Shown: piece by piece, positions 1 to 33,732 of the stretch | How the letters are laid out: the number at the start of each line of letters is the position of its first letter | Position numbering within the stretch: position 1 is the stretch's first letter | Assembly (NCBI GenBank): GCA_020852555.1 | Contig: JADZAQ010000022.1 | Location: forward strand, 1-33,732 | Origin: Burkholderiales bacterium | GTDB taxonomy: Bacteria > Pseudomonadota > Gammaproteobacteria > Burkholderiales > Casimicrobiaceae | Length of the DNA stretch: 33,732 bases | Reading direction: 5' to 3' | The notes under the pieces: generated by a model | The model's input: only the letters and a program-made list of their open reading frames with translations | What the model was told of the DNA's origin: nothing | Databases searched by the model: none | Program-made: the position numbers and the translations under genes

Positions 1-20
1 GCATCGTTTCGCATCCGACC

Positions 21-545
21 ATGGCCCGCCTTCCCTACGCCGACCTCGACCGGCCCGACCTGAAGCCGCTCGTCGATGACATCGCGGCCCAGCGCGGCAG
101 CGTGCTGCACCTGTACCGGATGCTGCTCCACAGCCCTGCATTGGCCGAAGGGTGGCTCGCCTACCTCACCGCCGTTCGCCAGCGGTCGACGCTCGATGGC
201 GCGCTGCGCGAGCTCGTGATCATGCGCGTGGCCGATCTCAACGGTGCTTCCTACGAGGCGGACCAGCACGCACCGATCGCGCTGCGCGAAGGGGTTGCGC
301 AGGCCAAGCTCGACGCGCTGTCGCGCTGGGACGCCAGCGATCTCTTCGACCCGCGCGAGCGTGCCGTGCTGGCCTGCGCCGACGCGATGACGCGTGACGT
401 GCAGGTGCCCGCCCCGGTGTTCGCGGCACTGCGGGCGCACCTCGACGATCGGCACGTGGTCGAGCTCGTCGCCACGGTGGCCGCCTACAACATGGTGTCG
501 CGCTTCCTCGAAGCGCTCGAGATCCACTCGCATGACGTGCCCTGA
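21..545 (+). CDS. carboxymuconolactone decarboxylase (CMD) family protein
   Basis: This 174-residue protein has the helical layout of the CMD/AhpD family: an N-terminal helix, a central core containing ELVIMRVADLNGASYEADQH (residues about 64-83), and a C-terminal VVELVATVAAYNMVSRFLEAL segment in two pieces. The AhpD Cys-x-x-Cys redox pair is absent; the only cysteine is in VLACADAM, so a peroxidase role is unlikely. The family includes gamma-carboxymuconolactone decarboxylase, but most standalone members have no known reaction. The ATG at 21 gives the family's usual N-terminus, although no Shine-Dalgarno is visible in the 20 bases upstream. It lies 75 bp before the MmgE/PrpD gene on the same strand and may be cotranscribed with genes to the left of the window. 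The family call is firm; the function is unknown. Confidence 0.8.
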   Translation: MARLPYADLDRPDLKPLVDDIAAQRGSVLHLYRMLLHSPALAEGWLAYLTAVRQRSTLDGALRELVIMRVADLNGASYEADQHAPIALREGVAQAKLDALSRWDASDLFDPRERAVLACADAMTRDVQVPAPVFAALRAHLDDRHVVELVATVAAYNMVSRFLEALEIHSHDVP

Positions 546-620
546 ACGCGGACGGGCGAGCAGCGGGAAGAGGTCGCGCTCGTCGTTGCAATTTGGCATC
601 GGCGCGCGCTCCACGCCGGG

Positions 621-1979
621 TTGACCACAGCCGTGATCGATATCACGCGCCGCCTCGTTCACACCATCTCGAAAGCGGCGTCGCTTCCGCTGCCTCGCGA
701 AGCCGTCGAGACAGCCAGGGCGTGTCTATTGGACACGCTCGGGGTGGCTGTCCCCGGCAGCGGAGAACCCGCGGTAGGGATTTTGGATGACGTTGTCGGC
801 GGGTTGGCGGGCACCACCCAGTCGACCCTCTGGTTCCGCCGCCGCCGAATCCCCGCTCACGAAGCGGCGTTCATCAATGGCGCGGCCGCTCATGCGCTGG
901 ATTTCGACGACATGCACATCGAGTCCGCGATGCACCCCAGCGCTCCGGTGGTGGCCGCCGCCCTCGCTGTCGCCGAGATGTCGGATGCGCCGGGCGCTGC
1001 CATCCTGCGTGCCATCACGCTGGGTATCGAGACCGAGATCCGGCTTGGTAAGGCGGTCAATCCGAGCCATTACCAGCGCGGTTGGCATGCCACCGCGACG
1101 CTGGGACATTTTGGTTCTGCGGTTGCGGCCGCCGATCTGCTGGGACTTTCCGAAGAGCGAACCGTCGCGGCGCTGGGCATCGCCGGTACGCAATCCGGCG
1201 GCTTGAAGGAGACGTTCGGATCGATGACCAAGCCGCTCCACGCAGGCATTGCGGCGCGTAACGGCGTAATGGCCGCGCTGCTCGCCGCGCGCGGCTTCAC
1301 GAGTGCCGCCGACATTCTGGGCGGCCCGCTCGGGTTCGGTCACGTCATGTGCGACGCACCGGCGTGGGACGTCCTGCTCGACGATTGGGGTACCGATCAA
1401 CGCCCCTGGGCGATCAGCGAAATACTGTACAAGGCGCATGCATCGTCGTTTTGCACCCAGGCACTCATCGAGGCGGTGCTGGAGTTGAAAACGAGGCACG
1501 GCTTGCAATCGCACCAAGTAACCTCGATGCGAGGCGAGGTCAGCCCTCTCTCGGTGCAGAACGCGCCAATCCCGGAACCCGTCACGGGATTGGAGGCGAA
1601 GTTCAGCCTGCCCCACGCGATGGCGCAAGCCATTGCCTACGGCCATGCACGCGTCGCGGATTTCAGCGACGAGCGCATCGGTGAGCCGGCGCTGCGGATG
1701 TTGCGGCAGGCGACCACGATCACGGAAAGCGCGGCGCTTGCCTGGCCGGAAGCCTTCGCTACGCTGCGCCTGGTGGACGGTCGAGAGATATCGTCCCACA
1801 TCGACCTGCGCCATCGCACCGCGACCGCCCGCGACAAGTGGGCCGTCGTGGAGGCGAAGTTCATGGACTTGACTGCGGACCTGCTCCCGCCGGATAGCCG
1901 GCAAGGGATCGTCCGTGCTGTTCGCGGGCTCGACGCAGCCCCGGATCTGCGTGAATTGCTGGCGCATCTCGGAGGCTGA
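621..1979 (+). CDS. MmgE/PrpD family protein (2-methylcitrate dehydratase-like)
   Basis: The 452-residue product matches the MmgE/PrpD family in length and landmarks: an N-terminal helical domain with ARACLLDTLGVAVPGSGEP, then INGAAAHALDFDDMH (residues about 88-102), HPSAPVVAAALAVAE, and GWHATATLGHFGSAVAAADLLGL. The family includes 2-methylcitrate dehydratase (PrpD), cis-aconitate decarboxylase and epimerase-like enzymes. Without neighbouring prpB or prpC, true PrpD function is not supported, and the relatively short length fits the broader family better. The start is TTG at 621 with no clear Shine-Dalgarno; GTG at 633 is an alternative. It converges with the minus-strand crotonase, whose stop lies 32 bp downstream. 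The family call is secure; the substrate is unknown, probably a small hydroxy- or unsaturated polycarboxylate. Confidence 0.82.
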   Translation: MTTAVIDITRRLVHTISKAASLPLPREAVETARACLLDTLGVAVPGSGEPAVGILDDVVGGLAGTTQSTLWFRRRRIPAHEAAFINGAAAHALDFDDMHIESAMHPSAPVVAAALAVAEMSDAPGAAILRAITLGIETEIRLGKAVNPSHYQRGWHATATLGHFGSAVAAADLLGLSEERTVAALGIAGTQSGGLKETFGSMTKPLHAGIAARNGVMAALLAARGFTSAADILGGPLGFGHVMCDAPAWDVLLDDWGTDQRPWAISEILYKAHASSFCTQALIEAVLELKTRHGLQSHQVTSMRGEVSPLSVQNAPIPEPVTGLEAKFSLPHAMAQAIAYGHARVADFSDERIGEPALRMLRQATTITESAALAWPEAFATLRLVDGREISSHIDLRHRTATARDKWAVVEAKFMDLTADLLPPDSRQGIVRAVRGLDAAPDLRELLAHLGG

Positions 1980-2011
1980 CCGGGCGCCGATCCTTCAGCG
2001 GTACGCGCCGG

Positions 2012-2818
2012 CTACCGTGGCTCCCACCGGGGCTCCCTCTTTTCGAGAAACGCAGCCACGCCTTCACGCGCATCACGGGCGGTGGAGTTGCGAACGGAGA
2101 GTTCTTTCGCGTATTCGTAAGCGTGAGGAATCCCCAGTTCGATTTGCTGGTAGAAGGCTCTCTTCCCAAGTGCGACCGTGTACGGCGATTTGCTGGCGAT
2201 CAGCGAAGCGAGTCGATCAACCGCAGCATCGAGTTCGTGCGGGGCGACCACCTCGTTGACGAGCCCCATTCGTTGCGCTGTCGCTGCATCGTGCAACTCA
2301 CCGGTCAGCAGAAACTGCATGGCATGTTTCCGGTGTACGACCCTGCTCAACGCCACCATGGGCATCGCGCACCAAGTGCCGATGTTCACTCCGGGCGTTC
2401 CGAAGCGCGCGTTCGTCGACGCCACTGCAAGATCGGAAGCGGCGACCAACTGGCACCCGGCCGCGGTCGCAACGCCATCGACCTTGGCAATGATCGGCTG
2501 CGGCAGCGCCATCATGGTCTGCGCCAGGCGACTGATCAGGGCGGCACGGCCCTCGACGAACTCCGGATTGCTGCTGTTTTCGCGGGATTCCTGCAGATCA
2601 TTTCCGGCGCAGAAGATCCTTCCAGTCGCCGCGAGCACGATCACCCGGAGTGTCCTGTCGCGCGCAGCGTCCTCGAACAGGCTCTGCAGCGCCGCGATGA
2701 GCGCCACCGACAGCGCATTGCCTCGCTTCGGACGGTTCAGCGTGATGGAAAGGATGCCGTCGGCTCTGGACGTCAGTGCAGGTGCGGCCTCGGGATTTTC
2801 GTGGGCAAGAGCCACCAT
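2012..2818 (-). CDS. ECHDC3-like enoyl-CoA hydratase/isomerase family protein
   Basis: This is a crotonase-fold protein of 268 residues. The ATG at 2818 is chosen over an in-frame TTG at 2824 because AAGGAG lies six bases upstream of the ATG. The oxyanion-hole stretch FCAGNDLQE and the second glycine region GVATAAGCQLVAASD are clear. The catalytic glutamates of rat enoyl-CoA hydratase (Glu144, Glu164) are replaced by Gln (AAGCQL) and Gly (ATPGVNIG in consensus; here FGTPGVNIG). This pattern, and the phrase RKHAMQFLLTGE, resembles the ECHDC3 subgroup, so simple enoyl-CoA hydration is doubtful. The C-terminus FLEKREPRW is typical for crotonases. It is transcribed away from the iclR-mutase operon, with about 280 bp between them, so IclR could also control it. 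Fold confidence is high; reaction unknown. Confidence 0.85.
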   Translation of the reverse strand: MVALAHENPEAAPALTSRADGILSITLNRPKRGNALSVALIAALQSLFEDAARDRTLRVIVLAATGRIFCAGNDLQESRENSSNPEFVEGRAALISRLAQTMMALPQPIIAKVDGVATAAGCQLVAASDLAVASTNARFGTPGVNIGTWCAMPMVALSRVVHRKHAMQFLLTGELHDAATAQRMGLVNEVVAPHELDAAVDRLASLIASKSPYTVALGKRAFYQQIELGIPHAYEYAKELSVRNSTARDAREGVAAFLEKREPRWEPR

Positions 2819-3045
2819 GAACAACTCCTTGGGTATTCGCGGGTAACTTCACTCACCTGAGAAAATCGACGGGTGGGCAAGCCGAGCCATGGCTTCATCG
2901 ACCACGGCGTCCCTTCTCTTCCTCCGCGCTGTCCTCACCGCTCGCGATCGACCCGTCGCGACCGCCAGCGGCGTCTGGAAGATCCTGAAACCAAGGTGAT
3001 GGCCGGCCCGCGGGCCGCTTGACCGGGAACCGATTGACCGGGATC
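2819..3045. other. intergenic region between divergent crotonase and iclR operon
   Basis: About 227 bp without a convincing gene. It must hold the promoter of the minus-strand crotonase, but I could not identify a strong -35/-10 pair for that direction. A short minus-strand open frame here (2849-3052) is rich in Arg/Ser, has no family features and overlaps the iclR promoter, so it was not called. Confidence 0.5.
2825..2830 (-). promoter_or_regulatory. Shine-Dalgarno deciding the crotonase start
   Basis: AAGGAG on the minus strand lies six bases before the ATG at 2818-2816 and directly abuts the in-frame TTG at 2824, so the ATG is the better start. Confidence 0.75.
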
Positions 3046-3074
3046 TTGACACATTTGATTCAATAGGTGAATAT
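3046..3074 (+). promoter_or_regulatory. predicted sigma70 promoter of the iclR-mutase operon
   Basis: A consensus -35 TTGACA (3046-3051) is followed after 17 bp by GAATAT (3069-3074), a fair -10 element. Transcription would begin near 3081. The -10 lies just beside and inside the inverted repeat at 3058-3093, so a bound repressor should block RNA polymerase. The location also makes an ATG at 3067, which sits in the -10 region, impossible as the iclR start on this transcript. Confidence 0.7.
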
Positions 3075-3093
3075 TCTTTTCAGCCTATTGAAT
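3058..3093. promoter_or_regulatory. perfect 10-bp inverted repeat, candidate IclR operator
   Basis: ATTCAATAGG (3058-3067) is mirrored by CCTATTGAAT (3084-3093) with a 16-bp AT-rich spacer. The arm centres are 26 bp apart, roughly two and a half helical turns. The repeat overlaps the -10 element and the expected transcription start, immediately upstream of the iclR ATG at 3100. IclR-family repressors often autoregulate through such palindromic sites, so the cognate IclR is the obvious candidate ligand. Confidence 0.65.
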
Positions 3094-3099
3094 TCGCCG

Positions 3100-3843
3100 A
3101 TGGCACGCGTCCGCACCGCCGACCGCACACTCGCGATCTTCGAGACCTTCGAAACCGCGTGCCGGCCTATGGTGCTCACCGAGCTCGCGGCCCGGGCGCA
3201 GGTACCGGTTAGCAGCTGTCACGGCCTCGTGCGCACGCTCCTCGAGCGCGGCTACCTCTATTCGCTCGGACGTCGTAAGGACATTTATCCGACCCGGCGC
3301 CTCCTCGACGTCGCGCAGACGATCGTTCATCACGATCCTCTCCTCGAGCGGATCGGACCCGTGCTGCAGGCGTTGCGCGACAACGTCCGCGAGACGGTCA
3401 TCCTCGGAAAGCGGCAGGGGGATCTCGTGCTCTACCTCGAGGTCATCCCCGGATTGCACACCGTCCGCTACGCGGCAAATACGGGCGAGTTCAAGCCGCT
3501 GCATTCGAGCGCGATTGGCAAGGCGTTGCTGGGGGCGCTTTCCACGGAAGCGCTTGCCGACTGGTTGCGGACGCATCCGCTGCCGGTGATCACGCCCCGG
3601 ACGCTGGTGGACCCCACCCGCTTGCACGCCGATTTGGCGCGCAGCCGCGCGCGTGGTTACTACATGACCGACGGGGAGAATGTCTCGGATGTGGCGGCGC
3701 TCGCCGTCTCGCTCCTGGTGCACGGCGAGGTACTCGGCTTTGCCATTGCTGGCCCGACGCACCGGATGAATGCGCAGATCGATGAAAACGCCGCGCACCT
3801 GCTCGACGCGCAACGAGCCATCGCGAAGATCTTCGAGAGATGA
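3100..3843 (+). CDS. IclR family transcriptional regulator
   Basis: This 247-residue protein has the two IclR domains. The N-terminal winged helix-turn-helix covers about residues 1-75, with LTELAARAQVPVSSCHGLVR as the recognition region. The C-terminal effector-binding domain contains TVRYAANTGEFKPLHSSAIG and, near the end, VAALAVSLLVHGEVLGFAIAGP. The ATG at 3100 (MARVRTADRTL) is chosen over ATG 3067 because the latter lies inside the promoter and operator, and because family proteins begin near this point. The gene is the first of a run of coupled genes: its stop overlaps the next start in ATGA at 3840-3843. Being first in the operon beneath an inverted repeat predicts autorepression relieved by a pathway metabolite. 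The effector is not readable from the sequence. Confidence 0.92.
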   Translation: MARVRTADRTLAIFETFETACRPMVLTELAARAQVPVSSCHGLVRTLLERGYLYSLGRRKDIYPTRRLLDVAQTIVHHDPLLERIGPVLQALRDNVRETVILGKRQGDLVLYLEVIPGLHTVRYAANTGEFKPLHSSAIGKALLGALSTEALADWLRTHPLPVITPRTLVDPTRLHADLARSRARGYYMTDGENVSDVAALAVSLLVHGEVLGFAIAGPTHRMNAQIDENAAHLLDAQRAIAKIFER

Positions 3844-4628
3844 GTGCGCCCGAATACCTGCGCGTCGAGGTCGTCGAACGTATTCTGCGGGTGCGCATCG
3901 ATCGTCCGGAAAAGCGCAATCCGCTCAGCCGGGCGGTCCTGGATGAGCTTCGCCAGGTATTCGCCGAGTACGCGAACGACGCGTCGCTGTGCGCCGCCGT
4001 CGTCACCGGAACCGGCGACAAGAGCTTCGCTGCCGGCGGCGATTTGAAGGAATTCGCCGCGTTCCGCAGCGAGGACGACGCCGCAGCACTGTTCCGCGAT
4101 GCCAATGAAGCGTTGGGCACGATTCGGTGGTTTCCGGTGCCCGTGGTGGCGGCGCTCAATGGGACGGCGATCGGCGGTGGCGCGGAGCTGGCGGTCGCTT
4201 GCGATTTCCGCATTGCCGCGGCGCACGCCACCATCGGATTTGTACAGGGGCGGCTCAACATCTCGACCGGGTTCGGCGGTGGCGCCGATCTCGTGCAACT
4301 GGTCGGCCCACGCACGGCCCTGTCGCTCCTGATTGGCGCCCAGGTTCTCGAAGCATCCGAAGCGAAGCGGATCGGCCTCGTCGACGAGGTGGCCACCGAG
4401 GGCGAAACCCTCGACGCTTGCGTCGAGCGCTTTCTGGGGCGAATCCGCGCGCACGTGCCGCAAGTGCTTCGCGCATTCAAGGCCGTCGCTTCCAGCGGGC
4501 GACGGGGATTGCCCCGCGCTGCACGCGAAGACGCGGAGCGCACGAGCTTCGTTTGCACTTGGACGCACCCCGATCATTGGCAAGCCGCCGAGCGCTTGCT
4601 GGACCGCATGGGACGAGGTATTGCATGA
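3840..4628 (+). CDS. crotonase-family protein, possible acyl-CoA decarboxylase or hydratase
   Basis: This 262-residue crotonase-fold protein has the oxyanion-hole strand SFAAGGDLKEF and the second loop AIGGGAELAVACD. The residue equivalent to rat hydratase Glu144 is present as Glu116, but the Glu164 equivalent, exactly 20 residues later, is Gln136 in IGFVQGRLNISTGFGGG. The motif F-V-x-x-x-L-x-x-S-T-G-x-G-G-G is unlike standard hydratases (PExxLGxxPGAGG) and reminds me of crotonases acting as alkylmalonyl-CoA decarboxylases or mutase-associated proof-reading enzymes; this is an inference. The gene overlaps iclR upstream and the mutase large subunit downstream, each by four bases, so its product probably acts just before or after the mutase. 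Hydratase or thioesterase activity remains possible. Confidence 0.82.
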   Translation: MSAPEYLRVEVVERILRVRIDRPEKRNPLSRAVLDELRQVFAEYANDASLCAAVVTGTGDKSFAAGGDLKEFAAFRSEDDAAALFRDANEALGTIRWFPVPVVAALNGTAIGGGAELAVACDFRIAAAHATIGFVQGRLNISTGFGGGADLVQLVGPRTALSLLIGAQVLEASEAKRIGLVDEVATEGETLDACVERFLGRIRAHVPQVLRAFKAVASSGRRGLPRAAREDAERTSFVCTWTHPDHWQAAERLLDRMGRGIA

Positions 4629-6253
4629 GCACTCCCACAGGAAATGGCGCCGCCGCTGGCGCCAATCCACAGACGCCTTCATCATTTATTCGCTCGGGAA
4701 TCGAGGCGCCAATCGTCGCAACGTCCGACACGCCGCGGACGCACGATCCCGGCTTGCCTGGCCAATACCCGTTCACCCGGGGAATTTTTGCCGACGGCTT
4801 TCGGGGCCGCATGTGGACGATGCGCCAGTACTCCGGCTTCGGCACGCCGGAGGAATCGAACGCACGCTATCGCTTCTTGCTCGATCGCGGCCAGACCGGC
4901 TTGTCGATCGCGCTGGATCTGCCGACGCAGTGCGGGCTCGATCCATCCGATCCGATGGCGCGGCCGGAAATCGGCAAGGTCGGCGTCTCCCTCTCGAATC
5001 TCTCGGAGATGGAACTCCTGTTCCAGGGCATCGATCTGTCGCGGATCTCGACCTCGTTCACCATCAACGGAACCGCAGCGATCATCTACGCGATGTACAT
5101 CGCCTGCGCCGATCGAAACGGGGTGCCGCGCGAGAAGCTCACCGGCACCATTCAGAACGACATCTTGAAGGAGTACGTCGCACGCGGCACCTGGATCTTT
5201 CCGGTGCAGCCCTCGATGCGACTGATCTCGGACACGATCTTGTTCGGCAATCGCGAGACGCCGCGCTTCAACACCATCTCCATCGCCGGTGCGCACATGC
5301 GCGACGCCGGGTGTACCGCGGCGGAGGAAATGGCGTTCACCCTGTCCAACGGGCTCGCCTACGTCGATGAGCTGTTGCGTCGCGGGGGCGAGGTCGATAC
5401 GTTTGCCAAGCGCTTGTCGTTCTTCTTCTACGTGCACATGGACCTCTTCGAGGAGGTCGCGAAATTCCGGGCCGGCCGGCGCGTGTGGGCTCGCTTGCTT
5501 CGCGACCGCTACGCGGTCAGCGATCCGAAAGCGCAGATGTTCCGCTTCGGGGTGGTGTGCGGCGGCTCGTCTCTGGTGGCGCCGCAGCCCTACAACAACG
5601 TGGTCCGGGTATCGATTGAAACGATGGCTGCGGTGCTCGGTGGGGCACAGTCGATCTTTACCTGCGCGTACGACGAGCCGTTCCAGATTCCCACCGAGTT
5701 TTCCGCCGAACTCGCCCTGCGCACCCAGCAGATCGTCGCACACGAGAGCGGCATTGCGCGCACCGTCGATCCACTGGGTGGCAGCTATTACACCGAATAT
5801 CTCACCGACGAGATGGAGCGGCAAATCGATGCGCTGATGAAGGAAGTCGATGACTACGGTGGAACGGTCAGAACGATCGAGGACGGCTGGATGCAGCAGC
5901 GCGTCGCGCGGCGTGCCCACGAGAGAAAACAGCAGATCGACAGCGGCACGTTGCCCGTGGTCGGTCTGAACTGCTTCCGTCGCGATGACCAGTCTGCCGA
6001 CTCCGGCGAAGTTTTCCATCTGGACCCCGAGGTCAGTCGCCGGGTCCTCGAGAAGCTCGCGGGAATCCGCGAGCGGCGGAACGCGAGCGAGGTTGCACGC
6101 ACGCTCGATCGTTTCCAGCAAGCCGCCGCCAACGATGGCGAGAACCTCATGCCGTACCTTATCGATTGCTGTCACGCGTACGCCACGGTGGGCGAAATGG
6201 TGTCTCGCCTGAAAAGCCAGTGGGGCGAATTTCTGGAGCCCGTGCAGCTATGA
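4625..6253 (+). CDS. B12-dependent acyl-CoA mutase, large (catalytic) subunit
   Basis: The 542-residue product is the TIM-barrel half of a methylmalonyl-CoA-mutase-family enzyme without the C-terminal B12 domain; that domain is the next gene. The open frame extends far upstream, but ATG 4625 overlaps the crotonase stop (ATGA) and gives a normal N-terminus. With a constant 20-residue offset to Propionibacterium MutB (recalled from memory), Tyr69 matches Tyr89, Arg187 matches Arg207, His224 matches His244, Arg263 and Ser265 match Arg283 and Ser285. Tyr and Arg at the first two are the methylmalonyl-type signature; isobutyryl- and 2-hydroxyisobutyryl-CoA mutases have Phe/Gln and Ile/Gln. Yet Tyr243 is Ala223, and after a one-residue shift His328, Gln330 and Trp334 are Gly309, Val311 and Ser315. 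A carboxylated but bulkier substrate is therefore likely. Confidence 0.93.
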   Translation: MSTPTGNGAAAGANPQTPSSFIRSGIEAPIVATSDTPRTHDPGLPGQYPFTRGIFADGFRGRMWTMRQYSGFGTPEESNARYRFLLDRGQTGLSIALDLPTQCGLDPSDPMARPEIGKVGVSLSNLSEMELLFQGIDLSRISTSFTINGTAAIIYAMYIACADRNGVPREKLTGTIQNDILKEYVARGTWIFPVQPSMRLISDTILFGNRETPRFNTISIAGAHMRDAGCTAAEEMAFTLSNGLAYVDELLRRGGEVDTFAKRLSFFFYVHMDLFEEVAKFRAGRRVWARLLRDRYAVSDPKAQMFRFGVVCGGSSLVAPQPYNNVVRVSIETMAAVLGGAQSIFTCAYDEPFQIPTEFSAELALRTQQIVAHESGIARTVDPLGGSYYTEYLTDEMERQIDALMKEVDDYGGTVRTIEDGWMQQRVARRAHERKQQIDSGTLPVVGLNCFRRDDQSADSGEVFHLDPEVSRRVLEKLAGIRERRNASEVARTLDRFQQAAANDGENLMPYLIDCCHAYATVGEMVSRLKSQWGEFLEPVQL

Positions 6254-6669
6254 GCCCGACACCCGACGAGGCGCCGTCGCTGCTCGGCAAACGCATTCTG
6301 ATCGCCAAGCCCGGTCTCGACGGTCATGACGTGGGCGCCAAGGTCGTGGCGCTCGCCCTTCGCGACGCCGGTGCCGACGTCATCTATACCGGGCTGCGCA
6401 AGGCGCCGGGCTTCATAGCCCGTGTGGCGGTTGACGAGGACGTCGATGCGGTCGGCCTGTCCATTCTCTCGGGAAGCCATAACGAGCTCGTCACCCAGAC
6501 TCTCGAACAGTTGCACGCCCTCGGTGCTGGCGACATCCCCGTATTCGTGGGCGGAACGATTCCGGCGGATGACCAGCGCGCGCTGCGTGCGCAAGGCGTA
6601 CGCGGTGTCTACACCAGTGACATCCCGCTCGACGACGTCATCGCGAGCCTCTCCAGCCTGCTCTCATGA
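6250..6669 (+). CDS. B12-binding small subunit of the acyl-CoA mutase
   Basis: This 139-residue protein is a standalone cobalamin-binding Rossmann-like domain. It carries the base-off/His-on motif Asp24-x-His26-x-x-Gly29 in GLDGHDVGAKVV, the later S-x-L element in GLSILSGSH, and the glycine pair in PVFVGGTIPADD. Lys20 in LIAKPGLDGHD is at the usual conserved position. It should bind adenosylcobalamin and dock on the large subunit encoded just upstream, with which it overlaps by four bases (ATGA). The split arrangement resembles isobutyryl-CoA and 2-hydroxyisobutyryl-CoA mutases and archaeal methylmalonyl-CoA mutases, not the fused bacterial MutB type. Its stop overlaps the CoA-transferase start. 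Confidence 0.94.
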   Translation: MSPTPDEAPSLLGKRILIAKPGLDGHDVGAKVVALALRDAGADVIYTGLRKAPGFIARVAVDEDVDAVGLSILSGSHNELVTQTLEQLHALGAGDIPVFVGGTIPADDQRALRAQGVRGVYTSDIPLDDVIASLSSLLS

Positions 6670-7790
6670 GCCTTCCCCTCTCCGGCAAGCGGATCATCGA
6701 AGTAGGCCACATGCTGATGGGGCCGTACTGCGGGATGCTCCTTGCGGATCTTGGAGCCGAGGTCATCAAGGTCGAGCCTCGAGACGGGGACATCGCCCGG
6801 TCGATCAGCCCGCATCGTGTCGGCGGCCACAATGCCTACTTCGCGAGCCTCAACCGCAACAAGAAGAGCGTTGTTCTGGATCTGGCGTCCGAATCCGGGC
6901 GGGCTGATCTCGTCGCTCTCGTACGCACCGCCGCCGGCTTGATCACCAATCTTCGCCCCAGCGCCATTCGCAAGCTTGGTCTCACCTACGATGCGCTCAA
7001 GTCCGCGAACCCGGCGCTCGTCTGTGTGGCCCTCACTGGCTACGGTTTGGAAAGCCCTTTTGCCGAGCGGCCGGCGTACGACTACGTGATCCAGGCGCTG
7101 ACCGGAGTGATGGCCCTGACCGGGGACCCCGACGACCCGCCCACGAAGACAGGTTACTCGGCCGTGGACAATTCGGCGGGGATCATGGGCGCGGTAGGCC
7201 TCCTCGCAAAGCTGGTGGAAGGAAAGGGGGGACAGGTCGACATCGCGATGTACGACGTGATGCTTTCCCAGTTGAACTACCTGGCCGGAGCATGGCTGAA
7301 TGCGGCCGAGCGGCCCGAGCGGCATCCGCATTCCGCGCACCCCTATATCGTTCCTGCGCAGATCTTCCGGACCGCGGACGGCTGGCTCACTCTGTTCATT
7401 ACCCACGACCGCTTCTGGCACCTCTTCTGCGACGAAATCAGGCATCCGGAATGGATCGTCGATCCACGCCTGGCCACGATGTCAGCGCGACGGGCGAATC
7501 GCGAGTTCGCGTTGGATTCCATCGCCGAAGTCATTGCCGCCGACACGACCGAACACTGGGTCTCCAGGCTCGCACCGCTGGGCATCGTCGCCGCAGGTGT
7601 CGAGAGCCTCGAGGTGGCGCTGGCGAGTGAGCACGCGCGAGCGCGGCAGATGGTTGCCACCATTCCAGCCGCGGAAGGACAGATCCGGGTCGTCGGTAAC
7701 CCGATCAAGCTTTTCGGGGTGAGCGACGAATATCGTGCCCCTCCGATGCTGGGCGAACACAACCGCAGCCTGCTGAATCACACAAAGTGA
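6666..7790 (+). CDS. class III (CaiB/BaiF family) CoA-transferase
   Basis: The 374-residue product has the class III CoA-transferase layout: the N-terminal GKRIIEVGHMLMGPYCGMLLADLGAEVIKVE (split across two motifs) at residues about 7-38, NRNKKSVVLDL, and AYDYVIQALTGVMALTGDP. Asp168 in SAVDNSAG aligns with the catalytic aspartate (Asp169 of formyl-CoA transferase), which forms the mixed anhydride and the aspartyl-CoA thioester intermediate. Relatives use succinyl-CoA, acetyl-CoA or formyl-CoA as donor and act on oxalate, carnitine, benzylsuccinate, itaconate or mesaconate. Overlapping the B12 subunit by four bases and the GTPase by four bases, it most likely activates the imported acid before the mutase acts. 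Donor and acceptor are not determinable here. Confidence 0.92.
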   Translation: MSLPLSGKRIIEVGHMLMGPYCGMLLADLGAEVIKVEPRDGDIARSISPHRVGGHNAYFASLNRNKKSVVLDLASESGRADLVALVRTAAGLITNLRPSAIRKLGLTYDALKSANPALVCVALTGYGLESPFAERPAYDYVIQALTGVMALTGDPDDPPTKTGYSAVDNSAGIMGAVGLLAKLVEGKGGQVDIAMYDVMLSQLNYLAGAWLNAAERPERHPHSAHPYIVPAQIFRTADGWLTLFITHDRFWHLFCDEIRHPEWIVDPRLATMSARRANREFALDSIAEVIAADTTEHWVSRLAPLGIVAAGVESLEVALASEHARARQMVATIPAAEGQIRVVGNPIKLFGVSDEYRAPPMLGEHNRSLLNHTK

Positions 7791-8698
7791 GCGGAGCGAC
7801 ACCCACACCCGTGAGCATCGACCGTCGCGGCCTGGCGCGCGCGCTGAGCCGTGCGGTGCGCGCGAGCGTCGATGAGACGCTGCACAGCGCGGGAAGCACC
7901 GGATCGGCAGCGCCGCGGATCGGCGTCACGGGATCGCCCGGCGTTGGCAAGAGCTCGCTCGTCGCGCGGCTCGCGCGCCTTCGCGTGGAGCGCACAGCTC
8001 CCTTGGCCGTGATCGCCATCGATCCCACCAGTCCGAATACCGGCGGATCGCTGCTTGGGGATCGCATTCGTATGGACTCGGTTGCTGACGATCCGCGGAT
8101 CTATATTCGTTCGCTGGCCAGTGGTCAGACCCAGGATGGCCTGAGCGACAACCTGCCCGAGGTCATTGCGGCGATCGACGACTTCGGCTTCGCGGAAATC
8201 ATCGTCGAGACCGTCGGGGTCGGTCAATCCGAATACGCGATTCGGCAGTTGGCCGACGTCGAATTGCTCGTCCTGATGCCGGGCTCGGGTGACGCAGTAC
8301 AGGCGATGAAGGCCGGCATTCTCGAGACGGCCGACATCATCGTCGTCAACAAGGCGGACCTTGCCGGTGCGCAGGCGACGGCACACGACCTCCGTTCGGT
8401 CCTCGGTCGACGGCGCAAGACCCCCGCACCGCCGATCGTCCTCGTTCGCCACGACGAGGACGCGGGCCTGCATGAATTGAGCCGGCTGATCGATGAGGCG
8501 CTGGTGCGGTGTGCCCGGCCGGGTGCCGAGGTCGCTCGGCGGCGCCGGCTCAACCGATACCGGGTACATATGCTCGCGGTGCGTCGCCTCAACGAGGTGC
8601 TGGAGCGGCTGCCCGCGTCCCGTTTCGACGAGCACGCGGCAGACGTCTACCGCGATCTGCTTGCACGGCTGATCGAGCCGCCAAGGAACCACGACTAG
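7787..8698 (+). CDS. MeaB/ArgK-type GTPase, mutase chaperone
   Basis: This 303-residue G3E-class P-loop GTPase has the Walker A motif GSPGVGKS at residues 49-56, AIDPTSPNTGGSLLGDRIRM (switch region), VETVGVGQSE (Walker B/G3 region) and the guanine-specificity motif VNKAD. MeaB proteins gate cobalamin loading and remove inactivated cofactor from B12 acyl-CoA mutases, which fits its position four genes below the mutase. The start is GTG 7787 in a GTGA overlap with the CoA-transferase stop. The N-terminal extension before the P-loop is short (about 44 residues) compared with many MeaB proteins, and the C-terminus retains the helical dimerisation region. Cotranscription with the mutase implies a dedicated chaperone. 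Confidence 0.92.
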   Translation: MSGATPTPVSIDRRGLARALSRAVRASVDETLHSAGSTGSAAPRIGVTGSPGVGKSSLVARLARLRVERTAPLAVIAIDPTSPNTGGSLLGDRIRMDSVADDPRIYIRSLASGQTQDGLSDNLPEVIAAIDDFGFAEIIVETVGVGQSEYAIRQLADVELLVLMPGSGDAVQAMKAGILETADIIVVNKADLAGAQATAHDLRSVLGRRRKTPAPPIVLVRHDEDAGLHELSRLIDEALVRCARPGAEVARRRRLNRYRVHMLAVRRLNEVLERLPASRFDEHAADVYRDLLARLIEPPRNHD

Positions 8699-8723
8699 CG
8701 CTCGCAGTTCCAACCACAACGTG

Positions 8724-8730
8724 AAGGAGG
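8724..8730 (+). promoter_or_regulatory. Shine-Dalgarno deciding the dctP start
   Basis: AAGGAGG lies five bases upstream of ATG 8736. An in-frame GTG at 8721 sits ahead of this site and is therefore rejected as the start. Confidence 0.85.
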
Positions 8731-8735
8731 CATAT

Positions 8736-9749
8736 ATGTACGCAACATTCGGAATGATGTTCCGGGCGCTTCTGGTGACGGGAGTCCTCATGGCGTATGG
8801 AGTCGGTACTGCTCAAGTCCTGAATCTGAAGCTCGCGCATCAGTGGCCGCAGGACGAATCCGACTATGTCATCGCGACCGCGGCCAAGTTCGTGCAGGAG
8901 GTCGAGAAGCGCTCCAATGGGCAGATCAAGATCACGGTGTTCCCGGCGGAATCCCTCGTCAAGGCGGGAGCGACCCACACCGCCCTCAAGAACGGGACGG
9001 TCGATCTCGCGGTATATCCGTACATCTATGCGGCCGGCGCCATTCCGGAGATGAACCTGGTCCTGCTGCCGGGACTGTGGAAGACCCATGACGACGTATT
9101 CGCGTTTCGTACTTCGGAAGCGTGGAAGCGCCTCGAGCAGAAGGCCGAGGCTTTCGGGTTCAAGACGCTGTCGTGGATCCAGATTTCCGGGGGTGTGGCA
9201 TCGACGAAGAAGGCGATTCACAAACCGGAAGACGTCTCGGGGTTGAAGCTTCGAGCGGCGGGCAAATTCATGGAGTACGCGTTGCAGCAGGCGGGGGCGA
9301 GTACCGTCTCGATGCCCTCGTCGGAGAATTACAGCGCGATGCAACTCGGGCTGCTCGATGGCATGTGGACGTCGTCGGGTTCGTTCGGAGCGTATCGCAT
9401 CTACGAGGTGGCCAAGTATTACGTCTCACCCGTGGATTTCAGCGTCTACTTCACGATCGAGCCCATCGCGATCAGCATGAAGACCTGGAACAAGCTTAGT
9501 CCCGAGCAACAGAAGATCATGATGGAGGTCGGCGCGAGCCTCGAGCAACCCGCGCTCGAGGGTGCGAAGAAGGAGGATTCGCGCGTCGCGAAGCTGTTCG
9601 CCGACAAGGGCGTCAAGGTCGAGAAGATGAGTGAGCCCGACTGGAAGACTTGGCAAGCCTGGTTCGCGCAGCACAGCTTCACGAAATTCGCCAAGGACAT
9701 TCCGGGTGGTGAGGAACTGATCCGCGACAGCAGCCGTTTCACGAAGTGA
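8736..9749 (+). CDS. TRAP transporter substrate-binding protein (DctP type)
   Basis: The 337-residue protein begins with a Sec-type signal peptide (hydrophobic FRALLVTGVLMAYGVGTAQ, cleavage near residue 27) followed by the DctP fold. Visible features are KLAHQWPQDES, the ligand-site arginine Arg173 in GLKLRAAG, which in DctP proteins salt-bridges a substrate carboxylate, and the hinge segment YSAMQLGLLDGMWT. Periplasmic capture of a carboxylic acid is the expected role. It follows the GTPase by 37 bp, has the strongest Shine-Dalgarno of the operon and overlaps dctQ by GTGA. The arginine supports an anionic ligand matching the acyl-CoA pathway upstream. Confidence 0.92.
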   Translation: MYATFGMMFRALLVTGVLMAYGVGTAQVLNLKLAHQWPQDESDYVIATAAKFVQEVEKRSNGQIKITVFPAESLVKAGATHTALKNGTVDLAVYPYIYAAGAIPEMNLVLLPGLWKTHDDVFAFRTSEAWKRLEQKAEAFGFKTLSWIQISGGVASTKKAIHKPEDVSGLKLRAAGKFMEYALQQAGASTVSMPSSENYSAMQLGLLDGMWTSSGSFGAYRIYEVAKYYVSPVDFSVYFTIEPIAISMKTWNKLSPEQQKIMMEVGASLEQPALEGAKKEDSRVAKLFADKGVKVEKMSEPDWKTWQAWFAQHSFTKFAKDIPGGEELIRDSSRFTK

Positions 9750-10279
9750 GGGAAGAAGTCGGACCTGGTTGGCGGCACACTCCCCCGGGCGATGGTGATC
9801 GCCGGGGGTGGTTCGCCGGTGCGACCCGATGGTCGGGAATCGCGGTCGGTGCGGCCGCGTTCCTGATTGCGATATTTGTCACCATCGAAGTCATCGGCCG
9901 TGCCGCTCTGGGGATAACCACCGCTTGGGTCAATGACCTTTCGATGTATCTGACGGCGTTCATCACTTTCATCGGAGCGGCATACGCGCTCGCCGAGGGG
10001 GCGCACGTCAATGTCGATGTCGTGCTGACGCGTGTGAAGCCTGGCACAAGGCGCGTGCTGGTGCGCGTGGCTGACGCCGTCGTCATCGCGATATTGGCGA
10101 TCCTCACCTGGCTCAGTGCGGCGTTCTGGTGGGACGCCTTTACCAGCGGCGAGCAATCGTGGGGCCTGGTTGCCATCCGCTTGTGGATCCCATACTCGTT
10201 CCTTGCAATCGGCATGGCCTGGATGCTTGCCATGCAAATCGTCTTGATCATCGCCCGCGAGCGGGACACTGCGAGCTGA
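9746..10279 (+). CDS. TRAP transporter small membrane subunit (DctQ type)
   Basis: This 177-residue membrane protein has four predicted helices, beginning near SGIAVGAAAFLIAIFVTIEVIGR, then MYLTAFITFIGAAYALAEGAH, AVVIAILAILTWLSAAFWW and YSFLAIGMAWMLAMQIVLI. The segment EGAHVNVDVV is typical of DctQ. GTG 9746 overlaps the dctP stop, and no other ATG or GTG occurs in frame before the first helix, so a 30-residue polar, Gly/Arg-rich N-terminal tail must be translated. That tail contains a strong RNA hairpin. It pairs with DctM to form the sodium-driven permease. Identification is by topology and context. Confidence 0.88.
   Translation: MREEVGPGWRHTPPGDGDRRGWFAGATRWSGIAVGAAAFLIAIFVTIEVIGRAALGITTAWVNDLSMYLTAFITFIGAAYALAEGAHVNVDVVLTRVKPGTRRVLVRVADAVVIAILAILTWLSAAFWWDAFTSGEQSWGLVAIRLWIPYSFLAIGMAWMLAMQIVLIIARERDTAS
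9782..9808 (+). promoter_or_regulatory. stable stem-loop at the dctP-dctQ junction
   Basis: The sequence CCCCCGGGCGAT, loop GGTG, ATCGCCGGGGG can form a stem of about 11 pairs, nearly all G-C, with one bulged G (9787). It lies 33 bases past the dctP stop, inside the dctQ N-terminal codons. There is no T tract, so it is not a standard terminator. A hairpin here could protect the 3' end of a dctP transcript and give more binding protein than permease. Confidence 0.55.
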
Positions 10280-10316
10280 GCAAGCCGACCGTCGGTCGAC
10301 TCGCTGGGAAGGAACA

Positions 10317-11627
10317 ATGGAAATCTGGGTCGGGTTGGCGATGTTCGCCGCGCTCATCACCCTTCTCGCCATCGGGGTCCCCGTCGCGTTCGGGCTGTTT
10401 GGCGTCGGAATCGGCGCGCTGTACCTTCAGGGTGGTGACCTCGACGCCTTGGGTCTGGTGGCGCCCACTCTTTGGGGCTCGATCACGAGTTTCACGCTGA
10501 CGGCCGTACCCCTGTTCATCCTCATGGGGGCGATCATCTCCGTATCGGGCATGGGTTCACGACTCTACACGTCGCTGGCCACGCTGATGCACGGAGTGCC
10601 TGGCGGCCTCATCGTCGCCACCACGCTTGCCTGCACCATCATGGCCGCCGTCTCCGGGTCGAGCGTCGCAACCGCCGGAGCGATCGGCCGTTTCTCGGTC
10701 AATGAGATGCGCCGCTTCGGCTATCGCGACAGCACGTCGTGCGGCGCCGTTGCCGCGGGCGGCACGTTGGGAATCTTGATTCCGCCCAGCATTCCGATGA
10801 TTGTCTATGGCATCGTCGCCGAGCAATCGATCGGCAAGCTGTTCATCGCCGGGATCGTCCCCGGTCTTGTGATGGCTGGAGCGTTCATCACCTATCAAGT
10901 CATCAGCGCGCTCCGCGAGCAGACCCGGATCAAGCGACCCGCGGCCGCTCTCAACATCAGCTGGCGCGACCGGCTGCTCGCGCTGCGGCATATTGGTCCG
11001 ATCGCCATTCTCATCTGGATCATATTGGGTTCCATCTACCAGGGGATCGCGACCCCGACCGAAGCGGCGGCCCTTGGCGCACTCGCGAGCCTGGCGCTCT
11101 CGGCAGCAATCTATCGTGAGCTCGACTCGCGAAAGCTGCGGGTCATCCTGCAAGAGACCGCGCGAGGGAGCGTGATGGTGCTGATGATCATCGCGGGTGC
11201 GATGGTCTTCGGTTATGCGATGACGGCAACGCAGGTTGCGCCCGTGATTTCCCGTACGGTTGCGCAACTCGACGTGTCGCCGTGGCTCGTCTTCATTGCG
11301 ATCAACCTGCTCTTGATCTTTCTCGGTTGCTTCATGGAGACGCTGTCGATCATCGTCATCACGACCCCCATTCTTGTTCCGATCATCACGATGTTCGGCT
11401 GGGATCTGATCTGGTTTGGGATCATCCTCATCATCAACATGGAGATGGCCCTCATTACGCCGCCGGTTGGTCTCAATCTATTCGTCGTGCAAGGCGTCGT
11501 ACGCGACGTCAGCCTCGAGCGGATCATCATGGGGACGCTCCCCTATGTTGTGATCATGCTGATCGTCCTGGCGCTCGTCGCAGTATTTCCGGGGCTTGCC
11601 ACCGCCTTAATCGGCGACGTCCGATAG
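10317..11627 (+). CDS. TRAP transporter large membrane subunit (DctM type)
   Basis: The 436-residue protein is a multi-helix (about 12) membrane protein of the DctM/ion-transporter superfamily. Landmarks are the N-terminal WVGLAMFAALITLLAIGVPVAF, PLFILMGAIISVSGMG, SGSSVATAGAIGRF, the repeated GGTLGILIPPSIPMIVYGIVAEQSIGKLF (in two pieces), and NMEMALITPPVGLNLFVVQG near the C-terminus. It carries out sodium-coupled transport with DctQ. It starts at ATG 10317 with GGAAGGA upstream, 37 bp after dctQ, and is the last gene of the nine-gene operon; a convergent LacI gene ends 60 bp further on. No strong terminator with a T tract is visible in that gap. Confidence 0.93.
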   Translation: MEIWVGLAMFAALITLLAIGVPVAFGLFGVGIGALYLQGGDLDALGLVAPTLWGSITSFTLTAVPLFILMGAIISVSGMGSRLYTSLATLMHGVPGGLIVATTLACTIMAAVSGSSVATAGAIGRFSVNEMRRFGYRDSTSCGAVAAGGTLGILIPPSIPMIVYGIVAEQSIGKLFIAGIVPGLVMAGAFITYQVISALREQTRIKRPAAALNISWRDRLLALRHIGPIAILIWIILGSIYQGIATPTEAAALGALASLALSAAIYRELDSRKLRVILQETARGSVMVLMIIAGAMVFGYAMTATQVAPVISRTVAQLDVSPWLVFIAINLLLIFLGCFMETLSIIVITTPILVPIITMFGWDLIWFGIILIINMEMALITPPVGLNLFVVQGVVRDVSLERIIMGTLPYVVIMLIVLALVAVFPGLATALIGDVR

Positions 11628-11687
11628 GTGGCCAGGAGGGGTTCTTACCGCGGCACGCCGATCGCCCGGGAGAACGGGCTCCAAAGG

Positions 11688-12713
11688 TTACCGCAGGCCT
11701 CCGCGCTGTCCCGAGGGCGGCGGTGCGAGCGACGCCGCGGCAACGTACTCCGCCTCGAGCATGACGCGCCTCGGCCTTGTCGCGGGCTCGCGGATGCGCA
11801 GCAGAATGCGTTGCCAAGTCTCGCGTGCGATGCGCTGCGTTGGGTGGCGAACGACGGCGAGCGGCGGTGAGAGGATCGGCGCCCACACCGGCTCGTCGAA
11901 GGCGAGCAACGATACGTCCGCGGGCCAGCGCTTGCCCATTGCCATGAGATTGTGAACCAGCGTCAGCGCGATCGCGCTGTTGCTGGCGATGATGGCGGTC
12001 GGCCTCGTCTCGCGAAAGACTTGCCGCAACTGCTGCGCGAACGCATCATCCGCAGGTTTGCGCTGCAGCACGGCAGCTCGCGCCGCACGCACGTTGCGTA
12101 CCGCCTCTTCGAAACCCTCGATGCGCTGGTGCGTTGTCGGTAGGCGCGGATCGTTCACGATGAAGAGCAGCCGGCGGTGGCCCAACGTGAGCACCTCGCG
12201 CGTGGCTTTGCGCATCGCCCTGCGATCGTCGATCGCGACGTAGTCGAAGCGACGGTCGACCCCGATACGGTCGACGATGACCGTCGGCGTCGCGCGCTCT
12301 GCCACAAGATCCAAGGTGGCGCGTGCGTCGTAAGTGGGAATCAGGATGAGCGCATCGACGTTGCGGCCAACCAGCGCCTGTACGCGGCGAAGCTCGAGTG
12401 CCGGGTCACCGCGGCTCAACACCTGCATGATCTCGTAACCGTCGGCGGCGGCAAGCTGCTCGAACACCTCGAGGAGTGCGGCGAAGTACGCACTCGAGGT
12501 GAGGGGGGCACATAGCCCGATGACGCGCGATTCGCTGCGTCGCAGCGTCTGCGCAGCGGCGTTGGGCACGTAACCCAGCGCGACCATGGCCGCTTCCACG
12601 CGCGCGCGACGCGTGTCGCCGACGTGAGCGCGGCCGTTGATGACGTTGGACACGGTGCCGAGCGACACGCGGGCGCGCTCGGCAACGTCGACCATGGTGG
12701 GCTTGCGCGGCAT
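11688..12713 (-). CDS. LacI family transcriptional repressor
   Basis: The 341-residue protein has the LacI N-terminal helix-turn-helix (TMVDVAERARVSLGTVSNVI, residues about 6-25) with the hinge helix at PNAAAQTLRR, then a periplasmic-binding-protein-like sensor domain (VIGLCAPLTSSAYFAALLEVFEQ, ALILIPTYD, RRLLFIVNDPR). ATG 12713 has GGAGGT seven bases upstream. It is divergent from the enolase-superfamily gene; the 103-bp gap contains the palindrome TTGAAACGTTTCAA, a typical LacI/GalR-family operator with a central CpG. It should repress the dehydratase-ABC operon until a sugar-like inducer binds. Confidence 0.94.
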   Translation of the reverse strand: MPRKPTMVDVAERARVSLGTVSNVINGRAHVGDTRRARVEAAMVALGYVPNAAAQTLRRSESRVIGLCAPLTSSAYFAALLEVFEQLAAADGYEIMQVLSRGDPALELRRVQALVGRNVDALILIPTYDARATLDLVAERATPTVIVDRIGVDRRFDYVAIDDRRAMRKATREVLTLGHRRLLFIVNDPRLPTTHQRIEGFEEAVRNVRAARAAVLQRKPADDAFAQQLRQVFRETRPTAIIASNSAIALTLVHNLMAMGKRWPADVSLLAFDEPVWAPILSPPLAVVRHPTQRIARETWQRILLRIREPATRPRRVMLEAEYVAAASLAPPPSGQRGGLR

Positions 12714-12760
12714 CGCGGTAACCTCCGTTCATCTCACGTCCGCCTGTCTCCCTCCCCCCC

Positions 12761-12789
12761 TTGCGCGGCGCGCGGATCGAGCGTAGGGT
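12761..12789 (+). promoter_or_regulatory. possible promoter of the enolase-superfamily/ABC operon
   Basis: TTGCGC (12761-12766) and TAGGGT (12784-12789) are separated by 17 bp. Both hexamers are imperfect, but start of transcription near 12796 would put the LacI operator at about +2 to +15. A run of C residues (12744-12760 area) precedes the -35. Confidence 0.45.
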
Positions 12790-12797
12790 AGCACTCT

Positions 12798-12811
12798 TTG
12801 AAACGTTTCAA
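12798..12811. promoter_or_regulatory. perfect 14-bp palindrome, LacI-family operator
   Basis: TTGAAACGTTTCAA is its own reverse complement and has the central AACGTT core of LacI/GalR operators. It lies between divergent lacI-type and dehydratase genes and ends only five bases before the dehydratase ATG, so a bound repressor would block initiation or elongation at the very start of the transcript. Confidence 0.85.
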
Positions 12812-12816
12812 GTCCG

Positions 12817-13950
12817 ATGAGAATCGTCCGCGTCGACACCTTCAAGTATTGGGTCGACTGGTGCAACTGGATGTTCGTGCGGGTGAGCACGGACGAGGGC
12901 CTCGTCGGCTGGGGCGAGGCGTCGCTGCACGGGGCCATCGAAGCCGTCGAGGCGGCAGTACACGAGTATGCGCGGCACCTCGTCGGTGAGGATCCAGCCG
13001 GGCCGGAGCGGCACTGGCACCGCCTTTATCACGCATGGCGCTGGCGTGGCGGTGCGGTGTTCCAGACAGCGTTGTCGGCGCTCGACGTTGCGCTGTGGGA
13101 TCTCGAGGGCAAGCGACTTGGCGTGCCGGTCGCGCGTTTGCTGGGCGGGGTGTTCCGCACCTCGTTGCGTGGCTATGCGAGCCACTGGCTGCAGGGGGTG
13201 ACGACTCCCGAGCAGGCATTCGACGGTGCCCGGGAGGCGGTGCGCCGTGGCTTTCGCGCGTTCAAGTGTCGCCCTTTCTCGTACGAAGGGCTGCGCGATG
13301 ACGAGGCTGGCGAGATCCGCCGCGCCGCAGCACTGGTCGAGGCCGCGCGCGACGGCTTGGGTCCTGACGGCGAGATCTATATCGAGTGCAGCGAGTTCCT
13401 TTCACCGCGCACCGCGGTGCTGCTCGATGATGCGCTGCGTCCGTACCGCCCCGGCTGGTTCGAGGAGCCGATTCCATTCGAGAACGCGAAGGCGATGGCG
13501 CAGCTTCAGCGCGATCTACGTACGCCGATCGCCACCGGCGAGCGCTTGCTCTCGCGACAGGAGTACCGCGAGATCATCGAGAATGCGGGCTGCCGCATCA
13601 TCCAGCCGGACCTCATGCACGCCGGCGGCTTCACCGAGGTGCGGCGGATCGCGATGCTCGCCGACATGTACGACATTCCGGTCGCGCCACACAATCCCGG
13701 GGGGCCGATCTGCACTGCCGCGGCGATGCATCTCGCCGCGTCGATCCCGAATTTCCTCGTCCTCGAGCAGATGGAACCGCAGCGCGCGCAGCGCGATCGG
13801 GCATCGAGCGTGCCCATCCGCTTCGACGCCGGTCACTTCCTGCTGCCGGACGGACCGGGGCTGGGCATCGAACCGAATCTCGAGGCGCTCGCGGAACACG
13901 CCTCTCGCCCCCAGCCGCGCACCGAGCGCGCGGGCTCGCTCTATCGATAG
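12817..13950 (+). CDS. enolase-superfamily (mandelate racemase/galactonate dehydratase-like) enzyme
   Basis: This 377-residue protein has the enolase-superfamily capping domain followed by the barrel. Metal-ligand and base positions are visible: Lys150-x-Arg152 in FKCRP, Glu190 in IECSE where most members have Asp, Glu217 in FEEP, Glu242 in TGER, Asp265 in QPDLMHAGG, His292 in APHNPGG paired with Asp265, and Glu317 in LEQME. His-Asp dyad chemistry with three carboxylate ligands fits an acid-sugar dehydratase, forming a 2-keto-3-deoxy sugar acid. The Glu at the first ligand position is unusual. No Shine-Dalgarno precedes ATG 12817 and the predicted 5' leader is about 20 bases. It heads the LacI-controlled operon with an ABC importer. 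Substrate unknown. Confidence 0.88.
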   Translation: MRIVRVDTFKYWVDWCNWMFVRVSTDEGLVGWGEASLHGAIEAVEAAVHEYARHLVGEDPAGPERHWHRLYHAWRWRGGAVFQTALSALDVALWDLEGKRLGVPVARLLGGVFRTSLRGYASHWLQGVTTPEQAFDGAREAVRRGFRAFKCRPFSYEGLRDDEAGEIRRAAALVEAARDGLGPDGEIYIECSEFLSPRTAVLLDDALRPYRPGWFEEPIPFENAKAMAQLQRDLRTPIATGERLLSRQEYREIIENAGCRIIQPDLMHAGGFTEVRRIAMLADMYDIPVAPHNPGGPICTAAAMHLAASIPNFLVLEQMEPQRAQRDRASSVPIRFDAGHFLLPDGPGLGIEPNLEALAEHASRPQPRTERAGSLYR

Positions 13951-13958
13951 GAGGACCG

Positions 13959-15218
13959 ATGCGCACCATTTCCCGCCTGGCCGCGGCGCTCGCGGCCGCA
14001 TTCGCGTGGACAGCCGCAGCGGCGCAGCAGCCGACCGTGTTGCAGTGGCAGACCGCCAATCTCACCGAGTCCCAGTACGAGCCGGTCTGGAAAGCGACCA
14101 TTGCCGAGTTCGAGAAGGACAACCCCGGCATCCGGATCGAGCCTGTGCTGGTTGCGCGCAAGGATCACTGGACGAAGTTCGTCGCCGCCGCGCAGGCGAA
14201 GAAGGCACCCTGCATCGTCAGCGTCGACCTCACCACCGCTGCGTACAACGGCTACCTCATGCCGCTCGACAAGTATTGGGATGCGGAGCCGGCGGAGTTC
14301 CGCCGCGCGTGGAGCCCCGACATGCTCTCGGCTTCGAAATGGAAGGGTCATTTGTACGGATTGCCGATCTGGGGCGGCACCTACGCCGAGATCTACAACC
14401 GGGATCTCGTCACGCGTGCGGGACTCGATCCCGCCAAGCCTCCGAAAACCTGGACCGAGTACCTGACGTGGGCGCGGAAGCTCACTGGTACCGACCATTG
14501 GGCGACCGCGGTACTTGGTGGGAAGACCGATACGACGACACGCATCCTCCTCATGTGGATCTGGTCGAACGGCGGCGAGGCATTCAACGCCGACATGACG
14601 GAGGCGACCTTCGCGAAGAACCCGAAGAGCCTCGAGGCCATCAAGTTCTACTTGGGCCTCGTGAAGGAGGGCGTGGCGGCACCGGCGCCGACGACCACCA
14701 ACTATCTGGAGCAGACGAATCTCTTCGCGCAGCAGAAGATCGCCACCATGCGCAATGCGTACTGGGCGATCGCCAAGGTGAACGGCGACAATCCGGCGCT
14801 GAAGGGGAAGGTGTTCGTTGCGGCGCCGCCGGCGAACGTTCCGGATGCGCCGACGCTCACCAGTGTCGCCGCCTCGTCCATCTCGGCGAGCTGCCCCCAC
14901 CCCGATGCCGCGTGGAAGTTCATCAAGTTCGATGCGGGAAAGAAGTGGACCGTGGAGCGTGCCAAGGTGGCGAACTGGATGCCTACCCGCAACGACATGG
15001 CTGACGATCCGGCGATCCAGGCCGATCCGCTCCTCGCGCAGTTCGTGCGGATCGGCAACCACGCGCGCAGCTACCCGCTGCCGTCGCCGATCTGGGCCGA
15101 GATCTCGGCCAACGATATCGTCGACGCCGTGCAGCGGGCGCTGCTCGCGCCGGAGAAGACGGATGAGATCTTCCGCGACCTCGACGCGAAGGTCACCAAG
15201 AAACTGAAGGACCTGTAG
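13959..15218 (+). CDS. ABC sugar transporter substrate-binding protein
   Basis: The 419-residue product has a Sec signal peptide (MRTISRLAAALAAAFAWTAA, cleavage near AAAQQ) and the fold of family-1 extracellular solute-binding proteins. Typical segments are LQWQTANLTESQYEPVW, FEKDNPGIRIEPVLVARKDHW, HLYGLPIWGGTYAEIYNRD and GVAAPAPTT. It captures a carbohydrate in the periplasm for the two permeases that follow. AGGAGG stands just before ATG 13959, eight bases after the dehydratase stop. Cotranscription with the dehydratase suggests that the ligand is a sugar, a sugar acid or an oligosaccharide yielding one. Confidence 0.92.
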   Translation: MRTISRLAAALAAAFAWTAAAAQQPTVLQWQTANLTESQYEPVWKATIAEFEKDNPGIRIEPVLVARKDHWTKFVAAAQAKKAPCIVSVDLTTAAYNGYLMPLDKYWDAEPAEFRRAWSPDMLSASKWKGHLYGLPIWGGTYAEIYNRDLVTRAGLDPAKPPKTWTEYLTWARKLTGTDHWATAVLGGKTDTTTRILLMWIWSNGGEAFNADMTEATFAKNPKSLEAIKFYLGLVKEGVAAPAPTTTNYLEQTNLFAQQKIATMRNAYWAIAKVNGDNPALKGKVFVAAPPANVPDAPTLTSVAASSISASCPHPDAAWKFIKFDAGKKWTVERAKVANWMPTRNDMADDPAIQADPLLAQFVRIGNHARSYPLPSPIWAEISANDIVDAVQRALLAPEKTDEIFRDLDAKVTKKLKDL

Positions 15219-15228
15219 CCGCCCGAGG

Positions 15229-16098
15229 ATGACTGCCTGGTCGCGACGCCGGCGCGTCGGCTATGCTTTCGTCGCGCCGGCGTTCCTCTTTCTGTGCGTG
15301 GTAGTGCTGTTTCCGCTCGGCCACGCGTTCTACACCAGCCTCACGCGCGTGCGAGGGTTGGCATCCAGCTTCGTCGGCCTGCAGAACTACCAGCGAGTCC
15401 TCGCGGACGACGTATTCTGGCATTCGCTCGGCGTGTCGCTCGCGTTCACGGTCTCGGCGGTCGCCCTGCATATCGCAATTGGCCTCGCGCTCGCGCTGCT
15501 GGTCGATGGTCTGCGCTTCGCGCGTACCGCGCTGCGCATCGCCTTCCTCACCCCGTGGATGGTCGCCCCGGCGGTCGGCGCCACCATCTGGCTGTGGCTG
15601 CTCGAGCCGCAGTTCGGCGTCGTCAACTACCTCCTGCAGGCCGCGCACCTCGTCAAGGCGCCGCTCGCCTGGCTCGGCGAGCCGGCGCTTGCGTTCGCTT
15701 CGATCGTCACGGTCGATACCTGGCGCGGCGTGCCATTTGTCATGCTGCTGATGATCGCCGGCTTGCAAACGATTCCTCGCGAGCAGTACGAGGCGGCCGC
15801 GATCGACGGTGCCGGCGCCTGGCAGCGCTTCCGCTACGTCACGTTGCCGAACCTGCGCTATCTGCTCGTGGTCGCCTCGACGCTGGACGTCATCAACACC
15901 ATCCGTCATTACGACATCATCGGGGTCATGACCGCGGGCGGCCCGGCGCAGGCGACCGAGGTGCTGCCGGTTCTTCTCTACAACACGGCGTTCCGCGGCA
16001 ACCGCTTCGGCGAGGCGGCGGCGATCGGCGTCCTGCTGCTCCTCATCGTGCTCGCCTTCTCGATCGTGCACATTCGCGTGACGAGACCCGAGCGATGA
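15229..16098 (+). CDS. ABC sugar transporter permease (MalF type)
   Basis: This 289-residue, six-helix permease has VGYAFVAPAFLFLCVVVLFPL as its first helix and the EAA cytoplasmic loop EQYEAAAIDGAGAWQRF, with the G nine residues further on as is usual, followed by VTLPNLRYLL. It belongs to the MalF/UgpA branch. It lies ten bases after the binding protein and overlaps the second permease by ATGA. The EAA loop docks an ATPase, but none is encoded nearby. Confidence 0.93.
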   Translation: MTAWSRRRRVGYAFVAPAFLFLCVVVLFPLGHAFYTSLTRVRGLASSFVGLQNYQRVLADDVFWHSLGVSLAFTVSAVALHIAIGLALALLVDGLRFARTALRIAFLTPWMVAPAVGATIWLWLLEPQFGVVNYLLQAAHLVKAPLAWLGEPALAFASIVTVDTWRGVPFVMLLMIAGLQTIPREQYEAAAIDGAGAWQRFRYVTLPNLRYLLVVASTLDVINTIRHYDIIGVMTAGGPAQATEVLPVLLYNTAFRGNRFGEAAAIGVLLLLIVLAFSIVHIRVTRPER

Positions 16099-16907
16099 CG
16101 TGGCTGCGCTGGGTTGCCGCGCTTACGGCGCTGGCCGTGGTCGTGTTTCCGTTCTACTGGATGGTGAATACGTCGCTCAAGCCGGCATCGGAGATCTTCC
16201 TGTCGCCGCCATCGTTCGCCTCGGCGAACTGGTCGCTCGACGCCTATCGCACCGTGCTCACCGAGCGCCCGGTGGGACGGTATTTCGTCAACAGTCTTGT
16301 CGTCGCGCTCGGTACCACGGCGCTATCGGTAGTCCTCGCCGCGCTGGCGGCCTACGGGTTCACCCGCTTCTTCCCGCGCGGCGCGACGCCCTTCATCGTA
16401 CTGCTGCTGTTCACCAAGATGCTGCCGGAGACGCTGCTCATCATTCCGTATTTCCGGTTGATGTCCGATCTTGGCCTGCTCAACACGTATCTCGCGTTGG
16501 TACTCGCCTACTCGTCGTTCGCGCTGCCGTTCTCGGTGTGGATGCTCATCGGGTTCTTCCGCTCGATTCCGCGCGACATCGATGAGGCGGCAATGATCGA
16601 CGGCGCATCGCATCTGACCGCATTCTGGCGCGTCATCCTGCCGCTAGCGCGACCCGGGATCGTCGCGGTGGCGCTGTTCACCTTCCTCATCGCCTGGAAC
16701 TCCTACGTGTGGGCGCTGGTGCTGACGACCGATGCGTCGATGTACGTGCTGTCGGTGGGGATTGCCAACATGGTTGGCGAGTATCGGGTGCAGTGGAACG
16801 AACTGATGGCGGCCGCGGTGATTGCGGCGGTGCCGGTGATGGTCCTCTACGCACTCCTCGAGCGGCACCTGGTCAATGCCATTACCGCAGGCGCGGTGAA
16901 GGGTTGA
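16095..16907 (+). CDS. ABC sugar transporter permease (MalG type)
   Basis: The 270-residue permease starts at ATG 16095, overlapping the previous stop; the open frame extends upstream but that part is not real. It has six helices, the MalG-type N-terminus YWMVNTSLKPASEIF, and the EAA loop DIDEAAMIDGASHLTAFWRV followed by ILPLARPGI. It forms the heterodimeric channel with the upstream MalF-type permease. It is the last gene of the LacI-controlled operon; a convergent LysR gene ends 60 bp later. Confidence 0.93.
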   Translation: MTWLRWVAALTALAVVVFPFYWMVNTSLKPASEIFLSPPSFASANWSLDAYRTVLTERPVGRYFVNSLVVALGTTALSVVLAALAAYGFTRFFPRGATPFIVLLLFTKMLPETLLIIPYFRLMSDLGLLNTYLALVLAYSSFALPFSVWMLIGFFRSIPRDIDEAAMIDGASHLTAFWRVILPLARPGIVAVALFTFLIAWNSYVWALVLTTDASMYVLSVGIANMVGEYRVQWNELMAAAVIAAVPVMVLYALLERHLVNAITAGAVKG

Positions 16908-16967
16908 GTGGCTGTTGCGCGGTGGCGATGCGGATGCCTGTGCGGTGTCGAACTCGAAGGGAGATGA

Positions 16968-17891
16968 TCACGACCCCGACACCGGCGCCCGCATCGGTGA
17001 AGGCGCCGCCGCCACCGGTGCCGCCAGCAGCACGTCGAGCACCAGTTGGACGGGGCGCTCGATCGCCGTGGCGCGATGCGCAATGCCAAGCGGCCGCCAG
17101 AGAGGAGGCGTCAGCGGCAGGATGGTGATGCGTGGGTCGACCAGCGCCGGCGTGGCTTCGTACGACAGCAGCGTTGCGCCATAGCCGGCGGCCACCAGGC
17201 TCTTGATCGCCTCGTTGTAGTTGTGCTCGATCCTCGGTTTCGGGTGGAAGCCGGCGGCGGCGAACCATTCGGTCGTCAACCGCCACAGGCGGGTGCGGTT
17301 GTCGTTGAGGATGAGCGGCCGGCCGGCGAGCCAGACCGGCGTGGCGCGCCGCGGATGCGTCCAGTTCGAAGGGACGAGCGCCACCACCGGATCGCGGCGC
17401 CAGGGGACGATGCGCAGCGCGGGTGTTTTCGGTTGCGGCAGGGCCACGATGCCGATGTCGATCGAGCCCTCACCGACCCGGGCGAGGGCTTCCTCCGACG
17501 TGCAGACCGACAGTTCGACCTCGATACCGGGGTGGTCCCGCGCGAGGCGGCCGAGGACGCCGGGCAGCAGGTTGGCGATGACCGGGGTCGACGAGCTGAT
17601 GCGGACGCGGCCGCGCTTGCCCTGTATCTGCAGGCGAACGTCCTCCACCATCGCATCGGCCTGATTGAGCAGCAGCCGCGCGCGCTCGACCAGCGTCTGG
17701 CCGACGCCGGTCGGCGTCACGCGCGTGCGGTCGCGGAACAGCAGCGACGCCCCGAGCCGCGCCTCGAGCTCGGAGACGTGGAGGCTCACCGTGGGCGGCG
17801 CGAGATGCAGGGCGCGGGCGGCAGCGGCAAACGAGCCGAGATCGACGATGCAGACGAGCGTACGGAGGCGATCGGGATTCAAGGCGCGCAT
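16968..17891 (-). CDS. LysR family transcriptional regulator
   Basis: The 307-residue product (from MRALNPDRLRTLV) has the LysR helix-turn-helix GSFAAAARALHLAPPTVSLH at residues about 20-39 and an effector domain with ISSSTPVIANLLPGVLGRL and IDIGIVALPQPKTPALR. ATG 17891 is preferred over an in-frame TTG at 17924 because the T-N11-A palindrome lies between the two and family proteins begin near here. No Shine-Dalgarno is seen for either. It is divergent from the FAD-linked-oxidase operon and should activate it. The C-terminus is Ala/Pro-rich. Confidence 0.92.
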   Translation of the reverse strand: MRALNPDRLRTLVCIVDLGSFAAAARALHLAPPTVSLHVSELEARLGASLLFRDRTRVTPTGVGQTLVERARLLLNQADAMVEDVRLQIQGKRGRVRISSSTPVIANLLPGVLGRLARDHPGIEVELSVCTSEEALARVGEGSIDIGIVALPQPKTPALRIVPWRRDPVVALVPSNWTHPRRATPVWLAGRPLILNDNRTRLWRLTTEWFAAAGFHPKPRIEHNYNEAIKSLVAAGYGATLLSYEATPALVDPRITILPLTPPLWRPLGIAHRATAIERPVQLVLDVLLAAPVAAAPSPMRAPVSGS

Positions 17892-17894
17892 GAT

Positions 17895-17911
17895 ATTCAG
17901 AAATACTGAAT
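17895..17911. promoter_or_regulatory. T-N11-A palindrome, candidate LysR binding site
   Basis: ATTCAG and CTGAAT flank AAATA, giving a 17-bp perfect inverted repeat with the T-N11-A form (T17897, A17909) recognised by LysR-type regulators. It begins four bases from the lysR ATG and lies about 80 bases before the divergent FAD-oxidase start, consistent with autorepression and activation of the divergent operon. Confidence 0.75.
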
Positions 17912-17977
17912 GAATGGATTGCAAGATTCAACTTTACGGATGTTACCCCAGCACCGAAGATCGCAAGTTGCACCCAC

Positions 17978-17983
17978 AGGAGG
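17978..17983 (+). promoter_or_regulatory. Shine-Dalgarno deciding the FAD-oxidase start
   Basis: AGGAGG stands eight bases before GTG 17992. The upstream in-frame start at 17914 would read through the LysR box region and shows no family homology, so GTG 17992 is chosen. Confidence 0.75.
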
Positions 17984-17991
17984 CAGGCCAC

Positions 17992-19482
17992 GTGACCACC
18001 GCGATCCCCGTCAGTCATTCCGCCTATGATCGGTTCGGCACGTTGGGGAGTGCGGAAGTCAAGGCCGCCGCGAGCGCGTTGGTGGGCCTCGTCGGCGCCG
18101 AACACGTGCTCACCGGCGCCGACGCCGGTCGACGCTACCCCGGCGACCAGAGTTGGCTGACGGCGATCCACGCCCATTTTGGCCAGCCGCTCAACCAGCC
18201 CGACGTTGCCGTCGCTGCCGGTTCGACGAGCGAAGTGAGCGGGATCATGGCGCTCGCCAGTCGGATGCGCATCCCCGTCACCCCGCTGGGCGGTGCTTCC
18301 GGCGTGCAAGGCGCGGCCAACGCCAATTGCGGCGGCATCCTGCTCGATCTCACGCGGATGAACCGGATCCGCGAGATCGATACGGCTTCGCTGACCTGCA
18401 CGGTCGAGGCCGGCATGAACGTGAAGGCGTTCGAGGCGGAGTTGAACCGGCAGGGCCTGAGCTTCACCCACTATCCGGCGTCTGCCGAATGGGCGAGCGT
18501 CGGGGGCTCGGTGGCGGCGCGCGGCTCGGGCGTGCTGTCCACGAAATACGGCAACATCCAGGATCACGTGCTGTCGCTCGAGGTCGTGTTGCCCGACGGC
18601 GGCGTGGTGGCGCTCCCGCCGGTGCCAAAGCATGGCGTGGGTCCGGAGATGACCCAACTCTTCGTCGGCGCCGAGGGTACGCTCGGCGTGATCACGGCGG
18701 TGCGGGTCAAGTTGCGGCGGTTGCCGGTGACGCGCATCTTCAGCGCCTTTCGCTTTCCCACTCTCGCCGATGGCATCGCGGCCGGCCGCGAGATCATGAC
18801 CAGCGGCCTGCGCCCGGCGGTGATGCGGCTGTATGACAAGTACGCGGCCACGCAGAGTCTCGAGAAGGCGGTCGCCGCCGGCCTCGACGGCGAAACGATG
18901 ATCCTGATGGTCGATGGCGATCACGAACGGCTGATCGCGCAGGAGGCGGCGCTGTGCGACGAGATCTGCGCGACGCATGGCGCGCGTGCGCTGTCGCCGG
19001 CGATCGGCTCGACCTGGTGGGAGCGGCGCTACGACTTCTACCATCCGCCCCATGCACCGCAACTGCCGCAGATCTGGTGCACGATGGATGCGGTGTCGGA
19101 TTTCACGCGCATCGAGGCGCTGTACGAGGAAGTCACGCGGTCGATGCGCGAAGCGGCGGATGCCCGATGGGGCATGACGCTGAAGACGCACCTGTCGCAC
19201 TGGTACGACTGGGGTGCGATGATCTATCCGCGCTTCATCGTGCCCCGCGGCCCGGACGATCTCGACGAGGCGCTGGCGCTGCACGATCGGATCATCACCG
19301 CGGCCGCCGAGGCGGCGCTGCGGGCAGGTGGCGTCATCAACGATCATCACGGCGTCGGCATGCGGCTCGCACCGCACTTGCAGGCGCAGTTCGGCGACGA
19401 GGGGATGAAGCTCATGCGAGGCATCAAGAACGGCATCGATCCCGCGCACATCCTCTGCCCGGGCAAGCTCGCGATGCGCTGA
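17992..19482 (+). CDS. FAD-linked oxidase, alkyldihydroxyacetonephosphate-synthase-like
   Basis: This 496-residue flavoprotein has a PCMH-type FAD-binding domain (PDVAVAAGSTSEVSGIMALA, TPLGGASGVQGAAN, YPASAEWASVGGSVAARGSG, TKYGNIQDHVLSLEVVLPDG) and a cap domain ending in NDHHGVGMRLAP and GIDPAHILCPGKL. The HHG motif and the ending resemble alkyl-DHAP synthase and D-2-hydroxyacid dehydrogenases of the GlcD family. A 2-hydroxyacid or polyol-derived oxidation is plausible; ether-lipid synthesis is not suggested by the neighbours. The start is GTG 17992. It is the first gene of a seven-gene operon. Family firm, substrate unknown. Confidence 0.9.
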   Translation: MTTAIPVSHSAYDRFGTLGSAEVKAAASALVGLVGAEHVLTGADAGRRYPGDQSWLTAIHAHFGQPLNQPDVAVAAGSTSEVSGIMALASRMRIPVTPLGGASGVQGAANANCGGILLDLTRMNRIREIDTASLTCTVEAGMNVKAFEAELNRQGLSFTHYPASAEWASVGGSVAARGSGVLSTKYGNIQDHVLSLEVVLPDGGVVALPPVPKHGVGPEMTQLFVGAEGTLGVITAVRVKLRRLPVTRIFSAFRFPTLADGIAAGREIMTSGLRPAVMRLYDKYAATQSLEKAVAAGLDGETMILMVDGDHERLIAQEAALCDEICATHGARALSPAIGSTWWERRYDFYHPPHAPQLPQIWCTMDAVSDFTRIEALYEEVTRSMREAADARWGMTLKTHLSHWYDWGAMIYPRFIVPRGPDDLDEALALHDRIITAAAEAALRAGGVINDHHGVGMRLAPHLQAQFGDEGMKLMRGIKNGIDPAHILCPGKLAMR

Positions 19483-19561
19483 ACGGAGGTGGGCGCCGAC
19501 CTCTCCGGGGCGTCGGCGGGAGTCGGGGTGAAGCTGACGGTGACGGGAGGCAGTGCAGAGC

Positions 19562-20329
19562 ATGGATCTCGGACTGACAGGGCGGATCGCGATCATCACC
19601 GGTGCTGCGCGTGGCATCGGCCGCGCGCACGCCCACATGCTCGGCACCGAGGGCGCGACCGTCGTGCTGAACGATCTCGATGCGACGGCGCTTGCCGCCA
19701 CGGCGCAGTCGCTCGCGGACGAAGGCATCGCGGTGACGATGCTGGCGGGCGACGCCGCCGACGAGACGTTCGTACGCTCGGCGGTGGCCGGGCTCCACGA
19801 ACGCCTCGGCAGGATCGACATCCTGGTGAACAACGCCGGCATTGGGGTCAAGCCCGCAGCAGCGGTGGCCGACCTGTCGCTTGCGGACTGGCAGCGGATG
19901 CTGCGTGCGCATCTCGACAGCACCTTCCTGTGGTCGCGCGAGGTCGTCGGTCCGATGCGCGCCGGCGGCTTCGGGCGCATCGTCAACACCTCGTCGATGA
20001 ACTTCACCGGCGGCGGACGGCCGGGTGTCGCGCACTATTCGGCCGCCAAGGCCGGGATCGTCGGTCTGACGCAAACGATGGCGAAGGAGGTCGGGGCGTA
20101 CGGCATCACCGTGAATGCGATCGCCCCCGGTTATGTCGCCACCGAGCTCATCAGCACGTTCTCCGCCGACATGATGGAACGCCTCGCGATCCAGAATCCA
20201 ATCGGCCGCCTCTGTCAGCCCACCGAGGTCGCGGCCCTCGTGGCCTGGCTGTGTTCGTCGCACGCCGGCTTCGTGAACGGCGAATGCATCTGCATGGATG
20301 GCGGCAGGCGTGATTTCTTCTGGGGGTAG
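19562..20329 (+). CDS. short-chain dehydrogenase/reductase (SDR)
   Basis: The 255-residue classical SDR has the cofactor motif TGAARGIG at residues 13-20, NDLDA after the second strand (Asp suggests NAD rather than NADP), NNAGIG, the catalytic SSM near residue 145 and Tyr159-x-x-x-Lys163 in HYSAAK. It ends with GECICMDGG, typical of the fabG-like branch. ATG 19562 follows GGGAGG by 11 bases; GTG 19553 is an alternative giving three more residues. It probably oxidises a hydroxyl of the imported polyol or sugar acid before the kinase acts. Confidence 0.92.
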   Translation: MDLGLTGRIAIITGAARGIGRAHAHMLGTEGATVVLNDLDATALAATAQSLADEGIAVTMLAGDAADETFVRSAVAGLHERLGRIDILVNNAGIGVKPAAAVADLSLADWQRMLRAHLDSTFLWSREVVGPMRAGGFGRIVNTSSMNFTGGGRPGVAHYSAAKAGIVGLTQTMAKEVGAYGITVNAIAPGYVATELISTFSADMMERLAIQNPIGRLCQPTEVAALVAWLCSSHAGFVNGECICMDGGRRDFFWG

Positions 20330-20342
20330 CGAAAGCGCTGCG

Positions 20343-21959
20343 ATGGACGGCCACCCGATGGACACTCAGTACCTCATGGGCATCGACATCGGTGCCGGCA
20401 GCCTGAAGACGATGATCGTGGCCGACGGCGGCCGCGTCGCCGGCGCAGCCAGCGTCGACCTCGTGACGCGCACGCCGCATCCGGGCTGGAGCGAGCAGGA
20501 TCCGCAGGATTGGTGGCAGGCGGTTTGCGCGACGGTACCGCGCGCGCTGGCCGAGGCCGGGATCGCGGCCGATCGCATCGCGGCCGTGGCGTTCAGCGCC
20601 GGCGCGCATACGCCGGTCCTCGAGGATCGCGACGGGCGCGTGATCCGGCCGGCCATCCTCTGGAGCGACAGCCGCAGCGCGGTCGAGGCGAGCGAATTGC
20701 AGCAGCGCTACGGCGACGAGATTCTCGCCATCGCCTGCAACCGCGCCGCGCCCACGTGGACGCAGCCGCAACTGCTGTGGCTCGCCCGCCACGAGCCCGA
20801 AGCTTTCGGTCGGATCCATCGGCTGTACGTGGCCAAGGACTGGCTGCGCAGCCGCTTGACCGGCACCTGGGAGACGGATCCCACGGAAGCGGTCGGCACC
20901 TTGCTCTACGACGGCCGAGCCGATGCGTGGTCCGAGCGGCTCTGCGCGATGATCGGACTCGATCCGCGCACGCTTCCGCCGATCGTGAAGCCGACCGACG
21001 TCGTCGGCCGCGTCACGGCACGGGCGGCGGCGGTCTGCGGGCTCGCAGCCGGCACGCCGGTGGTCTGCGGCAGTTCCGACACGTCGGTCGAGGCCTTCGG
21101 CGCCGGCGCGAGCGACGTGGGTCTCGGTACGGTGAAGCTCGCCACCGCGGCAGCGATCAGCATCGTCGCGACCGCACCACGTCCCTCGGCCACCGTCATC
21201 AACTATCCGTTCTGTGTGCCCGGGCTCTGGTACACGATCGGCGCGACCAATTCGTGCGCATCGGCGCATCGCTGGCTGCGCGACACCTTCTTCACGCCCG
21301 ATGCGGCCGGCGCCGGCAGCGCAGGGCCGGCGGCGATCGATGGCGCGGCGCTCTTCGGGCGCATGGATGCCGCGGCTGCCGGTGCCGAGGCCGGCGCGCG
21401 CGGCCTCATCTTCCACCCCTATCTGCAGGGTGAGCGCACGCCGTACTGGGATCCGAAATTGCGTGCGAGCTTCATCGGCCTCACCTTCGCGCATCAGCCG
21501 GCGCATGTCGTGCGCGCGCTCTACGAAGGCATCGCCTGCTCGCTGCGCGACGTGCTGGAGGCGCTGCGCGCGCAGGGCCTCGACATGCGCGAGGCCCGGA
21601 TCATCGGTGGCGGCGCGCGCAGTGCAACGTGGCGGCAGATCGTTGCCGACGTGCTCGACATCGGGATCCTGATGCCGGAGGTCACCGATGCCTCGTTCGG
21701 GGCGGCGCTGATCGCCGGCGTGGGCGCCGGCGTGTTCGCCGACGAGCGCAGCGCCGCGCAGCAAACCGTCCGCATCGTTGCTCGCCACGAGCCCGAGGCG
21801 ACCCGGCGCGCCCTCTACGCGGATCTGTACGGCATCTATCGCGACGCCGCGCGGCAGTTGGTCGACGTGCACCACCGTCTCGGTGCGCTGGCTGCTGCCG
21901 GCACTTCGTCGGCGCCGCCGCCCGCCAACCCTTCCTGCGCGCCCGAAGCGGCACGCTGA
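20343..21959 (+). CDS. FGGY family carbohydrate kinase (xylulokinase-like)
   Basis: This 538-residue kinase has the N-terminal ATPase fold MGIDIGAGSLKTMIV, SEQDPQDWWQAV, ILWSDSRS, the catalytic aspartate Asp246 in CGSSDTSVEAFGAG, and the second-domain signature GGGARSATWRQIVADVL. It should phosphorylate a ketose or polyol using ATP. ATG 20343 is 13 bases after the SDR stop, but no good Shine-Dalgarno is present; ATG 20358 is an alternative. Family length is usually near 500; the extra C-terminus is Ala/Pro-rich. Coupled to the SDR and a GldA-like dehydrogenase it suggests polyol catabolism through a phosphorylated intermediate. Confidence 0.91.
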   Translation: MDGHPMDTQYLMGIDIGAGSLKTMIVADGGRVAGAASVDLVTRTPHPGWSEQDPQDWWQAVCATVPRALAEAGIAADRIAAVAFSAGAHTPVLEDRDGRVIRPAILWSDSRSAVEASELQQRYGDEILAIACNRAAPTWTQPQLLWLARHEPEAFGRIHRLYVAKDWLRSRLTGTWETDPTEAVGTLLYDGRADAWSERLCAMIGLDPRTLPPIVKPTDVVGRVTARAAAVCGLAAGTPVVCGSSDTSVEAFGAGASDVGLGTVKLATAAAISIVATAPRPSATVINYPFCVPGLWYTIGATNSCASAHRWLRDTFFTPDAAGAGSAGPAAIDGAALFGRMDAAAAGAEAGARGLIFHPYLQGERTPYWDPKLRASFIGLTFAHQPAHVVRALYEGIACSLRDVLEALRAQGLDMREARIIGGGARSATWRQIVADVLDIGILMPEVTDASFGAALIAGVGAGVFADERSAAQQTVRIVARHEPEATRRALYADLYGIYRDAARQLVDVHHRLGALAAAGTSSAPPPANPSCAPEAAR

Positions 21960-21984
21960 GCGTACGGAACCGAAAGGGCGCCGA

Positions 21985-23163
21985 ATGACCATGAGTCCGA
22001 TCGAGTCGACTTCGGCGCATGATTCGCGCCGGACGAACGTGCCGGCGGCAACGCGCGAGCAGCCAGCGAGCCTGCGCGCCTTCGGTTCGCCCCAGCGCTA
22101 CCTGCAAGGGCCGGGGGCCTTGCGCGAACTGGGCGGCATCGTCGCGACGTTCGGTACCACCCGTCCCTTCGTCGTGGCCGATGCGGTGGTGCAGGCACTG
22201 CTGCGCGCGGATCTCGAGGCGGCGCTGGGCCCGGGTGCCTGCTTCGCGGCATTCGGCGGCGAGTGTTCTGCCGCCGAGATCGATCGGCTCGCGGCGCAGG
22301 CGCGCACCGCCGGCGCCGATATCATCCTCGGGGTCGGCGGCGGCAAGGCGATCGATGCCGCCAAGGGCGTGCGCATCCAGCAGCCGATGCCACTCGTCGT
22401 GGTGCCGAGCATTGCGTCCAACGATTCGCCGACGAGCCGGATCGTGGTCGTCTACACCGACGATCACCGCTTGCTCGAAGTGCGGCGGATGCCCACCAAC
22501 CCCGATGTCGTGCTGGTCGATACGGCGGTCATCGCTGCCGCGCCGCCGCGCTTCTTCGTCTCCGGCATCGGCGATGCGCTGTCCAAGAAATTCGAGGTCG
22601 CGCAGTGCGCCGGCAGCGGCGGCCAGAACTTCTACGGTGCCCGGCCACCGGCGATCGCGCAGGCGATTGCCGATGCCTGCTACGAGGTGATCCGCGAGCA
22701 CGCGGAGCCTGCGCTCATGGCGGTGCGCCGCCGGCAGCCCGACGCGCACGTCGAGGAGACGGTCGAGGCCACCATCCTGCTGTCGGGCCTCGCCTTCGAG
22801 AATGGCGGCCTGTCGATCGCCCATTCGCTGACCCGCGGCCTGTCGATCGTGCCCGGCGTGGCTGATGCCCTGCACGGCGAACAGGTCGCCTGGGGGCTGC
22901 TCGTGCAGTGGGTGCTCGAGGGTCGATCCGATGCCTTCATGGCCGACCAACTCGCCTTCTATGGCCGAATCGGTCTGCCGCGGACGTTGCAGGAACTGGG
23001 GCTTACCGGTGATCCCGCGCAGGCCGCGACCACCATCGCCCGCGACACCTGGGCTCGCGCACCGTACGTGAAGGCACTGACCGCGCCGATCGATCCGGAG
23101 CGGCTCGAGGCCGCAATCAACGCGACCCGTGAATTTGCCACGACCGAGCGCAGCCCGCCATGA
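21985..23163 (+). CDS. iron/zinc-containing dehydrogenase, glycerol dehydrogenase-like
   Basis: The 392-residue protein is a GldA-type member of the iron-containing alcohol dehydrogenase superfamily. The NAD motif GVGGGKAIDAAK and the GldA-like PSIASNDSPTSRIVVVY are clear. Metal ligands are Asp197 in GIGDALSKK, His280 in SIAHSLTRG and His297 in LHGEQVAWG; their spacing (83 and 17) is the same as in GldA (Asp171, His254, His271, from memory). ATG 21985 follows AAAGGG by six bases. A 35-residue polar N-terminal tail precedes the fold, longer than in GldA. It probably interconverts a vicinal diol and a hydroxyketone. No electron partner is needed, as NAD is the acceptor. Confidence 0.9.
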   Translation: MTMSPIESTSAHDSRRTNVPAATREQPASLRAFGSPQRYLQGPGALRELGGIVATFGTTRPFVVADAVVQALLRADLEAALGPGACFAAFGGECSAAEIDRLAAQARTAGADIILGVGGGKAIDAAKGVRIQQPMPLVVVPSIASNDSPTSRIVVVYTDDHRLLEVRRMPTNPDVVLVDTAVIAAAPPRFFVSGIGDALSKKFEVAQCAGSGGQNFYGARPPAIAQAIADACYEVIREHAEPALMAVRRRQPDAHVEETVEATILLSGLAFENGGLSIAHSLTRGLSIVPGVADALHGEQVAWGLLVQWVLEGRSDAFMADQLAFYGRIGLPRTLQELGLTGDPAQAATTIARDTWARAPYVKALTAPIDPERLEAAINATREFATTERSPP

Positions 23164-23215
23164 TTTGCCAGACCCTGAAGTAACGTTCCAGCCGCAGTCC
23201 ACCACGGAGGCCACC

Positions 23216-24205
23216 ATGAAGACGAAGTTGATCACCTGGATCGCCGGATTGACGCTCGCGATCGCAGCCGGTTCGGGATTCGCCCAGACGCAAGTCCGGA
23301 TCGGCAGCATCCAATCCGAATCCTTCTACATGAACAAGTACTTCGAGAAGTTCCAGGAGCTGGTGAATCAGAAGACCAACAACGCCTATCGCTTCAAGGT
23401 CTTCTACAACAGCACGCTGGGCAACGAATCGGAGATGTTCGAGCAGATGCAGGCGGGCTTGCTGGAGATGCAGTTCGGCTACTCGGCGATCCTGCCGAAC
23501 TATGTCCGCGAGACCGAGGTGATCGGCCTGCCCGGGCTGCTGTCGAACTTCGACGAGGTCCACAAGATCATGAATGGGCCGATCGGCGACGATCTCGCGC
23601 AGAAGGTGCTCGACAAGACCGGCGTCCGCGTCCTGTGGTGGGTCGACCAGGCGCACCGCAACGTGTGGCTGAAGGACAAGGAGGTCAAGACGCTGGCCGA
23701 CTTCAAGGGCATCAAGCTGCGCTCGCCGAACTCGCCGCTCTACCTGCGCGTGCTGAAGACGATGGGGCTCAATCCGACGCCGATGGGCTTCAACGAGATC
23801 TATACCGCCGTCAAGACCGGCGTGGTCGATGGTCACGAGCAGGAAGATCCCGGCGTGATCGCGATGAAGTTCTACGAGGTCGAGAACCGCGGTGTCGTGA
23901 CCCGGCACATGTACCAGTCGGCCGTTTTCGAGATCAGCGAGAAATTCTTCCAGAAGCTCCCCAAGGAGCACCAGCAGATCTTCAAGGATGCGGCCCGGGA
24001 AGCCGGCATCTGGTTCCGTCCGCACACCGGCCTGGAGGCTGAACTGGCGGCCCGCAAGCAGCTCCAGGACAAGTACGGCATGAAGATCACCGAGATCGAT
24101 CCCAAGGAGCTCGCGGCAGTCTTTGCGCCGATGGTCGACGAGTACTCGAAGGAGCGGGGCATCTACGATTACGTGCAGAAGGTCCGCAAGGAACTCGGCA
24201 AGTAA
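23216..24205 (+). CDS. TRAP transporter substrate-binding protein (DctP type)
   Basis: The 329-residue DctP protein begins at ATG 23216 after CGGAGG, with a Sec signal peptide (KLITWIAGLTLAIAAGSGFAQ). The binding-site arginine is Arg169 in GIKLRSPNSPLY, and the canonical stretch MGFNEIYTAVKTGVVDGHEQ is present. Unlike the first DctP it has the standard GFNE segment of classical dicarboxylate or sugar-acid binders. It follows the GldA-like gene by 52 bp within the LysR-controlled operon. An acidic ligand is likely from the arginine, though some TRAP proteins of polyol operons bind neutral ligands. Confidence 0.93.
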   Translation: MKTKLITWIAGLTLAIAAGSGFAQTQVRIGSIQSESFYMNKYFEKFQELVNQKTNNAYRFKVFYNSTLGNESEMFEQMQAGLLEMQFGYSAILPNYVRETEVIGLPGLLSNFDEVHKIMNGPIGDDLAQKVLDKTGVRVLWWVDQAHRNVWLKDKEVKTLADFKGIKLRSPNSPLYLRVLKTMGLNPTPMGFNEIYTAVKTGVVDGHEQEDPGVIAMKFYEVENRGVVTRHMYQSAVFEISEKFFQKLPKEHQQIFKDAAREAGIWFRPHTGLEAELAARKQLQDKYGMKITEIDPKELAAVFAPMVDEYSKERGIYDYVQKVRKELGK

Positions 24206-24213
24206 GTCGCTCG

Positions 24214-24708
24214 ATGCGCACTGCCCCGCACGTCCGGCTTGCCGAATGGATCGTGATCGTCACCTTCATGGTGATGGTCGTCGTCACGATCGCCCAGGTG
24301 GCCGGACGTTACGCGCTGTCGTATTCGCTGCCTTGGGCCGATGAACTCGCCCGCTACTGCCTCGTGTGGATGGTCTTCATCGGCATGGTGGTCGCCTTTG
24401 CCCGCGGCGCGCACATCACCGCCGACCTGCTGCGTGAACGCTATCGCGGCCGGGTCGGCCTCGTGATGCTGACCCTCATCGACATTGCGAACGCCGTCCT
24501 GTTCGTCGCGCTGCTCTATGGCGGCTTGCGGTTGATGCAGATGGCAGCGACCCAGATGACACCTGGACTCGGCATCTCGAAATCGTGGATCTACGCGGCG
24601 CTGCCGCTGGGATCGGTGCTCATGCTGTGGGAACTGGTCCGGCAAAGTATCGTGCGCTTTCGCCATCCGGGTGCGACCGGCCGATCCGATGCGCCGCCCG
24701 TGCTTTGA
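24214..24708 (+). CDS. TRAP transporter small membrane subunit (DctQ type)
   Basis: This 164-residue, four-helix protein shows the DctQ hallmarks IAQVAGRYALSYSLPWADELARY (in two pieces), the second helix VWMVFIGMVVAFARGAH, a central LVMLTLIDIANAVLFVALLYGG and a final helix SWIYAALPLGSVLMLWELV. It begins eight bases after dctP. It bridges the binding protein and DctM. This example matches the family closely and has no extra N-terminal tail, in contrast to the first DctQ of the window. Confidence 0.93.
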   Translation: MRTAPHVRLAEWIVIVTFMVMVVVTIAQVAGRYALSYSLPWADELARYCLVWMVFIGMVVAFARGAHITADLLRERYRGRVGLVMLTLIDIANAVLFVALLYGGLRLMQMAATQMTPGLGISKSWIYAALPLGSVLMLWELVRQSIVRFRHPGATGRSDAPPVL

Positions 24709-24753
24709 ACGTCCGGGCCAGGCGCTGGTCGATGGCATGACCAGCGGGGGACC

Positions 24754-26037
24754 ATGGAAGCGGTAGTGATGGTGGGCCTGCTGTTCGTGCTGCTGACGAT
24801 CGGCATCCCGATCGCCTTCAGCATCGGCCTTGCCGTCCTCAGTGTGGTGGCGATCAGCGACGTGCCGCTGACCATCTTCACGCAGCGCGTCGCCAATGCT
24901 GCCGACAGCTTCGCTCTGCTGGCGATCCCGTTCTTCGTACTTGCCGGCGAATTGATGAACCGCGGCGGGATGACGCAACGCCTGGTCGGCTTCGCGCAAT
25001 CGTTGATCGGCCACTTCCGCGGTGGCCTTGGCCAGTCGAGCGTGCTGTCGAGCTTGATCTTCGCCAATGTGTCCGGATCGGCGATCGCCGATACCACCGC
25101 CATCGGCTCGGTGCTGATTCCCGCCATGAAGCGCAAGGGCTACCGGCCGACCTTCGTGGCGTCGCTCCAGGCGAGCGCCGGCATCCTCGCGCCGATCGTG
25201 CCGCCGAGCATCCTGCTCATCCTGTACGGCTCGATGGTCAACGTCTCGATCGGCGCGCTGTTTCTGGGTGCGATGGTGCCCGGCTATCTCATGGCGGCAG
25301 CGATGATGGTCATCGTCTATATCCTGACCAGTCCGCGGCGCCAGCCCGGGATCCACCGGGAGCGCTTCACCGGCTTCAAGGTGGTCCGGAGTGCGACGTG
25401 GGAGGCGCTGCCCGCCCTCGGCATGCCGATACTGATCATTGCCGGCATCGCCGGAGGCATCTTCACCGCGACGGAGGCCGGTGCCGTTGCCGTGGCCTAT
25501 GCGTTCGTGATCGGGAAATTCCTGTACCGCCAGTTCACCTGGCGGGAGATACCCGAAATCCTGCTGCAATCGGCCACGGTCACGGTGATGGTGATGGCCA
25601 TCATCGTCTTTGCCGCGGTGTTCGGCTGGTTGCTCGCCTGGCACGGCGTTCCCGACGTGATCGCCGGCTGGATCACCCATTTCACCAAGAACGCCTACGT
25701 CTTCCTGGCGATCGTCATCGTCTTCATCCTGGTGCTCGGCACGGTGATGGAGACCCTTGCCATGGCGACGATTTTCGGCCCGCTGCTGCACACGCTCGCC
25801 GGTGGATTCGGCCTCGATCCGATCTTCTTCGGGGTCATCCTGGCGATCATGATGCAGCTCGGCAGCATCACGCCGCCGGTCGGCATCCTCCTCAGCATCA
25901 CCTGCGGGATGGCAGGCGTGAAAATGGGCGAGTGCGTGGGCTACGTCTCGCTGTTCATCGTCGCGGTCCTTGCCGTCGTACTGGTCGCGATCCTGTTTCC
26001 GCCGCTGATCACCTTCCTGCCCAGCCGGTTGCTGTAG
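24754..26037 (+). CDS. TRAP transporter large membrane subunit (DctM type)
   Basis: The 427-residue protein has the DctM arrangement: VMVGLLFVLLTIGIPIAFSIG, IPFFVLAGELMNRGGMTQRL, NVSGSAIADTTAIGSVL, PIVPPSILLILYGSMVNVSI and GSITPPVGILLSITCGMAG. It forms the sodium-driven channel with the preceding DctQ. ATG 24754 is 45 bp after dctQ and follows a GGGGGA stretch. It is the last gene of the operon and its stop lies six bases from the convergent ABC permease stop, so any terminators must sit inside the opposing genes. Confidence 0.94.
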   Translation: MEAVVMVGLLFVLLTIGIPIAFSIGLAVLSVVAISDVPLTIFTQRVANAADSFALLAIPFFVLAGELMNRGGMTQRLVGFAQSLIGHFRGGLGQSSVLSSLIFANVSGSAIADTTAIGSVLIPAMKRKGYRPTFVASLQASAGILAPIVPPSILLILYGSMVNVSIGALFLGAMVPGYLMAAAMMVIVYILTSPRRQPGIHRERFTGFKVVRSATWEALPALGMPILIIAGIAGGIFTATEAGAVAVAYAFVIGKFLYRQFTWREIPEILLQSATVTVMVMAIIVFAAVFGWLLAWHGVPDVIAGWITHFTKNAYVFLAIVIVFILVLGTVMETLAMATIFGPLLHTLAGGFGLDPIFFGVILAIMMQLGSITPPVGILLSITCGMAGVKMGECVGYVSLFIVAVLAVVLVAILFPPLITFLPSRLL

Positions 26038-26043
26038 CGAGGC

Positions 26044-26913
26044 TCACTCGCGGAACTCCGGCGACCAGTGGAGCAGGCGTCGCTCCAGGAACGTCACTCC
26101 GTAGACGAGGACGATGCCGACGATCGACAGCAAGGTCACCGCCGCGAACATGTCAGTCGCATTGAGCGTGGCCAGGGCCGTGATCATCAGGTAGCCCATG
26201 CCGGTGGTGGAGCCGACGAACTCGGCCAGCACGACGCCGATGAGCGCGAAGCTGATCGCATTCGGAAGCGCGGCGAAGGTCCAGGCGGCGGCGGTCGGGA
26301 TGCTCACCCGCCACAGGATCTGTCGCGGCGACGCACCCAGCGTCTCGCAGAACTGGATCAACTCGCGCTCGACGCTGCGCCCGCCCTTGTAGGTGTTGAA
26401 GAAGACGAGGAAGAATACGACGAACCACGAGGTCACGATCTTCGAGGCCATGCCGAGACCGAAGAACATCGTGATCAGGGGAACGAAGGCGATGCGCGGC
26501 ATCGAATTGAAGGCGACGATGAATGGATTGATGACGTCGGCCAGCATCCGATTGCGGCTCAGCGCCATGCCGATCGCGAAGCCGCTGCCTACGCCGACGA
26601 GCAGCCCGAACAGGGTGGCCTCGAGCGTCAGCCACAGGTGCGGCCAGACCGACGCCGGCCCCGGTTGCAGCCACTGCCACAGGCGCACCGCGACCCGCGA
26701 CGGCTGGCTGATGAAGAACGGATCGAAGGCCGTATTGGCGACGAACCACGGGATTCGCGTCAGGAGTTCCCAGCTGCCCAGCAGGAAGGCGAGGATACCG
26801 ACTTGCCAGAGGGTGATGCGCAGGCGGCGCTGGCGGGCCTCGCGGCGCTCGGCAGCCAGGAACTCCGCGTGATCCTGCGGCGGCGCCGGGGGCGGGTCGA
26901 AGGCGGGCGACAT
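26044..26913 (-). CDS. NitT/TauT-type ABC transporter permease
   Basis: The 289-residue permease has six helices and the SsuC/TauC-type EAA loop LIQFCETLGASPRQILWRV followed by SIPTAAAWTFAALPNAI. Segments LGSWELLTRIPWF and PFIVAFNSMPRIAFVPLITMFFGLG are characteristic. The long open frame upstream is not real: ATG 26913 overlaps the ATPase stop by one base (TGATG). The N-terminus of about 30 residues is charged and cytoplasmic. It works with the ATPase and binding protein encoded immediately upstream. Confidence 0.93.
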   Translation of the reverse strand: MSPAFDPPPAPPQDHAEFLAAERREARQRRLRITLWQVGILAFLLGSWELLTRIPWFVANTAFDPFFISQPSRVAVRLWQWLQPGPASVWPHLWLTLEATLFGLLVGVGSGFAIGMALSRNRMLADVINPFIVAFNSMPRIAFVPLITMFFGLGMASKIVTSWFVVFFLVFFNTYKGGRSVERELIQFCETLGASPRQILWRVSIPTAAAWTFAALPNAISFALIGVVLAEFVGSTTGMGYLMITALATLNATDMFAAVTLLSIVGIVLVYGVTFLERRLLHWSPEFRE

Positions 26914-27686
26914 CACGAGGCGCCGGCGCGGAACTGCTCGCCGAGCACGCTCCAGATGCGTTGGAAGTGAGCAAGGAAACGGTCGCTCTCGCGCAGCGTG
27001 AACACATCGCGCGGATGCTCGATATCGATGCGCTCGTCGAGCAACACCCGGCTGGGCGGCAGCGACAATACGACGACGCGGTCCGACAGCGTGATCGCCT
27101 CGTCGAGATCGTGCGTGACCATCACGACCGTCTGGCGCAGCTTGCGCCAGATCTCCATCAACTCGCGATGCAGGTGCGTCTTCGTGTGGGTGTCCAGCGC
27201 CCCGAAGGGCTCGTCGAGCAGCAGGATGCGCGGCTCGACTGCCAGGCTCATCAGCAGCGCTACCCGGCGGCGCATCCCGCCGGAGAGTTGGTGCGGATAC
27301 GCGTCCCCGAAGCCGCTGAGATGGCCGAGTTCGAGAAGCGCGTCGACACGCTCGCGTGTCTGCGCTTCGCTCCAACCCCGGAAGCGCAGGCCGAGCGCGA
27401 TATTGCGGCGCACCTTGTACCAGGGCAGCAGCGTATCGCGCTGGAAGATGTAGCCGAGGTGGGGCGGCACCTTGCCGACGACCGCCTGGCCGGCGACCTC
27501 GATGCGGCCCGTGCTGGGGGGGAGGAAGCCGGCGATCATGTTGAGCAGCGTGCTCTTGCCGCAGCCCGACGGGCCGACGATGGAGACGAACTCGCCTTCG
27601 GCGATGGCGAGCGACACGTCGCCGACGGCGGCGACGCTGCCGGCGCGCGTCTGATACGTCTTGCCGACCCCCTCCAGAACGATCAT
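26913..27686 (-). CDS. NitT/TauT-type ABC transporter ATP-binding protein
   Basis: This 257-residue ATPase has Walker A GPSGCGKST (residues about 38-46), the Q-loop in GYIFQRDTLLPW, the signature LSGGMRRR, Walker B ILLLDEPFGALD and the H-loop VTHDLDEA. DTLLPW after the Q-loop is typical of SsuB/TauB/NrtD transporters. It overlaps the binding-protein stop and the permease start by one base each (TGATG). It is a dedicated ATPase and is not expected to serve the sugar permeases at 15229-16907. Confidence 0.95.
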   Translation of the reverse strand: MIVLEGVGKTYQTRAGSVAAVGDVSLAIAEGEFVSIVGPSGCGKSTLLNMIAGFLPPSTGRIEVAGQAVVGKVPPHLGYIFQRDTLLPWYKVRRNIALGLRFRGWSEAQTRERVDALLELGHLSGFGDAYPHQLSGGMRRRVALLMSLAVEPRILLLDEPFGALDTHTKTHLHRELMEIWRKLRQTVVMVTHDLDEAITLSDRVVVLSLPPSRVLLDERIDIEHPRDVFTLRESDRFLAHFQRIWSVLGEQFRAGAS

Positions 27687-28780
27687 CAGCCCAGGCCGCG
27701 CGCCTTACGTACGAAGCGCATGTCCACGCAGCGCGCGTAGGGCACCTCGGCCATCTGCTCGTTGGAGAACTGGCGGCCGTCACCCATGATGCGGGCCATG
27801 CGCGCATAGGCGTCCTCGGTGACCACGTTGTCGCGCAGCCAGACACTGCGCTTGTACAGCGTGATCGCCTTCAGCACGGAAGCCTTGGAGAGCGCATTCA
27901 TGAAATCGGCATGCACGAGGTCGGTGATCTCCTCGGGCGTGCTGCGATTGATGAGGTCCTGCGCCTTCACGAGGCCGTTGACGAAGGCCTGTACGACCTC
28001 GGGTCGCTTGTCGATCGTCTCGCGCAGCGTGTAGGCCGCGATGCCGGGCACGTCGCCGCCGATGAATTCGTTCCAGACGGCATCGGTGGTGCCGTCGAAG
28101 ATCGCCACGCCCCAACCTTCCTGGACCGCCTGCTCCATCATCGACGCGGTGGCCATCGTGGCGGCCACCGAGCCGGTCTTCAGCGCGGCAAGCATGGTGG
28201 CGAGATCGCCCAGCGGCCGGATGTCGACCCGATCGGCGATTCCCGCCTGCTGCATCAGATAGACGGCCATCAAGGCCGTCACCGACCCTGGCTGCGTGGC
28301 GCCGACGCGCTGACCGGCAAGATCCTTGAGCGAGCGAAATTTTCCGCTATCGAAATCGACCTTGCGCACCAGTACGTTGGCGTAGGTCATGCGCCGATCG
28401 AATCCGAAGATGATCGCGGCTGGCTTACCGGCAAGGGTGAGTGCGGGTGCGGCGGTGCCGGCGGTCGCGCCGAACATGATCTGTCCGGCCGCGAGCATCT
28501 GATTCGTACGCGGACCGCTCTGCGAGTTCAGGTACTCGACGTCTAGGCCGGCCTGCGTGAAGTAGCCGCTCTTCAGGGCGACGTACCCCGCCGTGAAGAT
28601 GGGATCGATGCTGCCCTGACCGTACACTGCCTTGCCCAAACGGGCCTGCGCACGAACGGGTGCGCTGCCCACTGCGCCCATCGCACCGAGTGCAATCGCT
28701 GCGCCGAGCACTCGGCGCCGACCGCCATTGAGCAGTCCGGTATCCGTATCCATCGTGGTGCGTCGATCTCGCGAATTCAT
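27686..28780 (-). CDS. NitT/TauT-type ABC transporter substrate-binding protein
   Basis: The product of about 364 residues is an NMT1/SsuA-like binding protein with AVYGQGSIDPIFTAGYVALK at the start of the mature domain, GYFTQAGLDVEYL, MLAAGQIMFGATAG and TQPGSVTALMAVYLMQQAGI. An export signal with consecutive arginines (GGRRRVLGAAIALGAMGAV) looks Tat-like, with cleavage near VRAQA. ATG 28780 is preferred, with AGGGAG about 10 bases upstream; ATG 28801 and ATG 28753 are alternatives. Ligands of this family range from sulfonates to pyrimidines and aromatic acids, and none can be assigned here. Confidence 0.9.
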   Translation of the reverse strand: MNSRDRRTTMDTDTGLLNGGRRRVLGAAIALGAMGAVGSAPVRAQARLGKAVYGQGSIDPIFTAGYVALKSGYFTQAGLDVEYLNSQSGPRTNQMLAAGQIMFGATAGTAAPALTLAGKPAAIIFGFDRRMTYANVLVRKVDFDSGKFRSLKDLAGQRVGATQPGSVTALMAVYLMQQAGIADRVDIRPLGDLATMLAALKTGSVAATMATASMMEQAVQEGWGVAIFDGTTDAVWNEFIGGDVPGIAAYTLRETIDKRPEVVQAFVNGLVKAQDLINRSTPEEITDLVHADFMNALSKASVLKAITLYKRSVWLRDNVVTEDAYARMARIMGDGRQFSNEQMAEVPYARCVDMRFVRKARGLG

Positions 28781-28869
28781 CTTGCGCTCACTCCCTGCCA
28801 TCGGATCGTGGAATGCGCCGGTTCCGTGCCGAGACGGCGGCGCGCGGGAATCGATTCTACAGAAACGAT

Positions 28870-28914
28870 AATCAGGGCGTGATTGGTCACCTGTACTGCC
28901 GCTTTACCCTGATT
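28870..28914. repeat. 8-bp inverted repeat with 29-bp spacer
   Basis: AATCAGGG (28870-28877) and CCCTGATT (28907-28914) are perfect complements. They lie upstream of the minus-strand ABC operon and exactly where the SMP-30 remnant loses its family resemblance. They may be an operator or the trace of a deletion or insertion. Confidence 0.4.
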
Positions 28915-29700
28915 CGCTGCAGATTCAGGTCGTAGGCATCCACGGTGCGGCCGGCCGACTCCGCGAAGTACAGCGTAGCGCCGTCAGGTGCGAATCCGAT
29001 CCTGTTCGCGACGGCGAAACCGCTGTCGATGCGCTCCCACGCGCCGTCGGGATCGACACGCAGTAGGCTACCCGTCCGGGTTGCCCGGCGGGATCGAACG
29101 TGCCGATTCACAGGCCTCCGCGCGCGCCGCACTTGCCGTCGTTGTAGCGATTGCGCGGACGCGCCGACTCGGGATGCACAAATGCGTCGTCCTGTCCACG
29201 CTCGGGATCGACGAGGCGCAGACCCGACGGTTGGGCGTGAAGAAATCCTCCGCCCCGGCGCGGCACCGCGAGGCTCGTGAGACGCGGCATGGGCCCCACA
29301 TCGACCCGCGGCACCTCGCGCATGTCGGGTGCGAAGGTCGCGCGAGAGACCGAGGGTCCGAGCATGTCCACCCAGGTCAGGGTGTGATCGCGGTGGGACC
29401 AATACGGCGCTTCGCCAAGCAGTGCCTTCGTCTCGATGGCACAGCGAACACCGGGCGTGGCGCTTCCGTCGGCTCGGGCCGCGGACAGCGACATCACGGT
29501 GCCACCGGCGTCGTGCGAGAGGCGTCGTGCCGCTTCCATGAGTAGTGGCGCCAACCCATGCAGGCGCTCTTCCGCAAGGCGAAACGCGAGTCCCATGATC
29601 GCCATGGCGCCCACGGCGATACCTCGGTAGTCGAGGATTGGGGCCGCCACCGCGCTGGTGCCGGCGGTGTCACCGCTGTGCACGTAGTGGCCACGACCAC
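28887..29700 (-). pseudogene. decayed IclR/SMP-30 (gluconolactonase-like) fusion gene
   Basis: Two minus-strand reading frames together give one broken gene. The frame 29683-29108 begins with the last part of an IclR effector domain (SAVAAPILDYRGIAVGAMAI, then FRLAEERLHGLAPLL), then a short linker and the N-terminal SMP-30 domain (LLGEAPYWSHRDHTLTWVD, NRYNDGKCGARGGL). It stops at TGA 29110-29108 where SMP-30 proteins have a Trp (TGG to TGA). Sense continues briefly (IGTFDPAGQPGR) and then shifts to another frame near 29070-29090 (GSLLRVDPDGAWERID, FAPDGATLYFAESAGRTVDAYDL). The C-terminal half of SMP-30 and the IclR DNA-binding domain are missing. So there is at least one nonsense mutation, one frameshift and two truncations. 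Confidence 0.82.
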
Positions 29701-29718
29701 GTGCTGAGAATAGTCATG

Positions 29719-29925
29719 TCACGCTTCGAGGCTGTTCTGGCCCCGCGCTCGCGACACCACCGGTACGTGTGAGCAGTATCCCAGGAGCGCGCTGGCGAAC
29801 TCCGTGACGCACCATGACGCCGTGACGAGTTCGCGCTTCGTGCCGGCGTACCAGGCGGCCACGGCCGCGCTGGCCGCCTCGTTGACGATCAGCGCGACGA
29901 CCGCGCTGGTTCCCACGTAGACCAT
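29719..29925 (-). pseudogene. truncated VapC-like PIN-domain toxin
   Basis: The 68-residue frame starts with MVYVGTSAVVALIVNE, followed by AASAAVAAWYAGTKRELVTASWC and TEFASAL in continuation. This is the first third to half of a PIN-domain VapC, whose usual length is about 130-140. The first catalytic Asp (usually M-x-Y-x-D-T-S) is Gly here, and the family sequence stops after FASALL, followed by unrelated residues to the stop. It should therefore be inactive. It follows the small ORF at 29934-30083 by eight bases in the usual antitoxin-toxin order. Confidence 0.75.
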
Positions 29926-29933
29926 CGATCAGG

Positions 29934-30083
29934 TCAGTATCGCGCGTCGCTGCGCAGTTCGTCGATCGCGGACCCACTCATCGGCAGCGCGTCGCGCGCC
30001 TGGGCCAGTTCGGCGGCAAACGCCGAGCGGCTCCATCCCGCCGGACGGATCGCCAGCGCTCCGTCGGGCGTGGCGACCTGCAA
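29934..30083 (-). CDS. small ORF, probable antitoxin partner of the VapC remnant
   Basis: This 49-codon frame begins at TTG 30083, with a G-rich stretch (GGGGA) about seven bases upstream, and ends at 29934. The peptide reads QVATPDGALAIRPAGWSR, then AFAAELAQARDALPMSGSA and IDELRSDARY. It is not recognisable as a named antitoxin family, but the position directly before a VapC frame with an eight-base gap and the acidic helical C-terminus ending in Arg-Tyr fit a toxin-binding tail. An N-terminal DNA-binding domain seems absent, so it may itself be a fragment. Confidence 0.45.
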   Translation of the reverse strand: MQVATPDGALAIRPAGWSRSAFAAELAQARDALPMSGSAIDELRSDARY

Positions 30084-30224
30084 TCGTCAATCCCCCGCGC
30101 TGCGGTGCCGATCGGACGCGCGCATCGGCGCTTTGCGCGAGAATCGACCTGGCGCTGCCGCACCGCGGTGCGGTCATCGGTGGCACGATGCCGTTTGCGC
30201 GGTCCGACTGCCTTTGCAATGTCC
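30084..30224. other. intergenic region upstream of crotonase 30237
   Basis: About 140 bp between the decayed toxin-antitoxin remnant and the crotonase. It should hold the promoter of the plus-strand crotonase; I saw no clear consensus pair or palindrome. Overlapping open frames in this area are Arg-rich shadows. Confidence 0.4.
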
Positions 30225-30231
30225 AAGGAGG
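30225..30231 (+). promoter_or_regulatory. Shine-Dalgarno deciding the crotonase 30237 start
   Basis: AAGGAGG is five bases from ATG 30237 and two bases from ATG 30234, so 30237 is the better start; the long upstream extension of the frame is rejected. Confidence 0.8.
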
Positions 30232-30236
30232 CAATG

Positions 30237-31043
30237 ATGGGTGAGCCCGTGGTGCTCTGCAGTACCGATCGGCGTGGCGTGGCGACCGTCACGCTCAACC
30301 GGCCCGAGGTCAACAATGCGTACAACGCGGAAGTCGTTCAGGCGCTGCTCGATACCTTCGCGGCGCTCGCCGTCGATCGTGCGGTGCGCGTCATCGTGAT
30401 CCGTGGCAATGGGCGGCACTTCCAGGCTGGCGCGGACCTGAAGTGGCTGCAGGAGATCGGGCGGATGGATGCGGCGGCCAACCTCGAGACGTCGCGGAAG
30501 ACCGCCACCGCGATGCGCGGCTTGAACGAGATGACCAAGCCGACCATCGCGCTCGTGCATGGCGCGTGTGTCGGCGGTGGCACCGGCATCGTCGCCTCGT
30601 GCGATGTGGTCATTGCGGAGAGTACGGCGACCTTCGCCATCACCGAGGCGCGCTGGGGTGTGGCGGCGACGGTGATCTTTCCGCAGTTGAACACGACGAT
30701 CGGGCTGCGCCAGGTGCGCCGCTACGCGCTCACCTGCGAGCGCTTCGATGCGCAGCGCGCGCAGGCGCTCGGGCTGGTGCACGAAGTCTGCGCACCGGGC
30801 GCACTCGATGCGACGGCCGAACCCATCATCGATGGCCTGCTCAAGGCGGCGCCGGAGGCCGTCGCGCTCAGCAAGCGCAGCGCCATGCTGGCGGCGGGCG
30901 CGATCGTGAGCGACGCGGAGTTCACGCGCATCATCGCGGAGCACGCCGCGAAGCGCGCGAGCGCGGAGGCCGCCGAGGGCCTGCAGAGTTTCGTCGAGAA
31001 GCGCGATCCCAACTGGTATCCGGGCTCCGCGCCTGCTGTGTGA
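30237..31043 (+). CDS. methylglutaconyl-CoA hydratase-like crotonase
   Basis: The 268-residue crotonase-fold protein has the oxyanion-hole segment HFQAGADLKWLQ and the second loop GACVGGGTGIVASCD. The Glu144 equivalent is Gly (GGGTGI), while the Glu164 equivalent is kept as Glu in FAITEARWGVAATVI. GGGxGLxxxCD plus a single Glu and an RRYxLTxERFDAxxAxxLGLVHEV stretch are seen in bacterial methylglutaconyl-CoA hydratases (LiuC) and isohexenylglutaconyl-CoA hydratases. However, no leucine or terpenoid pathway genes are nearby. It ends with SFVEKRDPNW, as is typical. It appears to be a single-gene transcript. Confidence 0.85.
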   Translation: MGEPVVLCSTDRRGVATVTLNRPEVNNAYNAEVVQALLDTFAALAVDRAVRVIVIRGNGRHFQAGADLKWLQEIGRMDAAANLETSRKTATAMRGLNEMTKPTIALVHGACVGGGTGIVASCDVVIAESTATFAITEARWGVAATVIFPQLNTTIGLRQVRRYALTCERFDAQRAQALGLVHEVCAPGALDATAEPIIDGLLKAAPEAVALSKRSAMLAAGAIVSDAEFTRIIAEHAAKRASAEAAEGLQSFVEKRDPNWYPGSAPAV

Positions 31044-31140
31044 AGCGAAACGTGTGCTTCGTCTCGGGAAGCGTCCCGTCCACCCGCGCCGCCGGCACCG
31101 ACGGGGTGATTCGTCGAGGCGCCGGACGGCGGCATTTACC
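31044..31140. other. gap between crotonase and efflux operon
   Basis: Non-coding stretch before the repeat array. It includes GTCTCGGGAAGCGTCCCG-like partial symmetry shortly after the crotonase stop, which could form a weak hairpin, but no T tract follows. No gene was seen. Confidence 0.35.
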
Positions 31141-31199
31141 ATCGTTTACATCTCGCAAGCTTGATTCCCGATCGTTTGCATCCAATTGGCAAAGGATGC
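31141..31199. promoter_or_regulatory. direct and inverted repeats upstream of the efflux operon
   Basis: ATCGTTTACATC (31141-31152) and ATCGTTTGCATC (31171-31182) are 12-mers with one mismatch, exactly 30 bp apart, about three helical turns. The second copy also starts an inverted repeat GCATCC (31178-31183) with GGATGC (31194-31199). The array ends about 80 bp before the NodT-type start and may be a binding site for an unlinked regulator. Confidence 0.5.
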
Positions 31200-31280
31200 G
31201 ACCGAACATGAAATTTCGACCAAGGCAGGTGCAATGACTGGCGGGCAGCCGATGCCGGCAGCCACCAGGACCGGCCAGGG

Positions 31281-32747
31281 ATGAGCGCCGGGCGTCGTTA
31301 CCGGGGATCGCACACCGCGCTGCTCGCGCTGGTCCTGCCGCTGATCCTCGCCTCCTGCGCGCTGCGCCTGCCCGCGGACGACACCGCCGACGCGGTGGCC
31401 GTCCCCGCGCGCTGGAGCGAAGGCGCGGCACCCCGAGCCGAGTCCGCCACCTCGCTCGTCGGCTGGTGGTGGCGCTTCGGCGATGCCGAATTGAGCGCGC
31501 TCATCGACGACGCGCTGCGGGCGAACCCCGACGTGCAATCGGCGATGGCGGCGCTGCGCCAGTCGCGGGCGCTGGTCGACGTGGCCGCTGCCGGTCTGCT
31601 GCCCAGCCTCGATGCCTCCACCTCTGCGCAGCGCAGCCGGGCGGGGCAGGCGACGTCGAACCGCTACGGCGTCGGGCTCGATGCGCGCTGGGAGCTCGAT
31701 CTGTCGGGCGTCACGCGTGCCGGCGTGGCGGCGGCGCAGTCCGATGCGCAAGCCGCGCAGATGCGGCTTGGCGACGTGCAGGTTTCGCTGGCCGCCGAGG
31801 TGGCGCTGGCCTGGATCGACCTGCGCAACGCGCAGACGCGCCTCGGTATCGCGCAGGTCAACCTTGCGGCGCAGGACGACACGACCCAGATCACGCGCTG
31901 GCGCCACCAGGCGGGGCTCGTGTCGACGCTCGACGTCGAACAGGCCACCACGGCCGCCGAGCAGACGCGCGCGCTGGTGCCCCTGCTGGAGACGAGCGTT
32001 GCGCAAACACGTCACCGGTTGGCGGTGCTGACCGGGCGCCCGCCCGCGGCGCTGGCCACACCGGTTGCCGCGGCCGTGCCGCTGCCCCCCGACGATCTGG
32101 TGCTGGCTTTTCCGGCCGATACGCTGCGCCAGCGCCCCGACGTGCGTGCGGCCGAGGCGCAGGTGCAGGCGGCGCGGGCGCGGGTCGCGCAGGCCGACGC
32201 GGCGCACTACCCGAGCTTCAACCTCGCCGGCACGCTCGGCCTGCAAGCGTTGACGCTGGGCGGCCTCACCGGCGGCGGCGCGTCGGTCTATTCGCTGTTG
32301 GCTGGGCTGTCGGTGCCGATCTTCGACGGCGGCGCGATCGCCGGCCGCGTGGACGCGCAGCGGGCGGCGCTCGATCAGGCGAATGCCGGCTACCGTTCCA
32401 CCGTGCTGGCCGCGCTCCGCGAAGTCGAGGATGCCTTGGTCGCCCTGCAGGGTGATCGCACGCGCAGCGGCAGCCTGCAGATCGCGGCGACCGCCGCGGT
32501 CGCGGCCGACACGTTGGCGCGCCAGCAGTACCAGGCGGGACTCATCGATTTCAACACGGTGCTTCAATCGCAACGCACCCAGTTGGCGGCGCAGGACTCG
32601 GTCGCCAGCGCGCGCGCGAGCCTCGCCGCCAACCACGTGCGCCTGTACAAGGCGCTGGGCGGCGGCTGGTCGCCCGATGCCATCGATGCGGCCACCTCCG
32701 CACACGACGCCACCCGCGAACACCACCGGCTGCCTCCATCGACATGA
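31281..32747 (+). CDS. NodT-family outer-membrane efflux lipoprotein
   Basis: The 488-residue protein has a lipoprotein signal peptide with lipobox LASC (Cys at about residue 26) and the two repeated TolC-like outer-membrane-factor halves. Landmarks are WWWRFGDAELSALIDDAL, NPDVQSAMAALRQSRA, LRQRPDVRAAEAQVQAARA, LAGLSVPIFDGG and YQAGLIDFNTVLQSQRTQL. It forms the outer-membrane exit duct of a tripartite efflux pump. ATG 31281 is taken; the stop overlaps the adaptor start by ATGA. Regulation may involve the repeats 80 bp upstream. Confidence 0.93.
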   Translation: MSAGRRYRGSHTALLALVLPLILASCALRLPADDTADAVAVPARWSEGAAPRAESATSLVGWWWRFGDAELSALIDDALRANPDVQSAMAALRQSRALVDVAAAGLLPSLDASTSAQRSRAGQATSNRYGVGLDARWELDLSGVTRAGVAAAQSDAQAAQMRLGDVQVSLAAEVALAWIDLRNAQTRLGIAQVNLAAQDDTTQITRWRHQAGLVSTLDVEQATTAAEQTRALVPLLETSVAQTRHRLAVLTGRPPAALATPVAAAVPLPPDDLVLAFPADTLRQRPDVRAAEAQVQAARARVAQADAAHYPSFNLAGTLGLQALTLGGLTGGGASVYSLLAGLSVPIFDGGAIAGRVDAQRAALDQANAGYRSTVLAALREVEDALVALQGDRTRSGSLQIAATAAVAADTLARQQYQAGLIDFNTVLQSQRTQLAAQDSVASARASLAANHVRLYKALGGGWSPDAIDAATSAHDATREHHRLPPST

Positions 32748-33732
32748 ACGACTCCGCCGCCCCCGGAACCACGAAGACGACGTCGCCCGCGGTCGCCGAC
32801 ATCGACGAGCTCCTGGGCGATGGCCGTCGCCCCGTCTGGTGGCGCCGGCCCACGCTGTGGATCGGTATCGCGTTGCTCATCGCACTGGCCGTCGGCCTCG
32901 CGTGGTGGCAGGACCGGCAGACCGCGCGTGCCGCACCGGTGTACGTGACGAGTGCCGTCGAGCGCGGCGATATCACGCTGACCGTGACCGCCAACGGCAC
33001 CTTGAAGCCGACGCGCTCGGTGGCGGTGGGCAGCGAGCTGTCGGGCACCGTGAGTCGCGTGCTGGTGGACGTGAACGATACGGTGAAGAGGGGCCAGGTG
33101 CTGGTCGAGCTCGACCGTGCGAAGTTCGAGGACACGGTGAACCGATCGCGCGCCGCGCTCGACGCCGCGCAGGCCGCGCTGGCACAGAACGAGGCCACCG
33201 TGCGCGAGGTACGCGCCGCCTTGCAGCGCTTCGAGGAGGTCGCGCGCCTGTCGGACGGACGCGTGCCGTCGGCGGTCGAGATGGACACGGCCCGCGCCAC
33301 GCTGGCACGGGCGCTTGCCAACACCGACAGCGCCCGGGCGCAGGTGGCGCAGGCACGCGCCACGCTCGCCACCGACGAGACCAACCTGTCCAAAGCGTCG
33401 ATTCGCTCGCCGATCGACGGCGTGGTGCTCGCACGCTCGGTCGATCCCGGCAACGCGGTGGCGGCGTCACTGCAGGCGGTCACGCTGTTCACGCTGGGCG
33501 AGGACCTGCGCCGCCTGACGCTGGAAGCGAGCGTGGACGAAGCCGACGTCGCCGCCGTGCGGCAAGGGCAGACGGCGAGCTTCACGGTCAGCGCCTACCC
33601 GACGCGCCACTTCCCGGCGCGCGTCGAGCGTGTGTCCTTCGGCTCCACCACCATCAGCAACGTCGTGACCTACACGACCGATCTCAGCGTGGATAACGCC
33701 GACCTCAGCCTGCGTCCCGGCATGACGGCCAC
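32744..33732 (+). CDS. MacA-like periplasmic adaptor (partial, runs off the window)
   Basis: An open frame from ATG 32744, overlapping the NodT stop in ATGA, continues without a stop to the end of the window (329 complete codons). It has a cytoplasmic N-terminal tail, one membrane helix (TLWIGIALLIALAVGLAWW), the first lipoyl half (VAVGSELSGTVSRVLVD, VKRGQVLVELD), an alpha-helical hairpin rich in Ala, Arg and Glu, the second lipoyl half (SIRSPIDGVVLARSVDPGN), and a beta-barrel segment ending SNVVTYTTDLSVDN and LRPGMTA. This last motif is typical of MacA. A MacB-type ABC protein is expected next, outside the window. Confidence 0.92.
   Translation, partial: MNDSAAPGTTKTTSPAVADIDELLGDGRRPVWWRRPTLWIGIALLIALAVGLAWWQDRQTARAAPVYVTSAVERGDITLTVTANGTLKPTRSVAVGSELSGTVSRVLVDVNDTVKRGQVLVELDRAKFEDTVNRSRAALDAAQAALAQNEATVREVRAALQRFEEVARLSDGRVPSAVEMDTARATLARALANTDSARAQVAQARATLATDETNLSKASIRSPIDGVVLARSVDPGNAVAASLQAVTLFTLGEDLRRLTLEASVDEADVAAVRQGQTASFTVSAYPTRHFPARVERVSFGSTTISNVVTYTTDLSVDNADLSLRPGMTA

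Follow-up and report, generated by a model that had tools for sequence, protein, structure and literature searches.

Few substrate specificities are known for the B12-dependent acyl-CoA mutases: methylmalonyl-, ethylmalonyl-, isobutyryl-, pivalyl-, 2-hydroxyisobutyryl-, phenylsuccinyl- and alkylsuccinyl-CoA. In the alkylsuccinate pathway of anaerobic alkane degraders, alkylsuccinyl-CoA is rearranged to alkylmalonyl-CoA, which is then decarboxylated. This anaerobic route begins with fumarate addition, according to PMC4402382, and alkylmalonyl-CoA is named in PMC8360864. The latter source also describes the iaa operon (IaaL, IaaGH, IaaF) of Aromatoleum aromaticum, with a phenylsuccinyl-CoA transferase, the split B12 mutase IaaGH and a decarboxylating dehydrogenase. 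The sbm operon of Escherichia coli (scpA-argK-scpB-scpC) brings together a mutase, a GTPase, a crotonase-fold decarboxylase and a CoA-transferase (PMC3850637). Among the systems that we compared, the auxin iaa pathway seems to offer the nearest published chemistry to the locus studied here, and sbm/scp the nearest operon logic. An earlier note on this DNA had looked to 2-hydroxyisobutyryl-CoA and alkylsuccinyl-CoA rearrangement and missed the iaa pathway, which appears closer. None of the open-licence papers listed by our literature searches describes this gene set in its title or abstract.

The window, i.e. the whole stretch of 33,732 nucleotides that was analysed, contains an operon-like unit of nine genes on the + strand between 3067 and 11627, all of them present when checked against the sequence (Table 1). 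Neighboring genes overlap by 4 bp at six of the eight junctions, as read directly from the tetranucleotides: ATGA at 3840, 4625, 6250 and 6666, and GTGA at 7787 and 9746. The two others are gaps, of 22 bp between meaB and dctP and of 37 bp between dctQ and dctM. The nine-gene, overlap-coupled unit described in the earlier note is real, and its gene families and overlap positions were confirmed.

Table 1. Features of the operon and its surroundings in the window
Feature	Position	Strand	Basis or remark
MmgE/PrpD-family protein, outside operon	621-1979	+	Pfam MmgE_PrpD
Candidate operator, perfect 10-bp inverted repeat ATTCAATAGG-16 nt-CCTATTGAAT	3058-3093	.	Directly before ATG 3100, the likely iclR start
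IclR-family regulator	3067-3843	+	Pfam IclR_C and HTH_IclR
Crotonase-fold protein, candidate substituted-malonyl-CoA decarboxylase	3840-4628	+	Pfam, residue and neighbourhood comparison
B12-dependent acyl-CoA mutase large subunit, distinct clade	4625-6253	+	Pfam MM_CoA_mutase, E 7.4e-188
Mutase small B12-binding subunit, DGHDxG motif	6250-6669	+	Pfam B12-binding
Class III (CaiB/Frc) CoA-transferase, candidate catalytic Asp168	6666-7790	+	Pfam CoA_transf_3, E 4.6e-109
MeaB-type GTPase (mutase chaperone)	7787-8698	+	Pfam MeaB
TRAP solute-binding protein DctP with Arg178	8721-9749	+	Pfam DctP
TRAP small permease DctQ	9746-10279	+	Pfam DctQ
TRAP large permease DctM	10317-11627	+	TIGR00786, E 6.1e-110

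The set conserved across loci is smaller than the operon, and consists of the crotonase and the two mutase subunits, usually with the class III CoA-transferase and MeaB. In 60 of the 61 family loci whose upstream sequence is 700 bp or longer, the gene immediately 5' of the mutase, in the same orientation, encodes a crotonase related to that of the window, the only miss being L018; removal of duplicates (L009 = L015, L012 = L037) gives 58/59. This order is not a matter of chance, because it was found in none of the 41 control loci (0/24 split MCM-like, 0/6 IaaG-type, 0/11 HCM-type). A B12 subunit follows the large subunit in all 62 loci with enough downstream sequence. The earlier note had suggested a search for conserved synteny, and the module genes do co-occur in relatives. 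It had also proposed one complete route of import, activation, rearrangement and processing. The operon-like unit, the unassigned B12 acyl-CoA mutase and the activate-rearrange-process logic stand, but completeness was overstated, because TRAP genes occur in a minority of loci, with a match to DctP in only 13 of the 54 that have enough downstream sequence, and 8 of the 54 lack a CoA-transferase of at least 50% identity. Records labelled Paraburkholderia, Bradyrhizobium, Halomonas, Roseovarius and Sulfitobacter contain the module, which is therefore testable in strains at hand.

The accessory proteins can be assigned to families from their domains and key residues. The CoA_transf_3 domain and the putative catalytic residue, Asp168, kept in 53/53 rows of at least 50% identity, place the CoA-transferase in class III. 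The P-loop GKS of the MeaB-type GTPase is present in 53/53 rows. DctP, DctQ and DctM domains, together with the DctP arginine (Arg178, in 14/14 rows), indicate a TRAP transporter.

The MM_CoA_mutase domain of the large subunit and the DxHxxG motif of the B12 subunit point to a member of the adenosylcobalamin-dependent acyl-CoA mutase superfamily; the D, G, H, D and G of the small subunit motif are identical in 62/62 rows. Tyr89 and Arg207, which we take to be the pair holding the substrate carboxylate in methylmalonyl-CoA mutase (MCM), are present in all 63 family mutases, and the substrate should therefore carry a free carboxylate. The rest of the pocket is remodelled. Relative to the canonical MCM residues (taken from 1req, 2xij, ScpA and L003), Tyr243 is Ala, His328 is Gly and Gln330 is Val in 63/63 family mutases, and Asn366 is replaced by Cys (52), Ala (10) or Ser (1). 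The window mutase has Ala/Gly/Val/Cys at these four positions, which presumably line the pocket, judging by MCM structures, and none of the four canonical residues is kept in any row (0/63). The family forms a distinct clade in a quick version of the mutase tree. Existing records, among those examined, annotate its members as methylmalonyl-CoA mutase family proteins, a label that could mislead pathway prediction. The same genome also encodes an HCM-type mutase (L002) and, separately, one that has the canonical MCM residues (L003, G000:C199). All three roseobacter genomes searched carry the module together with a mutase of the ethylmalonyl-CoA (ECM) type and another that shows the canonical MCM residues.

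Several known mutases could be set aside by these residues. The 2-hydroxyisobutyryl-CoA mutase (HCM; 4r3u, and L098 on a Methylibium plasmid) also has separate large and small subunits and is the best PDB match of the window mutase by overall sequence. Despite this match, it is excluded, since the HCM group has Ile/Gln at 89/207 (14/14) where the family has Tyr/Arg, and the Methylibium operon differs in content, with genes for an AMP-binding and a TPP-binding protein. Positions 328/330/366 are unchanged in HCM (14/14), as in MCM (6/6). L135-L137, which we take to be of the ECM type, share Tyr89/Arg207 and Gly328 with the family, but they have Tyr243, Gln330 and Pro366 (two of the positions 328/330/366 being altered in the 3 rows), show 35-36% identity to the window mutase and have open frames of 663-686 aa. 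ECM is a fusion of the two subunits, and this fused enzyme with Gly328, Gln330 and Pro366 does not match the locus.

The iaa operon comes closer. It has a CoA-transferase and a split B12 mutase, after which a substituted malonyl-CoA loses CO2 (PMC8360864), and Tyr89/Arg207 and altered 328/330/366 are shared as well. Yet, six IaaG-type rows, which come from relatives and not from A. aromaticum itself, have Ile, Gly (5) or Ala (1), and Cys at 328/330/366 and retain Tyr243. The decarboxylation is oxidative and carried out by an acyl-CoA dehydrogenase rather than a crotonase, and the iaa-type locus L118 has hydantoinase-type and molybdenum-oxidoreductase genes in another gene order. The locus is thus not the iaa operon proper, whose residue pattern and neighbors it does not show. 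The E. coli sbm/scp operon combines the same four kinds of protein, but ScpA has the canonical MCM residues, and the window crotonase shares no more than 22% identity with ScpB over 192 residues, so that we rejected its membership in the YgfG/ScpB methylmalonyl-CoA decarboxylases. In addition, the mutase of E. coli is a single chain and its CoA-transferase belongs to another class. The alkylsuccinate pathway, which we liken to the module by description and not by mutase sequence, shares rearrangement and decarboxylation, but starts in anaerobes with fumarate addition (PMC4402382).

The function of the crotonase is harder to read. The position of the hydratase Glu144 is occupied by Gln (56) or His (6) in 62/62 rows, which is suggestive of something other than a classical enoyl-CoA hydratase. 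The window holds a second crotonase (2012-2824), which passes the NCBIfam cut-off of an enoyl-CoA hydratase model. Since this protein has Gly in place of Glu144, the loss of the latter is not diagnostic by itself. Nothing can be read from the Glu164 column, where Gln stands in the hydratase reference and Glu in ScpB. By description only, the operon crotonase may resemble ECHDC1-type ethylmalonyl-CoA decarboxylases (F-V-H in the Glu144 region, a C-terminal Trp).

Our preferred reading, with a probability of roughly 55%, is that the module is a catabolic route for a 2-substituted succinic acid, involving CoA activation, B12-dependent rearrangement and decarboxylation by the crotonase. The acid would bear an alkyl, branched or aryl substituent, probably larger than methyl, and in this window would be imported by the TRAP proteins. 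It would then receive CoA, probably from succinyl-CoA, through the class III CoA-transferase, and the mutase, its cofactor kept active by MeaB, would shift the thioester group to convert R-succinyl-CoA into (R-CH2)-malonyl-CoA. The candidate decarboxylase would remove CO2, and the resulting R-CH2-CH2-CO-CoA could enter ordinary beta-oxidation. The logic is best read as that of the E. coli Sbm operon applied to a larger substrate. More tentatively, and with clearly less confidence, Tyr243Ala and the remodelled 328/330/366 may hollow the pocket for bulky 2-substituted succinyl-CoAs, and the crotonase may be a new, non-oxidative alkylmalonyl-CoA decarboxylase. The cassette might then sit behind varied oxygenases and importers and complete the degradation of compounds with branches or rings, terpenoid acids for example. 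The distinct clade, the invariant remodelled pocket and the near-constant crotonase partner predict a further mutase specificity. Such bulky esters would form a substrate class new to the B12 carbon-skeleton mutases. The crotonase, should it prove to decarboxylate bulky malonyl-CoAs, would represent a further type of crotonase-fold decarboxylase and a tool for handling alkylmalonyl-CoAs.

The substrate could instead be methylsuccinate or another small C5 dicarboxylate, converted via methylsuccinyl-CoA and ethylmalonyl-CoA to butyryl-CoA. The top-scoring model for the CoA-transferase is succinyl-CoA:mesaconate CoA-transferase (237.5 bits, below the model cut-off of 700), a match that also speaks for our preferred reading. 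The itaconate/methylsuccinate cluster came into consideration because of the PrpD gene upstream, whose copy at the same place in L015 is 78% identical; MmgE/PrpD proteins of that cluster isomerise (S)- and (R)-methylsuccinate (PMC12290011). The MmgE/PrpD protein might thus be an epimerase of the pathway substrate, but the link is weak, as only 3/58 loci have a PrpD match (L015, L027, L041), though many have little upstream sequence. The retention of Tyr243 and Gln330 in ECM-type mutases, against Ala and Val in the family, and the presence of both in the roseobacter genomes also make the C5 alternative unlikely.

The crotonase might also be a hydratase, an isomerase or a thioesterase of a later step, the malonyl-CoA product being handled otherwise. 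It is not closely related to a known decarboxylase, which also weighs against our preferred reading; its sequence is nearer to hydratases (35% identity to a short-chain enoyl-CoA hydratase, and enoyl-CoA hydratases head the best 60 PDB profile matches listed) than to ScpB, and annotated hydratases can lack Glu144, as seen above. Yet so constant a pairing suggests that the product or substrate of the mutase is what the crotonase acts on, and we regard these other activities as improbable.

A special case of the succinic acid route that we favor would be a non-oxidative counterpart of iaa, in which the substrate is an arylsuccinate supplied by an auxin-like or lignin-like pathway that depends on oxygen. 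The altered 328/330/366 recall IaaG-type mutases, several loci have monooxygenase or 2-oxoglutarate oxygenase neighbors, and the family clade groups weakly with IaaG (SH-aLRT 86), although the tree program flags this node as a meeting point of long branches. The actual residues differ (A/G/V/C against Y/I/G/C), and neither hydantoinase nor GGG-type acyl-CoA dehydrogenase was met among about 35 recurrent neighbors chosen for typing, a part of all neighbors. We regard this special case as quite unlikely. The typed neighbors pointed to no single substrate and vary by lineage (TAXI-TRAP, MFS, P450, Rieske, 2-oxoglutarate oxygenase, luciferase-type monooxygenase, a sulfopyruvate-decarboxylase-like pair, AtzE amidase); the substrate may therefore differ between hosts.

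Finally, two readings are very improbable. The imported acid could be a substituted malonate, with the mutase producing a substituted succinyl-CoA in reverse: B12 mutase reactions are reversible, and the closest solved chain to DctP is 4mco_A, which we take to be a malonate complex, but the linked crotonase would have no clear role. An ordinary propionate MCM, which the earlier note had considered and which we give least credence, would fit Tyr89/Arg207 and the Pfam and NCBIfam model names, but not the pocket changes nor the separate mutase with canonical residues in this and the roseobacter genomes; the score below the cut-off of the full-length NCBIfam MCM model carries no weight here, because the window protein is the large subunit alone.

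An IclR match lies somewhere in 40 of the 54 loci with enough downstream sequence. In the window, the true start of iclR is probably ATG 3100, since GTG 3067 falls within the perfect inverted repeat. A search upstream of iclR in L013, L014 and L015 did not find the full repeat; its right half, TTCAGC..TGAA, is visible by eye in all three.

Our analysis showed that the module is real and conserved. Its nine genes lie where the earlier note had placed them, with the overlaps it reported, and Pfam and NCBIfam confirmed their types: IclR, crotonase, methylmalonyl-CoA-mutase-type large subunit (mutL), B12-binding subunit (mutS), class III CoA-transferase, MeaB GTPase, DctP, DctQ and DctM. The translational coupling proposed for the whole operon is suggested for six junctions only, because short gaps of 22 and 37 bp separate the genes at the other two of the eight. 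A perfect 10-bp inverted repeat spans the listed GTG start of iclR and is a likely operator; the start of this gene is more probably a downstream ATG (Table). Three related loci (L013, L014 and L015) have, by eye, a TTCAGC...TGAA element at the corresponding position, and a search for the full-length repeat in these three did not find it.

The crotonase is directly 5' of the mutase in 60 of the 61 family loci with at least 700 bp upstream (the exception is L018), or in 58 of 59 when duplicates (L009=L015, L012=L037) are taken out, and the B12 subunit follows the large subunit in 62 of 62. Among control mutases, no such crotonase was found for split methylmalonyl-CoA mutase (MCM)-like (0/24), phenylsuccinyl-CoA mutase (IaaG)-type (0/6) or 2-hydroxyisobutyryl-CoA mutase (HCM)-type (0/11) genes, and the B12 subunit follows 3/26, 0/6 and 0/12 of them, respectively. 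When matches were counted anywhere in the 54 loci that extend 2600 bp or more downstream, we found MeaB in 51, a CoA-transferase of some kind in 47 (at least 55% identity in 46), IclR in 40, DctM in 15 and DctP in 13; eight of these loci (L021, L023, L028, L055, L056, L057, L061, L064) had no CoA-transferase of at least 50% identity. The synteny search suggested in the earlier note thus recovers a conserved crotonase-mutL-mutS core, with CoA-transferase and MeaB as usual partners, but not a constant TRAP system. Importers differ between loci: TRAP in the window, a TAXI-TRAP pair (typed neighbour clusters c14 and c15) at eight of the L013-L066 loci (54 in all), and ABC genes, recognised by reading the sequence, in Bradyrhizobium.

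A pattern-based scan of genome contigs confirmed 113 mutase relatives, of which we analysed the best 80. Among these, 54 loci (L013-L066) have 68-90% identity and the next match has 51%, a gap that could be a bias, because the scan was built on patterns of the window protein; a pattern-free tblastn of plasmids reproduced the gap, with seven records at 70-74% and the next at 51%. According to record titles, the relatives come from Beta-, Alpha- and Gammaproteobacteria, one SAR324 and two Acidimicrobiia. The distribution is patchy: own genome included, the mutase occurs in 4 of 64 genomes of the same taxonomic family (E <= 1e-180) and 2 of 399 of the same order (E <= 1e-200), where a third, partial copy (L106, 70% identity) appears at E <= 1e-130. 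In a quick tree of 79 rows, the window family forms a single, fully supported clade separate from the MCM, HCM and IaaG-type groups. It joins IaaG weakly (support 86), at a point where long branches come together, and this placement is not to be trusted.

The family alignment (63 rows, 61 distinct) covers pocket positions, in MCM numbering, which in MCM structures are turned towards substrate or adenosyl group. Tyr89, Gln197, Arg207 and His244 are retained in all rows, while Tyr243 is replaced by Ala, His328 by Gly and Gln330 by Val in all of them, Phe117 by Leu in 62, and Asn366 by Cys (52), Ala (10) or Ser (1). The 37 outgroup rows mostly retain Tyr243 (36), Gln330 (36) and Asn366 (35). MCM rows (6/6) and E. 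coli ScpA, the sbm mutase, have His328/Gln330/Asn366, whereas the residues are Ile328, Gly or Ala at 330, and Cys366 in IaaG-type rows (6/6), and Gly328, Gln330 and Pro366 in L135-L137, presumably ethylmalonyl-CoA mutases (3/3). Mutases thought to accept larger side chains thus alter two or three of positions 328, 330 and 366; the window family alters all three, plus Tyr243. With the carboxylate pair (Tyr89, Arg207) kept and the rest of the pocket altered, the residues point to a reactant pair of a 2-substituted succinyl-CoA and a substituted malonyl-CoA. Methylsuccinate is a fair rival as the substrate because of the MmgE/PrpD gene upstream of the module, but it fits the altered pocket less well. 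The comparison with 2-hydroxyisobutyryl-CoA rearrangement in the earlier note was rejected, since HCM rows have Ile/Gln at 89/207 (14/14) and the family has Tyr/Arg (63/63).

In our preferred reading, a route through such a pair would start with activation of the acid, for which the class III CoA-transferase (best-scoring model, a dicarboxylate one) is the candidate, followed by rearrangement by the B12 mutase and decarboxylation of its product, probably by the crotonase. The crotonase is a putative decarboxylase mainly because of its strict pairing with the mutase and the chemistry of the expected product. By identity, it is nearer to hydratases (35% to 5z7r) than to ScpB, the sbm decarboxylase by annotation (22%). 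It may resemble mammalian ECHDC1. In 62 crotonase rows (the window and 61 loci, two duplicates among them), the hydratase Glu144 position has Gln (56) or His (6), and ScpB has Pro. Two controls make this loss weaker evidence: the second window crotonase, above the cut-off of an NCBIfam enoyl-CoA hydratase model, has Gly there, and the Glu164 column does not discriminate, with Gln in the reference hydratase 5z7r and Glu in ScpB. Invariant residues in a 36-row alignment include Asn27, Asp68, Glu116, Lys214, Glu233, Trp241 and His246.

The activation-rearrangement-decarboxylation logic is already known, and what is new is the B12 mutase clade and the operon type. The E. coli sbm operon is reported to convert succinate to propionate by decarboxylation (PMC3850637), and the auxin iaa route applies activation, B12 rearrangement and decarboxylation to phenylsuccinate (PMC8360864). 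The window module shares this logic with both; it has a remodelled pocket and a class III transferase, and its decarboxylase candidate is a different one. We did not find the module described in the titles and abstracts of the open-licence papers searched. It is amenable to testing in cultured strains.

The MmgE/PrpD gene and second crotonase beside the module occupy the same position in L015, each with 78% identity. Marine loci (L024, L029, L034, L046, L049 and similar) have beside the module a 2-oxoglutarate/Fe(II) oxygenase, a luciferase-type monooxygenase, a 3-hydroxyisobutyrate-dehydrogenase-like gene and a two-subunit sulfopyruvate-decarboxylase-like enzyme, as typed by one representative per cluster.

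Table. Coordinates of the module, its neighbours and other mutase genes.
Sequence	Position	Strand	Feature
Window	621-2824	+ (MmgE/PrpD); opposite (crotonase)	MmgE/PrpD gene and second crotonase, divergent
Window	3058-3093		Inverted repeat
Window	3067-11627	+	Nine-gene module
Window	3100		ATG, likelier start of iclR
Window	11688-15218		LacI-like regulator, enolase/mandelate-racemase-like gene, sugar-type binding protein (by reading translations); apparently a separate sugar-acid cluster
L056	2144-7155		Second, different B12 mutase set adjoining the module
L061	12515-14547		Second, different B12 mutase set adjoining the module
L093	831-4124		Second, different B12 mutase set adjoining the module
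L109	1441-3099		Further odd split mutase, same order

IaaG-type mutases were recognised at L100-L103, L115 and L117. PMC8360864 gives a GGG motif as the mark of IaaF, and by reading, the dehydrogenases adjoining L101 and L103 have it. Relatives of the window genome (L118, L119, L120) have iaa-type auxin-degradation genes with an IaaG-type mutase and a GGG-motif dehydrogenase; at L118, the mutase is surrounded by a GntR/FCD regulator, thiolase, ligase, hydantoinase B, acyl-CoA dehydrogenase and molybdenum oxidoreductase subunit. The 3.8 Mb window genome itself has ten stretches matching the mutase, about eight genes including L002-L008, among them an MCM-type (L003), an HCM-type (L002) and two long open frames (L006, L007) that we take to resemble fused IcmF. 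The L109 mutase, with Tyr89 replaced by Asn, Tyr243 by Cys and 328/330/366 all by Ala, is adjoined by a B12 subunit and, by eye, a MeaB-like gene, and possibly has another specificity of its own.
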